Below are positions 1 through 64,000 of a stretch of DNA of 64,000 nucleotides, one piece after another (position 1 is the stretch's first letter; each line of letters starts with the position of its first letter). Position numbers and translations under genes: made by a program. The stretch lies in the NCBI GenBank assembly GCA_025352565.1, contig JANXTF010000070.1:62001-126000 (forward strand), in the 5' to 3' direction. Source of the DNA: Rhodospirillales bacterium. GTDB taxonomy: Bacteria; Pseudomonadota; Alphaproteobacteria; Acetobacterales; Acetobacteraceae. Under the pieces are notes generated by a model. The model made no database searches and had not been told where the DNA came from. It was given only the letters and a program-made list of their open reading frames with translations.

Positions 1-1285
1 CGGCCAGTGGATCGACCGCGCCTTGCGGATGCTGGAAGCCCGCCCCGCCCTCGCGGCCGAGTGACCCCTCGCCGCCGGGTGAGTCTGCTGCGGCCAACCA
101 CGCCAGCACGCCACGCCCGGCGGCGTGGCCGGTGCTGAAGCAGGCCTGGAGCAGATAGCCCCCGGTCGGGGCTTCCCAGTTCAGCATCTCGCCCGCCGCG
201 AACAGGCCGGGGTGTGCGGTCAGCATGAAATTCTCGTCCAGCCCGTCCATCAGGATGCCGCCCGCCGTGGAAATCGCGCGGTCGAGACCCGTGGTCCCCA
301 GCAGCCGCAGCGGCAGCGTCTTGATGAGGGTCGCCAGCGGGCGCGCCGGCGAGCCATCGTGCAGCGCCTCCTGCACCAGCCCCACCGCGACCGGCGAAAG
401 CCCCGCCGTCTTGCGCAGGAAATTGGACAGCGACAGGCTCCCGCGCGGCCGCGCCAGCCGCGTGGCAAGCGTCGCCGCGTCGAGATCGGGCCGCAGATCG
501 AGCGTCGCCACGGCCGGCCCGCGCGCGTCGATGGCGTCGCGCAACGCACCGGACAGGGCATAGACCGCACCGCCCTCGATGCCCGCCGCCGTCATCATCG
601 CCTCGCCCCGCACCGTCTGCCCGTCGAAGCTCAGCGCGATCCGCTTCAGCGGTTCGCCGGCGAATTTCGTGGCGAAGCCCTGGCTCCACGCCACCCGGAA
701 CCCGCAATTGGCCGGCCGCAACCGCGCGATCGGCACCTCCGGCAACAGCGCCGTCCAATGACCATCGGAGCCAAGCCGGGGCCACGAGGCGCCGCCCATC
801 GCCAGCACGGCCGCGCGCGGGTGCAGCACTGTTTCGCCCCCGGCCGAAGCGAAAATCCACCCGCCATCCGCCGCGCGCCCGACCCAGCGGTGGCCGTCCC
901 GCAATTCGACGCCCAGGCCGGCAAGCCGCAATCGCCACGCCCGCAGCAGCGGCGAGGCTTTCAGGGCGCGCGGAAAAACCCTTCCGCTGGAGCCGGTGAA
1001 AGTCGGCTGACCCAAACCCTCGCACCATGCCGTCAACGCCGACGGCGTGAACGCTGCGATGGCCCGGCGCAGCAATGGCTGGTCCGGCCGGTAGCGGTCG
1101 AGCAAACGGGGCAGGGGTTCGCTGTGCGTGAGGTTCAGCCCGCCGCGCCCAGCCATCAGGAACTTGCGCCCGGGGCTCGGCATCTGGTCGAGCACCGCCA
1201 CGCGCCGGCCGCCGCGCGCGGTCACCTCGGCCGCCATCAGCCCGGCCGGGCCGCCGCCGATGACGACGACATCGAAAGGCGTCAT
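1..1285 (-). CDS. BaiN/TIGR03862-like FAD-dependent flavoprotein (3' end open at the window edge)
   Basis: The protein begins MTPFDVVVIGGGPAG, a Rossmann FAD-binding motif at residues 10-15, and later has a GRKFLMAGRGGLN segment typical of the HI0933/BaiN family of NAD(P)/FAD-dependent oxidoreductases. About 400 residues are present, the usual family length, and the GGYLLQACFSTGHAAGRG segment near the end is the second FAD-contact region. No stop codon appears before the left edge, so the final 20-30 residues may be run-on. The start ATG is 75 bases from the divergent glpD. The substrate is unknown; some relatives act on bile-acid or rhodoquinone-like substrates, but nothing here points to either. 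Confidence 0.8.
   Translation of the reverse strand, partial: MTPFDVVVIGGGPAGLMAAEVTARGGRRVAVLDQMPSPGRKFLMAGRGGLNLTHSEPLPRLLDRYRPDQPLLRRAIAAFTPSALTAWCEGLGQPTFTGSSGRVFPRALKASPLLRAWRLRLAGLGVELRDGHRWVGRAADGGWIFASAGGETVLHPRAAVLAMGGASWPRLGSDGHWTALLPEVPIARLRPANCGFRVAWSQGFATKFAGEPLKRIALSFDGQTVRGEAMMTAAGIEGGAVYALSGALRDAIDARGPAVATLDLRPDLDAATLATRLARPRGSLSLSNFLRKTAGLSPVAVGLVQEALHDGSPARPLATLIKTLPLRLLGTTGLDRAISTAGGILMDGLDENFMLTAHPGLFAAGEMLNWEAPTGGYLLQACFSTGHAAGRGVLAWLAAADSPGGEGSLGREGGAGFQHPQGAVDPLA
2..64 (+). CDS. 3' end of a possible glutathione S-transferase-like protein (partial)
   Basis: An open frame enters from the left edge and stops at a TGA at 62-64. Its last 20 residues include an ARPALAAE end, which resembles the C-terminal helix of glutathione S-transferases. 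Only this tail is visible, so the family is a guess. It would run convergently into the flavoprotein gene on the other strand and overlap that open frame. Confidence 0.25.
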   Translation, partial: GQWIDRALRMLEARPALAAE

Positions 1286-1360
1286 CGCTTGTCTCTCCGC
1301 CGAGGTGACTCTAGATCAGAACGCGAGGCTACACCGTCTCGCGCCTCGCCGGGAGAACCC

Positions 1361-2917
1361 ATGTCCGACGACCAGGCAGCCATCGTGGACCTCGCCATCA
1401 TCGGCGGCGGCATCAACGGCGCCGGCATCGCTCGCGACGCCGCCGGGCGCGGCTGGTCGGTGTTCCTGTGCGAACAGAGCGACCTCGGAAGCGCCACCTC
1501 TTCCGCCTCCACCAAGCTGGTGCATGGCGGCTTGCGCTACCTCGAATACTACGAATTCCGCCTGGTCCGCGAGGCGCTGATGGAGCGCGAGGTGCTGTGG
1601 GCCATCGCACCGCACATCATCTGGCCGCTGCGCTTCGTGCTGCCGCACCACAAGGGACTGCGCCCGGCATGGCTGCTGCGTCTCGGCCTGTTCCTGTACG
1701 ACAACATCGGCGGCCGAAAGCGCCTGCCGCCGACGCGCGCCGTGCGGCTCGACACCGACGAGGTTGGCCGCCCGCTGAAAGCGATCTACCACCGCGCCTT
1801 CGAGTATTCCGATTGCTGGGTCGAGGATTCGCGCCTCGTGGTGCTGAACGCGCGCGACGCTGCCGCCAAGGGCGCCGAGATCCGGCCGCGCACACGCTGC
1901 GCCTCCGCCGACCGCGAATCCGGCCTCTGGCGCATCGCCGTGCAGGACACCGAGACCCACGAGACGCGCACGCTGCGTGCCCGCGCCCTGGTCAACGCCG
2001 CCGGCCCCTGGGTGGGCGAGGTGCTCGGTGGCGTGCTGCGCTCCAACACCCGCGCCGCCGTCCGCCTCGTCAAAGGCAGTCACATCGTGGTGCGCAAGCT
2101 GTACGACCACGACCGTTGCTACATCTTCCAGAACGCCGACAACCGCATCTTCTTCGCCATCCCTTACGAACGTGACTTCACGCTCATCGGCACCACCGAC
2201 CTGGATTACACCGGCGACCCTGGCGACGTGCGGATATCGGAATCCGAAATCGGGTATCTCTGCGCCGGCGCCAGCGAGTATTTCACGGCGCCGGTCACGC
2301 CGGACATGGTGGTCTGGACCTATTCAGGCGTGCGCCCGCTCTACGACGACGGCGCCAGAAAGGCGCAGGCGGCCACACGCGACTACGTGCTCACGCTCGA
2401 CGCGCCAAAGGGCGAGGCGGCGCTGCTGAGCGTGTTCGGCGGCAAGATCACCACCTTCCGCCGTCTCGCGGAATCGGCGTTGGAGAAGCTCGCGCCCCAT
2501 CTGCCCGCCGCACACGGCAGCGCCGCCGGGTGGACCGCAAAGCAGCGCCTCCCCGGCGGGGACTTCCCGGTCGACGGCTTCCCGGCCCAGGTCGCGGCCT
2601 TGCTGCGGGACTATCCATTCCTCGCCCCCGGCCACGCCTGGCGTCTGGTTCGCGCCTATGGCACCGATGCGCGCTTTCTGCTGGGCGACGCGCGCGCCGC
2701 CGCCGATCTGGGGCGTGTGCTCGGGGCCGATCTCACGGAGGCGGAGGTGCGCTATCTCGTGCGCGCCGAATGGGCGCGCCATGCCGACGACATCGTCTGG
2801 CGCCGCGGCAAACTCGGATTGCACATGGACGCGGGCCAGATCGCGGCGCTGGAGCAAATGCTGTGCGAGACCCGCACACTCCCCCACAAGGGGGAGGGGG
2901 AAGCAAACGACGGGTGA
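1361..2917 (+). CDS. glpD: aerobic glycerol-3-phosphate dehydrogenase
   Basis: A 518-residue flavoprotein that oxidises sn-glycerol 3-phosphate to dihydroxyacetone phosphate and passes electrons to quinone at the inner membrane. The FAD-binding GGGINGAG motif is at residues 15-22, followed by the TKLVHGGLRYLE segment (51-62) characteristic of GlpD. The C-terminal DAO_C-like domain follows FGGKITTFR. The ATG at 1361 has a GGGAGA ribosome site just upstream; the open frame extends further left but that part is antisense to the flavoprotein gene. The last dozen residues are encoded by a palindromic repeat and are probably not conserved. No glycerol kinase or facilitator is adjacent. Confidence 0.93.
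   Translation: MSDDQAAIVDLAIIGGGINGAGIARDAAGRGWSVFLCEQSDLGSATSSASTKLVHGGLRYLEYYEFRLVREALMEREVLWAIAPHIIWPLRFVLPHHKGLRPAWLLRLGLFLYDNIGGRKRLPPTRAVRLDTDEVGRPLKAIYHRAFEYSDCWVEDSRLVVLNARDAAAKGAEIRPRTRCASADRESGLWRIAVQDTETHETRTLRARALVNAAGPWVGEVLGGVLRSNTRAAVRLVKGSHIVVRKLYDHDRCYIFQNADNRIFFAIPYERDFTLIGTTDLDYTGDPGDVRISESEIGYLCAGASEYFTAPVTPDMVVWTYSGVRPLYDDGARKAQAATRDYVLTLDAPKGEAALLSVFGGKITTFRRLAESALEKLAPHLPAAHGSAAGWTAKQRLPGGDFPVDGFPAQVAALLRDYPFLAPGHAWRLVRAYGTDARFLLGDARAAADLGRVLGADLTEAEVRYLVRAEWARHADDIVWRRGKLGLHMDAGQIAALEQMLCETRTLPHKGEGEANDG
2879..2896 (+). repeat. palindromic element inside the 3' end of glpD
   Basis: CTCCCCC at 2879-2885 and GGGGGAG at 2890-2896 form a perfect 7-bp stem with a 4-base loop. 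The same CTCCCCC-ACAA-GGGGGAG type of palindrome is common between genes in alphaproteobacteria. Here it lies inside the last codons of glpD. Confidence 0.5.
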
Positions 2918-2922
2918 ACCCG

Positions 2923-2943
2923 CTCCCCTCGCGGGAGGCTTTT
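2923..2943. terminator. hairpin between convergent glpD and amidohydrolase genes
   Basis: CTCCC (2923-2927) pairs with GGGAG (2933-2937) and is followed by GCTTTT on the plus strand. It sits directly after the glpD stop and before the amidohydrolase stop, so it could end glpD transcription. The stem is short. Confidence 0.45.
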
Positions 2944-4432
2944 ATCCGCCGGGAGATGCCTCACCGATGCCTTCCCGTCGGCGGAACCCATCCCGCGAGG
3001 CAGCCAGGAACCGCCGTGTCACGTCAGGCATGGCGGCGAGAAGCACCGGAAGCTGTGTCGCCATCCGCGCCCGCAGCCTTGCGATCTGATCGGCGGCATC
3101 CGTCAGCACCGCCGCCTCGTCGAACGCCAGGATGCGCCCGCTCCGCAGCGTCCACACGCCATCGACCATGACGCTGTCCACCGCCTCCGGCCCCGCGTGG
3201 CGCACCATCGCGTCGATGCCCCCGTCGAACGCCAGCGTGCCGGCGGCCTGGCGGCGCACCAGCGCCAGATCGGCCAACTGACCGGCCGCGATCCGCCCCA
3301 CCCGGCCATGCAGCCCAAGCGAGGCCGCCCCCGCCTCGGTCGCGAGCGAAAACATCTCCAGCCCGGTGGGCCAGCCAGCCGGATCGCCGCCGTCGCGGCG
3401 CGGCAGCATCATCGCCAGCCGCATCACGCCCCACAGATCGTGCCGGCCGCCCGTGTTGGCCGAGTCCGTGCCGAGCGCCACCCGCAACCCGCAGGCCCGG
3501 CACGCAGGCAGCGGCATCACGCCGCTGCCCAGCATGAGGTTGCTGGCGGGGTTGTGGCTGACCGTCACGTCATGCGCCGCCAGAACCTCGCGTTCGGCAT
3601 CGGTGAGCCACACGCCATGCGCGCAGGTGAGGCGCCCCTCCAACATCCCCTCTCGCGCCATCGCCGCCACCATTCCGCCGGGCCAGAGATGGTTGAGCGA
3701 GGCCTGCGCACGCGTTTCCAGCAGATGCGTATGGACCGCGACGTCGTGCCGGTCGCGCAGCGCGCGCCACAGCTTCCACACCGACGGCGAGCAGCGTTGC
3801 GGCGCGTTCGGGCCAAGCTGCACCTGAACCCGGCCGGACCCGCCGCGCGCGGTGGCCACCAGACTCGCGAAATTGGCGGCGTAGGCGTCCTCGTCGACGG
3901 GCGGGGGAGGCGGCGTGAGCGGAGCCAGCGCGGCCGGCAGCTTGAGGTCCAGCAAATCGTAATCCGACACATCGTGCAGGAACGGCGCGTAGCCGACGCG
4001 CAGCCCGGATGCCTCGTGCGCCGCGATCGAAATGCCGGCAAAGCCCACCATGGGCGAATGGTCGATCAACCCGGTGATGCCGCCGCGCATCCGCTCGGCG
4101 GCACCCAGCAGGACGGCCGCGCGCAAGGCCGGCCCGTCCATCGCGCGGCCGTACAACGTCGTGTGCAGCGCCCAGAGTTCCAACGGCAGGCTGCCCTCGG
4201 TGCCCCGCAGCAGGGCGCCGTAGGAATGCGCGTGGGCATCCACCATGCCGGGCATCAGCCAATGGCCCGTCGCGTCCACGATCTCCGCCGCGCGCGCGCG
4301 CAAGTCTCGCCGGTCATCGTCGGCAAACGCGACCGCCGTGATCGACGTGCCCTCCACCAGCACCGAACCGGCCCGCGTTTCGGCGCCCGCGTCGCAGATG
4401 GCGGCGTTGTCGATCAGGATCGGGTTGGTCAT
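2942..4432 (-). CDS. amidohydrolase family protein (chlorohydrolase/deaminase-like)
   Basis: A 496-residue metal-dependent hydrolase of the TrzN/AtzA/SsnA-like amidohydrolase branch. The metal-binding HxH pair is His67 and His69 (VDAHAHSYG). Further ligand regions are seen in VHTHLLE, TCAHGVWL, VSHNPASNLMLGSG and the LGTDSANTGG segment with the catalytic aspartate. It would hydrolyse a C-N bond, or remove an amino or halide group, on a small ring or amide. The ATG at 4432 overlaps the LysR stop by four bases (ATGA), so it is translationally coupled and the last gene of the operon. The preceding open frame in the same phase is antisense-like and was excluded. Confidence 0.85.
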   Translation of the reverse strand: MTNPILIDNAAICDAGAETRAGSVLVEGTSITAVAFADDDRRDLRARAAEIVDATGHWLMPGMVDAHAHSYGALLRGTEGSLPLELWALHTTLYGRAMDGPALRAAVLLGAAERMRGGITGLIDHSPMVGFAGISIAAHEASGLRVGYAPFLHDVSDYDLLDLKLPAALAPLTPPPPPVDEDAYAANFASLVATARGGSGRVQVQLGPNAPQRCSPSVWKLWRALRDRHDVAVHTHLLETRAQASLNHLWPGGMVAAMAREGMLEGRLTCAHGVWLTDAEREVLAAHDVTVSHNPASNLMLGSGVMPLPACRACGLRVALGTDSANTGGRHDLWGVMRLAMMLPRRDGGDPAGWPTGLEMFSLATEAGAASLGLHGRVGRIAAGQLADLALVRRQAAGTLAFDGGIDAMVRHAGPEAVDSVMVDGVWTLRSGRILAFDEAAVLTDAADQIARLRARMATQLPVLLAAMPDVTRRFLAASRDGFRRREGIGEASPGG

Positions 4433-5352
4433 GGCAGCTGCTCCAACTCGGCAAGATCTTTCGCGAGCGCGCCGACCACCTGGGCGGCGGCGGGCGACAA
4501 GGTGCGTTGTGCCGGGATGAACAGGCCGATCCGCAATTCCCGTAAGCGGGGCACCGCGAGCGGAATCCAAACCAGATCGCCCGACGCGATCTCGCGCCGG
4601 AATCCCAGCCGGGTGAAGCACGCGACCCCGAGCCCCGCGCGAACCAATTGCCGCTGCAACTCGATGGAGTTCGACACGAAGCGCGGACGGATGGCGGCGC
4701 GAAACGCGGCGAACTCGTCCTCGATGAGCGACGCTGCGGGCAAGGCCTCGTCCTGCAACAACACCGGATGCTGGCCAAGATCGGCAAAGCCCAGACTGGC
4801 GCGCGAAGCAAGCGGATGGTCCGGCGCCATCAGCACGCCGAGGGGTGCTGGAATGGATGCGGCGAGTTGCAGGGCAGGCGAGGTTGGCGTCACGAAGGTG
4901 AGGCCGATATCGGCCTGCCCCGCCGCCACCCCATGCAGGATTGCGGCGGGGGACGCGGCCAGCGCCGAGAACGTCACGGCGGGATATTGCCGTGCGACAC
5001 CATCGAGCGCGCGCGGCACGAAATCCACCAGCAGGCTGTCGAGCGCCAGGAGGCCGACATGGCCGCTGCGGATGCCTTGCAGCCCGTCGATCTCGGCGAG
5101 CGAGCGATCGTAATTGTGCAGCGTGTCCCGCACATGGCGCAGCAGCACATCGCCCGCCGGCGTGAGGCGCATGCCGCCCGGCATCCGGTCGAACAGCTTG
5201 GCGCCAAGGTCGCGTTCGATTTTCAGCACTTGGCGGTTGATCGCGGACGCCGCGATGTTCAGCGTCACGGAGGCGCGACGGATGGAGCCGAGGCGGGCGA
5301 TCTCGGTCAGGTAGCGCAGGCTGGCGGCATGGAGCGTCGGGCGGCGGGACAC
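4429..5352 (-). CDS. LysR-family transcriptional regulator
   Basis: A 307-residue protein with an N-terminal winged helix-turn-helix at about residues 10-67 (IARLGSIRRASVTLNIAAS and INRQVLKIERDLGAKLF) and a LysR substrate-binding domain after about residue 90. It lies inside the leftward operon, downstream of the enoyl-CoA hydratase (17 bases away) and coupled to the amidohydrolase, rather than divergent from its target as most LysR genes are. It probably senses the pathway substrate or a CoA-free intermediate. The operon also faces a second regulator at 11560, so control may be dual. Confidence 0.9.
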   Translation of the reverse strand: MSRRPTLHAASLRYLTEIARLGSIRRASVTLNIAASAINRQVLKIERDLGAKLFDRMPGGMRLTPAGDVLLRHVRDTLHNYDRSLAEIDGLQGIRSGHVGLLALDSLLVDFVPRALDGVARQYPAVTFSALAASPAAILHGVAAGQADIGLTFVTPTSPALQLAASIPAPLGVLMAPDHPLASRASLGFADLGQHPVLLQDEALPAASLIEDEFAAFRAAIRPRFVSNSIELQRQLVRAGLGVACFTRLGFRREIASGDLVWIPLAVPRLRELRIGLFIPAQRTLSPAAAQVVGALAKDLAELEQLP

Positions 5353-5368
5353 TCAGGCCCCCATCCAC

Positions 5369-6139
5369 TCAGGCATTGGTCCAGACCGGCGCCCGTTTTT
5401 CCAGGAACGCCCGCACGCCCTCGTCGCCATCGGCGGAGTTCAGGCATTCGATCAGCGCCGGCAGCCGCAGCGCCTGTGCCTCGGACGGCGTCAGATGCGC
5501 GGTACGCCGCACGGTCTGCTTGATCGCGCGCAGCGAGAGTGGCGCGCAGGCGAGGATGTCGGCGAGCCAGCGATCCACCGCGGCGTCGAGCTGGTCCGGC
5601 GCCACCACCTCGTTCACCAAACCATAGGCCAACGCCTCGGTCGCCTTGATGCGGCGCGCGGTCAGCAGCATCCCCATCGCCGCCCGCGCGCCGACGATGC
5701 GTTGCAGCAGCACCATCCCGCCATCGAGCGGCAGGCGGCCGACGCGGGGTTCGGTGAGGCCGAAGGTCGCCGTGTCGGCCGCGACCACGATGTCGCAGCC
5801 CAGCAGCATCTCGAACCCGCCGCCGAGCGCGTGGCCGTTGACGCGCGCGATCACCGGAATGTCGAGCGTGGTGCGGAGCGACAATCCGCCAAAGCCGGCG
5901 GGGTGGGAAGCGGCCCAGTAGGCGAGGCCGGTTTTCGAGGCGCCGCGCATGTCGGCCCCGGTGCAGAAGGCACGGCCGCCGGCGCCGGTGAGCACCACGG
6001 CGCGAATGGTCCGGTCGGCCTCGATGCGTTGCCAGATGGTTTCGAGTGCAGCGGTGGAGTCTTCGTCGAGCGCGTTCAGCACCGTAGGGCGGTCGATGGT
6101 GACGCGCGCGACGTGGCCCGCGACGGCGAGGTCGATCAC
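5369..6139 (-). CDS. enoyl-CoA hydratase/isomerase family protein
   Basis: A 256-residue crotonase. Both catalytic glutamates of true hydratases are present: one in ALGGGFEMLLGCD and one in FGLTEPRVG. The oxyanion-hole segments are FCTGADMRG and GHALGGG. It should add water to a 2-enoyl-CoA or isomerise it. It overlaps the upstream CoA-transferase by four bases (ATGA at 6136-6139), so the two are coupled. This is the one clearly canonical crotonase in the window, in contrast to the three at 26607-29097. Confidence 0.9.
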   Translation of the reverse strand: MIDLAVAGHVARVTIDRPTVLNALDEDSTAALETIWQRIEADRTIRAVVLTGAGGRAFCTGADMRGASKTGLAYWAASHPAGFGGLSLRTTLDIPVIARVNGHALGGGFEMLLGCDIVVAADTATFGLTEPRVGRLPLDGGMVLLQRIVGARAAMGMLLTARRIKATEALAYGLVNEVVAPDQLDAAVDRWLADILACAPLSLRAIKQTVRRTAHLTPSEAQALRLPALIECLNSADGDEGVRAFLEKRAPVWTNA

Positions 6140-7338
6140 GCGAGCACGCCGCCTTTCCGTAGAGCAGCGATTTCAGCTTCCTCGTAGCCGTGCTCGGCAA
6201 GAATGTCCGCACCATGCGCGCCGATCGCGGGCGGATGGAGGCGCAGCGCGAACCCGTCATCGGACAGATGGACCGGCGAGCCGATCACGCGCAAATCGCC
6301 GTCCGCGATCAGCATGTCGTTGATCGCGGTCTGCGGGTCCGCCAGTGCGGCGGCGAGGTCGCGCACCGGGGCGCAGAGCAGATCGCGCGTTTCCAGCGCC
6401 GCGATCCAGTGCGCGGTGGTGCCGGTGGCGAAATGCGCGCGCAGAACATCGTGCAGCTCGGTGCGGTTGGCCATGCTTCGCGCGAAAGTGTCGAACCGCG
6501 GATCGGCGGAAAGGTCCGGCAGGCCGATCGCGAGCGATATCTCGCGCAAGGGATTGTCCTTGAATGCGCCGACGACGACGAGCGCGCCATCGGTGGTCGC
6601 GAACGCGCCGTTATGCGGCAGCGCGCCCCAGGAGAAATCGTTTACGCCGCGCATCATCGACATCGCGGCCTCCTGCATCTGCATGGCGAGCATGGAGTCA
6701 TACAGCGACACCGACACGACCTGCCCGGTTCCGGTGCGTTCGCGGTGCAGCAATGCGAGCAATATGCCCTGCACGAGATGCATCCCGGCGGAATAGTCGG
6801 CGAGCGAGGTCGGATAGATGGTGAGCGGATCGGATTTGTCGCATTTGCGCGCCATCACGCCGCTCAGCGCCTGCGCCAGAATATCCTGCCCGCCCTTGTG
6901 CGCGTACGGACCTTTGGTGCCGTAGCCGGTGCCTTCCGCGTAGATCAGGCGCGGATACAGCGCGTGCAGTGCCGCGTGCCCGAGGCCCATGCGCTCCATG
7001 ACACCCGCGCGGAAATTGTTCACGATGACATCGGCGCTGGCCAGCATGCGGTGGACCACCGCGATCCCGGCTGGGGATTTCAGGTCGAGCGCCACGCTGC
7101 GCTTGTTGCGGTTGAGGCTGGAGAACACCGGGTTGAGCGGTCCCGCCGGATCGTCGCCGATGGACCAGCGCGACAGGTCGCCGGCGCCGATGCGCTCGAT
7201 CTTGATGATGTCCGCCCCGTAATCGCCCAGCATCTGGGTGCAGCACGGCCCCATCATCACCTGGGTGAAGTCGATCACCTTGATGCCCGACAGAGGTTGC
7301 GCGTGGGTGGTGGCGGCGATCGGCGCGATCATGTTCAT
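6136..7338 (-). CDS. class III CoA-transferase (CaiB/BaiF family)
   Basis: A 400-residue family III CoA-transferase that moves CoA between carboxylic acids through an aspartyl-CoA thioester. The N-terminus carries the family signature KVIDFTQVMMGPCCTQMLGDYGADIIKIE. The catalytic aspartate is predicted in SLADYSAGMHLVQG, followed by the usual RTGTGQVVSVSLYDSM helix. It overlaps genes on both sides by four bases, with the FAD oxidoreductase upstream and the hydratase downstream. It probably activates the imported substrate of this operon. Confidence 0.9.
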   Translation of the reverse strand: MNMIAPIAATTHAQPLSGIKVIDFTQVMMGPCCTQMLGDYGADIIKIERIGAGDLSRWSIGDDPAGPLNPVFSSLNRNKRSVALDLKSPAGIAVVHRMLASADVIVNNFRAGVMERMGLGHAALHALYPRLIYAEGTGYGTKGPYAHKGGQDILAQALSGVMARKCDKSDPLTIYPTSLADYSAGMHLVQGILLALLHRERTGTGQVVSVSLYDSMLAMQMQEAAMSMMRGVNDFSWGALPHNGAFATTDGALVVVGAFKDNPLREISLAIGLPDLSADPRFDTFARSMANRTELHDVLRAHFATGTTAHWIAALETRDLLCAPVRDLAAALADPQTAINDMLIADGDLRVIGSPVHLSDDGFALRLHPPAIGAHGADILAEHGYEEAEIAALRKGGVLA

Positions 7339-8678
7339 GCCGCCAACTCCGCGACGCGCGCGCCGGCGCTCGGCCGATCTCCTGGATCGGCGCCCTGCGC
7401 GCGGAGGCGGCGTTGCAGGGCAGGGACATCGACATGCCGCACGGTCGTGCCCGCGGCGAGCGCCATGGCGGCCGCCGCGCCGGCGGCCTCGCCCATCGCC
7501 ATGCAGGGCGGAATTTCGCGGCTGATCTTCTGCGCCTGCGGGGTCGCGGAATAATGCCGGCCTGCGACGAGCAACTGATCGACGGTGCGCGGCAGGAGCG
7601 CGCGGTACGGCGTGTAATAGTCGCGCCCACGCGCGATGCTATCGGGGAAATGCACGCGGCCGGTCACGTCTTCCTTGCTGACCACATATTCGCCTTCCAG
7701 CATCCGCGTCTGGCGCACGCCGGTTTGCGGCGCCACATCGACCACGTAGCAATTGGCAAAGCCGGGAAGCTTGGCGCGGACGTGCTCGACCATGCGGTGG
7801 ATGCGGTCGCGGCCCTCGAACTCGGCCGCCGTCAAATCCTCGACCTTCATGCCGTCGAGCCCGGTCATGTGCGGGCAGTTGCACCAGACGATGCCGGGCA
7901 GCGGGGTTTTCAGCCACCAGTAATCCCATGAACCGCCGATCACGCGCCGCGCCTCGAGGTCGAGCACCGCATGTTTCGCCGGCTCCTCGAACTGGAAGCG
8001 TTCCGCCTCGTCGGTGTCCACGCCGCCGAGGCGGAACACCGTGGTGACCATGTAGGCGCCGTGGCTGTGCGCGGCGCCGGCGGAAGCCGCCACGTCGAGG
8101 TCGCCGGTGGCGTCGATCACGACGGAGCCCATGATCGCCTCGCGGCCGGCCTTGCTTTCCACGATCACGCCCTCGATGCGGCCGTCGCGCACGATGCTGG
8201 CCGCGAACAGGCTGTGCAGGCGCAGGTTGATGCGGGCCTCGCGCACCATGTCGTCGCTGGCGCGCTTCCAGCCATCCGGGTCGAACGCCACCGCGTAGCA
8301 GATCGGGTGCGGCTTGGTGCGGGTGTTGAAGTCGAACAGGCCCCAGCGCGACCATTTGCGGAACATCGCCGGATCGTGCCCGCGCTCGCCTTGGGGCGGA
8401 AAGACCGCATGGCCGCGCGCGGCCATGCGGTCGATCAGTTCGCCGCACACGCCGCGCACGGTGATTTCGGCGCCCGCGCACATATCGTCCAGCACCAGCA
8501 CCATGCCACCCGAGGCGAGGCCGCCGAGATAGGGATACCGCTCGACCAGGCACACCGAAGCCCCGTTGCGCGCGGCGGCGATGGCGGCGCTGAATCCGGC
8601 CGGGCCGCCGCCCACGACGACGACATCGGCGCGGGCGGCGATGCGCAGTTGGCGGGCGGGTTCGTTGATGGTCAGCAT
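7335..8678 (-). CDS. FAD-dependent oxidoreductase
   Basis: A 447-residue flavoprotein of the FAD_oxidored (PF12831-like) group. The dinucleotide motif VVVGGGPAGFSAA lies near residue 20, followed by YPYLGGLASGG, and the second FAD contact is in VVIDATGDLDVAA. The C-terminal QLLVAGRHYSAT segment closes the FAD site. The substrate is unknown. It overlaps the CoA-transferase start by four bases, so oxidation and CoA transfer probably belong to one pathway. An 88-base gap with a palindromic repeat separates it from the transporter genes upstream. Confidence 0.85.
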   Translation of the reverse strand: MLTINEPARQLRIAARADVVVVGGGPAGFSAAIAAARNGASVCLVERYPYLGGLASGGMVLVLDDMCAGAEITVRGVCGELIDRMAARGHAVFPPQGERGHDPAMFRKWSRWGLFDFNTRTKPHPICYAVAFDPDGWKRASDDMVREARINLRLHSLFAASIVRDGRIEGVIVESKAGREAIMGSVVIDATGDLDVAASAGAAHSHGAYMVTTVFRLGGVDTDEAERFQFEEPAKHAVLDLEARRVIGGSWDYWWLKTPLPGIVWCNCPHMTGLDGMKVEDLTAAEFEGRDRIHRMVEHVRAKLPGFANCYVVDVAPQTGVRQTRMLEGEYVVSKEDVTGRVHFPDSIARGRDYYTPYRALLPRTVDQLLVAGRHYSATPQAQKISREIPPCMAMGEAAGAAAAMALAAGTTVRHVDVPALQRRLRAQGADPGDRPSAGARVAELAA

Positions 8679-8704
8679 CGTGTTTGTCCCTTGCGAGAGG
8701 CCGT

Positions 8705-8736
8705 CATTGCGAGCCGCCAGGTGGCTCCTCGCAATG
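8705..8736. repeat. palindromic intergenic repeat
   Basis: CATTGCGAG (8705-8713) and CTCGCAATG (8728-8736) are exact inverted copies, with a smaller GAGCC/GGCTC pairing inside. This cattgcgag type of palindrome is a familiar dispersed repeat in alphaproteobacterial genomes. It lies between the permease and oxidoreductase genes and may adjust expression within the operon. Confidence 0.6.
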
Positions 8737-8766
8737 GCGGAGTTCAGGTTTGTGTTCGGGGGCGGT

Positions 8767-9651
8767 TCATAAGTTGGCGCTCAGCGGCGCCCACCGGACG
8801 CACAGGCGTTCGAGCAGGCGGATGGTGAGGAAGAACAGGACGGAGAACGCCGAGCCGCAGAAGACGGTGGCGTAGAGCAGCGCGCTGTCGAAATTGTAGG
8901 TGGCCTGGATGATGAGCGCGCCGATGCCGACCTGGGAGCCGATCCATTCGCCGACGATCGCCCCCACCACGGCGGTGCTGGCGGCGATCTTCAGCGCGGC
9001 GAACAGATACGGGATCGAGGTCGGCAGCCGCAGACGAACGAAGATCTCCCATTTGCGGGCGGAGAGGACGTGCATCAGCTCCATCGCCTGCGGGCTCGCC
9101 GCCTCCAGGCCGCGCACCATGTTCACCAGCGTCGGGAAAAAGCAGATGACGGCGGCGATGGCGATCTTCGGCGCCATGCCGGTGCCCATCAGCAGCATCA
9201 GGATCGGCGCCTTGGCCACCACGGGGATGGAGTTCACCAGCACGACGATGGGAAAGAACGCCATCTCGATGCCCTTGCGATGAACGAACAGGGTGGCGAT
9301 GGCGATGGCGGCGAAATTGCCGAGCAGGAAGCCGGCGACGGCCTCGATCGCGGTGGGCCAGAGGTTCGCCAGCAGGATATCGGCCTTGTCCACCAACGTG
9401 GCGGCGACCACCTGCGGCGAAGGCGCGATGAACGGTTTCACGTCGAACACCGCGATCAGCGCCCACCACACGAACAGCAGCGTCGCCGCCCCCAGCAACG
9501 GCAGCAGCCGCCTTTTCCAGCGGGCGCGGCGCTGGTTGGCGCGCCAGAAGTCGCGCGCCACGTTGGGATCGACCAGCGCCCCATCGGCCACCGCCCCGTC
9601 GGCCAGTGCCCCGTCGGCCACGAGGCTGTCGAGGCCGATCCCCGTTGCCAT
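8767..9651 (-). CDS. ABC transporter permease, taurine/nitrate/sulfonate type
   Basis: A 294-residue inner-membrane permease of the BPD_transp_1 family with about six hydrophobic segments beginning near residue 50 (LLPLLGAATLLFVWWALIAV). The EAA-type loop that contacts the ATPase is EAASPQAMELMHVLSARKWEIF. It follows the ATPase gene with a one-base TGATG overlap. With the ATPase and the Tat-exported binding protein it makes a complete SsuABC/TauABC-like importer. An odd feature is the DGALADGAVADGALVD repeat at the N-terminus, a short imperfect repeat of DGA units that is unlikely to be functional. Confidence 0.9.
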   Translation of the reverse strand: MATGIGLDSLVADGALADGAVADGALVDPNVARDFWRANQRRARWKRRLLPLLGAATLLFVWWALIAVFDVKPFIAPSPQVVAATLVDKADILLANLWPTAIEAVAGFLLGNFAAIAIATLFVHRKGIEMAFFPIVVLVNSIPVVAKAPILMLLMGTGMAPKIAIAAVICFFPTLVNMVRGLEAASPQAMELMHVLSARKWEIFVRLRLPTSIPYLFAALKIAASTAVVGAIVGEWIGSQVGIGALIIQATYNFDSALLYATVFCGSAFSVLFFLTIRLLERLCVRWAPLSANL

Positions 9652-10427
9652 CAGCAGGTCTCCAGCACGGCGCGCAGATGGCCCGCGAGGCGGCCGAATT
9701 CGGGGCCTTCGCGCAAGGCGAGGTAGCGCGGCTCGGGCAAATTCACGTCCACGATCTCACGAACCCGGCCAGGGTTGGCGGCCAGCATCATCACTTTCTG
9801 ACCGAGATAGGCGGCCTCGTGGATACTGTGGGTGACGAACAGGATGGTGGTGCCGGTCTCGCGCCAGATGCGCAGCAATTCGTCGTTCAGCCGGTCCCGC
9901 GTGATTTCGTCCAGCGCGCCGAACGGCTCGTCCATGAGCATGATCCTGGGGCCGCCGAGCAGCGCGCGGGCGATCGAAACGCGCTGGCGCATGCCGCCCG
10001 AGAGTTCGTGCGGCAGGGATTTCTCCCAGCCCGCAAGGCCGACCAGCGCCAGCAATTCCTCCGGGCCGCGTCCCTTGAGCGGCTTGCCGCGCGCCGCACC
10101 CACCTGGAGGGGCAGGCGCACGTTGTCGATGGCCGAGCGCCACGGGAGCAGTGCCGCGTCCTGGAACACGAAGCCGATCTCGCGGCTGAGGCGGGCGGCC
10201 TCGGGGGGGTGGCCGAGCACGCGCACCTGGCCCTGGCTTGGCCGCACGATGTCGGCCACCACGCGCAGCAGCGTCGATTTGCCGCAGCCCGAGGGGCCGA
10301 GCAACGTGAGGAAGCTGCCGGCTTCGAGGGTGAACGACACGTCTTGCAGCGCCGTCACCTCGCGCCGCTCGCTCATGAAGCGGACGGAGACGTGGCGGAG
10401 ATCGATGGCGGGCCCCCCAGGCGACAC
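9651..10427 (-). CDS. ABC transporter ATP-binding protein
   Basis: A 258-residue ATPase of the NitD/SsuB/TauB group. Walker A is GPSGCGKST at residues 44-52, the signature is LSGGMRQRVSIARAL, Walker B is RIMLMDEPFGALDE, and the H-loop is VTHSIHEA. It energises the import of whatever the neighbouring binding protein collects. The start is taken as a GTG at 10427, three bases after the binding-protein stop; no ATG in frame precedes the first beta strand. Confidence 0.93.
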   Translation of the reverse strand: MSPGGPAIDLRHVSVRFMSERREVTALQDVSFTLEAGSFLTLLGPSGCGKSTLLRVVADIVRPSQGQVRVLGHPPEAARLSREIGFVFQDAALLPWRSAIDNVRLPLQVGAARGKPLKGRGPEELLALVGLAGWEKSLPHELSGGMRQRVSIARALLGGPRIMLMDEPFGALDEITRDRLNDELLRIWRETGTTILFVTHSIHEAAYLGQKVMMLAANPGRVREIVDVNLPEPRYLALREGPEFGRLAGHLRAVLETC

Positions 10428-10430
10428 CGC

Positions 10431-11426
10431 CTACCCGATCTTGGCGCGCGAATCGGCGGTGCGCTTGAGGATGTCCAGCGTCATCACCTCGTCCAGCTTC
10501 GGCGTGCGCTTGGTGAACTGCCCGAGCTGGGCATAGAGGTCGATCTGCTCTTGCCAGGTGGCCGGGTCCATCGCGCCATAGCCCGCCGCCTTGGTGTGCT
10601 CGTCGAACGCGTAGTCCAGCATCACCTGGGCGGCGGCCAGCTCGTCGGCGGCGACGAGGTTGGGGTATTGCTTCACCAGCATCTCCACCGCCTTCTCGCG
10701 GTTGGCATAGGCATATCCCCAGCCGCGGGCGCTCGCGCGCAAAAACCTGGCCAGCAGCTCCGGCTGCTTCTGGATGGTCTCGGGCGTCGCATAGTATGGA
10801 TTGGCGTACAATTTCACGCCCGCATCCCACAGCCGAAACTGCGCGCGATCGGCGCCCAGCACCTTCAGCGCCGTGGTGTTGGTCAGCCAGCCGGTCACGA
10901 CATCGACCTGCCCGGTCATCACCGGCGTCATGTCCGAGCCGATGATGACGATCTGGACGTCCTTCGGGTCGATGTTGTTCTTGGCCATCACCGCCCGGAG
11001 CAGCACCGCGCCGGTCGCCTGGATGCCGACCTTCTTGCCGCGCAACTCGGCGGGCGTGCGGACCGGGTTCTTGCCCAGCGAAAAGAACGCGTACGGGTGC
11101 TTCTGCGCGGAGACAGCGAAGCAGCGCACCGGCAAATCCTGGGAGACGGCCAGCATCAGCGACGGGCTGGACGACACCTGGCCCACGGCACTGCGGCCGG
11201 ACGCCACCGCGGCCACGCCGTCGTTGTTCGGGCCGCCCGGCACGATCTTGAGGTCCAGGCCCTCCTCGGCGAAATAGCCGAGCTGGAGGCCGGCCACCTC
11301 GCCCAACTGGTTGCCGCCGCCGATCCAGCCGAGCTGCATCTCGGTCGGCGTGTTCGCCGCGCGCGCCAATCGGGGCACGCTCAACACGGCGCCGGCCATC
11401 ATCAGAGTACGACGGGATAGGGACAT
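10431..11426 (-). CDS. ABC transporter substrate-binding protein (NMT1/SsuA-like), Tat-type signal
   Basis: A 331-residue periplasmic binding protein. The N-terminus MSLSRRTLMMAGAVLSVPRL carries a twin-arginine motif and a hydrophobic stretch ending near ARAA, so export by the Tat system is likely. The mature part follows the NMT1/SsuA fold, with QLGWIGGGNQLGEVAGLQLGY at its start and GKKVGIQATGAV in domain I. The ATG at 11426 is preferred because AGGA lies about 10 bases upstream; an earlier in-frame codon at 11492 would add a non-signal extension. It is the first gene of the leftward operon. Confidence 0.9.
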   Translation of the reverse strand: MSLSRRTLMMAGAVLSVPRLARAANTPTEMQLGWIGGGNQLGEVAGLQLGYFAEEGLDLKIVPGGPNNDGVAAVASGRSAVGQVSSSPSLMLAVSQDLPVRCFAVSAQKHPYAFFSLGKNPVRTPAELRGKKVGIQATGAVLLRAVMAKNNIDPKDVQIVIIGSDMTPVMTGQVDVVTGWLTNTTALKVLGADRAQFRLWDAGVKLYANPYYATPETIQKQPELLARFLRASARGWGYAYANREKAVEMLVKQYPNLVAADELAAAQVMLDYAFDEHTKAAGYGAMDPATWQEQIDLYAQLGQFTKRTPKLDEVMTLDILKRTADSRAKIG

Positions 11427-11559
11427 GGGGTGATCCTGCGCGCCTGTGTGACCCGGAGCCTGACACTTCGCACCCGGTGCCCGAAAGAGCATTTTTTCGA
11501 TGATCCAGATGCTTTTTCGGCAGCGCCCCGGCTGGCGGATGTCCGGTGTAGAACGGGGG
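11427..11559. promoter_or_regulatory. divergent control region with direct repeats
   Basis: The region between the binding-protein gene and the XRE/shikimate-kinase regulator holds two similar T-rich units in direct orientation, GCATTTTTTCG at 11489-11499 and ATGCTTTTTCG at 11509-11519, twenty bases apart. Both promoters must lie here. The repeats are candidates for binding by the regulator, but this is inference from position only. Confidence 0.35.
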
Positions 11560-12471
11560 ATGCCTCGCGACCTCCAGCAGCGGCTCTCGCCGCCCGACGC
11601 GGAACCGACCGCCGACGCGAGCTATCTCGCCGCGATCGGCCAGCGCGTGCGGCTGGCCCGCGCGCGGCGCGGGATGACGCGGCGCAAGCTGTGCGCGGAG
11701 TCCGGGGTGTCGGAACGCTACGTGGCGCAGCTTGAAGCGGGGCGGGGCAACGTCTCGGTGCTGGTGCTGCGCGATCTGGCGCGCGGGCTGGGCATCACGC
11801 CGCTCGAACTGCTGGGCGACGCGCCGGAAGCGTCGCGCGCGCAGTCCGCATTGGACAGGGTGCTGGCGCGGCTGTCCGAGCCCCAGCTGGCCGATGCGCG
11901 CGACATGCTGGTGCGGAATTTCGCGGTCGCCAACCCGGTCGCGCGGCAAAGCCGTATCGCGCTGATCGGCCTGCGTGGAGCGGGAAAATCGACCCTCGGC
12001 CGGATGCTGGCCGAGGCGCGCGGGCTGGCGTTCCATGAGCTCGATCGCGAGATCGAGCGCGATGCCGGGATGGAAATGGCCGAGATGTTCGAAATTCATG
12101 GCCAGGCGGGCTATCGCCGGCTGGAGCGGGCGGCGCTCGAGCGCCTGATCGCCGAGCCGGGCGGCGCGGTGATCGCCGCCGGCGGCGGCATTGTGGCCGA
12201 ACGTGCGACGTACGGCCTGCTGCTCGCCCATTGCTTCACCGTCTGGCTGCGCGCGTCGCCTGAAGACCACATGCGCCGCGTGATCGGCCAGGGCGATCTG
12301 CGGCCGATGGCGGATAACCGGCAGGCGATGCGCGATCTCAAGGCAATTCTGGAAAGTCGCGGGAAGTTGTACGAACAGGCGGATGCGATACTCGATACCT
12401 CGTATCGTGAACTCGATTCCAACCTATTGGAACTCTTGCGAATTGTTCCGGATAATCGACCGGGCCGATAA
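11560..12471 (+). CDS. XRE-family regulator fused to a shikimate kinase-like domain (BoxR/BzdR type)
   Basis: About 303 residues. An XRE helix-turn-helix lies at about residues 24-85 (GMTRRKLCAESGVSERYVAQLEAG), then a linker, then a shikimate-kinase-like domain with a P-loop GLRGAGKST at 137-145, the ELD segment and an AAGGGIV strand. This architecture is that of BzdR and BoxR, regulators of benzoate breakdown whose kinase-like domain binds benzoyl-CoA instead of shikimate. No box or bzd gene is present; the adjacent divergent operon is a transporter, CoA-transferase and hydratase set, so the effector may be another acyl-CoA. The start is uncertain: in-frame ATGs at 11500, 11539 and 11560 exist. 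Confidence 0.85.
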   Translation: MPRDLQQRLSPPDAEPTADASYLAAIGQRVRLARARRGMTRRKLCAESGVSERYVAQLEAGRGNVSVLVLRDLARGLGITPLELLGDAPEASRAQSALDRVLARLSEPQLADARDMLVRNFAVANPVARQSRIALIGLRGAGKSTLGRMLAEARGLAFHELDREIERDAGMEMAEMFEIHGQAGYRRLERAALERLIAEPGGAVIAAGGGIVAERATYGLLLAHCFTVWLRASPEDHMRRVIGQGDLRPMADNRQAMRDLKAILESRGKLYEQADAILDTSYRELDSNLLELLRIVPDNRPGR

Positions 12472-12658
12472 ACGGTCGATCCGCGATCGATATCGACACC
12501 GCGGGTCCGGAAGTCGGCCGCGACGGCAACGCTCGCAATGCGAGCGACAACAACACGCTGTATCTGTTCGCCTGGCTGTTCTTCTAGCGGCGCCTCATAT
12601 ATGCGTTCGGACCACCGCCGCGCTAGAAGCGGCGGCGAACGTCATGGGAGCCGCCTCG
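12472..12658. other. intergenic stretch with a hairpin
   Basis: CCGCCGC (12615-12621) and GCGGCGG (12629-12635) form a 7-bp stem with a 7-base loop just before the cupin gene. One plus-strand frame reads as a protein-like tail ending at a TAG near 12587 but has no start codon, so no gene is called. Confidence 0.35.
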
Positions 12659-12961
12659 ATGGATCAGGTCGATTTTGCCCAGTGGCCGGCGCTCAGCCCG
12701 GCCGCAGCCGCGATGCAGGGCGCCGGCGCCAGCCTCCGCCAGGTGCATATCAAGGCGGGCCACGTCGCGGCGCGGCATAGCCATCCGCACGAACAGTTCC
12801 TGCTTGTCATCAGCGGTGCCGGGGCCATCGCCTGCGAGGCCGGCACGATCCCGCTGCATCCCGGCACCGCGATCCGTTTTTCCCCCGGTGCATGGCACAG
12901 CGCGGAGTTCACCGCCGACACGGTCCTGACGGAGTTCAACCTGGCCGACCGTCCCGCGTGA
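12659..12961 (+). CDS. small cupin-domain protein
   Basis: A 100-residue single-domain cupin. The first metal-binding motif is the HSHPHEQF segment and the second conserved motif is FSPGAWHSAEF, with two glycine turns in between. The ATG at 12659 has GGGAG nine bases upstream. Its TGA overlaps the GTG start of zur, so the two are translationally coupled. It could bind zinc or another divalent metal and act in zinc homeostasis, but small cupins are too diverse for a firm role. Confidence 0.8.
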   Translation: MDQVDFAQWPALSPAAAAMQGAGASLRQVHIKAGHVAARHSHPHEQFLLVISGAGAIACEAGTIPLHPGTAIRFSPGAWHSAEFTADTVLTEFNLADRPA

Positions 12962-13419
12962 TCCATGCCGGCTGGGAGCACCGGCTCGACCGCGCCGCCG
13001 AGGCCTGCGCGCGGGCCGGGGGCCGGCTGACCGAAATCCGCCGGCGGGTGCTGGGGCTGATCCTGGCCTCGCCCGAGCCGGTCGGTGCCTATGCGCTGCT
13101 CGATCGCCTCAAGGCCGAGAAGGGCAACGCCACCCCGGTCACGGTCTATCGCGCATTGGGCTTCCTGCAGGAGCACGGGCTCGTCCACAAGGTCGAGCGG
13201 CTGAACGCCTTCATCGGCTGCACCGAGGAGGGCGAGCACGCGCATCGCGGCCACGCCGTCCAGTTCCTGATCTGTCGCGTCTGCGGGACGGTCGTCGAGA
13301 TGGAGGATGCGGGCATCGCCGCCGCCATCGCCCACGCCGCCGCTCGCGCGGGGTTCTCGCCCTCCCGCGCCACGGTGGAGGTCGAGGGCAGGTGTGCCGC
13401 TTGCGGGACGCTCGGCTAG
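12958..13419 (+). CDS. zur: Fur-family regulator, probably the zinc-uptake regulator Zur
   Basis: A 153-residue Fur-family repressor. A winged helix region (ILASPEPVGAYALLDRL, TPVTVYRALGFLQEHGLV) is followed by the metal-binding part with EHAHRGH, a CRVC pair and a C-terminal CAAC pair for the structural zinc. The location directly upstream of znuA, with a palindromic operator in the gap, identifies it as Zur rather than Fur. Translation is taken from the GTG at 12958, which overlaps the cupin stop; the coding signal further left in this frame belongs to the cupin's other strand. Confidence 0.88.
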   Translation: MIHAGWEHRLDRAAEACARAGGRLTEIRRRVLGLILASPEPVGAYALLDRLKAEKGNATPVTVYRALGFLQEHGLVHKVERLNAFIGCTEEGEHAHRGHAVQFLICRVCGTVVEMEDAGIAAAIAHAAARAGFSPSRATVEVEGRCAACGTLG

Positions 13420-13427
13420 ACATAAAA

Positions 13428-13451
13428 AATGATACATTATATCATGTCATT
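13428..13451. promoter_or_regulatory. putative Zur operator upstream of znuA
   Basis: A 24-base AT-rich palindrome lies in the zur-znuA gap. The inner core is TGATA and TATCA around CATTA (13430-13444), and the outer arms are AATGA (13428-13432) and TCATT (13447-13451). It is 24 bases upstream of the znuA ATG, where a repressor would block transcription. Identification as a Zur site rests on position and symmetry. Confidence 0.65.
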
Positions 13452-13475
13452 CAACGCGGCGAAGGGCACCCGTAA

Positions 13476-14348
13476 GTGAAGCTGAGAGCGGTTTTGTTCA
13501 TGCTGGCGCTGCTGTCGCCGCAGCCGGGTGCCGCGCAGGGCCGCCCTCTGTCGATCGTGGCGGCCGAGAATTTCTACGGCGACCTCGCACGCCAGTTGGC
13601 TGGCCCCGGCGTCGTCATCGCCAGCATCCTCGACAACCCCGACCAGGATCCGCATCTGTTCGAGGCGAGTCCCTCGACCGCGCGGGCGCTCGCCGCCGCG
13701 AACATCGTGATCAGCAACGGGGCGGATTACGACCCATGGATGGCCAAGCTGCTGCGCGCGGCGAAATCCGCCGGCCGCCAAGGCATCGTTGTGGCCGAGC
13801 TCGCGGGCAAGCGGGCGGGAGACAACCCGCATCTGTGGTACGACACTACAATCATGGCCAGGGCCGCGACCGCTATCGCCGCCGCGCTGGTCACGGCCGA
13901 TCCCGCGCATCGGGACGAGTATCAGCATCGCCTGGCCGCGTTCACCGCCTCGCTCCAGCCGATCGACACGAAAATCGCCGCCATGCGGGCACGCCATGCC
14001 GGGGTGGCGGTCACCGCGACCGAGCCGGTGTTTGGCTACATGGCCGCCTCCCTTGGCCTGACCATGCGGAACGAGCGGTTCCAGTTGGCGGTGATGAACG
14101 GCACCGAACCCCGCGCGTCCGACGTGGCTGCCTTCGAGGCCGATCTGCGCCAGCACCGCGTCCGCGCGCTGATCTACAACAGCCAGGCCACCGACACGGC
14201 CGCGCGGCGGCTGCTCGGCATCGCCCGCGCTGTCGGCATTGCGGTGGTGGGCGTGACCGAGACGGAGCCCGCCGGCCAGACCTATCAGGCGTGGATGGCA
14301 GCCCAGCTGGATGCACTGGACGCCGCCTTGTCCAAGCCGCCCGCTTGA
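13476..14348 (+). CDS. znuA: zinc ABC transporter substrate-binding protein
   Basis: A 290-residue cluster 9 metal-binding lipo- or periplasmic protein with a Sec signal peptide (residues 1 to about 21, cleaved after GAAQG or nearby). Metal-ligand regions typical of ZnuA/TroA are QDPHLFEASPSTARALAAA, GDNPHLWYD and TATEPVFGYMA. The histidine-rich loop found in many ZnuA proteins is absent. It captures zinc, or possibly manganese, in the periplasm and delivers it to ZnuB. It is the first gene after the predicted operator, and znuC begins within its last codons. Confidence 0.92.
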   Translation: MKLRAVLFMLALLSPQPGAAQGRPLSIVAAENFYGDLARQLAGPGVVIASILDNPDQDPHLFEASPSTARALAAANIVISNGADYDPWMAKLLRAAKSAGRQGIVVAELAGKRAGDNPHLWYDTTIMARAATAIAAALVTADPAHRDEYQHRLAAFTASLQPIDTKIAAMRARHAGVAVTATEPVFGYMAASLGLTMRNERFQLAVMNGTEPRASDVAAFEADLRQHRVRALIYNSQATDTAARRLLGIARAVGIAVVGVTETEPAGQTYQAWMAAQLDALDAALSKPPA

Positions 14349-15139
14349 CCGCCATCCGCCTCGACGGCGTGACGCTCGCGCTGGGTGGCCGCATTGTCCT
14401 CGACACGGTCGACCTGCGGATCGGCGAACGGGAATTCGTCGGCGTGCTGGGGCCGAACGGCGCCGGCAAGACCACGCTGATGCGCGCCATTCTCGGTCTG
14501 CTCGCCCCGGCTTCCGGCACGATCTCGGTGCTGGGTGCGCCCGCCGCGCGCGGCAACCCCGCGATCGGCTACATGCCGCAGAGCCGCGCCGCCCTCGCGG
14601 CCCGCCTGACCGGACGCGACTTCGTGGCTGCCGCGGTGGACGGCCATCGCTGGGGCCTGCCGCGCCTTGGTGCGGCGGGCCGGGCAGGGGTGGACCGCGC
14701 GCTCGGGCTGGTGGGTGCCACGGCGCTCGCGGCGCGACCGCTGGGCGAGCTCTCGGGCGGCGAGCGGCAGCGCCTGCTGTTGGCGCAGGCGCTGCTCGGA
14801 AGCCCGCGCCTGCTGCTGCTGGACGAGCCGCTGATGAGCCTCGACCCGCATCGCCAGCGCGACGTGGTCGAACTCGTGCGCCAGCTTCAGCGCGAACTCG
14901 CGCTGACCGTGCTGTTCAGCGCCCACGAGCTGAATCCGCTGCTGCCGGCGCTGGACCGGGTGCTGTATCTCGGCGGCGGCCACGCCGCGATCGGCACGGT
15001 GGCCGAAATCATCACCGGGCCGGTGCTGTCGCGGCTCTATGGCTCCGACATCGAGGTGATCCATCTGGAGGGCCGCATCTTCGTGATGTCGGCCGGCTGC
15101 GAGATCGAGCGCGACGAGCATCGGCACGACCATGCTTGA
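14345..15139 (+). CDS. znuC: zinc ABC transporter ATP-binding protein
   Basis: A 264-residue metal-type ABC ATPase. Walker A is GPNGAGKTT at residues 36-44, the signature is LSGGERQRLLLAQAL, Walker B is LLLLDEPLMSLD and the H-loop is FSAHELNPL. The best start is the TTG at 14345, whose codon overlaps the znuA stop (TTGA), since no ATG lies in frame near the beginning of the domain. The C-terminal tail EIERDEHRHDHA is histidine-rich, possibly metal-binding. It overlaps znuB by eight bases. Confidence 0.92.
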   Translation: MTAIRLDGVTLALGGRIVLDTVDLRIGEREFVGVLGPNGAGKTTLMRAILGLLAPASGTISVLGAPAARGNPAIGYMPQSRAALAARLTGRDFVAAAVDGHRWGLPRLGAAGRAGVDRALGLVGATALAARPLGELSGGERQRLLLAQALLGSPRLLLLDEPLMSLDPHRQRDVVELVRQLQRELALTVLFSAHELNPLLPALDRVLYLGGGHAAIGTVAEIITGPVLSRLYGSDIEVIHLEGRIFVMSAGCEIERDEHRHDHA

Positions 15140-15926
15140 CTACGACTTCATGCGTACCGCCTTCGCCGCCGCCGGCATCGTGGCCGTCGTGTCCGGCGCC
15201 GTCGGCTACTTCCTGGTGCTGCGCGGCCAGACCTTCGCCGGCCACGCGCTGGCCCATGTCGGCTTCACCGGGGCCACGGGTGCCATTCTGGTAGGGGTCT
15301 CGCCGCTCTGGGGGCTGGTGCTGCTGACCGTGCTGGGCGGCGCCGGCATGGGCCTGCTGGGCGCGCGGCTGGCCGAACGCGATGTCGCGATCGGCGTGGT
15401 GCTGGCGGTCTCGCTCGGATTCGGGCTGCTGTTCCTGCACTTCTTCACCGCCTACGCCACGCAGGCGACCGCCCTGCTGTTCGGCAACGTGCTGGGTGTG
15501 GACATGCCGACGCTGTGGACGCTGCTCGGTCTCGGGGTGGTCTGCCTGGCCGCACTCGGCGTCATCTCCCGACCGCTGCTGTTCGCCACGTTGCAGCCTG
15601 AGTTGGCCGAGGCGCGCGGGGTCTCGCTGCGGCTGATCTCGGTGCTGTTCCTGTGCGTGGTGGCCCTGGCCGTCGCGGAATGCGCGCAGATCGTGGGCGT
15701 GCTGCTGGTGTTCACGCTGATGGTGGCGCCCGCGGCTGCCGCCCAGAAGCTCACCACGAGCCTCGGGCGCGGCGTGGCGCTCGCGATCGTGCTGGCCGTG
15801 GCCGAGGCTTGGGCCGGGGTGGCGCTGGCCTATTGGACGGATTGGCCGACCAGCTTCTGGATCACCAGCCTGGGCGGCATCTTCTATCTTGCGGCCTCGC
15901 TGGCGGGGGCGCGATCCCGAAGGTGA
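15132..15926 (+). CDS. znuB: zinc ABC transporter permease
   Basis: A 264-residue ABC-3 family membrane protein with about eight hydrophobic segments, including FAAAGIVAVVSGAVGYFLVL at the N-terminus. Conserved features of the family are GQTFAGHALAHVGFTG, matching the GDSLSHALLPGV-type segment of ZnuB, and MVAPAAAAQKL. It forms the inner-membrane channel for zinc with ZnuC. The ATG at 15132 lies within the end of znuC, so it is coupled. Confidence 0.92.
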   Translation: MLDYDFMRTAFAAAGIVAVVSGAVGYFLVLRGQTFAGHALAHVGFTGATGAILVGVSPLWGLVLLTVLGGAGMGLLGARLAERDVAIGVVLAVSLGFGLLFLHFFTAYATQATALLFGNVLGVDMPTLWTLLGLGVVCLAALGVISRPLLFATLQPELAEARGVSLRLISVLFLCVVALAVAECAQIVGVLLVFTLMVAPAAAAQKLTTSLGRGVALAIVLAVAEAWAGVALAYWTDWPTSFWITSLGGIFYLAASLAGARSRR

Positions 15927-15987
15927 CGTTTATCGTGTTGGCCGAACCGGGGCCGGCGATATACTCGACCCATAAAGGGGAACCGCC

Positions 15988-16869
15988 ATGGCACTTCGCT
16001 TCACGCCGCTGCATCCGGTGTTTGCCGCCGAGGTCGAGGGCGCCGATCTGCGCGTGCCTCTGCCGCCCGGCGAAGCCGCCGAGATCGAGGCGGCGATGGA
16101 TCGGTTCGCCGTGCTCGTGTTCCCCGACCAGCGGATCGACGACGATGCGCAGATGGCGTTCGGGCTCAATTTCGGGCCGATGGAGGCCGAGACGGCTGCG
16201 GTGGACACCCACAAGCAGCGCCTCGCGGACGCGCGGATGAACGACATCTCCAACCTCGACGAGAATGGCCGCCTGCTCGAAGCCGACGACCGGCGGCGCA
16301 TGTTCAACCTCGGCAACCGGCTGTGGCACAGCGACAGTTCGTTCAAGGCGACGCCCGCCAAATACTCCCTGCTGCATGGCCGCGCGGTGCCGCCCGAGGG
16401 CGGCGAGACCGAGTTCGCCGACATGCGCGCCGCCTGGGACGCGCTGCCCGCGCGCGAGCAGGCCAGGCTGGCGGACCTCGTGTGCGAACACTCCCTGCTG
16501 TTCTCCCGCGCCATGCTGGGCTTCACCGAGTTCACCGAGGCGGAGCGGGTGAAGTTCGCCCCCGTGCCGCAGCGTCTGGTGCGGCGCCACCTGGGCTCAG
16601 GCCGCCGCTCGCTGTACCTCTCGTCCCATATCGGCCGCATCCGGGACTGGCTCACGCCCGAGGCGCTGGCGCTGGTCCGCGATCTGGTGGAGCACGCGAC
16701 TCAGCCGGCATTCGTGTATCGCCACAGCTGGCGCCCGTTCGATCTCGTGATGTGGGACAACCGTTGCACCATGCATCGCGGCCGCCCCTTCGCGGACCGC
16801 GAGCATCGGCGCGACATGCGGCGCGTGACGCTGATGGACGCGCGGCCGACCCTGGAACAGGCGGCCTGA
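15988..16869 (+). CDS. TauD/TfdA-family 2-oxoglutarate-dependent dioxygenase
   Basis: A 293-residue Fe(II)/2-oxoglutarate enzyme. The facial triad is visible as His114 and Asp116 (WHSDSS) and His263 (CTMHRGRPF), with the downstream arginine for 2-oxoglutarate in HRRDMRRVTL. The N-terminal GADLRVPL segment is typical of TfdA. Relatives cleave 2,4-D, taurine, alkyl sulfates or carnitine precursors; the substrate here cannot be read. A Shine-Dalgarno-like AAAGGGGAA precedes the ATG. It stands alone after the zinc operon. Confidence 0.88.
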   Translation: MALRFTPLHPVFAAEVEGADLRVPLPPGEAAEIEAAMDRFAVLVFPDQRIDDDAQMAFGLNFGPMEAETAAVDTHKQRLADARMNDISNLDENGRLLEADDRRRMFNLGNRLWHSDSSFKATPAKYSLLHGRAVPPEGGETEFADMRAAWDALPAREQARLADLVCEHSLLFSRAMLGFTEFTEAERVKFAPVPQRLVRRHLGSGRRSLYLSSHIGRIRDWLTPEALALVRDLVEHATQPAFVYRHSWRPFDLVMWDNRCTMHRGRPFADREHRRDMRRVTLMDARPTLEQAA

Positions 16870-16878
16870 GGCGCCTCA

Positions 16879-16972
16879 ACCCGGCGCATACTGCCGGGTC
16901 ACGTCGCCTGCCCCATGGTCAAACCTAATCCCCGACGGCCGCGAGCCTCGCTTGCGCGGCCTGCGGCCGTCG
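16879..16972. terminator. two consecutive perfect hairpins between convergent genes
   Basis: ACCCGGC (16879-16885) pairs with GCCGGGT (16893-16899) directly after the dioxygenase stop. A second structure pairs CGACGGCCGC (16933-16942) with GCGGCCGTCG (16963-16972), ten exact base pairs. Neither has a T-run. Their place between converging genes suggests transcription ending in both directions or a palindromic repeat. Confidence 0.45.
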
Positions 16973-16985
16973 AGGGCACGGCCGA

Positions 16986-17387
16986 TCAGGTCAAATGCTG
17001 GGCAAGATACTTGTTCATCTCGAACATCGTCACCTTGTCGCGGCCGAATACCTTCTTGAGCACCTCGTCCGCCAGAATCTCGCGCTTGTTGGCGGGGTTC
17101 TGCAGGTCGTGCTTCTTGATGTATTCCCACACTTTGCTGACGACTTCGCCGCGCGCGATCATGTTGGAGCCGACGACTGCGGCCAGTTCCTTCGAAGGCT
17201 GCAGCGGCTTCTGCAGCGCGTTCGGCGCGCCGCCGGCCTTGGGCGGCGAAATGGTTTTCGCCTTCGCGGGCGCTTTCGGGGCAGCCGCCTTCGAAACCGC
17301 GACCTTCGGGGCCGCTGCCTTCGGGGCCGCTGCCTTCGGGTCCGCCTTCGGGGCCGGGGCCTTGGTGTCCGTCGTGTTCTTCGCCAT
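16986..17387 (-). CDS. SWIB/MDM2-domain protein with a lysine/alanine/proline-rich N-terminus
   Basis: A 133-residue protein. Residues 1 to about 55 are low-complexity [13 protein letters not shown]-type repeats resembling histone H1 tails, and residues 60-133 are a SWIB domain ([27 protein letters not shown] through [11 protein letters not shown]). SWIB proteins occur in chlamydiae, alphaproteobacteria and other bacteria, and in eukaryotic chromatin complexes. The basic tail suggests nucleoid binding. The repeat region is also a DNA repeat of a GGGGCCGCTGCCTTC-type unit, so length variation between strains is likely. Confidence 0.88.
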
Positions 17388-17711
17388 CGCTACATCTCAC
17401 CTGCTGTTTGCCGCGAATCCGATCTGGACCCGAGTTCGGTTAAAGCCATCTCCGTCCAGAGACGGAACGCGCGCCGATGTCAACAGAACGCGGCGCCGGC
17501 CGAATGTTTCGTCACGATCATGGTTTTGTCCATCGGCATGTCGCCGCACCGCGAATGGGCGTCGCCGCCGCTCCGGCGAAACAGGCGCCGATCGCCGCAG
17601 GGCCGCCCGTATCGCATCCCGAACACCGCCCCCCGTTGCACTGGCCGATGCGCGCGTGCTTCATCAAGGGGGCGCGGGATCTCGCGCATTCGGGGCCACC
17701 GGGAGAATGCC
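17388..17711. other. divergent intergenic region between the SWIB and cysK genes
   Basis: About 320 bases without a convincing gene. It must hold promoters for both flanking genes. A small hairpin pairs TCCGTC (17451-17456) with GACGGA (17461-17466) around a 4-base loop. Nothing like a tRNA or riboswitch was recognised. Confidence 0.4.
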
Positions 17712-18623
17712 ATGAGAGCCGACAGCGTGCTTCAGACGATCGGCGCCACCCCGCATATCCGCGTGAGCCGCCTGTTCCCCGACGCCGATGTTTGGATCAA
17801 GTCCGAGCGCGGCAATCCGGGCGGCTCGATCAAGGACCGGATCGCGCTGGCAATGGTGGAGGCGGCCGAGGCCAGCGGCATGCTGAAGCCGGGTGGCACG
17901 ATCATCGAGCCGACCTCAGGCAATACCGGCATCGGGCTTGCGATGGTGGCGGCGGTGAAGGGCTACCGGCTGATCCTGGTGATGCCCGACAGCATGTCGG
18001 TCGAGCGGCGCCGGCTGATGCAGGCCTATGGTGCGACGTTTGACCTCACGCCCCGCGAGAAGGGCATGAAGGGCGCCATCGCGCGCGCCCACGAGCTTGC
18101 GGCCGAGAGCGGCGCGTGGGTGCCGCAGCAATTCGAGAATCCGGCCAACGTCGCCATCCACGCCCGCACCACCGCGCTCGAGATATTGGCGGATTTCCCG
18201 GAGGGGATCGATGCGCTCATCACCGGCGTGGGCACCGGCGGCCACCTCACCGGCTGCGCCGAGGTGCTGAAGGGCCATTGGCCCGCGCTGAAGGTGTTCG
18301 CGGTGGAGCCTACCCTGTCGCCGGTGATTTCGGGAGGCGCCGCCTCGCCGCACCCGATCCAGGGCATCGGCGCGGGCTTCATTCCCGCCAATCTGCACAT
18401 CGCCGTACTGGACGGCGTGATCCTGGTGGATGCCGAGGAGGCGCGCGAATACGGCCGGCGATCGGCGTGCGAGGAGGGCCTTCTGGTCGGCATCTCGTCC
18501 GGCGCCACGCTGGCGGCGATCGCCAAGAAATTGCCGGAATTGCCGGTGGGTGCCACCGTGCTCGGGTTCAACTACGACACCGGGGAGCGCTATCTCTCGG
18601 TGCCCGACTTCCTCCCGGCATAG
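17712..18623 (+). CDS. cysK: cysteine synthase A (O-acetylserine sulfhydrylase)
   Basis: A 303-residue PLP enzyme of the beta family that makes L-cysteine from O-acetylserine and sulfide. The PLP lysine is Lys41 in NPGGSIKDR, the substrate loop is TSGNTG (68-73), and the phosphate-binding loop is [10 protein letters not shown]. Length and motifs match CysK. The ATG at 17712 has GGGAGAATG just upstream. It has no sulfur-assimilation neighbour and converges with the mcd gene 30 bases away. Confidence 0.9.
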
Positions 18624-18653
18624 CGGTGGAAACGATGCCGCTGGCGCGAACGC

Positions 18654-20273
18654 TCAGAGCTGGCGTGACAGCAGGCCGCGCCCGATCACGTTGGCCTGGA
18701 TCTCGGCTGCCCCCTCGAAGATGTTCAGGATGCGGGCGTCGCACAGCACGCGGCTGATCTCGTATTCGAGCGCATAGCCGTTGCCGCCATGGATCTGGAC
18801 GGCGGCGTCGGCATTGCTCCAGGCCACGCGCGCGGCCAGCAGCTTCGCCATTCCCGCCTCGATGTCGCAGCGGTCCCCGGCATCCTTGGCGCGGGCGGCG
18901 AAATAGGTGAGTTCGCGGGCGATGATCGTTTCCACCAGCATCATTGCGAGCTTGTCCGACACACGCGGGAATGCCAGCAGGCGCTTGCCGAACTGCCGCC
19001 GTTCGAGCGCGTATCCGAGCGCGAGGTCGAGCGCGTTGCGCGCGACGCCCACGGCGCGGGCGGCGGTCTGGATGCGCGCACCTTCGAAGGTGCGCATGAG
19101 CTGGCGGAACCCGGCGCCGGTCTCGCCGCCGAGCAGCCCGTCGGCCGTCACCGCGAAGCCGTCGAACGACAGCACGTACTCCCTCATGCCGCGGTAGCCG
19201 AGCACCGCGATCTCGCTGCCCGCGAGCCCAGCGTCGGGGAATGGCGCGTCTTGCGTGCCGCGCGTTTTCGCGGCCAGGAACATCGACAGGCCGTTATGGC
19301 CGGGGACCGCCGCGCTCCGCGCCAGCACCGTCATCAGATCGCTGCGTGCCGCGTGGGTGATCCAGGTTTTCGAGCCCGTGATCCGCCAGCCATCCGCGGC
19401 ACGCTCCGCGCGGGTGCCGACAGAGGCGAGGTCCGAGCCGGTGTCGGGCTCGGTGAACACGGCGGTGGGCAGCACCCGCCCCGCGGCGATGCCGGGCAGC
19501 CAGCGCGCCTTTTGTTCAGGCGTGCCGTTGGCCCCAATCAGCTCGCCCGCGATCTCCGAGCGGGTGCCGAGCGACCCCGCCGCGATCCAGCCCCGGCTGA
19601 GTTCCTCCGACACCACGCACATCGCGAGCTTGCCGAGGCCGAGTCCGCCATATTCGGGGTCGATGCAGACGCCGAACACGCCCAGTTCGGCCATCTCGTC
19701 CACGATCGCATCCGGGATCAGCGCATCGGCCAGGTGCCATGCATGGGCGCCGGGTGCGATCCGCTCATCGGCGAAGCGGCGGAACTGGGTGCGGACCTGG
19801 TCGAGCGTTTCGTCGCCGAGCGAATCGTCTGGCCGCCAGCCTTCGGCGAGCCGGTCGGCCAAGGCGAGCCGCGTGGCTTGGTTGTTGCCGTGCTCCAGGA
19901 ACCAGGCCACTGCGGGAGTCCCGGCGAGCGCGGATGCGGCTTGCGCGGTTTCCAGGTCTTGCGGGCGGACGATCTCGTTCTGGCCCATCGGCAGGCCGCC
20001 GACCAATTGGGCCAGGTACTCGCCAAAGCCGATCCGCAGGAGAAGGTCCTCGCCGCCCCCGAGCCGCCCGGCCCAACTGGTCAGTTGCGCCAGCCCTTCC
20101 ACGAGCGTGGCGGTCCAGGCGAAGCCGTGGACGCGGCGTTGGTGGGCTTCGATCAGCGCCGGATCGACGCGGCCATCCTGCTCGACCGCTTGAAAGGTCG
20201 CGCGCTGGACATGGCGAAGATAGGCGCGCGCGGCGTCGCAGGCGGCTTCGGCATGTGCGGCCCCGGTCATCAT
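18654..20273 (-). CDS. mcd: (2S)-methylsuccinyl-CoA dehydrogenase
   Basis: A 539-residue acyl-CoA dehydrogenase with an extra N-terminal domain of about 145 residues. That extension contains [27 protein letters not shown], which matches what is known of Mcd, the FAD enzyme of the ethylmalonyl-CoA pathway that oxidises methylsuccinyl-CoA to mesaconyl-C1-CoA. The acyl-CoA dehydrogenase core follows ([40 protein letters not shown]). It is the last gene of the operon and overlaps mct by four bases. Electrons would go to ETF. The alternative, an unrelated ACAD with an N-terminal extension, is less likely given the partner gene. Confidence 0.82.
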
Positions 20274-21526
20274 GCGACCACGCCCCTGTCGTGCAGCCTT
20301 GCGTACTCGGCGCTGGACATGCCGAGAACCTCGGTCAGCACCGCCTCGGTGTGCTCGCCCAGCCTGGGAGCCCGCGCCGGCGGCAGGCGGCCCGTGGCGC
20401 CGAAGCCGAGGGGCTGGGCGTTCGCCATGATCGGCCCCACGCCGGGTTGCTCGATTTCGGCGAAGATGGGGTTGGCGATCGAACAGCGCGGGTCGTCATG
20501 GACCAGCTGGCCGAAATCCTGATACGGCCCCCACAGCACGCCGCTGCCCGCGAAGGCAGCGCCGATCTCGGGCAGCGTGTGACGCGCCACCCAAGGCGCC
20601 AGCAGGGCCGCGATGGCGTGGCGGGCCTCGAACCGGCCGCCCTCCTGGTCCAGGTCCACCTGCATCATCGGGCCGATCATCGCGAGCCGGGCCGCGAGCC
20701 CGGTGGCCTTGCCGATCGCGCGCCATTGGCGGTTCGAGATGGCGGCCAGCATGATGCGGCGGCCGTCGGCGGTGACGAAATCGCGCCCGAACGCGCCGTA
20801 CAACTCGTTTCCGAGCGGCGGGCGCACCGTGCCGTTCACCTGCACGTCGGCGACGTAACCGAGGTTGGAGACGCATGCGAGCATCACGTCGGCCAGCGAG
20901 AGAGTCACCTCCTGCCCCTGCCCGGTGCGCGCCCGGACGCGCTCGGCCGCGAGGAACCCGGTGGCGAGCGTGAGGCCGGCGGCGATGTCCCAGGCCGGCA
21001 GCACGTGGTTGACGGGCGCCTCTCCGCTGCCCGTGGCCATCGGGAAGCCGCTGGCGCAATTGACGGTGTAGTCGATGGCCGCACTGCCATCGGCGTTGCC
21101 GGTCAGCCGCATCATGATCAGGTCGGGGCGCGATGCCGAAAGGGCGGCATGGCTCATCCAGCCCGACGCGGACGGCAGGTTGGTCAGCAGGTTGCCCGCG
21201 CCGCAGATCAGGGCGCGCGCCAGTTCCTGGCCCTCGGGCAGGTTCAACGCCAGCGTGACGGAGCGCTTGGCCTTGTTCAGGCTCGCCCAATAGAGGCTGG
21301 TGCCATCGGGTGCCAACGGCCAGCGGGCGATATCGATGTTGCCGCCGAGCGGGTCGATGCGGATCACGTCGGCGCCCAACTGCGCCAGCGTCATGCCGCC
21401 CAGCGGGGCCGCGATGAAGGCGGACACCTCGACGATGCGGATGTCGCTGAGTGGATGGGTCATGGCGGTCAAGGCCTGTGGCGGCGTGTGGGGAGGGGGC
21501 GCGACTGAGGCAGCCGTTCGGATCAT
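20270..21526 (-). CDS. mct: 2-methylfumaryl-CoA isomerase / mesaconyl-CoA C1-C4 CoA-transferase
   Basis: A class III CoA-transferase fold protein of about 418 residues. Several segments agree with my memory of Mct from the Chloroflexus 3-hydroxypropionate cycle: [32 protein letters not shown] with the catalytic aspartate, and LYGAFGRDF. Mct moves CoA within mesaconate from C1 to C4. The start at 21526 overlaps the CapA-like stop (ATGA) and is used because no ribosome site precedes the alternative ATG at 21463; homology alone favours 21463, which removes a 21-residue proline-rich leader. It is coupled to mcd, whose product would be its substrate. Confidence 0.8.
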
Positions 21527-22671
21527 GCGGGCGAGACGAGAATTTCATCTCCATCCCAGGCGAAGCTCACCTTCAGGTTCTGCTCTTCCGATATAGCCTC
21601 GACATAGTCGAACACCTCCTGCGCCCGCGGGTCCGATCGTGCAAGCACTTCCGGCTCGAGATCGCGGTTGATGTAGGCCGGCAGGTAGGTCACCTTCGTC
21701 ACGGTTCCCTGCTCGACGTAGATCTTCGCCATGATCGTCTTGAGCGCATCGAAGTGATAGCGGTGTTTCGGATAATCCGGATGCAGCTTCACCCGGTGCA
21801 ATTCGGTGAGCAGGCGGCGGCTGTTGAAATCCCATCCACGAACCACATGGGGCGTGGTCCGGGTAAACTCGAAGGCAAAGTTGTTCATGCCGTAGAACAC
21901 GGCTTTGCCCTTGTACATCTCCACGCCCTTGAGGATGTGGGAGTGATGTTGCATTACCACGTCGGCGCCGCAATCGATCGCGCTGTAGGCAGCCTCCTTC
22001 TGATACATCGCGATGATGGACGGGGCGATATGAACGCCCGCGTGCATGGACACCACGACGACATCCACCTGCGGCCGCAGCGCGCGGATGTCGGCCTCCA
22101 TCGCCGCCTTGTCCTCGGCGAACAGATGGGTGACGACCAGGGGCGCCGTGCCCGCGTTGAAATCCACCTGCTCGTAGTAGCTGTGGGCGCGGAGCGGCGC
22201 GCAGCCCGGAATGGTCGCCTCAGCGGTCAGTCCGGGAGAGATGATCGAGAGATAGGCCAGGAACCCGACCTTCACGCCGTTGCGCTCGACGATCACCGGC
22301 TGGCGCGCCGCGTCGATGTTCTTGCCGGCGCCAACCACGGCGATGTCGTTCTGGCGCAGCACATCGAGCGTGTCGAAGAACGCGTCGTTGCCGAAATCCA
22401 TCGCGTGGTTGCAGGCGAACGACATCACATCGAACCTGGCGCCCTCCCGCCCCAGCGCGCGTACGTTGCTGGCGGGAAACTTCAGCGGCGTGTGCGGCGT
22501 GAAGGTCGGAGCGCCCCGGTCGGAGAGCGGTATTTCCATCTGTCCGAACACCAGATCGGCGGATCTGAACGCCTCGATGCAGTGCTGGAAAATCGTCGGC
22601 GGGTCATCGCGGTTGGAGGCGACGTCACCGACCGCGATAAGGACGAGGGACTTGTCGTTGGTGGATGTCAT
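21523..22671 (-). CDS. CapA-family protein (poly-gamma-glutamate-type metallophosphatase fold)
   Basis: A 382-residue protein of the CapA/PgsA family. It has the calcineurin-like metal-binding signature spread over VLIAVGDVASNRD, FACNHAMDFGND, VVVSMHAGVHIAPS and MQHHSHILKGVEMY. No signal peptide or transmembrane anchor is visible, unlike the capsule proteins, so a cytoplasmic hydrolase is plausible. The ATG at 22671 sits one base from the binding-protein stop. Its place between transporter genes and mct in a catabolic operon is unusual; it may hydrolyse an ester, phosphate or amide of the imported compound. Confidence 0.8.
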   Translation of the reverse strand: MTSTNDKSLVLIAVGDVASNRDDPPTIFQHCIEAFRSADLVFGQMEIPLSDRGAPTFTPHTPLKFPASNVRALGREGARFDVMSFACNHAMDFGNDAFFDTLDVLRQNDIAVVGAGKNIDAARQPVIVERNGVKVGFLAYLSIISPGLTAEATIPGCAPLRAHSYYEQVDFNAGTAPLVVTHLFAEDKAAMEADIRALRPQVDVVVVSMHAGVHIAPSIIAMYQKEAAYSAIDCGADVVMQHHSHILKGVEMYKGKAVFYGMNNFAFEFTRTTPHVVRGWDFNSRRLLTELHRVKLHPDYPKHRYHFDALKTIMAKIYVEQGTVTKVTYLPAYINRDLEPEVLARSDPRAQEVFDYVEAISEEQNLKVSFAWDGDEILVSPA

Positions 22672-22672
22672 G

Positions 22673-23704
22673 CTAATGCTTCTCCGCAAGTACGGCTGCC
22701 GCCGCCAAATCGTTGGTCCAGCCGGATTGCGCGACCTTCGGGCTGATCGTGGCGCCCGCTCCACGCTCGAATTCCAGCACCTGGTCGATCATCGGCTGGG
22801 TCAGTTGAACCGTCTTGGGGAACGCGGGCTCCATCGCTTTCCAGACCGCGTCGAACAGCACCTTGTCCGTCGATTTGTAATGCTTGGACCATACAAGGTC
22901 GCGCGCCTTTGGCGATTGCGCCGGGTCGTGGATCACGTCGAGCGCGCGCTGCAACCCGCGCAGCACCCCGATCACTTCCTTGCGGTGGGTGGCAACGTAG
23001 GATTCCTTGACGAGCACGCCCTGGTACATAAATCCGTCGAGAGCCTTGACTTCTCCGCCCACGAGATCGAGCAGCGTGACGGCGCCGAACTTCGACACCG
23101 CGATGTCGGGCACCGGCGGCGAGGCCGTCAGCGCGTCGATCGAGCCGTTCGCGAGCGCGGGCACCATGCCCGCCGTCCCACCGATCGACACGATGGTCAC
23201 GTCCCGCACCGGGTCAAGCCCCGCCTGACGGATGAGATAGCGCGCCACCGCGTCCGAACCGCTGCCGGGCTCGGTGATACCGATGCGTACGCCCTTCAAG
23301 GCCGCGAGCCTCTCCTTGTAGGGCGTGTCCTTCGTGATCTTGTACTTGGCCGCCCATTCCTTGGACACCACGAGGTTGCTCGCCATCTGGGTGATGACCG
23401 CGCCAACGGCTTGCGTGTCGACGCCTTTGCCGCGTGCCAGGAAGCTGGGCGGGATCGACTGGACGGTAACGTCCGTGTCCCCCGAGATGAGCGCCGCCGC
23501 GAGGCGCGAACCGGAGTTGATGTTCATCACCTCGACGGGGGTGCCGACTTGCGTCCACAGACCCAACACCTCAGCGGTGAACACGGGAATATAGAGCAGT
23601 CCGGTCGAGCCGAGCGTGAGCGTTACCGGCTTGTCCGCGAGGGCGGGCGTGCCGCCGAGCAAGCTCAGAGCGATGGCGGCCGCGAGCCATGGGGATCGTG
23701 TCAT
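22673..23704 (-). CDS. ABC transporter substrate-binding protein (NMT1/TauA-like)
   Basis: A 343-residue periplasmic protein with a Sec signal peptide (MTRSPWLAAAIALSLLGGTPALA). The mature protein starts KPVTLTLGSTGLLYIPVFTAE and has the GVRIGITEPGSGSDAVARYL segment of NMT1-type binding proteins. GGGAG lies about 12 bases upstream of the ATG at 23704. It belongs with the permease and ATPase just upstream in the operon and presumably binds the acid that feeds the CoA enzymes. Confidence 0.9.
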   Translation of the reverse strand: MTRSPWLAAAIALSLLGGTPALADKPVTLTLGSTGLLYIPVFTAEVLGLWTQVGTPVEVMNINSGSRLAAALISGDTDVTVQSIPPSFLARGKGVDTQAVGAVITQMASNLVVSKEWAAKYKITKDTPYKERLAALKGVRIGITEPGSGSDAVARYLIRQAGLDPVRDVTIVSIGGTAGMVPALANGSIDALTASPPVPDIAVSKFGAVTLLDLVGGEVKALDGFMYQGVLVKESYVATHRKEVIGVLRGLQRALDVIHDPAQSPKARDLVWSKHYKSTDKVLFDAVWKAMEPAFPKTVQLTQPMIDQVLEFERGAGATISPKVAQSGWTNDLAAAAVLAEKH

Positions 23705-23736
23705 GCAAGTCTCCCTGGTGTCGTCTTTTTGGACGT

Positions 23737-24591
23737 TCAAACCGTGGTATTCTGCTGATGGTCGCCGGATTGCCACGGCATCACTTTCGTCTCGGCCACC
23801 TTCACTACCGCATTCAACAGCAGCGACAGCACGGTAATCGCGAACAACGCCGCGAACACGCCGGCCGTGTCGAACTGGCCCTGCGCCTGCGACAACATCG
23901 CGCCGAGGCCGCGGTTGGACGCGAACAACTCGCCCACGACCGCTCCGATGAGGGCGTATGGCACCGAGACCCGCAACCCCGCGAAGACCCATGTAAGGGC
24001 CGAAGGCAGCACCACCTTCGTCAACACATGGCGCCGGTTGGCACCCATCAGCCGCAGGATCGCGATGAGTTCCTGGCTGACCGCGCGGACGCCGGTATAG
24101 GTGTTGAGAAACACGAGGAAGAACACCGTGGCCGCTGAAAGGGCCACCTTCATGTTCAGGCCGATGCCGAACCAAAGAATGAACAACGGCGCGAGCGCTA
24201 CCTTGGGCAGGCTGTTGAAGCACAGCACCAGCGGGTTGAGCAGGTCTGCCAGCAGCTTCGACCAGCCCAGGGCCACGCCGAACAGGATGCCCAAGGCACC
24301 GCCCACGATGAAGCCAAGAAGCGCCTCCATCGCCGTGATCGAAGCATGATAGAGCAGGCTGCCGTCCAGCGTGGTTTCAACAATGACCGCGAAGATGGCA
24401 GTCGGGCGGCTGATGAAGAAATCCGAGATCAGCCGGCCCGACAGCAACTGCCACACTACCAGCAATCCGCCGATCAGGGCGGCCTGCATCATAAGCTGCC
24501 GAAGCGCTGGCGGGAATGCGCGCGGGCGGCTCGGTGCCCCTCCCGGCGCGGCGGCGGCGGCGCCCGCCTGGCTGGTCCCGATTACTTCCAC
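23737..24591 (-). CDS. ABC transporter permease, taurine/nitrate type
   Basis: A 284-residue inner-membrane permease with about six hydrophobic stretches starting near residue 36 (AALIGGLLVVWQLLS). The ATPase-contact loop is RAVSQELIAILRLMGANRRHVLTKVVLPSAL. It starts directly after the ATPase stop codon. The N-terminal GAAAAAPGGAPSRPR segment is a cytoplasmic tail without known function. Confidence 0.9.
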   Translation of the reverse strand: MEVIGTSQAGAAAAAPGGAPSRPRAFPPALRQLMMQAALIGGLLVVWQLLSGRLISDFFISRPTAIFAVIVETTLDGSLLYHASITAMEALLGFIVGGALGILFGVALGWSKLLADLLNPLVLCFNSLPKVALAPLFILWFGIGLNMKVALSAATVFFLVFLNTYTGVRAVSQELIAILRLMGANRRHVLTKVVLPSALTWVFAGLRVSVPYALIGAVVGELFASNRGLGAMLSQAQGQFDTAGVFAALFAITVLSLLLNAVVKVAETKVMPWQSGDHQQNTTV

Positions 24592-25374
24592 CTAGCCCTC
24601 CATGCCGCTTGTGGTGGCGAGGATATCCCAAAGATCGCTCGTCACCTGCGCGAAGGCGGGGTTCCGGCGCAATTGATAGAGGTCTCGGTCCGGCATCATC
24701 GGCGATTTGATGACCTCGCGAATGGTGCCGGGACGACCGGAGAATACCAGAATGCGGTCGCCGAGTGCCGCCGCCTCGTCGAGGTCATGCGTCACGAACA
24801 ATACCGTCTTTTTCAACCGCCGGCAAAGGCCGAGCAGCTCGGTTTGCATCTTCAGGCGGAGCTGTGCGTCCAGCGCCGCGAAAGGCTCATCCATCAGCAG
24901 TGTTTCGGGGTCGTAGGCGAACAGCCGGGCCAACGCCGTCCGCTTCTTCATGCCGCCGGACAACTGGGAAGGGTAGGCATGTTCGAACCCGGCCAATCCC
25001 ACGGTCTGGATCAGGTCGGCCACCCGGGCCGTCCGGTCTCTTTTGGAGAGTCCCGCGATCTCCAAGGGCACGCGAATGTTCCCTTCGACATCCCGCCAGG
25101 GCAGCAGATGGTCGTTCTGGGTCATGTAGCCACTACGTTGATTTAACGTGGCTACCTTCTGGCCGGCATAACGGACTGTCCCCGCAGTGGGGCTGAACAG
25201 CCCCGCCGTCATGTTCAGCAGCGTCGACTTGCCGCAGCCCGAGGGCCCGACCACGGTGACGAATTCGCCCTTGGCCACTTCGAACGACACGTCCTGCACG
25301 GCCTCGACGGTGCCGCGGGCGGTCTGGAATGTTTTCGAGACATGCTCGAACGAGATGAGCGGGTCAGCGGTCAT
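24592..25374 (-). CDS. ABC transporter ATP-binding protein
   Basis: A 260-residue ATPase of the NitD/TauB group. Walker A is GPSGCGKST at residues 43-51, the signature is LSGGMKKRTALARLF, Walker B is TLLMDEPFAALDAQ and the H-loop is VTHDLDEA. The ATG at 25374 overlaps the CoA-transferase stop by four bases, coupling substrate activation to transport. Upstream sequence in the same frame is antisense-like and was left out. Confidence 0.93.
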   Translation of the reverse strand: MTADPLISFEHVSKTFQTARGTVEAVQDVSFEVAKGEFVTVVGPSGCGKSTLLNMTAGLFSPTAGTVRYAGQKVATLNQRSGYMTQNDHLLPWRDVEGNIRVPLEIAGLSKRDRTARVADLIQTVGLAGFEHAYPSQLSGGMKKRTALARLFAYDPETLLMDEPFAALDAQLRLKMQTELLGLCRRLKKTVLFVTHDLDEAAALGDRILVFSGRPGTIREVIKSPMMPDRDLYQLRRNPAFAQVTSDLWDILATTSGMEG

Positions 25375-26582
25375 ATCACTCGCCGCTGCCGCAGATCCGC
25401 CAGTTCCTGCGGCGAAAATCCGAGCTCCGATAGCCGCGCTTGCGTGCCTTGCCCAAGCGTCGGTGCCGCGCTCTGCGGCTGGTGCGCTTCGCTGCTGAAC
25501 CGGATCGGCGGCCGCAGCATTTTCACGGAGCCGAGCGACTGGTGGGTGTTCTCCACCACCAGGCCCGGAACGATCCTGCCGAACTTGGCGAGGCTTTCGG
25601 CGATGGTCAGGACGGGCGACGAGATCACCTCGTGCGCGGTGAACAGGTCCAGCCAGTGGTCGCGCGGATGCTTGCGCAGTTCCTCGCCCAGGACATCCGC
25701 CAACTCGGCGCGGTTCGCCACCCGCGCCTTGTTGTCGCTGAACCTTGGGTCGGACACCAGATCGTCGCGCTCGAGGGCCTTGCACAGCGCCTCCCACGAC
25801 GCCCGGTGGAACGCCCCGATGACCAGGTATTTGCCATCGCCGGCCTGGAACGCCTGATAGGGGGCCAGCTGAGGATGCCCGCTGCCCATGCGTTTGAAGT
25901 CGGGCGTGCCATTCAGCACGCTCGCCATATAGTTGGGCATGAGCGCATAGGCACTCTCCAGCAGCGACACCTGGATATGCTCGCCCTGGCCGGTCTGCGC
26001 GCGCTTCACCAGCGCGGCAAGAATGCCGATGGCCGATAGCAGCCCGCCCGTGACGTCGACCACCGGGCTGCCGGTGCGCGACGGGGCCGAGTCCGCGTCG
26101 CCCGTCAGGTCCATCAGCCCGGAATAGCCCTGGGCGATGATGTCGTTGCCGCCCGTCTCCTCGTAGCCGGCGGCGTCGCCGAAGGCGGAGACCGAACAGT
26201 AGATCAGCCGCGGGTTGATGGCCGAAACCTCCTCGTAGCTCAATCCCCAGCTTTTCATGCGATGCGACCGGAAGTTTTCCACGAGCACATCGGCATCCAT
26301 CAGAAGCTGGCGGATAATGGCCTGACCTTCCGGCTTGCGCACATCGACCGTGACAGAGTCCTTGCCGCGATTGATGCCGATGAAATAGCCGCTTTCGCCG
26401 CCTACGTAGTCGTCGGTGAACCGGATCAGGTCGCCGCGGCGCGGCTTCTCGATCTTGATGACCTCCGCGCCGAGATCGCCGAGCATGGTCGCGCTGTAGG
26501 GCGCGGCGAGCGCCGATCCCATATCGATGACTTTCAGGCCCGCCAGATGCGCCACGTGGGTTCTCCCCTGTCGCTCGTTCAT
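25371..26582 (-). CDS. class III CoA-transferase (CaiB/BaiF family)
   Basis: A 403-residue family III CoA-transferase. The N-terminal signature is KVIDMGSALAAPYSATMLGDLGAEVIKIE, the catalytic aspartate is predicted in SPVVDVTGGLLSAIG, and GQGEHIQVSLLESA follows. It probably activates the acid imported by the coupled ABC system, perhaps with succinyl-CoA or an acyl-CoA intermediate as CoA donor. It is distinct from the Mct-type paralogue at 20270, which lacks the RNKRSV-type donor segment spacing and matches Mct elsewhere. Confidence 0.9.
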   Translation of the reverse strand: MNERQGRTHVAHLAGLKVIDMGSALAAPYSATMLGDLGAEVIKIEKPRRGDLIRFTDDYVGGESGYFIGINRGKDSVTVDVRKPEGQAIIRQLLMDADVLVENFRSHRMKSWGLSYEEVSAINPRLIYCSVSAFGDAAGYEETGGNDIIAQGYSGLMDLTGDADSAPSRTGSPVVDVTGGLLSAIGILAALVKRAQTGQGEHIQVSLLESAYALMPNYMASVLNGTPDFKRMGSGHPQLAPYQAFQAGDGKYLVIGAFHRASWEALCKALERDDLVSDPRFSDNKARVANRAELADVLGEELRKHPRDHWLDLFTAHEVISSPVLTIAESLAKFGRIVPGLVVENTHQSLGSVKMLRPPIRFSSEAHQPQSAAPTLGQGTQARLSELGFSPQELADLRQRRVI

Positions 26583-26606
26583 TCAAAGGTGAAGGCTGGT
26601 GCCGGC

Positions 26607-27482
26607 TTAGGTGGAAGCCGTGAAGTACTCGTCGGAACGCCGCATCGCCTCTTGCAACCCATGCGCCCTTGCTTCGCGGAGAAAGTTGAACTCGCCCTCG
26701 CGAAAATGGACGTTCGTACCCCATCCCGCGACAACGCTTGCCGCGGCGAAGCCGAGGTCGATCTGCATCTTGGCCAGAGAGGCGAACACCACTTGCTTCT
26801 CGGCCGTGATCGCATCACGCATCACCAGGGCGCATCGTTTGGCGAGTTCGGTCACACCGGCCGAAACCGCATTGGCCGCCACGACCTCGTCGAGCAGCCC
26901 ATAACGCTGCGCTTCCGCGGCCGACCACTCGGCGCCTGCGTAGATCATCTCCTTCGCGCGCTTCAGTCCAACGGTCGCGATGAGAAGCGAGATATCGCCG
27001 TTCACGCCCACATGCCGCCAACGCCTGCAACCGAAGCGCACGGTGTCGGTGGCGACGACCAGATCGGCGCATAAGGCAAGATGGAGGCCGACCTCGAAGC
27101 AGGCGCCCTGTGCCGCAAGGATGGTGACTTTTCGGCTGTGCAGCAGGCGGTGAAACAGTCCGTCCGGCCCCCACCAGGCATCATCCGCCGCCATCAGCCG
27201 GGCGCGCTGGCTGGGCACTTTTCCCTCGGCGCCCCCCGGCGCCGCCCGGATTGCGCTCTCAGCCTCTGCCGGGTCGTAGCCATGTGTGAGGTCCGGCCCG
27301 GTCGCGTCGAGAACGATCACCTTTACCTGATCGTTCACGGCGAATGCCGCGATCACGTCGGATATCTGCCGCGCCATCGGCGTGGAAACGACGTTGCCAT
27401 CGAGCGGCCGGTTGATCGTGATGCGCCCGATCAGGCCGCCGTCGTCCTCGGTGACGAGGATATCGCCGGGATCGGTCATCAT
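26607..27482 (-). CDS. crotonase-fold protein 1, both catalytic glutamates missing
   Basis: A 291-residue protein of the enoyl-CoA hydratase superfamily. The fold is clear from ILAAQGACFEVGLHLALCADL and LKRAKEMIYAG. The position of the first catalytic Glu (GGGxELA in hydratases) is His here (VGLHLAL), and the second (FGxPE) reads FGCRR. A standard hydration mechanism is therefore unlikely. Other crotonase activities, such as isomerase, ring cleavage, dehalogenation or a structural subunit, are possible. It is the third of three consecutive crotonase genes, each overlapping the next by four bases. Confidence 0.82.
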   Translation of the reverse strand: MMTDPGDILVTEDDGGLIGRITINRPLDGNVVSTPMARQISDVIAAFAVNDQVKVIVLDATGPDLTHGYDPAEAESAIRAAPGGAEGKVPSQRARLMAADDAWWGPDGLFHRLLHSRKVTILAAQGACFEVGLHLALCADLVVATDTVRFGCRRWRHVGVNGDISLLIATVGLKRAKEMIYAGAEWSAAEAQRYGLLDEVVAANAVSAGVTELAKRCALVMRDAITAEKQVVFASLAKMQIDLGFAAASVVAGWGTNVHFREGEFNFLREARAHGLQEAMRRSDEYFTAST

Positions 27483-28168
27483 GCGGCCCGCATCGCGGCG
27501 GCATAGAACGGGATGTGGTCGAATTCCTCACCCACACCCTGGCCGTCGAGATACGACTCCATCATGAGCTTCGACATCGCGATTCCATCCAGCGGCATCT
27601 TGCAACAGTCCCGCGCGAGCCGGCGGGCCGCATCTCCCAACACGGCTGGGGGCACGGTCTGGTTCACCAACCCGATATCCCTCGCTCGATCCGCGTCCAG
27701 GTCGTCATCCGACACGATCCAGGATTTCGCGCGGTTCAAACCGATGGTCAGCGCCGTCATCACGAAGCCCGCTTCGGGCAGAGCGGCAAACGGAGAGGAG
27801 AACGTGGCGTCCGTGCTGGCAATCGTCAGATCCGCATACAGCGCCAGGAGACTGCCGGCACTCGTGCAGCGTCCGTGGACCGCGGCAAGAGTGACTTTCC
27901 GCGAGAAACACCAGGTTTGATACAAACCTCCCGCGGATGCGAAACTGCTCAACCACTCGCTGTCCGGGACGCTGGCGCCATGTTCTCCGTCCGCGCAGAA
28001 ATCCGCATCGGGGCTGGTAAGCAGCAGCACCTTGATGTCGTCCCGATCGTCGAACGACCGGATGGCCCCGCATAATTCGCGCCCGAATGCCACGTCATGC
28101 GCGGTCAGCCGCGGCAGCCCAGCGACCGAGAGAATGGCGGTCGAACCTTCAATGGAAATCGCTATCAT
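27479..28168 (-). CDS. crotonase-fold protein 2, short, catalytic glutamates missing
   Basis: A 229-residue crotonase-superfamily protein, shorter than the usual 255-290. Recognisable segments are LLLTSPDADFCADGEHG, VHGRCTSAGSLLALYADL and IGLNRAKSWIVSDDD. Leucine replaces the first catalytic Glu (AGSLLAL) and phenylalanine the second (FSSPF). The C-terminal helices used for trimer contacts appear reduced. It overlaps both neighbouring crotonase genes by four bases, so the three are made together and may form a mixed oligomer. Confidence 0.78.
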   Translation of the reverse strand: MIAISIEGSTAILSVAGLPRLTAHDVAFGRELCGAIRSFDDRDDIKVLLLTSPDADFCADGEHGASVPDSEWLSSFASAGGLYQTWCFSRKVTLAAVHGRCTSAGSLLALYADLTIASTDATFSSPFAALPEAGFVMTALTIGLNRAKSWIVSDDDLDADRARDIGLVNQTVPPAVLGDAARRLARDCCKMPLDGIAMSKLMMESYLDGQGVGEEFDHIPFYAAAMRAA

Positions 28169-29097
28169 GATTGTGCCGATTCGGGAGCGGCCAGAACCTC
28201 GTCGCGATGCGACTTGTCTTTGGCCAAGGCCGCGCGGACGCCGCCTTTCTTGACCTGCTTCCAGAAGCTGAGCTCATCCTCGCCCGGACGCAGGAAATGC
28301 GAGAACAGCAATCCCGTCATCGTCGGCACGGTGGCGCCCAGCAGCGCCTCGCCCGCCTTAACCCGCAGCTTCAGATAACGCAGGGATGACGCGGACCGTT
28401 GGGCGATCTCGGCCGCCAGCCGCATCGTCACCGCTTCCAATCGCGCGGACGGAACGCTGAGATAGGCCAGCCCGCCGGCCTGTGCTTCCGCGCCGGACAT
28501 CGGGTCCGCCGTATAGCCAAGCCGCTTGGCCCGCCGCATTCCAAGGATACGGTTGAGATGGATGCTGGATACGGCACCGGCTGGCCCGAGAAACCGGCCC
28601 TCGAGAGCGCCAAGCTTCGCATCCTCGCTGACCACCACGAGGTCGCATTTGGTCGCCAGCGTGAAGTAGGAGAGGGCCACGCAATAGCCATGGATCTGCA
28701 CGATCGTGATCTTGTCGCTGCGCGAAATCGCCTGCGCGAAGCCCTGTCGGCCCCACGTCATGTCGCTGCCGTAGCGCGTCGCGTCGGTCAGCGTGTAGCG
28801 CTTCTTGCCGGGAGCGCGCTGCCCCCAATCCTCGTTGATCTCCGCCCCGCTTGACAGCGACGGGCCTTCGCCGCGGATCACCACCACCCGAATCGCGGCC
28901 TCGTCGTTCACCTGGCGCATCAGCTGGGTGATGCGCTCGCGCATCGGCACCGTGAGAGCGTTGTGCTTCTCGGGCCGGTTCAACGTGAGCGTGGCAACCC
29001 CGGAGGCGGCATCGAGCCGCAGAAGCACCTGATTCTCAGCCGCCGCGCGGCTCTCGACCGTCCCGAACGCGCTCATGCGGGGTCCTGCCAAGTCCAT
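28165..29097 (-). CDS. crotonase-fold protein 3, one catalytic glutamate retained
   Basis: A 310-residue enoyl-CoA hydratase/isomerase family protein and first gene of the ten-gene operon. The oxyanion-hole segment LSSGAEINE is intact. The first catalytic Glu is replaced by Thr (YFTLATKCD), but the second remains in LGALEGRFLG. Enoyl-CoA isomerases also rely on a single Glu at this place, so isomerase chemistry is possible. An N-terminal extension of about 15 residues and a long C-terminus (HFLRPGEDELSFWKQVKKGG) make it longer than typical hydratases. Confidence 0.82.
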   Translation of the reverse strand: MDLAGPRMSAFGTVESRAAAENQVLLRLDAASGVATLTLNRPEKHNALTVPMRERITQLMRQVNDEAAIRVVVIRGEGPSLSSGAEINEDWGQRAPGKKRYTLTDATRYGSDMTWGRQGFAQAISRSDKITIVQIHGYCVALSYFTLATKCDLVVVSEDAKLGALEGRFLGPAGAVSSIHLNRILGMRRAKRLGYTADPMSGAEAQAGGLAYLSVPSARLEAVTMRLAAEIAQRSASSLRYLKLRVKAGEALLGATVPTMTGLLFSHFLRPGEDELSFWKQVKKGGVRAALAKDKSHRDEVLAAPESAQS

Positions 29098-29173
29098 CGG
29101 GCCAGACTTTTCTTCGAGACGTTCATATCGTGCGCTCTCCCCCGCGCGACACCTAGACTTCTGTCGTTCCTGG

Positions 29174-29196
29174 CGATAATAAAAATACCTTATTCG
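29174..29196. promoter_or_regulatory. AT-rich imperfect palindrome in the LysR/operon divergent region
   Basis: In the 126-base gap between the crotonase operon and the LysR gene, CGATAAT (29174-29180) and TTATTCG (29190-29196) form an imperfect inverted repeat in an otherwise GC-rich setting. It fits the T-N11-A pattern of LysR sites and lies 28 bases before the LysR ATG. It is the best candidate operator for control of the ten-gene operon. Confidence 0.45.
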
Positions 29197-29223
29197 CTAG
29201 ACGTTCTGCTTATGGGGGCCAGG

Positions 29224-30144
29224 ATGAACCTGAGGCAATTACAATATGTCCGTGAGATTGCCCGCAATGGTTTGAGCATCTCCAAGGCCGCCAAGCTCCT
29301 GAACACCTCGCAGCCCGGTGTCAGCCAGCAGGTGATCGCTCTCGAGCAGGAACTCGGCGTAATAATTTTCACCCGCGACAAAAATCGCCTCACCGGCATC
29401 ACCGCCCGCGGCCAAGGCGTGCTGGAACACGCCGAGGCGGCGTTGTTCAACGTCGATTGCGTGTACTCGATTTCAAAGGCCGTCGAGCACAAGGCACGCA
29501 AAGAGCTTGTCATTGCGACCTCGCACACGCAGGCCCGTTATCTGCTGCCGCAGGCATTCAGCCGTTTCGCGGCGGCTCATCCAGACGTCCACCTGATCGT
29601 CAGGCACGATGCGCAAAACCGAATGCTCGATTTGCTCCTCGACGGCGACGTCGACCTCGCGATTACCACGGCGACCGCCGAGCGGAGCCGTGACGAGATC
29701 ATCATGCTGCCGTGCTACGAAAGCCGGCGCGTTGTGGTCGTGCCGGCCGGCCATGCGCTCCTCGATCTCGATGCGGTCACGTTTCAAGATCTGGCCCGCT
29801 ACGATCTGATCACATATCACGAATCGATCCCCACCAGGCGGCTCATCATGGAGACATTCGCCCGCAACGGCGCCCTGCCCACGGTGCGTCTCAGTGCAAT
29901 CGATTCGGACGTCATCAAAGCCTACGTGGCCCACGGGCTCGGCATTTCGATCCTGCCGGAGATCACCGTCAGCCCGCGAACCGACCCGGATCTTCGCATC
30001 ATCACCACGCCGATCCTGTTTCCGCCCAGCGTCACCAGCGTGATGGTCAACCGGCGCAAGACGATCAGTTCCCATACGATCGACTTCATCAAGCTGTTCT
30101 GCACCAACATCTCGCTGCCCGCCTCGTTGACCGGGGCGCGGTGA
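29224..30144 (+). CDS. LysR-family transcriptional regulator (CysB-like)
   Basis: A 306-residue LysR protein. The N-terminus MNLRQLQYVREIARNGLSISKAAKLLNTSQPGVSQQVIALEQELG is a clear winged helix, of the kind found in the CysB/Cbl branch (MxLxQLxYV), and the effector domain follows from about residue 90 (ELVIATSHTQARYLLP). The ATG at 29224 is used because GGGGCCAGG precedes it; an ATG at 29212 is an alternative. It is divergent from the ten-gene operon and presumably controls it, perhaps in response to the imported acid. Confidence 0.92.
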   Translation: MNLRQLQYVREIARNGLSISKAAKLLNTSQPGVSQQVIALEQELGVIIFTRDKNRLTGITARGQGVLEHAEAALFNVDCVYSISKAVEHKARKELVIATSHTQARYLLPQAFSRFAAAHPDVHLIVRHDAQNRMLDLLLDGDVDLAITTATAERSRDEIIMLPCYESRRVVVVPAGHALLDLDAVTFQDLARYDLITYHESIPTRRLIMETFARNGALPTVRLSAIDSDVIKAYVAHGLGISILPEITVSPRTDPDLRIITTPILFPPSVTSVMVNRRKTISSHTIDFIKLFCTNISLPASLTGAR

Positions 30145-30146
30145 GT

Positions 30147-30248
30147 CAACGGTTCGCCAGGAACCCCGCGGCGGCCACGCCGGGGGCGAGCCTGGCCAGC
30201 AGATCCTCGCTGAACTCGCGGATAAACGGGAGCCTGCAATTGAGCCGC
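30147..30248 (+). pseudogene. decayed 3' end of a CaiB-type CoA-transferase gene
   Basis: This stretch, three bases after the LysR stop, is a degraded copy of the last ~107 bases of the CoA-transferase gene at 34269-35429 (compare 35321-35427). The clearest part is about 45 bases around GATCCTCGCTGAACTCGCGG, nearly identical in both places and coding for ILAELADKR and PAIE. Small gaps break the frame further upstream. There is no start codon or remaining body of the gene, so only a tail remnant is left. Confidence 0.7.
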
Positions 30249-30274
30249 GTTGCAAGCCGACGTAAGAAGGCGGA

Positions 30275-31645
30275 ATGAAGCCATCCCAACATATTGCCAT
30301 CGCAACCGGCACACCGGGCGAGCGCCGGCGGATCGGTGTGGCACTTCGGAACAACGTGTCGCGACACGCCCAAGCTGAATGGGCCGTGCCCGCCGACCGG
30401 CGCGATCCTGTCGAAATTCTGATGGGTCAGGGCAAGGATCGGCTTCCGGAACTGCTGCCAATTCGATATGCGCGGATGAGTACGGATCCGTTTGCATTCC
30501 TGCGCGGCGCCGCGGCCATCATGGCCGCGGATCTTGCCCGAACGCCATCGGCGGGCATTCGTATGCAGTCTTGCGGTGATGCACATCTCAGCAACTTTGG
30601 CAGCTATGCGACACCCGAAGGCTTGCCGGTATTCGACATCAACGATTTCGACGAGACTCTGCCCGCCCCGTTCGAATGGGATCTCAAACGGCTGGCGACC
30701 AGCCTTGTCGTAGCCGGGCGCGTTGGACAGTATTCCGAGAAGGCCGCACGCGCGCTCGCGCGTACCGTCGCTCGCTCGTATCGCGAGCATATGGCGGAAT
30801 TCGCGCGTCTCCCGCCACTCCAGGCCTGGAACCAGCGCGTCGACCTTGCCCGCGCCGTAGCGGCTATTGATCAGATCAAGCTTCGAAACACGGTGGAAAA
30901 ACGTCTCGCCCGCGTGCTGGAGAGCGGCGCAAGCCAGTTTAACCTTCTTGAGGAGAAGGACGGCCACCTCCGTATCCGAGACAAGCGGCCGCTGGTTTAT
31001 CATTTGGATATGCATGCCTTGCCGGCCCGCAAAGCGCTTTCGTCGTATGCCGAGACGCTACAGGAGGACCGTCGGGTGCTGCTGCAGCGTTATAGCCTTC
31101 GCGATGTCGCCTTCAAGGCGGTTGGGGTCGGCAGTGTCGGCACGTTCTGCGCGATTGGCCTGCTTACGGCGGGTGACGGCTCGCCGCTTCTCCTGCAGAT
31201 CAAGGAGGCGCGGGAATCGGTGCTCGCGCCCTTTGCCGGTAGCTCCGACTATTCGAACCACGGAGAACGCGTGGTGGTTGGGCAAAGATTGATGCAGGCG
31301 GCCACCGATATGTTCCTCGGATGGATTCCTTCGCTGATCGATAAGCGGCATTTCTATGTCAGGCGACTCAAGGACTCGCGGCTGGCCGATATTGGATCGC
31401 TGCTCCAGGCGGCGTTGCCGTTTTATGCCGCGCTCTGCGGCCAGACCTTGGCGAGGGCGCATGCTCGGGCAGGCGATCCGGCTCTTGTCTCAGGATATGC
31501 CGGTAACGGCACTGATCTGGACGAGGCGATCAGCGAATTTGCGTTCGCCTATGCCAAACAAACCGAGGCGGATTGGAATGCTTTCCTTGCGGCAATCAAG
31601 GCTGGCCGCATCGTGGCGACGGCGCCGGAGTCTCCGAAGAGCTGA
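30275..31645 (+). CDS. DUF2252 family protein
   Basis: A 456-residue protein of the DUF2252 family. Typical segments are RMSTDPFAFLRGAA, SCGDAHLSNFGSYATPEG, FDINDFDETLPAPFEWDLKRLATSL and GVGSVGTFC. The family resembles a kinase-like (aminoglycoside phosphotransferase-type) fold, with GDAHLSNFG and DINDFDE as the catalytic-loop and metal-binding counterparts, but its reaction is not established. It is the first gene of a block unrelated to the surrounding catabolic genes. Confidence 0.88.
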   Translation: MKPSQHIAIATGTPGERRRIGVALRNNVSRHAQAEWAVPADRRDPVEILMGQGKDRLPELLPIRYARMSTDPFAFLRGAAAIMAADLARTPSAGIRMQSCGDAHLSNFGSYATPEGLPVFDINDFDETLPAPFEWDLKRLATSLVVAGRVGQYSEKAARALARTVARSYREHMAEFARLPPLQAWNQRVDLARAVAAIDQIKLRNTVEKRLARVLESGASQFNLLEEKDGHLRIRDKRPLVYHLDMHALPARKALSSYAETLQEDRRVLLQRYSLRDVAFKAVGVGSVGTFCAIGLLTAGDGSPLLLQIKEARESVLAPFAGSSDYSNHGERVVVGQRLMQAATDMFLGWIPSLIDKRHFYVRRLKDSRLADIGSLLQAALPFYAALCGQTLARAHARAGDPALVSGYAGNGTDLDEAISEFAFAYAKQTEADWNAFLAAIKAGRIVATAPESPKS

Positions 31646-31672
31646 GTGTCGGCGGGACACGCGTGCATGTGA

Positions 31673-32134
31673 CTACGGGATGGGCTCGCCCCTTTGCTTC
31701 CTTCCGTACATCACCTCTTCTTCGAGCATTTTGGTCTGCTCCGCCAGGACGACGTCTTGCGCCTCCAACACCCTGTCCTGTTTGAGCAGGTCCACCATCA
31801 TCTCTTCCTGTTTCTCCAGCATGGTGATGATCTGGCTGTAGGTTCGCTGCTGCTCTTCATAGGATTTCGCCAACCGTTCATGATCGAGCTGAGAGCGACT
31901 TTCCGCTTCCCGACCCAGGATATTCGTGCCCACCAGGATCAGAGGTAACGACCATAGCTGGACCCAGTTGGACCAGTAGAGGAAGGCCTCTTGATAGGGA
32001 TGCAGGATGGCGAAGGCCGGCAGCAACCCGTAGACCATGAAGGCATAGCAGATCCACATGGTTCCGAACGCTTTGGTGAGCCAGACCGCGATCGCCTCGT
32101 TGATCATGCCCAATTTCCCGGTCATCTCCCGCAA
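31673..32134 (-). CDS. small membrane protein with a coiled-coil tail
   Basis: A 153-residue protein that I cannot assign to a named family. Two hydrophobic segments (about residues 20-42 and 53-72, the latter WVQLWSLPLILVGTNILG) are followed by a long charged helix (about 75-145, LDHERLAKSYEEQQRTYSQ and MLEKQEEMMVDLLKQD) with heptad character. The pattern suggests a membrane-anchored coiled coil facing the cytoplasm; DUF1003-type proteins look similar. The start could also be the ATG at 32107. It lies opposite to its neighbours DUF2252 and mbfA. Confidence 0.7.
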   Translation of the reverse strand: MREMTGKLGMINEAIAVWLTKAFGTMWICYAFMVYGLLPAFAILHPYQEAFLYWSNWVQLWSLPLILVGTNILGREAESRSQLDHERLAKSYEEQQRTYSQIITMLEKQEEMMVDLLKQDRVLEAQDVVLAEQTKMLEEEVMYGRKQRGEPIP

Positions 32135-32153
32135 CCCCCATTGTTCGACCCCG

Positions 32154-32187
32154 ATTCCGGGCCTTCTGCCAATGCCGCACCCGGAAT
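32154..32187. repeat. inverted repeat in the gap before mbfA
   Basis: ATTCCGGG (32154-32161) and CCCGGAAT (32180-32187) are exact inverted copies 18 bases apart, just upstream of the small membrane protein gene and about 180 bases before mbfA. It may be an operator or a stem-loop; nothing more can be said. Confidence 0.3.
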
Positions 32188-32367
32188 TCGCACGGACGAG
32201 AGCAATGGCCTAGTCTTCCTGGGAGGGCGAGCGTAAACCAACGATGGTCCGGGTCCGGGGCGTGCATCTCACCGGAAAACATTAATAAGCGCGCCAAATC
32301 CTGCCCGGCAACCAATAGCCTCGAGGTCGTGTTTCTCGAAGGCAATCTGTGAAAGTCAGCAACCAGC

Positions 32368-33369
32368 ATGTCAGCCGCTCTGCCCAGGTTCAGCTCGTGG
32401 AGAAATTCCCGGCGTCGTCGGTTTACTGATTTGACCGATCCAGAGGTTCTCGCGCTTGCGATCAGCAACGAGGACGAAGCTGCCAAAACGTATGCCGGTT
32501 TCGCCGAGAGCCTGCACGCCGACTATCCCGACACAGCCCGGCTGTTCGTCGAGATGGCGGAGGAGGAGACCGAGCACAAAGAGCGGTTGCTTGCGCTGTT
32601 CACGGAGAAATTCCGGGGGACAGTCCCGGTCATCCTGGCGAGGAACGTTTCGGGCATCGCCCAGGAAAGCCCCTCGTGGGTCGTGAAACCGCAGGGCCCG
32701 CAGGGCATGCGCAACCAGGCCGCGAAGATGGAGGAGGCGGCGACCCGCTTCTACCATCGTGCCGCCAGCCGTATCTCCGATCCTGCCATCAGAGGCGTTC
32801 TGGCGGAGCTTGCAGCGGCCGAGGCCGCGCACGAGAACACGGCGAGCGAAATCGACCCGAACGCGCCGCCCACCCCGGCCCGGGTCGAGGAGACCGAGAG
32901 CGCGAGAAAGCGTTTTGTTCTCCAAATCATCCAGCCCGGCCTTGTGGGTCTGATGGACGGCTCGGTGTCCACCCTGGCGCCGGTTTTCGCCGCAGCCTTC
33001 GCCACCCATAATTCCTGGAACGCCTTTCTGGTGGGGATGGCGGCCTCGCTCGGTGCGGGCATCTCCATGGGCTTTGCCGAGGCCCTGGCGGACGATGGCA
33101 AGCTTTCCGGTCGCGGGACACCGTGGCTGCGCGGCCTGATCTGCGGGCTGATGACGGTGGCGGGCGGCATCGGCCATACCATCCCGTACCTCATCCCCAG
33201 CTTCTGGACCGCGACTGCCGTCGCCGGGGTCGTCGTCGTGGCGGAGTTGGGCACGATCGCATGGATCCAGTGGCGCTATATGGATACCCCGCCCATCTCG
33301 GCCATGGCCAAGGTCATGCTCGGCGGCGCACTGGTTCTGGTAACGGGCATCCTCATCGGAAGCAGTTGA
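32368..33369 (+). CDS. mbfA: membrane-bound ferritin-like iron exporter (Er-VIT1 family)
   Basis: A 333-residue protein with two parts. Residues ~20-165 are a ferritin-like (erythrin) domain with the paired glutamates and histidines of a di-iron site (AISNEDEAAKTYAGFAE, MAEEETEHKERL, AEAAHENTAS). Residues ~180-333 are a CCC1/VIT1-type membrane domain (QPGLVGLMDGSVSTLAPVFAAAFA). This is the MbfA architecture known from Bradyrhizobium and Agrobacterium, where it exports iron and is controlled by Irr. No clear Irr box was recognised upstream. Confidence 0.9.
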   Translation: MSAALPRFSSWRNSRRRRFTDLTDPEVLALAISNEDEAAKTYAGFAESLHADYPDTARLFVEMAEEETEHKERLLALFTEKFRGTVPVILARNVSGIAQESPSWVVKPQGPQGMRNQAAKMEEAATRFYHRAASRISDPAIRGVLAELAAAEAAHENTASEIDPNAPPTPARVEETESARKRFVLQIIQPGLVGLMDGSVSTLAPVFAAAFATHNSWNAFLVGMAASLGAGISMGFAEALADDGKLSGRGTPWLRGLICGLMTVAGGIGHTIPYLIPSFWTATAVAGVVVVAELGTIAWIQWRYMDTPPISAMAKVMLGGALVLVTGILIGSS

Positions 33370-33372
33370 CCC

Positions 33373-34062
33373 GTGTTGTTCCTCCAGACGGTACTCGCAC
33401 TGGCGGTCGCGTTTGTCCTCGGGACCGCCATCGGATTCGAGCGCCAGTGGAGACAGCGTACTGCCGGACTGCGCACTACCGTCCTGGTGGCTACCGGGGC
33501 TGCGGCCTTCAGCGACCTGGGCTTGCGGCTTGAGGGGACCGAGGGCGCGGTCCGCATCATCGCCTACGTCGTGTCTGGCATCGGCTTCCTCGGCGCCGGC
33601 GTCATCCTCAAGGACGGCATGCACATCCGCGGGTTGAATACGGCGGCGACTCTGTGGTGCTCGGCCGCCGTGGGCACCTTTTGCGGGGCCGGGCTGCCTG
33701 CGGAGGGCGTGGCCCTGACGCTGTTCGTGCTGGCTGGAAACACGCTGCTGCGGCCACTGGTCAATTGGGTCAACCGTCGTCCCATCAGCGAAGGAACGAC
33801 GGAAGCCCAGTATCGCGTCCACGTGACGTGTGAGCGGGACAATCTGTCCGCGGTCCGCGACCTGCTCGACGAGGCATTACAGCGGGCGAGCTACCCGGTC
33901 CGGGACGTCCAGACCCTGTCCGAGGGGGAAGATCAGGTGGAACTTGCCGCCGTGCTGGTACCCACGACGGCGGACCCGGCGGAGCTCGACGCTGTCGTTG
34001 CCGAGTTGGAGAATTCAGGGTTCGTGAAATCCGCGACCTGGACAGTCGGGGCCACAGCGTAA
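33373..34062 (+). CDS. MgtC/SapB family membrane protein
   Basis: A 229-residue protein with an N-terminal MgtC/SapB membrane domain of about four to five helices (FVLGTAIGFERQWRQRTAGLRT, VSGIGFLGAGVILKDG, LNTAATLWCSAAVGTFCG) and a cytoplasmic ACT-like C-terminal domain (residues ~145-229). The family affects magnesium homeostasis and ATP synthase or potassium control. It starts with GTG at 33373, three bases after the mbfA stop, and is probably co-transcribed with it. Confidence 0.9.
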   Translation: MLFLQTVLALAVAFVLGTAIGFERQWRQRTAGLRTTVLVATGAAAFSDLGLRLEGTEGAVRIIAYVVSGIGFLGAGVILKDGMHIRGLNTAATLWCSAAVGTFCGAGLPAEGVALTLFVLAGNTLLRPLVNWVNRRPISEGTTEAQYRVHVTCERDNLSAVRDLLDEALQRASYPVRDVQTLSEGEDQVELAAVLVPTTADPAELDAVVAELENSGFVKSATWTVGATA

Positions 34063-34268
34063 CGCGACGCTCGGCGCCACCGCGGAACGTCCCGCCTCGT
34101 TGGCCGGCGCGCAATGCGTGGAGCTTATCACTGCGCCTTATGGGCTATCTGAAGTATGTCGTTTTCCCGGCGGGCGTTTCGTCGCATGGAGATCGGTGCC
34201 GGACAAAGCGTGCGCAGGAGGCGACAAATGGAATTCCAACATTGCCAGACCATTGCCGCGGTGTCGGC
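34063..34268. other. intergenic region containing a fragment like the LysR 3' end
   Basis: Bases around 34093-34122 match the 3' end of the LysR gene (about 30117-30146) at roughly 24 of 30 positions, including an identical CCCGCCTCGTTG. This supports an older arrangement with the LysR end directly before the CoA-transferase. A GCAGGAGG ribosome-like site near 34212 has no good frame behind it. Confidence 0.4.
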
Positions 34269-35429
34269 ATGAGCGGCCCGCTCGCCGGTGTGCGGGTGAT
34301 CGACCTCACGATCAATGTGCTGGGGCCATACGCCACCCAGGTTCTCGGCGACATGGGAGCGGACGTCATCAAGATCGAGACGCCCGCCGGAGACCATAAC
34401 CGGCATAACGGCCCCTCGCGCAACGACGGCATGTCCGCCTTGTTCATGTCCAACAACCGCAACAAGCGCAGCTTTGTCCTCAACCTCAAGGACGCGGGTG
34501 ACCTGAAAACGCTGATGCAGCTAGTCGAGACTGCGGATGTGTTCATCCACAGCATGCGCGCCACCGCGGCACAGCGCCTGGGGGTGAGCTATGCCGATAT
34601 CGCGGCCCGCAATCCGCGCATCATCTACGGTTATGGCTGCGGCTATAGCCAGAGTGCCCGCAAGGCGAATCTTCCCGCCTACGACGACGTGGTCCAGGGC
34701 GAAAGCGGGCTGGTCGGCCTCGTCGAGGCCGTTACCGGAGACGCTCGGTTCGTGCCTACCATCGTCGTCGATAAACTCGCGGGCACCGTTCTGGCGTCAG
34801 CCGTCGGCATGGCGCTGTTCCACCGCGAACGCACCGGGCTCGGTCAGGAACTTACCGTCCCGATGCTGGAAACCACCGTCTCGTTCCTGATGTCGGAACA
34901 TCTTTGGGAAGGGGTGCACAAGCAACCTCAGCCGGTGCTCGGCTATCCGCGCCTGTTCAATTCGCGGCCCCTGGCGACCGCTGACGGCCACATCGCGCTG
35001 TTGGCCATTAGCGACCTTCAATGGCAGGCGGTGTTCAAGGCGCTCGGCAGGGATGATCTGCGGTGCGACGAACGCTTCGTCACGATGAAGCAGCGCGCCT
35101 CGAATTTCCCGGAACTCTACCGTATCCTAGGCCTCATGACGTCGCCAAAGTCGACCGAGCACTGGCGGCAGGTGTTCGATGAAGCGGATATTCCGAACGG
35201 ACCGATCAATTCACTGGCCGACGTGTACCACGACCCGTATCTGCGGGAGAGCGGGTTCTGGGTGGATTACGAGCACCCAACCGAAGGCGCCTGCGTCACG
35301 CCGGCCATCGTGCCGCATTTCAATGGTTCCCCCGGAACCCTGCGGCGACCGCCCCCACGCCTGGGCGAGCATAACACGGAGATCCTCGCTGAACTCGCGG
35401 ATAAGCGGGTGCCTGCAATCGAGCGGTGA
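34269..35429 (+). CDS. class III CoA-transferase (CaiB/BaiF family)
   Basis: A 386-residue family III CoA-transferase with the signature RVIDLTINVLGPYATQVLGDMGADVIKIE, the catalytic aspartate predicted in TIVVDKLAGTVLASA, and GLGQELTVPMLETT. The ATG at 34269 fits the family N-terminus (MSGPLAGVRVIDL). Upstream in-frame ATG codons would add unrelated residues. It may act with the flavin monooxygenase 177 bases downstream. Its last ~107 bases are duplicated as a remnant at 30147-30248. Confidence 0.9.
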   Translation: MSGPLAGVRVIDLTINVLGPYATQVLGDMGADVIKIETPAGDHNRHNGPSRNDGMSALFMSNNRNKRSFVLNLKDAGDLKTLMQLVETADVFIHSMRATAAQRLGVSYADIAARNPRIIYGYGCGYSQSARKANLPAYDDVVQGESGLVGLVEAVTGDARFVPTIVVDKLAGTVLASAVGMALFHRERTGLGQELTVPMLETTVSFLMSEHLWEGVHKQPQPVLGYPRLFNSRPLATADGHIALLAISDLQWQAVFKALGRDDLRCDERFVTMKQRASNFPELYRILGLMTSPKSTEHWRQVFDEADIPNGPINSLADVYHDPYLRESGFWVDYEHPTEGACVTPAIVPHFNGSPGTLRRPPPRLGEHNTEILAELADKRVPAIER

Positions 35430-35553
35430 AGCGCGCCGCTGCCAAGGCTTACGGGCCTTCGGTAATTCCATCGGACCGGTCGAATACGGGCCGGTCGAAA
35501 ACTGACGGGATGTCTGGCCTATGCCCCGATTTTTTACAGGCCCACAAATATGC

Positions 35554-35578
35554 GGTTCTATCAATTCCATGAAGAACC
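35554..35578. promoter_or_regulatory. inverted repeat upstream of the flavin monooxygenase gene
   Basis: GGTTCT (35554-35559) and AGAACC (35573-35578) flank 13 bases of AT-rich sequence, 27 bases before the ATG at 35606. An operator or promoter element is possible; no matching copy was found elsewhere. Confidence 0.3.
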
Positions 35579-35605
35579 AGCCTAATAACAAGGTTAGGGG
35601 TTGAA

Positions 35606-36916
35606 ATGCCGCGCCATATGCATCTGCTCAGTTTTCCGGAACACCTCGAAGGCGTGCATTACGCCTTGAGCCAGAGCAAACACAATCCCGCCGAAGTTGG
35701 ATTCCGAGGTGCGCTCAGCATTCGCTATTGGCAGAACGTCGCGAAAACGCTGGAGCGGGGGTGTTTCGACGGCATATTCTTTGCCGATTCCGGCGCCATC
35801 TACGATCTGTACAAAGGACGCGCTGACGAGGCCATAAAATACGGCGTCGGCTGGCCGAAACACGATCCCATGCCGATGCTGACGCCGATGAGCGCCGTCA
35901 CCGAGCATCTTGGTTTCGCCTTCACCATGTCGACTGCCTCCAACATGCCGTATCCAGCGATGCGGCTGATCTCGACGCTGGATTTCCTGACCGACGGACG
36001 GGTGGGATGGAATATCGTCACCGGCAATGCGCGCATGGAATACGAGGCGGTCGGCCTGGGCGAGATGGATCATGACGAACGCTACGATCGCGCCGACGAA
36101 TATATGGCCATCTGCCGCCAGATCTGGGCCGGCATCGAACCCGATGCCATCATTATGGATGCGGCGAGAGGGATCGTAGCCGATCCCGCCAAGGTCGGCC
36201 GCATCGACTACGCGGGGAAATACCTGAAGTCGCGTGGCGTGCCATTGGTCGTACCCTCGATCCAGGGCAAGCCCGTGCTGTTCCAAGCAGGTTCGTCCGG
36301 GCGTGGCGAGAAGTTCGCACTCGAAAACGCCGATGTGATGTTTTCGATCCAGCCCGATACACCGTCGATGAAGACCTATAATGCCAAGTTGAACGAAGCC
36401 GCCCGCCAAGCCGGGCGCGAGGACGCCAAGGTGATTTTCGGGATCCAGGTTGTCCTGGGCAGCACCGAAGCCGAAGCCAGGCTCCGGCACGAGGAAATGC
36501 TGTCGCGTTTCCCGCTGGAAGCCTCGTTGACGCGGCTTTCCGGCGCACTGGGCATGGATCTCAGCAAAGTCGATCTGGACAGCCCGATCGAGGAATGGCC
36601 GACCCAGGCATCTCGCGGTTTCATGAAGGCCGTGTCTGGCAAGGTCGGCGGACGACGGCTGACGCTGCGCGAGGTTGCCGCGAGTTGGGCGACCTCGATC
36701 GGCACGCCGCACATTGTGGGCACCCCCGAGCAGGTGGCGGCCGGAATGGAAACCATGTGGCGCGAAACCGCCTGCCACGGGTTCAATGTCCGACTGACTA
36801 CGATCCCCGACAGCATGGAAGAGTTCGTCGATACCGTCGTGCCGCTTTTGCAGAATAGAGGCGTATTCCGGCGCGAATACGGGGGGATGACATTCCGTGA
36901 AAACCTCCTCTCCTGA
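35606..36916 (+). CDS. LLM-class flavin-dependent monooxygenase (NtaA/SnaA/DszA family)
   Basis: A 436-residue FMNH2-dependent monooxygenase of the NtaA/SoxA/DszA group. Typical segments are WQNVAKTLERGCFDGIFFAD, LISTLDFLTDGRVGWNIVTG, the YDRADEYMAICRQIW helix and PVLFQAGSSGRGEKFA. These enzymes oxidise chelators such as nitrilotriacetate, or thiophene sulfones, alkyl and terpenoid substrates, using reduced FMN from a separate reductase, which is not seen here. GGGG precedes the ATG by about nine bases. The gene probably belongs with the CoA-transferase just upstream. Confidence 0.9.
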   Translation: MPRHMHLLSFPEHLEGVHYALSQSKHNPAEVGFRGALSIRYWQNVAKTLERGCFDGIFFADSGAIYDLYKGRADEAIKYGVGWPKHDPMPMLTPMSAVTEHLGFAFTMSTASNMPYPAMRLISTLDFLTDGRVGWNIVTGNARMEYEAVGLGEMDHDERYDRADEYMAICRQIWAGIEPDAIIMDAARGIVADPAKVGRIDYAGKYLKSRGVPLVVPSIQGKPVLFQAGSSGRGEKFALENADVMFSIQPDTPSMKTYNAKLNEAARQAGREDAKVIFGIQVVLGSTEAEARLRHEEMLSRFPLEASLTRLSGALGMDLSKVDLDSPIEEWPTQASRGFMKAVSGKVGGRRLTLREVAASWATSIGTPHIVGTPEQVAAGMETMWRETACHGFNVRLTTIPDSMEEFVDTVVPLLQNRGVFRREYGGMTFRENLLS

Positions 36917-37095
36917 GAGAAGTTCGGTCGGAAAAACTGAACTGCGACAACACCGACGATAAAACTCTGGAGTGAATGCTCCGCGGTCCGGACCGGAATT
37001 CGTTGCGGCCGGGCGATGCGGGGTCACACGGCGCAGTCCGCCGCATGACCCTGGATCGCCACGTCGTGAAGGCGTGGCGTGCGACGCCGCGGCGA

Positions 37096-37584
37096 TCAGC
37101 GCATCAGCGAGCGCACCCAGTCTTCGCCGAGGCCGACCGTCTTGCAATGTTTCAAGTAACGATCCATCCGGACAAACACGTCCTCGTAATCCTCCACCTC
37201 GCCCGCCTCGTCGAGTGTGACAACCGGGCCGAAGACGTGGAAGATGGCCAACATGTGCCCCTGTTCCGGGTGGATCATCAGTGTATGAATATGGCCAGCC
37301 GGCTCATAGACGAAGCTGCCCGCGCGGGCCACCCAGTCATGTTCGCGGTAACCCCAACTGCCGTCGAGCGTCCAGGCCGTGACCGGCGCGGAGTGGCGAT
37401 GACGTTGAATGGTACCCTCCCCCTTGGCACGCAGCAGGCTGATCCAGCCGCCATTGCGCGTGTCGTAAATCAGCGGCCGGGAGTGGCCGAGCGTGCCGAC
37501 CGGAATCCAGGTGTGGTCGTGCTTGAGCACATCGCCCTGAAACATTTCCGGAGTGGTGAACGGCGATGGCGTGAGGGTGATCAT
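37096..37584 (-). CDS. cupin protein, 2,4'-dihydroxyacetophenone dioxygenase-like
   Basis: A 162-residue cupin. Metal-ligand segments are RHRHSAPVTAWTLDG and FVYEPAGHIHTLMI, which resemble the 2,4'-dihydroxyacetophenone dioxygenase group. The ATG at 37584 is chosen because GGAG lies nine bases upstream; a longer frame would add 37 residues without cupin character. A ring- or C-C-cleaving dioxygenase role is possible. It is separated from the binding-protein gene by about 230 bases containing a hairpin. Confidence 0.75.
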   Translation of the reverse strand: MITLTPSPFTTPEMFQGDVLKHDHTWIPVGTLGHSRPLIYDTRNGGWISLLRAKGEGTIQRHRHSAPVTAWTLDGSWGYREHDWVARAGSFVYEPAGHIHTLMIHPEQGHMLAIFHVFGPVVTLDEAGEVEDYEDVFVRMDRYLKHCKTVGLGEDWVRSLMR

Positions 37585-37780
37585 GCGGCTTGCTCCATGG
37601 TTAATCGTTCGCGCGGTGTCGTCCAGGCGTTTAGGTCGGAAGTAACGTAGCGTTCCCGTAACAGCAGGATCGTCGGATCGATAAATATCATACATGCTTT
37701 CGGGATTGCCGGTTGGGCTCAGATAAAAACGGCGCGGCGGCTTTCTCGCCAGACTGCGGCCCTCGCCGCCCTCCGGCGTT

Positions 37781-37804
37781 AAAATTGCCTCGACATGCTC
37801 GAGG
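37781..37804 (-). terminator. Rho-independent terminator after the binding-protein gene
   Basis: On the minus strand CCTCGA (37804-37799) pairs with TCGAGG (37793-37788) around a 5-base loop and is followed by CAATTTTAA. It lies eight bases past the stop of the leftward binding-protein gene at 37812, the right place and structure for a terminator. Confidence 0.55.
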
Positions 37805-37811
37805 CTCCTGT

Positions 37812-39044
37812 TCAGCCGGTCGCCATCTTGCAGCCGCCTTCGGACATTGGGCGCCAGGCGACATTGGGACCAAGCGTGGCTTGCAGATTATACAGATCCC
37901 AAGGTCCCTGACTTTCGGCGGGTGACTTGACGCCGAACAGATATACGTCGCTCACCACCCGGCCATCGGCACGGATGCTGCCATTGTTGAGCACTTCGTC
38001 CTCGATCGGGAGTTCCTTCATCCGTGCCACGGCGGCGCGGCCGGAAGCCTTCGCGGCCGTCGCCCCCAGGCTCGCGACTGCCTTGAGGTAGTGGTATACG
38101 GCGGAATAGGCCCCGGCCTGACCCATGTTAGGCGGCACGCCGCCGGTATGCGGCGTGATGCGCTTGCTGAAATTGCGGCTGCGGTCGTTGAGGTTCCAGT
38201 AAAAGCTTTCGGTCATCTGCAGGCCCTGCGCCGTCTCCGGTCCCAGTGACTTGACGTCTTGTAGATACATGATAAGCGCACCGAGCCGCTGTTTGCCGGT
38301 CCGGCCGACGCCCATTTCTGCCGCCTGCTTGACGCAGGTCTGCAAATCGTGGCCGGAGAGCGCGAAGGCCACCACATCGGCGCCAGAAGACTGTGCCTGC
38401 AGCAATGCCGCCGCGTAATCCTGCGTGCCGACGGGCAAAGCCGCGTCGCCCACCACCTTGCCACCGCGCGCCTCGACGATGGCTGCGGTATCGTCGCGCA
38501 AGGATTTGCCGAACACATAGTCCGCACGGATAAAGAACCAGGTCTTGCCGCCCTTGTCGAACAGGGCGTTGCCCATCACGCGGGCCAGCATCGCCGTATC
38601 GAACGTCCAATGGGTCATGTTGGGTGTGCAGAACGGGCCGCTGAGCGCGGCAGAGCCGACATTATTGGCGAGCATGACCTTGTCGCGGTCTTTCACGAGC
38701 GTGCTCACCGCCAGTGCGATCGCGGAGTTGTTGAACTCGAGCAGCACATCCACACCGCTGTCGAGCCACTGGCGTGCGATGGTCGATCCAACGTCTGGTT
38801 TGTTCTGATGATCGGCCGTCACCAGCTCAATGTTCAGGCCATGCCGGCCCGCCATTTCCGCGATGGCCTGGCGGGCGCAGGCGATGGAGCCCACGCCGCC
38901 GAGATAGCTGGCGTTGCCCGACGCGTCCTGCAGGGCACCAATGCGGATCGTCGGCGCTTGGGCGCGGGCGCTGGAGGTTGCGAAGGCCAGGGCAGGCGTG
39001 GCGGCCAGAATTGTGCGTCGGGTCAGCATGTTGCGATGTTCCAT
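37812..39044 (-). CDS. ABC transporter substrate-binding protein (LivJ/Peripla_BP_6-like), orphan
   Basis: A 410-residue binding protein of the branched-chain amino acid (LivJ) class. The N-terminus MEHRNMLTRRTILAATPALAFATSSARA holds a twin-arginine motif (TRRTIL), so Tat export is likely. The mature part starts APTIRIGALQDASGNASYLGG, with GGKTWFFIRADYVFGKSL in the hinge region. No Liv-type permease or ATPase is in the window, so it either works with distant partners or is a sensor. Distant relatives bind aromatic acids. Confidence 0.88.
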   Translation of the reverse strand: MEHRNMLTRRTILAATPALAFATSSARAQAPTIRIGALQDASGNASYLGGVGSIACARQAIAEMAGRHGLNIELVTADHQNKPDVGSTIARQWLDSGVDVLLEFNNSAIALAVSTLVKDRDKVMLANNVGSAALSGPFCTPNMTHWTFDTAMLARVMGNALFDKGGKTWFFIRADYVFGKSLRDDTAAIVEARGGKVVGDAALPVGTQDYAAALLQAQSSGADVVAFALSGHDLQTCVKQAAEMGVGRTGKQRLGALIMYLQDVKSLGPETAQGLQMTESFYWNLNDRSRNFSKRITPHTGGVPPNMGQAGAYSAVYHYLKAVASLGATAAKASGRAAVARMKELPIEDEVLNNGSIRADGRVVSDVYLFGVKSPAESQGPWDLYNLQATLGPNVAWRPMSEGGCKMATG

Positions 39045-39103
39045 TGAAAAGGAAGCGTTTTTCTTGCTCTGTTGGAGGCGGCCGTGTGCTCGTCGTCATG
39101 CTT

Positions 39104-39355
39104 TTAGGCCGAACACGCCGGCGTGTCGCATGCCGGATGGCCGCTCGGCATCATATCTGGCGCGCTGCTTCGTTGGATTTCCCGACGCAGCATGAACGCC
39201 TTGCCCTTCGGCACATCCTCGAACCGTTCCCACGCGCAGTAAGCGCCAATCTCGATCCGGATGTCGAGCACGGCCTGACGCAACTTAGCGTCCGTTATCC
39301 TATCCCGTACGGGGAACAGACTGCGTATGCCGTCTGCGTCGATCGTCGCAGTCAT
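39104..39355 (-). CDS. small protein, possibly the N-terminal remnant of a larger enzyme
   Basis: An 83-residue frame with a strong AAGGAG site nine bases before the ATG at 39355. Residues 1 to about 50 (IRSLFPVRDRITDAKLRQAVLDI, YCAWERFEDVPKG) read as a normal protein and recall the N-terminus of HD-domain phosphohydrolases. After about residue 55 the sequence becomes irregular and rich in Cys, Pro and Ser, as if the gene were cut and run on into non-coding sequence. It lies between the AtuA gene and the binding-protein gene in the same direction. Confidence 0.5.
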   Translation of the reverse strand: MTATIDADGIRSLFPVRDRITDAKLRQAVLDIRIEIGAYCAWERFEDVPKGKAFMLRREIQRSSAPDMMPSGHPACDTPACSA

Positions 39356-39381
39356 AGGTTCCGGCTCCTTTTGCCGCAATG

Positions 39382-40779
39382 CTAAAGCGTTTCAATCTCC
39401 AGCGGGAAAAGCGCTTCAAGGTCGTGCGCCCGCATCAAATGATAGACGTTGAACTTGAAGGCTGTGCCAAGCGACACTTCGGGAGGCGTGAAGGGAAATG
39501 CCACGTTTCCTCCGGTGGAGAGCCGGCCGGGGTAGCCGTGGTGCAGCAGATATTGTTTGGTGGTGCGGACCACTTCCGCCGCCCGCTCCCGCGTGGGCGC
39601 GATGCATTCCACCAGCAGGAACACCTCCCGCGGCAGCGGCGCGTCCGCCGGCAGCGCCTCGCGCACGCCGTTCAGGCCATAGACGCGCCAGAACAGGGAG
39701 TAGTCCTCCTCCGAATCCTCGCACACCAGGTCGCGCACCACGCCGGCCACCGCCGTCAGGATTTCGTCCGCCCGTGCGATGAAGCCCGGGTCGGCGGCGG
39801 CGCACATCAGCACGGCGCGCTCGCCAATCCGGCGGGCGCCCTCCAGCTTCACCCAAGGCGCGGAGCTTGGGTGCCATATCGCGCCGCTGACGCGGGTGCG
39901 TCGGTCGTCCAGCGCCTCGTAATGCGCCTGGCTGAGGTCCAGCCGCCCGTCCGGTTCCTGCAGGCTGAACGGGTCGCTCTGCTCGTACAGGCTGTGTGCC
40001 GCGACCGAAACGGGGGTCGCGCGGCGGTTCGGCGCCATGCTCTCCAGGTTGAACCCGGCGTGGTCCAGCGTCGCCATGATGGTGTCCCGGCCTCCCGGCA
40101 CGCAGCAGAGCGACGCGCATTCGATGATCTTCGCCATGTGCGTGGACAGGCCAAGCGGGAAACCGAGCATGGCGGGCAGGGCCGCGAATATGGCGGTGTC
40201 GCAAGCACGGCCGGCGATCAGCACGTCGATATCCTCGCCCAGCGCGCGCTGGAACGAGCCGGTGCCCATCTGGCCAACCAGGTTGGTGCAGGCATCCACT
40301 TCGTCTTCCGTCAGGGCCGGCATGCCGTCGACCCCTCGCACCTCGTTCGCGCGTAAGGCAGCCTTTAGCCTTTCCTTGGGGATGTCGGCGTGCAGCACGC
40401 CCAGCCGAAAACGCAGCCCTTCCTCGCGTGCGATGTCCCGCACCATATCGAGCGTGGCTTGCAGATGCGGTCGGGCGCCGGCCGATCCGGCGCTGCCGAT
40501 GACCAGCGGCACGTCGTGGGTGCGGGCCGCGACCAGTACCTTGCGCAGGTCGCGCCGGGTGGCCGCGGGGGCGGTCGCCATCTCGCCGCGGCCCAGGTAG
40601 CTCGGCCCGATGTCGATTGACCCCATGTCGCAGCCGATCAAATGCGGGTTTCGCGCCAGCCCGGCATTGAAGGCAGGGCTGGGGATGCCGTAGCCGAGCT
40701 GCCCGGACGCACCCAGCAGGCGCATGCTGCCGGCGCCGGCGCGGGCGAACGCATCCCGGATGCGGCCGACGGCGCTCAT
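39382..40779 (-). CDS. AtuA-family protein (acyclic terpene utilization, DUF1446-like)
   Basis: A 465-residue protein of the AtuA family. The conserved segment LIGCDMGSIDIGPSYLG and PLVIGSAGSAGARPHLQATLDMV are typical, as is DVLIAGRACDTAIFAA. AtuA is needed for growth on citronellol and geraniol in Pseudomonas, but the reaction is not defined and many AtuA relatives occur in other clusters. It overlaps the DUF4387 gene by four bases (ATGA at 40776-40779), a pairing seen often with this family. Confidence 0.85.
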   Translation of the reverse strand: MSAVGRIRDAFARAGAGSMRLLGASGQLGYGIPSPAFNAGLARNPHLIGCDMGSIDIGPSYLGRGEMATAPAATRRDLRKVLVAARTHDVPLVIGSAGSAGARPHLQATLDMVRDIAREEGLRFRLGVLHADIPKERLKAALRANEVRGVDGMPALTEDEVDACTNLVGQMGTGSFQRALGEDIDVLIAGRACDTAIFAALPAMLGFPLGLSTHMAKIIECASLCCVPGGRDTIMATLDHAGFNLESMAPNRRATPVSVAAHSLYEQSDPFSLQEPDGRLDLSQAHYEALDDRRTRVSGAIWHPSSAPWVKLEGARRIGERAVLMCAAADPGFIARADEILTAVAGVVRDLVCEDSEEDYSLFWRVYGLNGVREALPADAPLPREVFLLVECIAPTRERAAEVVRTTKQYLLHHGYPGRLSTGGNVAFPFTPPEVSLGTAFKFNVYHLMRAHDLEALFPLEIETL

Positions 40780-41078
40780 ATCTCGATCCCGAGCAGCGGG
40801 GCATGCTGCTGCGCTCCGTAGACGTCGCGGTCACCCGGATCGCCGGCGGTCACCTTGCGCGGCAAGCTGATCTTGATGGCCCGGCCGATCGGGTAGGGGA
40901 TGATGTCGATCTCCTGCTCCGCCACGTCGTACAGCCTGGCGATGCGGCCGGCGTTGAGGACGCCGCTCGCGACCGCGCGCGCATAGGCGGCATCGTCGGC
41001 GAACATAATGTCCAGTGTGAGCCTGCGCGGCCCGGCATTCTTGCTGCGGACCACCAAGGCGATATCCTGTAGCAGCAT
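40776..41078 (-). CDS. DUF4387 family protein
   Basis: A 100-residue protein of the DUF4387 family, whose function is unknown. The family start MLLQDIALVVRSKNAGPRRLTLDIMF is present, and the ATG at 41078 has GGGGAA upstream, so it is preferred over a TTG at 41111. DUF4387 is normally encoded beside AtuA-like proteins and is probably a subunit or partner. Confidence 0.85.
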   Translation of the reverse strand: MLLQDIALVVRSKNAGPRRLTLDIMFADDAAYARAVASGVLNAGRIARLYDVAEQEIDIIPYPIGRAIKISLPRKVTAGDPGDRDVYGAQQHAPLLGIEI

Positions 41079-41107
41079 GGCGCGTTCCCCGCTCGTTGTC
41101 GTGACGG

Positions 41108-41301
41108 TCAAACGCGACCTTCGACGGTCTCTTCCTCGATGGCGCAGGACTCGTTCAAGTAGATCAGATCCTCGACTTCCTGCCGGGCCTGCACGAAATG
41201 CGCCTCTTGCATCCCGGTGAAGGTCCCCGGTTCGCGCAACTCCCGCAGCAAATGTCCGGAGCCTCAGTCGGGGCTCGCGATTCGCGGGTTGGCTTTGTCA
41301 T
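41108..41301 (-). pseudogene. small gene upstream of DUF4387, apparently frameshifted
   Basis: From an ATG at 41301, with a GGAGAGG site upstream, the frame starts MTKPTRESRAPTEAPDI and then loses its sense. The adjacent frame continues as LLRELREPGTFTGMQEAHF through QEVEDLIYLNES to a TGA at 41108-41110. A single missing base near 41253 (within TTT) would join both parts into a ~65-residue acidic protein ending 30 bases before the DUF4387 start. The family is not recognised. It could instead be a tail fragment of a longer lost gene. Confidence 0.4.
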
Positions 41302-41751
41302 CGGCCCTGCCTCTCCGCCGGGTTGCCATCGGCGGCGCTCATCGACTGTGCAACCCGACAAGCCTCGTTGTCGTCGGCAGTCTGGATAGACAAACGACGA
41401 CGTGTCAATCACGGCGCCACGCTCGACGAGGATCAAGCGAGCCAGCGCGGGACGGTGGGCGGACACGAGGCGCATGCTGGATGGGATCGACCGGCTCGTG
41501 TCTGCGATCGAGTCGCTCGCGATCATAGTATTCACCCTGTTCGTGCTGGCCACCGCAGCTGGGATGGATGTAGAGCGGGTTTGCGTCGTTGACGGACGGC
41601 ATGCTCGATCCTCGGTTGGCGCGGTCAGCCGACCGGCACGAACGGACGATTTCATATGCTTGCCAGTGTCGCGTTGCTTTCCTTGTCAGTCTCGTGAACC
41701 TGGGTCACGCAAAAACATTCCGTTCCTTCCGCAGAACGGTCTCTTGTCGAA
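41302..41751. other. gene-poor stretch with a possible TRAP-transporter remnant
   Basis: About 450 bases without an intact gene. A plus-strand frame from an ATG at 41474 reads MLDGIDRLVSAIESLAIIV and FTLFVLATAAGMDVERV, which resembles the first helix of a DctQ-type small TRAP permease, and then degenerates. It looks like an old gene fragment, suggesting a deleted transporter next to the AtuA/DUF4387 genes. Confidence 0.35.
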
Positions 41752-41772
41752 GTTGTAAACCGAGTTGACAAC
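41752..41772. promoter_or_regulatory. palindromic operator 1, probable GntR site
   Basis: Arms GTTGTAAAC (41752-41760) and GTTGACAAC (41764-41772) are inverted copies, matching at 8 of 9 positions around a 3-base centre. It lies 85 bases before the hydroxyacid dehydrogenase ATG at 41857. GntR/FadR-type regulators bind TTGT-ACAA palindromes of this kind, and a FadR-type GntR is encoded in the same block at 49976. Confidence 0.65.
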
Positions 41773-41856
41773 TCCGCGGATGGCCCATTAGAAGGCACTC
41801 CCAGACGTAAGGTCGGCCGAATGGTCGCTCGGTTGGATCGGGGGAGGAGGGCCGCA

Positions 41857-42834
41857 ATGCAGCATGCGCTTTGTCGCGTCGTGGTCACGCGAGCGCTGCC
41901 CGATCCACTTCCCGAGCGACTTCGCTCTGAGGGCGCCGTCTGGATCAACCCTGACGACCGTACGCTGTCCCGCGGCGAAATCCTTGCCGCAATCGAGAGG
42001 GTCGGGGCCGAGGTCATGCTGGTTATGGCGATGGATCGGATCGATGCGGCTTTGATCGAGGCCCTGCCGGACACGGTCAGCATCATCGCCACACTCTCCG
42101 TCGGCCACGAACACATCGACCTCGAAGCGGCACGTGCGCGCGGCATCGCGGTCGTGAGCACGCCTGACGTGTTAAGCGACGCGGTCGCGGATATGGCGAT
42201 GCTGCTCCTGCTCGGTGCCGCTCGCCGTACGCATGAGGCGTCTCAGCTGCTCTATGGCGGCCTCTGGGGCGGCTGGTCGCCCACGCAATTGCTGGGCAAG
42301 GAGGTCAGCGGTGCGCGGATCGGAATATTCGGCATGGGCCGCATTGGCCGTGCAATCGCGCGCCGGGCGCAGCACGGATTCGGTATGGATGTGCATTATC
42401 ACAATCGCACTCGCTTGGCGCCAGAGATGGAAGACAAAGCGGCTTTTCACACCACGCTCGACGGGTTGCTCTACGTCAGCGACTTCCTCGCGGTCGCCGC
42501 ACCCTCCACGCCCGCAACCAAAGGCCGGTTGAACGAAGCGGCATTCGCCCGTCTTCCGAACGGCGCCGTCGTCGTCAACGTCTCACGCGGAGACCTTGTT
42601 GACGACATGGCACTGATTGCTGCGTTGCGCTCCGGCCACGTCGCCGCCGCGGGGCTCGACGTCTTCAACAACGAGCCGGCGATCAACCCCGATTATCTCA
42701 CACTGCCCAACGTGTTCCTGCAACCGCACCAGGGCAGCTCCACAATGCGCACGCGGGTGCGGATGGGCGAGCTTCTGCTCGACAGCGTTCATCGACTCCG
42801 CGCGGGCGGCACCGTTTCCAACCGGCTGGTCTGA
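41857..42834 (+). CDS. D-2-hydroxyacid dehydrogenase (glyoxylate/hydroxypyruvate reductase-like)
   Basis: A 325-residue NAD(P)-dependent dehydrogenase. The dinucleotide motif is GMGRIG at residues 159-164, and the catalytic Arg-Glu-His set is visible in VNVSRGDLVDD, LDVFNNEP and LQPHQGSST. It is closest in look to GyaR/GhrB-type enzymes that reduce glyoxylate, hydroxypyruvate or 2-keto-gluconate. The ATG at 41857 follows a strong GGGGGAGGAGG site at 41841-41850. It is the first gene behind operator 1. Confidence 0.9.
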   Translation: MQHALCRVVVTRALPDPLPERLRSEGAVWINPDDRTLSRGEILAAIERVGAEVMLVMAMDRIDAALIEALPDTVSIIATLSVGHEHIDLEAARARGIAVVSTPDVLSDAVADMAMLLLLGAARRTHEASQLLYGGLWGGWSPTQLLGKEVSGARIGIFGMGRIGRAIARRAQHGFGMDVHYHNRTRLAPEMEDKAAFHTTLDGLLYVSDFLAVAAPSTPATKGRLNEAAFARLPNGAVVVNVSRGDLVDDMALIAALRSGHVAAAGLDVFNNEPAINPDYLTLPNVFLQPHQGSSTMRTRVRMGELLLDSVHRLRAGGTVSNRLV

Positions 42835-42874
42835 CGCCCGACTCGCACGAACTCAGCAAGGCAAATACACAAAG

Positions 42875-43651
42875 ATGTTTCAGAAATTCGCCCCAGCGAC
42901 GCTGTTCTCCCTCGAAGGGCGGGTGGTGTTCATCACGGGCGGTGCCGGCGGCATCGCATCCGGCCTGTGCCAAGGTTTCGCCGCCGCCGGCGCGCGCCTG
43001 GTGCTTGTCGACCGCAATGAAGCCGTCCAGGTCCGCGCGGAGGAATTGCGCAGCGCGGGCGCCGACGCGACCGCGCAGGTATTCGACATCACCGACGCGG
43101 CTGCCGTCGCCGACGCCATCGCGCGCACGAAATCCGAAACCGGCCGGCTCGATGTGGTGGTGAACAACGCCGCCATTATCGTGCGCAAGCATTTCCTGGA
43201 ACTCACGCTCGAGGAGTGGCAGCGCGTCATCGACGTCGACATCACGGCGAGCTTCACGGTCGCGCAGCACGCCGCCCGCGTCATGGTCGCACAGGGCAGT
43301 GGGCGCATCATCAATCTCAGCTCGATCATGAACCACGTCTCGCGTCCGCTGCTGGTGCCTTATGTTACTGCCAAAGGCGCGATTGCCGCTTTCACGCGCG
43401 CGGTGGCGGCCGATCTTGGCGGCACAGGCGTCACAATCAACGCGCTGGCTCCGGGCTACACGGTGACGGAATTCAGCCAAGCCAACCAGAAGGAATTCCA
43501 CGATTTCGTCCGTGACTGGACGCCAGCGCGGCGATGGGGGAAGCCGGAGGATTTGTGCGGCGCGGCCCTCCTCCTCGCCTCCGACGCAGGGGCGTACATC
43601 AACGGCCAGATCATCTATGTCGATGGCGGGTTCCTTGCCGTCACCAAATAA
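42875..43651 (+). CDS. SDR-family dehydrogenase
   Basis: A 258-residue classical short-chain dehydrogenase. TGGAGGIA (residues 21-28) binds NAD(P), NNAA stabilises the fold, and the catalytic residues are Ser in INLSSIMNH and the YVTAK pair Tyr/Lys. The C-terminal GQIIYVDGGF is typical. It is likely a sugar or polyol/gluconate-type dehydrogenase (IdnO/GnO-like order of motifs). It lies 40 bases after the hydroxyacid dehydrogenase and is followed by operator 2. Confidence 0.9.
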   Translation: MFQKFAPATLFSLEGRVVFITGGAGGIASGLCQGFAAAGARLVLVDRNEAVQVRAEELRSAGADATAQVFDITDAAAVADAIARTKSETGRLDVVVNNAAIIVRKHFLELTLEEWQRVIDVDITASFTVAQHAARVMVAQGSGRIINLSSIMNHVSRPLLVPYVTAKGAIAAFTRAVAADLGGTGVTINALAPGYTVTEFSQANQKEFHDFVRDWTPARRWGKPEDLCGAALLLASDAGAYINGQIIYVDGGFLAVTK

Positions 43652-43663
43652 GCTGCCCGCCAA

Positions 43664-43684
43664 CTTGTAAAGTCAATTGACAAC
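43664..43684. promoter_or_regulatory. palindromic operator 2, probable GntR site
   Basis: CTTGTAAAG (43664-43672) and ATTGACAAC (43676-43684) flank a 3-base centre. It shares TTGTAAA and TTGACAACT with operator 1, with the same spacing, and stands 52 bases before the first transporter gene. The symmetry is weaker than in operator 1. Confidence 0.55.
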
Positions 43685-43735
43685 TGATGGGTTGCGGCTT
43701 AGTGGTCGTGCGGGCTTCCGGGGGAGGAAGAGACG

Positions 43736-44587
43736 ATGCAAAGATCAATCGAAATAGACAGTCCCTTACCGGTATCCCCGGGGAATCCCGCGCGGCCAAC
43801 GTTGGCTGCCAAGGTGGCGGGTTACCCTGCCGTTCTGAGCGGTCTCGTCACGCTGCGCTCCTTCGCCGTGTTTATTGCAATTTGGTGGGCCGCCGCCGCC
43901 TGGACGCACAGTCCGTTGCAGCTTCCCACGCCGCTCAGCGTTCTCACGGCCCTCAAGAGCCTCGCGATCGATGGCGAGATGCTCGACAACGCGCTGACCA
44001 GCTTCACCCGCCTTGCGATCAGCATGGGGATCGCCGTCGTGGTCGCAGTACCACTCGGTTTCCTGATGGGCCTGAGCGAACGGGCCAACGCCTACATTGA
44101 TCCGATGGTTGAAGTGTTGCGTCCGATTTCGGGGATTGCCTGGATTCCCCTGGCGCTGTTCATCTTCGGTGTGGGCGATGTTCTGCCGGTCTTCATCATG
44201 ACATATGTTGCCTGCTTCCCGCTGCTGCTGAACACGATCGCCGGCGTGCGCGGCACCGATCGTCGCCTGTTGGCCGCCGCGCGCACCATGGGCGTGCCCC
44301 AATCGCGGATCGTCCGGCACGTCGTCATGCCGGGCGCGCTGCCGACCATCATGGTGGGCCTCCGCCTGGCCTTCGCAGGCGCCTGGTCCGCCATCATTGC
44401 GGCCGAGCTGATCGGATCCCCAAGCGGTCTGGGCTTTGCCATCGAGTGGTATCGGCAGTTGTTGATGAGCCCGAAGGTCTTCGCCTATATCATCGCGATC
44501 GGCGCTGTCGGCTATTCCTGCGACGTCGCTTTGCAGGCTCTTCAGCGCACGCTGACTCCCTGGGCACGCGGGACGGAACTGGCATGA
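43736..44587 (+). CDS. ABC transporter permease 1, taurine/nitrate type
   Basis: A 283-residue BPD_transp_1 permease with a cytoplasmic N-terminus and about six hydrophobic segments (from LRSFAVFIAIWWAAAAW). The ATPase-contact loop is TDRRLLAAARTMGVPQSRIVRHVVMPGAL. A strong GGGGAGGAAG site (43721-43730) precedes the ATG. It overlaps the second permease by four bases, so the transporter has two different permease subunits, which differs from the single-permease systems at 8767 and 23737. Confidence 0.92.
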   Translation: MQRSIEIDSPLPVSPGNPARPTLAAKVAGYPAVLSGLVTLRSFAVFIAIWWAAAAWTHSPLQLPTPLSVLTALKSLAIDGEMLDNALTSFTRLAISMGIAVVVAVPLGFLMGLSERANAYIDPMVEVLRPISGIAWIPLALFIFGVGDVLPVFIMTYVACFPLLLNTIAGVRGTDRRLLAAARTMGVPQSRIVRHVVMPGALPTIMVGLRLAFAGAWSAIIAAELIGSPSGLGFAIEWYRQLLMSPKVFAYIIAIGAVGYSCDVALQALQRTLTPWARGTELA

Positions 44588-45387
44588 GCGCGACCCTCGC
44601 TCTTTCCTCGGCGGGCCGCCGTACGCCGGATATGCTGCGTGCGATTGCTCTCCCGATTACCCTCCTCGTCGCCTGGCAGCTCTGGGCGATGACGTTGCCC
44701 GACGACACGCGCGCGCCGTCGCCCGCCAGTGTGGTCGCGGCTTTCGTGCGGCTGTGCGCGAGCGGCAATCTGCCGATCTCGCTGGCGCAAAGCTTCGGCC
44801 GCGTGCTCGTCGGCTTTGCGATCGGCCTGGTGCTCGGCGTCAGCCTGGGCACACTGATGGGCGCCAGCCGCGCGGTTCGCCGGAATATCGAGCCGATCAT
44901 TGAAAGCTTCCGCCCGATCGCGCCGATGGCCGTGCTGCCGATCGCGATACTTTGGTTCGGGACTGGCACGCCAGCGGGGCTTTCGATCGTTGGCTACGCC
45001 GCGTTCTTCCCGATGCTGCTGAGCACGGCGCAAGGTGTGTCGCGCACCGACCGCAACCTGGTTCAGGCCGCGCGCACCATGGGCGTCTCGCGCTTCCGGA
45101 TATTGGCCAAAGTCATCGTTCCCGCCGCACTGCCCAGTATCCTGCTTGGTGCGCGGCTCGGCATGGGCGTGGCATGGACCGCGATCATTGCGGCCGAACT
45201 CGCGGTGGGGGCCAAGTCCGGCGGCGGAAGCTCCGGCGGGATCGGGCAGATGATGTTCATCTTCTACTCCTACAGCATCGACATGAACGGTATCGTCGTC
45301 TGCATGATCGTGGTCGGCGTCGTTGCGCTCTTCATCGACCGTCTGTTCCGCATTGCGGAACGCCACCTGATTCCCTGGAGGCAGTGA
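44584..45387 (+). CDS. ABC transporter permease 2, taurine/nitrate type
   Basis: A 267-residue permease, paralogous to the preceding one. The loop TDRNLVQAARTMGVSRFRILAKVIVPAAL contacts the ATPase, and FGRVLVGFAIGLVLGVSLGTLMG is a typical membrane span. The ATG at 44584 is within the previous gene's stop (ATGA). Two unequal permeases suggest a heterodimeric channel. Confidence 0.92.
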   Translation: MSATLALSSAGRRTPDMLRAIALPITLLVAWQLWAMTLPDDTRAPSPASVVAAFVRLCASGNLPISLAQSFGRVLVGFAIGLVLGVSLGTLMGASRAVRRNIEPIIESFRPIAPMAVLPIAILWFGTGTPAGLSIVGYAAFFPMLLSTAQGVSRTDRNLVQAARTMGVSRFRILAKVIVPAALPSILLGARLGMGVAWTAIIAAELAVGAKSGGGSSGGIGQMMFIFYSYSIDMNGIVVCMIVVGVVALFIDRLFRIAERHLIPWRQ

Positions 45388-45389
45388 CA

Positions 45390-46214
45390 ATGTCCGACAC
45401 AATGACTCGTCCGAAGCTGCGCCTGGACCACGTCACCAAGGAGTTCGCGGCACCTCGTACCGGCCTGCGCACGGTTGCCGTCTCCGACGTGTCGTTGGAA
45501 ATCCAGGCCGGCGACTTCGTGTGCATCGTGGGCCCGTCCGGCTGCGGCAAGACCACGGTGATGAACATGATCGCGGGCCTGGACAAGCCTAGCAGTGGCA
45601 CAATCGAAATCGACGGCGCACCGATCACCGGCCCGGGTGCCGATCGCGGCGTGATGTTCCAGGACTATGCGCTGTTCCCGTGGCTCACTGTGCGGGACAA
45701 TATCGGCTTCGGCCTGCGCAACGGCACGCCCGGTCGGGGCATGGCGGCGAACGACGTCGAAGAACGAATCAGCAAGCATATTGAACTCGTGCGCCTCGGC
45801 GGCGCCGAGACGAAGTATCCGCACCAGATATCTGGCGGTATGCGGCAGCGCGTTGCACTCGCACGCCTGCTTGCCAACGGCCCCGACGTGCTGCTGATGG
45901 ACGAGCCGCTCGGCGCGCTCGACGCACAGACCCGTCTGATCCTCCAGGCGGAATTGCTGCGTATCTGGGGTGAGACCGCGCCGCGCGAGGAGCGCAAGAC
46001 GGCGGTATTCATTACCCACGACATCGCGGAGGCGGTATTCCTCTCCGATAGCGTGGTGGTGATGAGCAGCCATCCCGGTCGCATCCGCGCCGTTCTTCCC
46101 ATCGACCTGCCGCGTCCCCGTGACGAGCATGTGCGCGCGCATCCGCGCTTCGCACAGCTCAGCGAGGAGATATGGGAGCTGATCCGCGACGAAGCCTACC
46201 GGGCCATTGCGTAA
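45390..46214 (+). CDS. ABC transporter ATP-binding protein
   Basis: A 274-residue ATPase of the NitD/SsuB/TauB class. Walker A is GPSGCGKTT, the signature is ISGGMRQRVALARLL, Walker B is VLLMDEPLGALDAQ, and FITHDIAEAV is the H-loop. The ATG at 45390 has GGAGG upstream and lies two bases past the permease stop. It drives the two permeases before it. Confidence 0.93.
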   Translation: MSDTMTRPKLRLDHVTKEFAAPRTGLRTVAVSDVSLEIQAGDFVCIVGPSGCGKTTVMNMIAGLDKPSSGTIEIDGAPITGPGADRGVMFQDYALFPWLTVRDNIGFGLRNGTPGRGMAANDVEERISKHIELVRLGGAETKYPHQISGGMRQRVALARLLANGPDVLLMDEPLGALDAQTRLILQAELLRIWGETAPREERKTAVFITHDIAEAVFLSDSVVVMSSHPGRIRAVLPIDLPRPRDEHVRAHPRFAQLSEEIWELIRDEAYRAIA

Positions 46215-46274
46215 CAACCAAAAATCGAGCCGCGACAAGCGGTCGACCACATGAGCTCAAGAGAGGAACAGAAC

Positions 46275-47504
46275 ATGTCTACGATCATCATGCCGCGTCG
46301 GAGTCTGCTGCGCGGTGCGGGGCTGGGAGCGGCGGTGCTCGCCGCGCCGTATGTCGCGCGCGGCCAGGCTGCGCGCCAGGCGGTCAAAGTCTCGGTTGGG
46401 CGCATACCGTGGGCCGCCTTCAATTCGCCGATGACGCAGTATATGATTGCAAACAAGCTGTTCGAGAAGCGCGCCGCCGACTTTGGATACGCCCTCACGG
46501 TGGATTGGCGCGATTACCCGACTGCGATGCCGATGGTCGAAGCCGTCGTTGGCAATAATCTCGATATCGGCATGTGGGGCAACACGCCGATCATTCGCGC
46601 GATCTCCGCCGACCTGCCAGTCAGCCTGATGGTGCTCGGCGAAGGTCATCTTCGTCTGGTCATCTGTACCCGCAAAGGCTCGCCGATCCGAACCGCGCAG
46701 GACCTTAAGGGCAAGACCATCGGTGCGTTGCTCGGGGGAGATCCGTATAATGCGCTATCTCAGATGCTGCGCTACGAGCTTGGCAGCGCCAACCCGCGCG
46801 ATCATGGCATTCGCATCGTGAACATGCCGACGCTCGCGCAAGCGGCGCAGGTGCCGGCCGGCGTCGATGCGGCGGTCGCGGTCTATCCAGCGTTCCTTGC
46901 CGCCCAGAGCACCGGCACCGTCGGCATCATGAACTCCTTTGGGTCCACCGAGGATTATTACAAAGGCCCTGCCGGGGAGGGCGGCGGGATCATGCTGCCC
47001 AGCGTCAAGAAATCGGCGTTCTACCCGGACGGCTACTACCTCCACCGCTCCTTCTGGCTGGTGAACAATGCGCTGACCGACAAACATCCAAACATCGTGG
47101 TGGCATTCCTCATGGCGCAGCAGGAGGCGGTCAATGCGCTCAGCGCAATGAGCGCGGGTGATGTATCGCAGCTGGTTAAGGAGTTTTGGCTGCTGGATCC
47201 GGAGAATGGCGCCAAGGTCGTGAAGGACGACGTGGTGTACGCGCGTGGCTGGGCCTGGCCCACCGAGGCCGATGCCCGCGCCGTGTTGGAGACATCGAAA
47301 TACCTTGTCGACAACAAGATGATCGACCAGCCGCTCGCATGGTCGCAGGTCAAGGCAGCGTTCCAGCGCACCGCCCCCCTGGTAAAGCAGGCTTATGAGC
47401 GCATGGGCTCCAAGCCGAACGCGAGCGAGTTCACCCGTACGGATGTCAGCGATCTTCGCGGCAAGCCTGTCTGGGACATCGAGCATTGGGGCGATCAGGC
47501 CTGA
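46275..47504 (+). CDS. ABC transporter substrate-binding protein, Tat-type signal
   Basis: A 409-residue NMT1/SsuA-like binding protein. PRRSLLRGAGLGAAVLAAPYVARG is a twin-arginine signal sequence. The mature protein begins QAVKVSVGRIPWAAFNSPMTQ, and GKTIGALLGGDPYNALSQML lies in the ligand domain. The ATG at 46275 has GAGAGGA upstream; an earlier ATG at 46251 would place eight residues before the signal. It is longer than most NMT1 proteins, which may reflect an unusual ligand. Confidence 0.9.
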   Translation: MSTIIMPRRSLLRGAGLGAAVLAAPYVARGQAARQAVKVSVGRIPWAAFNSPMTQYMIANKLFEKRAADFGYALTVDWRDYPTAMPMVEAVVGNNLDIGMWGNTPIIRAISADLPVSLMVLGEGHLRLVICTRKGSPIRTAQDLKGKTIGALLGGDPYNALSQMLRYELGSANPRDHGIRIVNMPTLAQAAQVPAGVDAAVAVYPAFLAAQSTGTVGIMNSFGSTEDYYKGPAGEGGGIMLPSVKKSAFYPDGYYLHRSFWLVNNALTDKHPNIVVAFLMAQQEAVNALSAMSAGDVSQLVKEFWLLDPENGAKVVKDDVVYARGWAWPTEADARAVLETSKYLVDNKMIDQPLAWSQVKAAFQRTAPLVKQAYERMGSKPNASEFTRTDVSDLRGKPVWDIEHWGDQA

Positions 47505-47541
47505 TCGGTCCGGCAATACGAATAGTTAGGAGAACTTGGTT

Positions 47542-48453
47542 ATGGATGTAGGATTTATTGGCCTCGGGGTCATGGGCAGCCCGATGGCGCTCAATATCGT
47601 CAAAGGCGGACATAAGCTGACTGTGTTCGACCTCAACCCAGCCGCTGTGGCGGTGCTGACCGCGGCCGGCGCGCATGCGGCGTCCTCGCCGCGCGAAGTC
47701 GCCGCAGCGAGCGAGATCGTCGTCACCATGTTGCCCGAGCCCGCGCATGTCCAAGCGGTGGTGCTGGGCGAGAACGGCATCGCCTCCGGCTTGCGCGCGG
47801 GCGGCATTGTGGTCGACATGAGCACGATCGATCCGCAGACCTCGCAGGCCGTCGGTGCCGAGTTGCGCCGTCTCGGGTTTCACATGGTGGACTCGCCTGT
47901 GGGAAAGACCTCGGAACACGCTGTCACCGGCACGTTGACGCTCATGGTTGGCGGCGATCCAGCGATTATCGCGCGTGCCAAGCCCGTACTCTCCTGCATG
48001 GGGAACGAGACGTATATTTGCGGCGGGCCAGGCATGGGCCATGCGATGAAGGTTACCAACAACCTCCTTGCCACCAGCATCTTTGTTGCCAACACCGAGG
48101 CACTTGCAATTGGCATCAAGGCGGGCCTCACCCTCGAACTGATCATCGAGGTGATGAAGACCACGATGGCCTGGAACAACCAGCTCGGCGTGGCAATGCC
48201 GAAAAAGGCGTTCCACGGCGATGACAGCCCCGGTTTCATGGTCAAGCTGGCGGCCAAGGACGTGCGGCTGGCGGTCGAACTCGCCAAGGCGCAGGGCTTT
48301 GAGGCGCCGGTCGGCGCGGCTGTCCAGAAGACCCTCGAGAGTGCGATGGCGGCGGGCTTCGCCGACCGCGACACGGCGGTGCTGCTGAAGATTCGCGAAG
48401 ACCAGTTGGGCATCAAGGTGCGCCAGGCCGAGCCGTTGCGCCAGGTTGCCTGA
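47542..48453 (+). CDS. beta-hydroxyacid dehydrogenase (GarR/3-hydroxyisobutyrate dehydrogenase type)
   Basis: A 303-residue NAD(P)-dependent enzyme. The dinucleotide motif is GLGVMG at residues 7-12, the substrate loop is DSPVGKTSEHAVTGTLTLMVGG, and the catalytic lysine lies in AMKVTNNLL. Family members reduce tartronate semialdehyde, succinic semialdehyde or 3-sulfolactaldehyde, or oxidise 3-hydroxyisobutyrate. AGGAGA precedes the ATG at 47542 by about 9 bases. It stands between the transporter and the UxaA-type lyase genes. Confidence 0.9.
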   Translation: MDVGFIGLGVMGSPMALNIVKGGHKLTVFDLNPAAVAVLTAAGAHAASSPREVAAASEIVVTMLPEPAHVQAVVLGENGIASGLRAGGIVVDMSTIDPQTSQAVGAELRRLGFHMVDSPVGKTSEHAVTGTLTLMVGGDPAIIARAKPVLSCMGNETYICGGPGMGHAMKVTNNLLATSIFVANTEALAIGIKAGLTLELIIEVMKTTMAWNNQLGVAMPKKAFHGDDSPGFMVKLAAKDVRLAVELAKAQGFEAPVGAAVQKTLESAMAAGFADRDTAVLLKIREDQLGIKVRQAEPLRQVA

Positions 48454-48507
48454 CGCAATGCGAACGCCCACCCGAACCCGCCAGTACGGATAGTCGAGCA
48501 CCCGAAG

Positions 48508-49668
48508 ATGACGGAAAGCTTTCTCGGCTATCACCGGCCGGATGGTCAGGTGGGCGTTCGCAACCACTTGCTGATCCTTTCCACGGGCGGCCTGACCGGT
48601 CAGGCCGCCCGGCGTATCGGCGCGGCGCTTTCCGGGGCCGTGACCGTAACGTTGCCTTACAGCTCCGGCCTTGTTGGGCGCGACCGCGAGGTGCATCGCG
48701 CCGCCATTATCGGTTTTGCAACGCATCCAAATGTCGGCGCGGTTCTGCTGGTCGGCGACAACCCGACATTGATGGACGACGTCACGACCGAGATCGCGGT
48801 AACGGGCCGCACCTACGCCGCCTTCACGCTCGACGATTGCGGCCACGACGCACTGACGCTGTCGGACCGTGGCCTGCGTGCCGCGGCGCGCATGGCACGC
48901 GAAATCTCCGCCCAGCGCCGCGGGCCCGCGCCGATTGCTGCGTTGATGCTCGGTCTGGAATGCGGCCGATCGGACCCGAGTTCCGGCCTCGTCGCCAATC
49001 CGCTGCTCGGCGTCATCTCCGACTGGCTGGTGGACGCGGGCGGACGGGCGATCATCGGGGAGACCCTGGAGTGGCTGGGCGCTGAGCATCTGCTGACCAA
49101 ACGGGCCAGCCGCCCCGCAGTGGCCGAAGCGATCCGCGCCGCCGTGCTTGGGCGCGAGCATGCCGCCATCGCCGCAGGCATAGACCTCACCGGCAGCAAT
49201 CCCAGCCCCACCAACGTCGCCGCCGGCCTATCGAGCATCGAGGAGAAGTCGTTCGGCAATATCGCGAAAAGTGGCACGCGCCCGATCCAGGGCGTTGTTG
49301 GCTATGGCGAAAATCCGCCTGGGCCCGGCTTCTGGCTGATGGATGCCTCCGCCTATGCGCCGAAATCCGTGACGGGATTCGTGGTGGCTGGGGCGCAGAT
49401 CGTGCTGTTCACCACCGGCGTGGGCAACAGCTACGTCAGCGCAATCTCGCCCACGATCAAATTAAGCGCGAACCCCACGACGTGTGCCGCACTGCAAGAG
49501 CAGTTGGACTTCGATGCGAGCCCCGCTTTTGTGGGTGTACAGTCATTCGACCAGGTCGGCGCGGAACTGCGCAATGCCGTGCTTGAGATCGCATCCGGCC
49601 AAGCGACCTGGGGTGAAGTTTTGGGAGAGGGCGACGAAGTTCTCAGCCGCTTCGGCGCCGCGCTATGA
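48508..49668 (+). CDS. UxaA-family hydrolase/lyase, large subunit
   Basis: A 386-residue protein matching the large domain of altronate/galactarate dehydratases and of sulfolactate sulfo-lyase beta subunit. Family segments are GYHRPDGQVGVRNHLLILS at the N-terminus, ALMLGLECGRSDPSSGLVANP in the centre and LFTTGVGNSYVSAISPTIKLS near the end. The SAF domain that is fused in some members is encoded by the next gene. It would remove water or sulfite from a hydroxy acid, probably with iron. Confidence 0.88.
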   Translation: MTESFLGYHRPDGQVGVRNHLLILSTGGLTGQAARRIGAALSGAVTVTLPYSSGLVGRDREVHRAAIIGFATHPNVGAVLLVGDNPTLMDDVTTEIAVTGRTYAAFTLDDCGHDALTLSDRGLRAAARMAREISAQRRGPAPIAALMLGLECGRSDPSSGLVANPLLGVISDWLVDAGGRAIIGETLEWLGAEHLLTKRASRPAVAEAIRAAVLGREHAAIAAGIDLTGSNPSPTNVAAGLSSIEEKSFGNIAKSGTRPIQGVVGYGENPPGPGFWLMDASAYAPKSVTGFVVAGAQIVLFTTGVGNSYVSAISPTIKLSANPTTCAALQEQLDFDASPAFVGVQSFDQVGAELRNAVLEIASGQATWGEVLGEGDEVLSRFGAAL

Positions 49669-49979
49669 CGCAGTTCTCGCAACGGTCCATGGTGGATGCT
49701 ATCTGCCTCTCACCAGACGATAATGTCGCAACCGTGTTGCGCTCCGTGGCGTTTGGCGAAGTGCTCCGCGTGCGCTGTGGCAACGATGTTTCGAAGGTGC
49801 TGGCGCGGGAGGCAATCGCGCTCTGCCACAAAATCAGCCTCTCGCGGCTCGCTGCGGGCACTCCGGTCGTCAAGTACGGCAATTCGATCGGCAACACCCT
49901 GGCGGTCATCGAGGCCGGACATCATGTCCACGTCCACAACATGCGAAGCGCGCGCGCACAGGTTGGAATAGCACGATGA
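49665..49979 (+). CDS. UxaA-family SAF-domain small subunit
   Basis: A 104-residue protein equivalent to the N-terminal SAF domain of altronate dehydratase (UxaA) and to SuyA. Conserved parts are LSPDDNVATVLRSV and GTPVVKYGNSIGNTLAVIEAGHHVHVHN. It overlaps the large subunit by four bases and the GntR gene by four bases. The order large-then-small is the reverse of the common one. Confidence 0.85.
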   Translation: MTQFSQRSMVDAICLSPDDNVATVLRSVAFGEVLRVRCGNDVSKVLAREAIALCHKISLSRLAAGTPVVKYGNSIGNTLAVIEAGHHVHVHNMRSARAQVGIAR

Positions 49980-50740
49980 CTGACGAAATCGTCCCGACTT
50001 CCGCCACGTCGACGGTCGATGGACCAGGCAGTTTCTCGACCGTCACACGCACGCGGTTCGCAGACCAGGCTTATGCCACGCTGTTCCACAAGATCGTCAC
50101 CGGCGAGATCAAGGAAGGCGACATGTTGCCTTCCGAAAACGAATTATGTGCGTTGCTGGGGATTTCGCGTCCGGTGGTGCGCAAGGCGTTGGAACGGCTC
50201 CGCTCCGAGGGGCTTATTGCTTCCCGACGTGGTGCCGGATCGTTTGTGCAACCGCGCCCGCCGCTGAACGTCTCGTCGGATTACGTCGCCGAAAAGCGAC
50301 GGCTGATGCTTGAGAACCTCGAATTCCGCAGTATCATCGAGCCCCAGGCGGCTTATTTCGCGGCACAACGCCGGACCGATGAAGACCTAGAAGCGATCCA
50401 AACCGCCGTGGATCAATACGAGGATGGCGCTGTGCGCCATGGCGGCGTATGCGAACATCTCGATTTCAGCTTTCATCATGCGGTCGCGCTTGCCACCCAT
50501 AACCGCCGCTTCGTCGATGCGATTCGCACCGTCGAATACGACATCGACCATGGGGTAAACCTCGTGCGCTATCTCGTGCGCTTCGACCATCTTGAGCGCG
50601 GCCGCAGCGTGCATGCCGACCACGCGCGCGTGTTAAGCGAGATCCGGGCACGCAAGCCGGACCGGGCGATGGCTGCGATGCGCACACATTTGGAACACGC
50701 TCGCGTCCGTATGGTGGATAGCCAGCCGAAGGTGGCCTGA
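49976..50740 (+). CDS. GntR-family regulator, FadR/FCD subfamily
   Basis: A 254-residue regulator. The winged helix (about residues 30-100) contains EIKEGDMLPSENELCALLGIS and SEGLIASRRGAGSFVQ, and the FCD effector domain includes LDFSFHHAVALATHNRRF with metal-binding histidines. It is embedded in the cluster and coupled to the SAF subunit. It is the natural candidate for the palindromes at 41752 and 43664 and would respond to a carboxylate intermediate, probably as a repressor. Confidence 0.92.
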   Translation: MTDEIVPTSATSTVDGPGSFSTVTRTRFADQAYATLFHKIVTGEIKEGDMLPSENELCALLGISRPVVRKALERLRSEGLIASRRGAGSFVQPRPPLNVSSDYVAEKRRLMLENLEFRSIIEPQAAYFAAQRRTDEDLEAIQTAVDQYEDGAVRHGGVCEHLDFSFHHAVALATHNRRFVDAIRTVEYDIDHGVNLVRYLVRFDHLERGRSVHADHARVLSEIRARKPDRAMAAMRTHLEHARVRMVDSQPKVA

Positions 50741-50762
50741 AGCGACAGCGATGGAGAGAGCA

Positions 50763-51059
50763 ATGTCAGCCTATGTAATCAACGACATGGACGTAACCAA
50801 TCCCGAACTGCTGGAGGAGTACAAGAAGCTCTCTCCCGCAACGGTCGCGCGGTATGGCGGACGCTTCATCGTCCGTGGCGGCCGGTCCGAGGCGCTGGAG
50901 GGCAAGTGGAACCCGAAGCGTCTCGTGATCCTCGAGTTTCCAAGTGTCAGTCAGGCAAAAGCCTGGGTGGACTCAGCCGAGTATGCTCCCGCGCGCTCGC
51001 TACGCCAACAAGCCTCTCGCTCCAACATCATCGTCGTTGAGGGTGCGCCACCGAACTAA
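50763..51059 (+). CDS. DUF1330 family protein
   Basis: A 98-residue alpha-beta barrel-type protein of the DUF1330 family (AYVINDMDVTNPELLEEYKKL, GGRFIVRGGRSEALEGKW, VILEFPSVSQAKAW). Its function is unknown; the family shares the dimeric ferredoxin-like fold with EthD and ABM proteins. GGAGAG precedes the ATG at 50763. It is followed by an EthD-domain gene, so two small ferredoxin-like proteins stand in a row. Confidence 0.88.
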   Translation: MSAYVINDMDVTNPELLEEYKKLSPATVARYGGRFIVRGGRSEALEGKWNPKRLVILEFPSVSQAKAWVDSAEYAPARSLRQQASRSNIIVVEGAPPN

Positions 51060-51148
51060 TGACGCCAGGCGCGCTCGCCGCGCATTCGTGTTTCGGCCCC
51101 GCCATCACGAACCCGCAATCGATCCCACCATTTGCCAAGAGGAATGTC

Positions 51149-51478
51149 ATGACCAAAACCTACACCAAGCGCCTCGGTATACTGCGCAAAAAGGAAAGCC
51201 TGACCCACGAGCAATTCGTGCGGCATTGGATGGGCACTCACGCGGCGCTCTGCCAGAAACTACCGAATTTGCGCCGATATTCGGTGAATCTCGTCGACAA
51301 GGAGCGGTTTCCGAAGTTTGGCTATGATGGATTTTCCGAACTCTGGTTCGACTCAGAAGAAGATCTTATTGCTGCGTTCGCGAGCCCGGACGGTAAGACG
51401 CTGCTCGCTGACCTCCCAAACTTCACCAGCGTCATCGAGCCGATCATTTCGGTCGAGACGCAGGTACTCTGGCCGTAG
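51149..51478 (+). CDS. EthD-domain protein
   Basis: A 109-residue dimeric ferredoxin-like protein of the EthD family (RKKESLTHEQFVRHWMGTHAALC, FDSEEDLIAAFASPDG). EthD-type proteins take part in ether and other catabolic routes, some acting as decarboxylases or lyases. The ATG at 51149 has AAGAGGA upstream. It is directly before the aldehyde dehydrogenase. Confidence 0.88.
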   Translation: MTKTYTKRLGILRKKESLTHEQFVRHWMGTHAALCQKLPNLRRYSVNLVDKERFPKFGYDGFSELWFDSEEDLIAAFASPDGKTLLADLPNFTSVIEPIISVETQVLWP

Positions 51479-51492
51479 GGGTGAACAGAGAA

Positions 51493-52986
51493 ATGGACTC
51501 GATCAGCCCGCTGGGTCTGCGGCCGGGTTCGCCGGACGAGATATCCGCAATCGAAACCTACCGGAACTTCATTGGCGGCGAGTGGGCCGCGACATCGGCG
51601 ACGCTCGAGGTGACCGATCCGTCCGATAATACGGTCGTCGCGCGCATCGCGCGGAGCGGGGCTGCCGAGATCGATGCGGCGGTACGGGCGGCGCAGGCCG
51701 CGCGTGACGGTGCCTGGGGCGCGCTCGATGCCACTGCGCGCGGACGTCTGTTGCTGCGCTTTGCTGCACTCATCACGCGGGACGCGGAGGAGCTTGCCCA
51801 GCTCGAGAGCCGCGATGTCGGCAAGCCGCTCACACTGGCGCGCAACGATGCAATCGTATGTGCGCGCTATTTCGAGTATTACGGCGCGGCCGCCGACAAG
51901 GTGCATGGCGAGACCATCCCGTTCCAGAACGGCTACACCGTATTGACCATGTACGAGCCGCACGGCGTTACTGGCCATATCGTGCCATGGAACTATCCGC
52001 TGCAAATGACTGGCCGCTCCATCGCCCCGGCACTTGCCATGGGGAACGCGATCGTTCTGAAGCCTGCCGAAGACACCTCTCTCACCGCGCTTGCGTTGGC
52101 GCGGCTGGCGGTCGAGGCGGGCTTTCCTCCCGGCGCTCTGAACGTGGTCACCGGGCTGGGCGAAGAGGCGGGCGCCGCATTGACCGCCCATCCCGGTATC
52201 GGCCACATCAGCTTCACCGGCTCGCGCGAGGTGGGGCAGCTGGTGCAGGCCGCGGCGGCGCGCAATACGATCCCGGTCACACTCGAACTTGGCGGCAAGT
52301 CGCCGCAGGTTGTGTTGGCAGACGCAGATCTGGCCGATGCGGCAGGCGTGATCGTGCGAGGCATCACGCAGAACGCCGGCCAGACGTGCAGCGCCGGTTC
52401 GCGCGTGCTGATCGAGGACGCGGTTTATGACAGCTTCACCGCCGACCTTGCCGACCGCTTCCGCGCGCTACGCGTGGGTTCCTCCAACCAGGATCTCGAT
52501 CTCGGCCCGCTGGTGAATTCCAGGCAGAGGGAGAGGGTGGAGGGCTATATCGACCTTGCGCGGCGCGACGGCCTTTCGATCCTGGCGGAAGGCGCATTCG
52601 GCAACAATCTGCCGACCGAGGGATTCTACGTGAAGCCCACGCTGATCGGCGACGTGCCGCCCGATCATCGGATGGCCCAGGAGGAAATCTTCGGCCCCGT
52701 GCTGGTTGCCATCCGGGTGAAAGACGAGGCGGATGCTTTGCGGGTGGCGAACGCGACACCGTACGGTCTTGCTGCCGGCGTTTGGACCAGTGATCTCGGT
52801 TGCGCGATGCGGCTCGCGCGGGGCATCCAAGCCGGCCAGGTCTTCATCAACAATTATGGTGCAGGCGGCGGCGTAGAGCTGCCATTCGGCGGCGTGAAGG
52901 GCTCGGGGCATGGACGGGAAAAAGGGTTTGAGGCCCTGTATGGCTTCGCAACCATCAAAATGATCTCAATCAAGCACGGGATGTAA
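51493..52986 (+). CDS. NAD(P)-dependent aldehyde dehydrogenase
   Basis: A 497-residue aldehyde dehydrogenase. The catalytic cysteine is in NAGQTCSAGSRVLIED and the general base glutamate in TLELGGKSPQ; VPWNYPLQM and GSREVGQLVQ are cofactor-site segments. It would oxidise an aldehyde such as a semialdehyde or a lactaldehyde produced by the lyases of the block. The start may alternatively be the GTG at 51481, directly after the EthD stop. Confidence 0.92.
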   Translation: MDSISPLGLRPGSPDEISAIETYRNFIGGEWAATSATLEVTDPSDNTVVARIARSGAAEIDAAVRAAQAARDGAWGALDATARGRLLLRFAALITRDAEELAQLESRDVGKPLTLARNDAIVCARYFEYYGAAADKVHGETIPFQNGYTVLTMYEPHGVTGHIVPWNYPLQMTGRSIAPALAMGNAIVLKPAEDTSLTALALARLAVEAGFPPGALNVVTGLGEEAGAALTAHPGIGHISFTGSREVGQLVQAAAARNTIPVTLELGGKSPQVVLADADLADAAGVIVRGITQNAGQTCSAGSRVLIEDAVYDSFTADLADRFRALRVGSSNQDLDLGPLVNSRQRERVEGYIDLARRDGLSILAEGAFGNNLPTEGFYVKPTLIGDVPPDHRMAQEEIFGPVLVAIRVKDEADALRVANATPYGLAAGVWTSDLGCAMRLARGIQAGQVFINNYGAGGGVELPFGGVKGSGHGREKGFEALYGFATIKMISIKHGM

Positions 52987-52988
52987 GC

Positions 52989-54170
52989 GTGGACGGCAGT
53001 ATCTACTCGAGCGGCGCGCCCAGGCCGCTCGAAGGCCTGCTGGTCCTCGCCGTGGAGCAGGCGGTGGCCGCGCCTTACTGCTCCTCCAGGCTGGCGGACG
53101 CGGGCGCACGAGTGATCAAGGTCGAACGGGCGGAGGGCGATTTCGCGCGCGGTTACGATACAGCGGTCGGCGGGCTGGCCAGTTATTTCGTCTGGCTCAA
53201 CCGCGGCAAGGAAAGCCTTGTTGTCGATCTCCGCAAGCCGGACGACGCGGCGTTGTTGCATCGCATCCTGGCGCGCGCGGACGTGTTCATCCAGAACCTT
53301 GCCCCTGGTGCCACCGGACGCGCGGGCTTTGGCACCGGATCGTTGCGTGCGGCCAATCCGCGACTGATCACCGTCGACATCTCAGGCTACGGCTCAGATA
53401 ACAGCTATACGGATATGAAGGCATACGACCTGCTGGTGCAGGCGGAGACCGGGCTTGCCGGTGTTACCGGTCACCCGGCCGGTGCTGGGCGCGTGGGTGT
53501 CTCGGTATGCGATGTCGCCTGCGGCATGTCCGCCTATGCCGGCGTGCTGGAGGCGTTGTTGCAGCGCGCGACTACCGGGCGCGGCACCGGGCTGGAAGTA
53601 AGCTTGTTCGACGCGGTAGCCGATTGGATGAATGTCCCGTTGCTGTATTTCGAGGGCACCGGCGTGGCGCCGCAGCGCATGGGCCTAGCCCATCCTTCGA
53701 TCTGTCCCTATGGCGCGTTTGCCACAAGAGACGGGCATCTGGTTCTGATCTCGATCCAGAACGAACGCGAATGGGCCTCGTTTTGTGCTGCGATCCTCAG
53801 CGAGCCCGACTTGCCGCACCACGCCGGATACGAGAGCAACACGATCCGGGTCGCAAACCGCTCGGTGGTCGATGCGAAAGTCGCGGCCGCATTCGCTTGC
53901 GTGGATCGCGACGCGGTCGCCTTGCGGCTGCGTGAGGCACGCATCGCCTACGGGTTCGTTAACGACCTTGCCGGTCTGGCAGCGCATCCGGCAATCCGCC
54001 GCGTGACAATCGGCACCGAAGCCGGCACGGCCTCGATCATTGCGCCGCCGGTCATTCATGACCGCGCGATGCCCCAACTTGGGCCGGTGCCGGCGATTGG
54101 CGCGCATACCGAAATCATCCGGCGGGAATTCGCGCCGGAACCAGCCGTGCGGCATGCCTCGCAATGCTGA
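52989..54170 (+). CDS. class III CoA-transferase (CaiB/BaiF family)
   Basis: A 393-residue family III CoA-transferase. Family segments are LLVLAVEQAVAAPYCSSRLADAGARVIKVE, the predicted catalytic aspartate in VSVCDVACGMSAY, and GTGLEVSLFDAV. It starts with GTG at 52989, two bases after the aldehyde dehydrogenase stop. It suggests that a CoA thioester step follows or precedes oxidation in this pathway. Confidence 0.9.
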   Translation: MDGSIYSSGAPRPLEGLLVLAVEQAVAAPYCSSRLADAGARVIKVERAEGDFARGYDTAVGGLASYFVWLNRGKESLVVDLRKPDDAALLHRILARADVFIQNLAPGATGRAGFGTGSLRAANPRLITVDISGYGSDNSYTDMKAYDLLVQAETGLAGVTGHPAGAGRVGVSVCDVACGMSAYAGVLEALLQRATTGRGTGLEVSLFDAVADWMNVPLLYFEGTGVAPQRMGLAHPSICPYGAFATRDGHLVLISIQNEREWASFCAAILSEPDLPHHAGYESNTIRVANRSVVDAKVAAAFACVDRDAVALRLREARIAYGFVNDLAGLAAHPAIRRVTIGTEAGTASIIAPPVIHDRAMPQLGPVPAIGAHTEIIRREFAPEPAVRHASQC

Positions 54171-54196
54171 CGGAACATCTCGAGAGGAAACGGACC

Positions 54197-54946
54197 ATGC
54201 GGCTCAAAGACAAGATAGCGATCGTCACCGGCGCGGGCGGCGGTTTCGGTGAGGGCATCGCCAAGCGCTTCACCGCCGAGGGCGCGCGTGTCGCGGTGGT
54301 CGATCTGCGCGGCGACAGCGCCGAGCGCGTCGCGCGTGAAATCGGCGGCGGCGCCATCGCAATCACCGCCGATGTCGGTTCGGCCGAGGACGTGGCGCGC
54401 GTGGTCCGCACGACAACGGAAAAGCTGGGCACTCCGAACATCCTGGTCAACAACGCGGGCGTCACGCACAAAAACCAGCCAATTCTGGAGGTGGACGAAG
54501 CTGCGTTCGATCGCATCTTCCGTGTCAACGTGAAGTCGATTTTTCACTTTGTTCGCGAGATCGCGCCAGCGATGCGCGACGCCGGCGGCGGCGTAATCAT
54601 CAATATCGGCTCTACCGCCGGAATGCGTCCGCGTCCGGGGCTGACCTGGTACAACGCCTCCAAGGGAGCGGTGAATATTGCCAGCAAGTCGTTGGCGCTC
54701 GAACTGGCACCTTGGAAAATCCGGGTCAATGCCATTTGTCCGGTGATGGGTGAGACCGGCCTGTTGGAGACGTTCATGGGCATGCCTGACACGCCGGAGA
54801 ATCGTGCCCGCTTTATCGCCACCATCCCGCTCGGCCGCATGTCGCGGCCTGACGACATCGCGAGCGCCGCGCTGTATCTTGCGTCCGACGAGGCGGAGTT
54901 CATCACCGGCGTCGAACTACCAGTCGATGGCGGCCGCACCGTCTGA
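54197..54946 (+). CDS. SDR-family dehydrogenase, sugar/alcohol dehydrogenase-like
   Basis: A 249-residue classical SDR. The cofactor motif TGAGGGFGEG lies near residues 13-22, NNAG follows, and the catalytic residues are Ser in IINIGSTAG and Tyr/Lys in TWYNASKGA. The ATG at 54197 has GAGAGGA upstream. Being directly followed by a lactonase and an MR-family dehydratase, it probably oxidises an aldose (or its analogue) to a lactone. Confidence 0.9.
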   Translation: MRLKDKIAIVTGAGGGFGEGIAKRFTAEGARVAVVDLRGDSAERVAREIGGGAIAITADVGSAEDVARVVRTTTEKLGTPNILVNNAGVTHKNQPILEVDEAAFDRIFRVNVKSIFHFVREIAPAMRDAGGGVIINIGSTAGMRPRPGLTWYNASKGAVNIASKSLALELAPWKIRVNAICPVMGETGLLETFMGMPDTPENRARFIATIPLGRMSRPDDIASAALYLASDEAEFITGVELPVDGGRTV

Positions 54947-54961
54947 CGGTCGGTTAATTTG

Positions 54962-55864
54962 GTGACGACGATCCGGCGTATCGGCGGGCAACGAGACATA
55001 TTGGGCGAAAGCCCAATATGGTCGGTTGCCGAGCAGGCACTCTACTGGGTCGACATCCGCCGCCCGGCGCTTCGCCGTCTCGACCACGTTACCGGCGCGG
55101 TCGAGACGCGCATGATGCCGGCTCTTGTGGGCGCCATCGCATTCACCGAAAGCGCAGGGCAGTTGGTCGTGGCGCTGGCGGATCGAATCGCGCTGTACGA
55201 TTGGGCCTTGGACAGGCTGGCGACGCTCGCGGATCTGCCGGGGGCCGTCTCCGGTCACCGCTTCAACGATGGTCGTTGCGACCGCCAGGGCCGGTTCTGG
55301 GTCGGCACCATGCACAACATCAGCCGCGCACCGGAAGGCGCGCTCTATCGCCTGGACGAAGGCGGCCTGGCAGAGGCGATGTCGGGCATCTGTATCCCGA
55401 ATAGCCTCGCCTGGAGCCCAGACGGGCGCGTGATGTATTTCGCCGATTCGCTCCACTACTCCATCGCGCGGCATGACTACGACACGGCGACTGGAACGAT
55501 GGGCTCCCCCTCGATCTTTGCCGCCACCACGAAGCCGGGGTTTCCAGACGGCTCGACGGTCGATGCCGACGGCTATCTTTGGAACGCGGAGTTCAATGCC
55601 TCGCGGGTCGTGCGCTACGCGCCTGACGGGCGCATCGATCGTCTGATCCCGATGCCTGTGGATCGCCCAACGGCTTGCGCCTTCGGTGGCGCCGATCTCG
55701 ATCTGCTCTACGTCACCACGACCAGCCAAGGCATGAACGAGGCCGAATTGGGCGTCCACCCGCTCGCCGGCGCGCTCCTTGCCTTCGAGGCCGGGGTGCG
55801 CGGCCTGCCGGAGCCGCTCTGCACGGTCCTTCCAACGCCTCTCCCAAGGAGCGATCAGCCATGA
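54962..55864 (+). CDS. SMP-30/gluconolactonase family protein
   Basis: A 300-residue beta-propeller lactonase. Characteristic segments are LGESPIWSVAEQALYWVDI with the metal-binding glutamate, GHRFNDGRCDRQGRFWVGTMH, ICIPNSLAWSPDGRVMYFADS and DGSTVDADGYLWNAEF, holding the Asn and Asp ligands of the metal. It would open the lactone made by the preceding dehydrogenase. The start is a GTG at 54962 or a TTG at 54959. It overlaps the next gene by four bases. Confidence 0.9.
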   Translation: MTTIRRIGGQRDILGESPIWSVAEQALYWVDIRRPALRRLDHVTGAVETRMMPALVGAIAFTESAGQLVVALADRIALYDWALDRLATLADLPGAVSGHRFNDGRCDRQGRFWVGTMHNISRAPEGALYRLDEGGLAEAMSGICIPNSLAWSPDGRVMYFADSLHYSIARHDYDTATGTMGSPSIFAATTKPGFPDGSTVDADGYLWNAEFNASRVVRYAPDGRIDRLIPMPVDRPTACAFGGADLDLLYVTTTSQGMNEAELGVHPLAGALLAFEAGVRGLPEPLCTVLPTPLPRSDQP

Positions 55865-56991
55865 CCCCGATCCGCATCGCTTCTGTCGAGGCGTTCGCCT
55901 ATCGCGTGCCGATCGCCGTTCCGATCAAGGTCGCCTTTGGCACGTTCCGGGACCGGCCCTCTGTGCTGGTCCGCGTGGTTGACAGCGACGGCGTGGAAGG
56001 TTGGGGCGAGTGCTGGTGCAACTGGCCTTCCGTCGGCGCCGAACATCGCGCGCGCCTCGTGGCCGATTTCGCCGACCGGTTGGTTGGGCAGACTCTGGCA
56101 AGTCCGGGCGACGCCTTTCAGATGCTGACCGAACAGCTGGAAGTCCTGGTCCTGCAGACCGGCGAGGTCGGGCCGATCGCTCAGGCCATCGCGGGTATCG
56201 ACATCGCCGTGTGGGACCTCGCCGCCCGGCAGGCGGGTATGCCGCTGTACCGATTTCTGGGAGCCGGCCACGTCGACTCGGTGCCGGTTTATGCGACCGG
56301 GATCAATCCGGATCACCCCGAACAATACGCCCTTGCCCGCCACGCGGAGGGCCATCGCGCCTTCAAGCTCAAGATCGGGTTTGGCATGGATCTGGACTTG
56401 CGCAATCTGCGCGCGCTGCGGGAGGCCCTCGGTCCCTCCGCCGTGTTGATGACCGACGCAAATCAGGCGCTGACGCTCGACGCGGCGCTGGCCATCGGAC
56501 TCGCCGCCGCTCCGCTCGATTTGCGCTGGCTGGAGGAGCCAATGCGCGTCGATGTGCCCGACGCACAATGGCGTGCGCTCGCGGAAGCCTGCCCAATCCC
56601 CCTCGCCGGTGGCGAGAACCTGCGTGGCGGGGAATTGGACGCGGCCGTGAGCGGCACGGTACTGCGCGTGCTGCAGCCGGACATGACCAAGTGGGGCGGC
56701 GTCACAGCGAACATCGCGGTCGCCCGCGCCGCCGTGGCGCGCGGAAAATCGTTCTGTCCGCATGTGTTTGGCGGTGGTGTCGCGCTGCTGGCCTCGCTGC
56801 ATCTGCTCGCCGCGGCGGGTGGAGACGGGCTGCTGGAGTTCGACTGTCACCCGAACGCGGGGCGGGAGCTTGTGGTGGGCGGGATGCTGACAGTGCGCGA
56901 AGGCTCCGTGCCGGTCCCGCAAGGCGCGGGCTTGGGCGCCATACCGGACATGGCCGGGCTCGACCGATATCGTACCTGGCCGATATCCTGA
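55861..56991 (+). CDS. mandelate racemase/muconate lactonizing enzyme family protein (enolase superfamily)
   Basis: A 376-residue enolase-superfamily enzyme. The KxK motif is in AFKLKIGFG, metal ligands lie in LMTDANQAL, RWLEEPM and LAGGENLRG, and SFCPHVFGGGV holds a likely second base. Sugar-acid dehydratases, racemases and lactonising enzymes share this core; after a dehydrogenase and lactonase, a dehydratase is most likely. A 17-base tandem repeat covers its stop codon, so the last few residues may be new. Confidence 0.9.
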   Translation: MTPIRIASVEAFAYRVPIAVPIKVAFGTFRDRPSVLVRVVDSDGVEGWGECWCNWPSVGAEHRARLVADFADRLVGQTLASPGDAFQMLTEQLEVLVLQTGEVGPIAQAIAGIDIAVWDLAARQAGMPLYRFLGAGHVDSVPVYATGINPDHPEQYALARHAEGHRAFKLKIGFGMDLDLRNLRALREALGPSAVLMTDANQALTLDAALAIGLAAAPLDLRWLEEPMRVDVPDAQWRALAEACPIPLAGGENLRGGELDAAVSGTVLRVLQPDMTKWGGVTANIAVARAAVARGKSFCPHVFGGGVALLASLHLLAAAGGDGLLEFDCHPNAGRELVVGGMLTVREGSVPVPQGAGLGAIPDMAGLDRYRTWPIS

Positions 56992-57007
56992 CCTGGCCGA
57001 TATCCTG
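56974..57007 (+). repeat. 17-base tandem duplication at a stop codon
   Basis: ACCTGGCCGATATCCTG occurs twice in direct succession (56974-56990 and 56991-57007). The first copy ends at the TGA of the enolase-superfamily gene and the second repeats that end. It looks like a recent slippage or duplication event. Confidence 0.85.
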
Positions 57008-57092
57008 ATGCATTCAGGAACCTGCAAGGGATCGGTTGGGCGAAGCTCTGGACGGCTCCTCTCATTGGGGTGGGGGCGACCTGCGCCGGCCA

Positions 57093-57122
57093 GGCGATAG
57101 CGCGCGGTTCTGTGCTGTCGCC
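57093..57122. terminator. hairpin between the MR gene and the glycosyltransferase gene
   Basis: GGCGATAGC (57093-57101) can pair with GCTGTCGCC (57114-57122) over nine positions with one G-T pair. It lies between convergent genes and may end transcription of either, but no T-run is present. Confidence 0.35.
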
Positions 57123-58159
57123 TATGGGGACGCCATGGGATGAGTGCCTTCCCGCATGGCCTCCCCTAGATGCCCGCGATTGCTGAGCCACGCGTGCAGC
57201 GTGTCTGGCCCGACGGCAAACGGGTCGTTGAACGCTGCCGCGAGATCCGGGCGCTTTCGGTAGAGCAGGCGGGTTGAGCGGAGGATCGGGGTGCCGTCGG
57301 CGAACATGCCGTACAGCCACTTGTCCGAGGCCGGTTCGAGTTGGCGCTTGTACCAGGCCCAGACTTCCAGCACCTCCAGGTTCTCGGCGGCATAGCGCCG
57401 GGTCATCACGTCGCCCACGCCGCCGATCTTGGTGAAGTGGTAGAATTTGAGCGTCGCGCCGTTCACGCGCAGTGCGCCTTCGGCATCGAAGGCCAACGTG
57501 CGGGACGAGAGGTTCCAGCTGGCGACGTTGCAGCCGGGGTCGCGCCAAATGCGGACTCCGTCGAACAGGGCTGGCACGATGTCGCAGTATTTCTGGTCGG
57601 TAAAAAAGCCGTTCCCGATATCGTCGTAGCAGGCGCAATGGAGCATCGCGGCCCACCAATCGGCGAAGGCGCGGCTGGTCTCGTCGTTGCGGACAGCAAG
57701 GAAGCCGAGGTTGTAGATGCCGTAGCGGAACGCCGTCATCTCGTTGTCGGCGATGGCTTGCGTGTCGGTGCTCGGAGAGACCTGGTGCGGCGTGAACACG
57801 ATGGAGCTGTCGCCGAGGGCGGTCTCGATTTCGTGCAGGCCGGCGAACACCGCGATATCGGGGTCGAGATAGATCACCCGTTGCCAGCCTTCCGCGAGTA
57901 ATCGCCGTAGCATTTCGCCTTTGACGGCGGTGCAGGCCTCGATCAGATCGTGCTTGAACAGCCACGCGCGGAAGCGGGGAATGCCGAGTTGGTCTGCTGT
58001 GACGACCTCATCGAACTCTGGAAGATCGGCGGCTGCATCGACAAGCAGCGCCACCAGCCGCCACTCGGGATGCGCGCGGCGCAGGCTGCGCGCGAGGATG
58101 CGGGCGCGGGGGAGATAGGAGAGGCTGAAGCTGGTGAAGCAGATCGTGCCCCTGGTCAC
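57122..58159 (-). CDS. glycosyltransferase with DxD motif
   Basis: A 345-residue protein resembling GT8-type or nucleotide-diphospho-sugar transferases. It begins ICFTSFSLSYLPRARILARSLRR, and the metal-binding DxD motif is in RVIYLDPDIAVF. NLGFLAVRNDETSRAFADWW and DPGCNVASWNLSSRTL are further typical segments. The start is a GTG at 58159 that overlaps the stop of the preceding glycosyltransferase gene. It probably builds a surface polysaccharide or modifies a protein. Confidence 0.82.
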   Translation of the reverse strand: MTRGTICFTSFSLSYLPRARILARSLRRAHPEWRLVALLVDAAADLPEFDEVVTADQLGIPRFRAWLFKHDLIEACTAVKGEMLRRLLAEGWQRVIYLDPDIAVFAGLHEIETALGDSSIVFTPHQVSPSTDTQAIADNEMTAFRYGIYNLGFLAVRNDETSRAFADWWAAMLHCACYDDIGNGFFTDQKYCDIVPALFDGVRIWRDPGCNVASWNLSSRTLAFDAEGALRVNGATLKFYHFTKIGGVGDVMTRRYAAENLEVLEVWAWYKRQLEPASDKWLYGMFADGTPILRSTRLLYRKRPDLAAAFNDPFAVGPDTLHAWLSNRGHLGEAMREGTHPMASP

Positions 58160-60060
58160 GCGGTGCGCCAGTAGATCGCGGTTCGGCTGACATGGAGCGC
58201 CAGTTCCCGCGCGCCGGTGACGTCGAGGCGCGCATCGCCGCCGGTCCAGAACGGGGCCGTGCCGCTCATGTGCCAGCCAGCGCCGAAACGGGAATCGTGG
58301 GGTGGCAGCGAGCGTCCGTCGAGTGCCACGCGGCCGAGGGCGATGCCGAGCCTGCGTCGGTCGGACAGTTCCGGGCGGAGGTCGGCGGGGGCGGCGTGGC
58401 GCGAGACGATACGAAGTTCGTGGCCGCCGGTGACGTCGAGCACGTGTTCGCCGACACGGCGATGCGCGCGTCTGGTGACATTGTCGAGGAGAAAACGTAG
58501 GTCGGGATCCTGCACCATCGTGGCGCCGGGGGGAACATCGAGCGTCGCCGTCGTGCCAATCCAGAGCAAGGTTTCCGACGCTGTCAGCGTTTGGCGGCGC
58601 GCGCGGGCACGGGCGGCGGCTTCGCCCGAGGTGAAATGGGCGAGCAGCCCCACCGCGTTGGGCAGCACCGTGCCGCTTCCTGCCACCAACGCGGCCGCGT
58701 TGCCGGAGGTGGCGAGAGCCAGAACCTCGGCGCCGGCGGCGAGGGCTTCCATCGTCACCAGCGAGAATGTTTCGGGCCACGGGGAGAGCATCAGCACGAG
58801 GTCGATACGCGCGTCGCGCAGGGCGGCGACCATGGCGAGCGGTGCATCGGGCCGCACCGTCGCCGCCACGCCGCGCAGATCGCGAAGTGGGCGCAGCGCG
58901 TGGGCGTCGGCGAAATGGTAAAAAGTGTAGTCAGGAGATGCGCCCATGACGCCGACGAGATCCTGGAACAGCGGCCAGCCCTTGTGCGTGTCGGGCATGC
59001 CGACATACGCCACGCGCACCGCGTCGCCGCGCGCCTGCGGAGGCGCGCGGTCGGCGACCGGCACCAGCCTGCAGTGCGGATGGGCACGTGCGGCGCGGAC
59101 GGGCAGACGGGTGGCGCTTGTCCAGATGTCGCGGGCGAGCGGCGAGGGGGCGACCATCTCGAACGATACGCGGTCGAACAGCGCGCCAATGCGGGCGAGG
59201 TGGGTGGGGCGTGTGTCGCCATGGATGCAGACGTGGCACGCCATGCTTTCCGGCGGAGGTGCCGCGCAGAAGGCGAGGCCGTTGCGGAGCAGGCGGAAGC
59301 CTTCGCAGGCGGCGAAATAATCGTGTGCCCAGAAGATGTTCCGCGCGGCGTCCACGGCTTCGCTCAATGCCGCCACGTCGTTCGGCTCGTGGCCCAGCAA
59401 GGAATGGACGATGAAGATGCGGGCCAAAGGCAGCGATGCCATGGCGGCGACGATCTCCGCGGTTTCGGCGACGCCGATGCCCACGCCGTCGTGGATCATT
59501 CGCAGCATCGGCGCGCGGCCGATTTCGGCCAATGTGGGGCCGGCGCGCGTGGGGGAAAGGTGCAGATAGGTCCAGCCGCCGCCGTTGTATTTGCGTTGCT
59601 CGTCGGCGATTACCGCCTGCGTGCCGCCGCTGATGGCGAGGTAGTTGTCGTGGCTGAGCGCGAGGGCGAAGCCGCGGGCGGCGGCGAGGGCGTCGCGCAG
59701 GGCGTCGGCGATATCGGCTGCTTCCAGCACCGGCGCATCGGGCGCCGTGTCGATCCACTGGGTTTGCGCCGGGTGTTCCAGCCGGCCGAGCAACGCGTGG
59801 TGTCCGCCACCGTGGGGCATGGCTTGGCGGCCTTCGCTCTGGCCTTGGCGCAGGTAATGCAACAACGGGTTGATGCCGGCTTCGCGAACATCGGGGTTCG
59901 CGGAGAGATAGTGCAGGGTGTCGAACCATGCGTTCGGGTTGCGGCCCTCGCGCCAGCCGGTGGTCGTGTAATGCTCGGCCGCGTCGCGCCCCGCCGCCGC
60001 GATATCGGGGTAATTCGCTTCGTAGTAGACGCGGTCGATGTGCGGGGTGAGATCGGTCAT
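58156..60060 (-). CDS. large glycosyltransferase-like protein (GT4-type C-terminus)
   Basis: A 634-residue protein. Residues 1-80 hold repeats of the type YYEANYPDIAAAGRDAAEHY and YLSANPDVREAGINPLLHYL, an N-terminal domain found in several bacterial glycosyltransferases. The middle contains RVAYVGMPDTHKGWPLFQDLV and PETFSLVTMEALAAGAEVLA, the E-x7-E region of GT4 enzymes. It ends in a C-terminal domain of unclear type. It overlaps the recG stop by four bases, so it is co-transcribed with recG. Confidence 0.82.
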   Translation of the reverse strand: MTDLTPHIDRVYYEANYPDIAAAGRDAAEHYTTTGWREGRNPNAWFDTLHYLSANPDVREAGINPLLHYLRQGQSEGRQAMPHGGGHHALLGRLEHPAQTQWIDTAPDAPVLEAADIADALRDALAAARGFALALSHDNYLAISGGTQAVIADEQRKYNGGGWTYLHLSPTRAGPTLAEIGRAPMLRMIHDGVGIGVAETAEIVAAMASLPLARIFIVHSLLGHEPNDVAALSEAVDAARNIFWAHDYFAACEGFRLLRNGLAFCAAPPPESMACHVCIHGDTRPTHLARIGALFDRVSFEMVAPSPLARDIWTSATRLPVRAARAHPHCRLVPVADRAPPQARGDAVRVAYVGMPDTHKGWPLFQDLVGVMGASPDYTFYHFADAHALRPLRDLRGVAATVRPDAPLAMVAALRDARIDLVLMLSPWPETFSLVTMEALAAGAEVLALATSGNAAALVAGSGTVLPNAVGLLAHFTSGEAAARARARRQTLTASETLLWIGTTATLDVPPGATMVQDPDLRFLLDNVTRRAHRRVGEHVLDVTGGHELRIVSRHAAPADLRPELSDRRRLGIALGRVALDGRSLPPHDSRFGAGWHMSGTAPFWTGGDARLDVTGARELALHVSRTAIYWRTA

Positions 60061-62102
60061 CCGGAGTGCAGCGTCCGCATCGCCTGCGGGCGCTCGAACA
60101 GGCGCAGCAGCACGCGCACCGCCTCGCCGCGCTGGGTGCGCAGACGCGGGTCGCGATCGAGCAGAAGGTCGGCGTCGCGGGCGGCCATTTGGAGCAGGCC
60201 GTCATCCGTCTCCGGGTTGGCGAGGCGGAAGCCGCGCCGGCCGGATTGGCGGGTGCCGAGGAAATCGCCGCCGCCACGGATGCGGAAATCCTCGTCGGCG
60301 ATCAGGAAGCCGTCCTCGGTGTCGCGCAGAAGCGTGAGGCGGCGGCGGGCGGTTTCGGTGAGGCCGTCATCGTGCAGCAACAGGCAGAAGCTGGCTTCGG
60401 CGCCGCGACCCACGCGGCCGCGCAACTGGTGAAGGGGCGCGAGGCCGAAGCGTTCGGCGTGCTCGATGACCATGACGCTGGCTTCTGGCACATCGACGCC
60501 GACTTCGATGACGGTGGTAGCGACCAAAAGCCGGGTGCGGCCGGCGGCGAAAGCGGCGAGGGCCGCTTCGCGCACGCCACTGTCCTGGCGGCCATGGGCG
60601 AGGCCGACCACATCTCCGAAACGCGCGCGCAAGGTCGCGAAACGCTGTTCGGCGGCGGCGAGGTCGATGAGTTCGCTTTCGGCCACCAGCGGGCACACCC
60701 AGTACACGCGGGCACCCCCGTCCAGCGCGCGGGCAACCGCGCCGGCGACATCGGGCAGCGTGGCGAGCGAGTGCAGCGTGGTGCGGATAGGCTTGCGGCC
60801 GGCGGGCTTGCCTTCGAGCCGGCTGACCTGCATCTCGCCGTACTGCGTCAGCAGCAGCGTGCGCGGAATCGGCGTCGCGGTCATCACCAGCACGTCGGTC
60901 GTGTCTCCCTTGGCGCCCAGCATCAGGCGCTGATCGACGCCGAAACGATGCTGCTCGTCAATCACCGCCAGGCCCAGGTCGCGCCAGGCCACCCCCTCGC
61001 TCAGCAGCGCGTGGGTGCCGACAACGATGGGGAGCGAGCCGTCCGCGAGGGCCGCGAGCACGGCGGCGCGCGATTTCCCGGTGACCGATCCGGTGAGGAG
61101 TCCGACCGGGACGGGGCAGAGCCGGTCCAGCGTGCGGAGATGCTGCTGGGCGAGGATTTCAGTGGGCGCCATGAGTGCGGCCTGGGCGCCGGCCTCGACG
61201 GCACGGAGCATGGCGAGTGCGGCCACCAGCGTCTTGCCGGAGCCCACGTCGCCTTGCAGCAGGCGGGTCATGCGGTGGGGGGCCGCGAGATCCGCGTCGA
61301 TCTCGGCCAGGGCGGTGAATTGCGAAGGCGTGGGGGCGTGGCCGAAGCGGGCCAGGGCGCGGCCGCGCAACGCGCCGTCGCCCACCAGGGCGCGGCCCTG
61401 CCGGGCGCGGGTGCGGTGGCGGGCGACCGCCATCATGACCTGGTCGGCCAGCAACTCGTCATAGGCCAGGCGGCGGCGCGCGAGGTCGTTCGGCGGGGCG
61501 AGCGGGGCCTGAACCTCGCGTAGCGCATCGGCGAAGGGGGGCCATGCCTCACGCTTGAGCAGGGCCGGGTCGTGCCATTCCGGCAGGTCTGGGATCAGCG
61601 CCAGCACGGCGGCCATGGGCTTGCGGATGTGCCAGGCAAACAGCCCGGCGGTCAGCGGCCAGACCGGCTCGACCCATGGCAGGTCCTGTGGGCGGTCGGC
61701 TGGCACGATGTGGTCGGGATGGACCATCTGGCGGCGCTCGTCGAAGCGGCCGGAGGCGAGCACGCGGGCGCCCACCTCCAGCTTGCCGGCGGGGAAGCGT
61801 TTGAAGAACACGAGGTCGGCGAAGCCGGTGCCGTCGGTGACCGAGACCTTGGTGGGCTGGCGCGGGTTGCCGGGCGGCTCGATGCGGACCACTTCGGCCT
61901 CGATGGTGGTGATCGCACCCGGCAAGGCGGCGCGGATGGTGCCGCGCGCTCGGCGATCGACGTAGCTTTCGGGCAGGTGGAACAGCAGGTCGATCACCCG
62001 CCCGCCGCCCGCCGCGCGCGATATCAGCCCGGCCACGGCTTCGCCGACACCGCGCAAGGTGGTCAACGGCGCGAAGAGAGGATCGAGAACGGGGGATTGC
62101 AC
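60057..62102 (-). CDS. recG: ATP-dependent DNA helicase RecG
   Basis: A 681-residue superfamily 2 helicase that reverses stalled forks and processes branched DNA. The N-terminal wedge domain (LTTLRGVGEAVAGLI to about residue 150) is followed by Walker A LLQGDVGSGKTLVA, the DEQH box VIDEQHRFGVDQR and motif III TATPIPRTLLLT, and motif VI HQLRGRVGRG. A GTG start at 62102 with an AGGAAG site nine bases upstream is chosen; the ATG at 62147 would overlap the divergent sdhE start. Confidence 0.94.
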   Translation of the reverse strand: MQSPVLDPLFAPLTTLRGVGEAVAGLISRAAGGGRVIDLLFHLPESYVDRRARGTIRAALPGAITTIEAEVVRIEPPGNPRQPTKVSVTDGTGFADLVFFKRFPAGKLEVGARVLASGRFDERRQMVHPDHIVPADRPQDLPWVEPVWPLTAGLFAWHIRKPMAAVLALIPDLPEWHDPALLKREAWPPFADALREVQAPLAPPNDLARRRLAYDELLADQVMMAVARHRTRARQGRALVGDGALRGRALARFGHAPTPSQFTALAEIDADLAAPHRMTRLLQGDVGSGKTLVAALAMLRAVEAGAQAALMAPTEILAQQHLRTLDRLCPVPVGLLTGSVTGKSRAAVLAALADGSLPIVVGTHALLSEGVAWRDLGLAVIDEQHRFGVDQRLMLGAKGDTTDVLVMTATPIPRTLLLTQYGEMQVSRLEGKPAGRKPIRTTLHSLATLPDVAGAVARALDGGARVYWVCPLVAESELIDLAAAEQRFATLRARFGDVVGLAHGRQDSGVREAALAAFAAGRTRLLVATTVIEVGVDVPEASVMVIEHAERFGLAPLHQLRGRVGRGAEASFCLLLHDDGLTETARRRLTLLRDTEDGFLIADEDFRIRGGGDFLGTRQSGRRGFRLANPETDDGLLQMAARDADLLLDRDPRLRTQRGEAVRVLLRLFERPQAMRTLHSG

Positions 62103-62145
62103 GGGCTGACACTTCCAGGAAGCGCGGCTATATGACAACCCGCTC

Positions 62146-62433
62146 ATGCCAGAAACCTCCCTCGCGCCAAACGACTCCCGCCGCCGTCGCCTGCTGTTCC
62201 GCGCGACGCATCGCGGCACCCACGAGAACGACCTGCTGATCGGCGGCTACGTCGCCCCGCGCATCGCCACGCTGACCGAGGGGGAGGTCGAGGCGCTGGA
62301 GGCGGTGATGGAGTTGCCGGACGTGGAACTGGCGGACTGGCTCACCGGCCGGCGCGAGATTCCACCCGAACATGACGGCCCGATGCTGCGCGCCATCCGC
62401 GCCGCCGCCCTCTCCACCAAGGACGCAGTATGA
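62146..62433 (+). CDS. sdhE: succinate dehydrogenase assembly factor SdhE
   Basis: A 95-residue protein of the SdhE/Sdh5 family, which helps attach FAD to succinate dehydrogenase. The conserved segment is RATHRGTHENDLLIGGYV, corresponding to the RGxxE motif. It is divergent from recG and overlaps mfd by four bases (ATGA at 62430-62433), the usual alphaproteobacterial order. Confidence 0.92.
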   Translation: MPETSLAPNDSRRRRLLFRATHRGTHENDLLIGGYVAPRIATLTEGEVEALEAVMELPDVELADWLTGRREIPPEHDGPMLRAIRAAALSTKDAV

Positions 62434-64000
62434 GTCTCGCCACCGTTTTTGGCGCCCCGGAGGGCTGGGACGCGGTCCTGCTCGCCAGGCGCGGCCATGA
62501 GCATAAGGGCCCACTGCTGCACGCCGCGCGCGACGACAGCCGCATGGCGCACATGGCCGAATCGCTGGCGTTCTTTGCCCCCGAGGCCGAGGTGCTGCGT
62601 TTCCCGGCCTGGGACTGCATGCCGTACGACCGCGTTTCGCCCAACGCGGCCCTGGTGTCCGAGCGGATTGCCACGCTCGCCCGCTTGCTGGAGCCGCCCA
62701 CCGGCCCGCGCATCGTGCTGACCACCATCAACGCGCTGGTGCAGCGCGTGCCGCCGCGTCACGTGTTCCAGGGTAGCAGCCGCGACATGGTCTCGGGCGG
62801 AACCTGCAAGCCCGAGGAGCTGGCACGCTTCCTGGAAGGCAACGGCTATGTGCGCGCGGGCACCGTGATGGAGCCGGGCGAATACGCCATGCGTGGCGGC
62901 ATCATCGACCTGTTCCCCGCCGGCAGCGCGGACCCGGTGCGGATCGATCTGTTCGGCGACACCATCGAGAGCATCCGCGCCTTCGACACCTCCACCCAGC
63001 GCAGCGGTGCGCGCATGGACCGCTTCGTGCTGCGGCCGGTGTCGGAGGTGGCCCTGGACGGCGAGGGTGTCACGCGGTTCCGCGAGAAATGGCGCGATCT
63101 GTTCGGCCCGAAATCGGCCGAGGACCCGCTGTACCTGTCGATCTCCGACGGCCGCCGCCATGCCGGCATGGAGCATTGGGTGCCGCTGTTCCATGACCGG
63201 ATGGAGACGCTGCTCGATTATCTGCCCGGCGCCTCGATCAGCCTCGACCATCAGGACGAGGAGGTGCTGACGGCGCGGCTGGAGATGATCGCCGACCATT
63301 TCGCCGCCCGCAAGGCGGTGCCGCGCGACGGCGAGGTGCCGTATCGGCCGCTGCCGCCGGAATTGCTGTATCTCGACCGCAAGGGCTGGGACGCGATGCT
63401 GGGCAAGAGCCCGGTGTTCATCTTCTCGCCCTTCGGCAAGCCCGATGGCGCCGCCGGGATCGATGGCGGCGGGCGGGCGGGGCCGATCTTCGCCCAGCGC
63501 GGCACGCACCAGGCCGGGACCAACGTGTTCGACCAGCTTCGGCCGCAGGCGGAACGGTGGGCGAGCGAGAAGCGGCGGGTGATCCTGGCCGCCTGGACTC
63601 GGGGCTCGCGCGAGCGGCTGGGCAACCTCGCCCGCGAGCATGGCTTCACGACCGTCGCACTCGATGGCTGGGCCGATCGGGGGAAGCTGGAGACGGGGCA
63701 GGTCGGCCTTATCACGCTGGGCATCGAGCGCGGCTTCGTGGCCGAGAAATTCGCCATCGTGTCCGAGCAGGACCTGTTGGGCGAGCGCATCAGCCGGCCT
63801 GCCCGCCGCCGCAAGCGGGCCGACCAGTTCATCGCCGAGGCCACCGAGATCGCCGAGGGCGATCTGGTGGTGCATCAGGACCACGGCATCGCGCGGTACG
63901 ACGGGCTGGTGACGTTGAAGGTGACCGGCGCGCCGCATGACTGCCTGCGGCTGCTTTACGACGGCGACGACAAGCTTTTCCTGCCAGTCGAGAACATCGA
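62430..64000 (+). CDS. mfd: transcription-repair coupling factor Mfd (5' part, cut by the window edge)
   Basis: The first ~523 residues of Mfd, which removes RNA polymerase stalled at DNA damage and recruits UvrA. UvrB-like N-terminal homology is seen in LRFPAWDCMPYDRVSPNAALVSERIATL, GEYAMRGGIIDLFP and RIDLFGDTIESIR. The RNA polymerase-interacting domain begins near EIAEGDLVVHQDHGIARYDGL. The ATG at 62430 overlaps the sdhE stop. The helicase part lies outside the window. Confidence 0.95.
   Translation, partial: MSLATVFGAPEGWDAVLLARRGHEHKGPLLHAARDDSRMAHMAESLAFFAPEAEVLRFPAWDCMPYDRVSPNAALVSERIATLARLLEPPTGPRIVLTTINALVQRVPPRHVFQGSSRDMVSGGTCKPEELARFLEGNGYVRAGTVMEPGEYAMRGGIIDLFPAGSADPVRIDLFGDTIESIRAFDTSTQRSGARMDRFVLRPVSEVALDGEGVTRFREKWRDLFGPKSAEDPLYLSISDGRRHAGMEHWVPLFHDRMETLLDYLPGASISLDHQDEEVLTARLEMIADHFAARKAVPRDGEVPYRPLPPELLYLDRKGWDAMLGKSPVFIFSPFGKPDGAAGIDGGGRAGPIFAQRGTHQAGTNVFDQLRPQAERWASEKRRVILAAWTRGSRERLGNLAREHGFTTVALDGWADRGKLETGQVGLITLGIERGFVAEKFAIVSEQDLLGERISRPARRRKRADQFIAEATEIAEGDLVVHQDHGIARYDGLVTLKVTGAPHDCLRLLYDGDDKLFLPVENI

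Follow-up and report, generated by a model that had tools for sequence, protein, structure and literature searches.

Three overlapping crotonase-fold genes without the canonical hydratase glutamate pair lead a conserved CoA-transferase and transporter operon in Acetobacteraceae

A 64,000-nucleotide stretch of DNA from a Rhodospirillales bacterium (the window) carries three consecutive genes, g1, g2 and g3 in transcription order, which encode crotonase-fold proteins without the glutamate pair of canonical enoyl-CoA hydratases. They open an operon whose order is conserved in a second genus, and all three are intact and under purifying selection. On balance, g1, g2 and g3 are probably three different non-hydratase crotonases degrading an imported, CoA-activated compound under LysR control. 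The default annotation of a crotonase is often enoyl-CoA hydratase. With three members that cannot be canonical hydratases at its head, this conserved operon offers a good prospect of finding new CoA-thioester chemistry. It is also a place to test mixed crotonase complexes with non-catalytic members.

The triplet spans positions 26607-29097 of the minus strand, with a four-base overlap at each of both junctions (Table 1). ORF coordinates and PF00378 matches agree with a previous sequence-only reading of this DNA, which had described three consecutive crotonase genes of 310, 229 and 291 residues overlapping by four bases. Overlaps of this length occur at five of the nine junctions from g1 to acd, those outside the triplet being caiB1/ATPase, capA/caiB2 and caiB2/acd. 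Because they are common across the operon, they say little about complex formation and were rejected as a sign of it.

Table 1. Genes of the triplet locus and its surroundings in the window, with counterparts on contig L003 of a second genome
Feature	Position in window	Strand	Family match	Counterpart in L003 (identity; position)
acd, acyl-CoA dehydrogenase with N-terminal extension	18654..20273	-	PF00441/02770/02771	
caiB2, class III CoA-transferase nearest 2-methylfumaryl-CoA isomerase	20270..21526	-	TIGR04253 453 bits, cut-off 725	
CapA/PGA_cap-like protein	21523..22671	-	PF09587 9.6e-54	85%
NMT1/SsuA-like substrate-binding protein	22673..23704	-	PF13379/PF09084	74%
ABC transporter permease, GTG start	23737..24591	-	PF00528	84%
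ABC transporter ATPase	24592..25374	-	PF00005	76%
caiB1, class III CoA-transferase, 403 aa	25371..26582	-	PF02515 8.5e-118	81%
g3, crotonase-fold protein, 291 aa	26607..27482	-	PF00378 4e-21	68%; L003:5710-6579
g2, short crotonase-fold protein, 229 aa	27479..28168	-	PF00378 2.3e-17	63%; L003:5006-5713
g1, crotonase-fold protein, extended C-terminus, 310 aa	28165..29097	-	PF00378 1.7e-27	78%; L003:4098-5009
LysR-type regulator, CysB-like, divergent	29224..30144	+	PF00126/PF03466	81%
caiB3, class III CoA-transferase	34272..35429	+	PF02515	82%; L003:2809-1685

Scanning the contigs of relatives with g2 located the triplet in one other genome, a Rhodospirillales MAG of the same family and another genus (JANXSM010000077.1, contig C46 of genome G018; here L003). 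There, the order g1-g2-g3 and the four-base overlaps recur, and the triplet is followed by caiB1, the ABC ATPase and permease, the NMT1-like binding protein and the CapA-like gene, with LysR and caiB3 divergent and upstream. The rest of the conserved operon genes show 74-85% identity between the two genomes. Ratios of pN/pS (NG86-type counts, dS above 1) were 0.24 for g1, 0.32 for g2 and 0.34 for g3, with no stops, and the other conserved core genes tested ranged from 0.17 to 0.28; a value of 0.67 for caiB2 from the same comparison concerns non-orthologues and was left out. All three triplet genes are intact and under purifying selection, and the pN/pS values and intact frames rule out decay into pseudogenes. 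The sequence-only reading had taken the fixed order to argue against simple redundancy, and the recurrence of order and overlaps in a second genus, with selection on all three genes, bears this out. Its alternative of a triplet unique to this genome and decaying does not hold.

Searches for further orthologues covered samples of larger groups, from which absence elsewhere cannot be read: 385 genomes of the class for g1, and 398 of the phylum and 397 of the family for g3, yielded only the own genome and G018. The CapA-like gene is restricted like the triplet (own genome and G018 only, among 200 family genomes at E<=1e-60). Matches in plasmid records were all below 60% identity, the best listed being near 30%, and viral contig scans found no additional triplet-like sequences. 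The triplet is rare but maintained, neither decayed nor unique. Near both ends of L003, the conserved block is flanked by ORFs (530-1579 and 12984-13475) that we take to be transposases and to suggest mobility of the block.

The conserved core consists of LysR, caiB3, g1-g3, caiB1, the ABC transporter and the CapA-like gene, and holds neither a thiolase nor a 3-hydroxyacyl-CoA dehydrogenase. caiB2 and acd form a separable accessory module outside the core, since their orthologues (80% and 57-59% identical, respectively) lie together on a different contig of the L003 genome (L065), near genes for a thiolase-like protein, an AMP-forming ligase and a phosphorylase-family protein. The CapA-like gene of L003 is adjoined not by these orthologues but by another CaiB gene (43% identical), then a transposase-like gene. 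Directly beside LysR in L003, caiB3 is separated from it in the window by DUF2252, rubrerythrin-VIT1 and MgtC genes (30275-34062), which reflects either an insertion in the window or a loss in L003. The LysR-type regulator scores 285 bits against NF009327, below the cut-off of 402. A literature search returned no report of a CaiB plus crotonase operon for Acetobacteraceae.

Several neighboring genes are of interest in themselves. The CapA-like gene (21523-22671) lies inside a CoA-catabolic operon and weakly matches the model of the lasso peptide epimerase MslH. A luciferase-like monooxygenase gene (35606-36916) directly follows caiB3; its best G018 match is 38% identical and on another contig, and as far as the data reach it is outside the conserved core. 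The same catabolic region encodes an AtuA-family (acyclic terpene utilisation) protein at 39382-40779.

All three triplet proteins belong to the crotonase (ECH_1) superfamily by their PF00378 scores (96.8 bits for g1, 63.6 for g2 and 75.9 for g3; cut-off 27), as do g2 and g3 by modelled fold. Each scores below the curated cut-off of every NCBIfam model: g1 and g3, nearest to PRK08272, reach half of the nearest cut-off or less (g1 128.8 bits against NF006128, cut-off 257), and g2, nearest to PRK08290, under one third. Against the PaaG isomerase model TIGR02280, g2 scores 53.9 bits (cut-off 345).

Mutual identity among g1, g2 and g3 is only about 20-28%. A tree of 55 crotonases joins each of them to its L003 counterpart, fully supported and on a long branch; g1 and g3 form a supported (95/84) but long-branch group together with another protein, and g2 stands apart and is not placed among the PaaG-like proteins. 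The low identity and separate long branches rule out a recent tandem triplication, and the three would be old paralogues at most. A crotonase encoded beside a CaiB gene in G031 (L028:1471-2340) groups with g1 (95/78, long branches) and keeps the glutamate at the Glu164 position.

Residues at the positions of rat crotonase Glu144 and Glu164 were read from an alignment that combines the triplet with the genome's 19 other PF00378 proteins, one of them a canonical hydratase (...CELAMMCD...GQPEI...). Three MAFFT modes agreed on Thr/Glu in g1, Leu/Phe in g2 and His/Arg in g3, reproducing the pairs of the sequence-only reading, and none of the three proteins has both glutamates of a canonical enoyl-CoA hydratase. 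The g1 residues, Thr146 and Glu166, are spaced by twenty residues as in rat crotonase. With Leu107 and Phe127, g2 has no polar residue at either position, and a conserved Glu132 in LPEAG follows a few residues past Phe127, in the same loop as the VPDxG of the PaaG-like paralogues L042 and L046. In g3, the residues are His134 and Arg154 (Trp155 instead of Arg154 if one residue is inserted), and a conserved Asp163 lies in a GD motif. Because of three- to four-residue deletions in the loop, the aligned positions of Glu132 in g2 and Asp163 in g3 could be off by one or two residues.

Identical between both triplet genomes are T146 and E166 of g1, F127 and E132 of g2, and H134, R154, W155 and D163 of g3. 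Leu107 of g2 is replaced by Ile in L003, and His111 of g3, the residue most like His90 of 4-chlorobenzoyl-CoA dehalogenase, by Asn. In both genomes, g2 stops about 30-40 residues short, without the EGxxAFxEKR part found at the C-terminus of usual crotonases.

Most other crotonases of this genome (11 of 19) lack at least one of the two glutamates: both are kept in eight, one in two and none in nine. Several of the Glu-less proteins exceed the curated cut-offs of named families. L042 and L046 (TIGR02280) have Phe at the Glu164 column and an Asp in VPDxG, which we take to be Asp136 of PaaG, and paralogue L053 has V/H at the two positions with AGDH and resembles the beta-diketone hydrolase type. 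Since glutamate loss is ordinary in this genome, degenerate positions are no proof of inactivity, and with this within-genome control the loss of Glu144/Glu164 is by itself no evidence of it. The sequence-only description of "fully inactive-looking" paralogues fails on this count, given also that glutamate loss is known in active PaaG and in 3q1t; its suggestion of an unusual crotonase reaction is the stronger part of its proposal. It had further allowed for glutamates at shifted positions, and Glu132 of g2 and Asp163 of g3 nearly fit this, lying at the third catalytic position or close by.

AF2 models of g2 (pLDDT 77, pTM 0.80) and g3 (pLDDT 74, pTM 0.74), single chains of middling confidence built from seven-row alignments, show the crotonase fold and superpose on crotonases (VIA best Z 25.7 and 27.4, respectively). 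The helix after the loop starts at the candidate acids in both models (131-142 in g2 and 161-171 in g3), which agrees with the third-acid position, short of proof. Residues 211-229 of the g2 model have a pLDDT under 50 as a monomer.

From the gene context and conserved residues, we infer a degradative role under LysR control with catalysis by each triplet protein. The ABC transporter would import a compound and the CaiB-type CoA-transferases would charge it with CoA, while the LysR regulator would control the operon opened by the triplet. g1-g3 would carry out non-hydratase steps, e.g., a double-bond shift, C-C or C-hetero bond cleavage, or hydrolysis. The candidate acting residues are the single glutamate Glu166 with Thr146 in g1, Glu132 in g2, close to the third-acid position on which PaaG relies, and His134/Asp163 in g3. 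Being C-terminally truncated and without a polar residue at either canonical position, g2 could be non-catalytic.

As a non-catalytic or allosteric partner, g2 might pack with g1 and/or g3 trimers in one mixed complex, a tentative reading that is the main rival but that we consider rather unlikely. It is suggested by the shortness of g2, whose last 35 residues are nearly identical in both genomes yet poorly folded as a monomer, and by overlapping pairs of short and full crotonases in relatives. In L066, a short crotonase (Ser/Glu, 3713-4363) overlaps a full one (Glu/Glu, 4360-5115); in L067, a short crotonase ORF ending at 4499 overlaps a full one at 4496-5251 (Ser/Glu and Glu/Glu); and near 49461-50803 of G111:C19, matches to a short and a full crotonase are adjacent. 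Such tandem pairs are candidate natural hetero-crotonases. Precedents are PaaF-PaaG, a hetero-dodecamer built from two crotonases that serve a single pathway, and BoxC, which has two crotonase domains with an active centre in only one (PMC4498308). Given these precedents and the pairs in relatives, a mixed complex is plausible. However, PaaF-PaaG consists of stacked homotrimers of two active enzymes rather than mixed trimers (PMC4498308), and the frequency of overlaps in the operon and the low mutual identity of the three proteins also count against it. The stricter version, one obligate hetero-oligomeric crotonase in which the truncated, Glu-less g2 would complete or regulate the active sites of g1 and g3, is improbable. 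We know of no previous description of a three-component crotonase.

An ordinary beta-oxidation hydratase/isomerase set, with a relaxed choice of residues and no unusual chemistry, would fit the crotonase fold and the frequent glutamate loss in the genome, and Glu166 of g1 alone would suit a delta3-delta2-enoyl-CoA isomerase. This is quite improbable for a conserved core that lacks thiolase and 3-hydroxyacyl-CoA dehydrogenase genes and for proteins that match no model over an equivalog cut-off. That g2, and perhaps g3, lost function after duplication is highly improbable: both lack the canonical glutamates, g2 is shortened, and their pN/pS is slightly above that of g1, but the frames are full-length in both genomes with pN/pS near 0.3 at dS above 1, and gene order and candidate residues are conserved. 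Three different non-hydratase crotonases is the reading that we favor, and each protein has likenesses among known systems.

The PRK08272 and PRK08290 subfamilies, with PDB entries 3njb/3njd (M. smegmatis) and 3ome/3t3w, are among the known systems closest to the triplet proteins. 3njb aligns with g1 and g3 across almost their full length, and 3njb and 3t3w, like the triplet proteins, lack the usual Glu pair in alignments. Entries of this type carry only a generic hydratase name, and no triplet is described for them.

PaaG is an active crotonase with catalytic Asp136 (PMC7497051). g2 resembles it in that the loop which carries a Phe and an acid in the PaaG-like paralogues does so in g2 too; however, g2 is shorter, far diverged and apart in the tree, and the annotated genes in its surroundings include no other paa gene.

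The M. avium crotonase 3q1t, in which Val and His occupy the two positions, has been reassigned as a likely beta-diketone hydrolase acting via Asp155 and His146 (PMC3584854). In crotonase-fold beta-diketone hydrolases (ABDH, 3q1t), His and Asp replace the glutamates, and g3 keeps His134 and Asp163, but the His is at the Glu164 position in 3q1t and at the Glu144 position in g3. 4-Chlorobenzoyl-CoA dehalogenase (1jxz/1nzy) is also a match of g3, though not the best one (sequence 4e-9, structure Z 26.7). Its catalytic residues are Asp145, His90 and Trp137, and Trp155 and Asp163 of g3 are presumably spaced like Trp137 and Asp145. g3 does not have the full set, as Asp163 and Trp155 are conserved and His111 is not. 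For g1, the likeness is to p-hydroxycinnamoyl-CoA hydratase/lyase (HCHL), with about 61 bits to PDB 2vss/2j5i and 98 bits against NF006588, far below the equivalog cut-off of 276. Thr146 and Glu166 of g1 resemble what we take to be their HCHL equivalents, Ser123 and Glu143.
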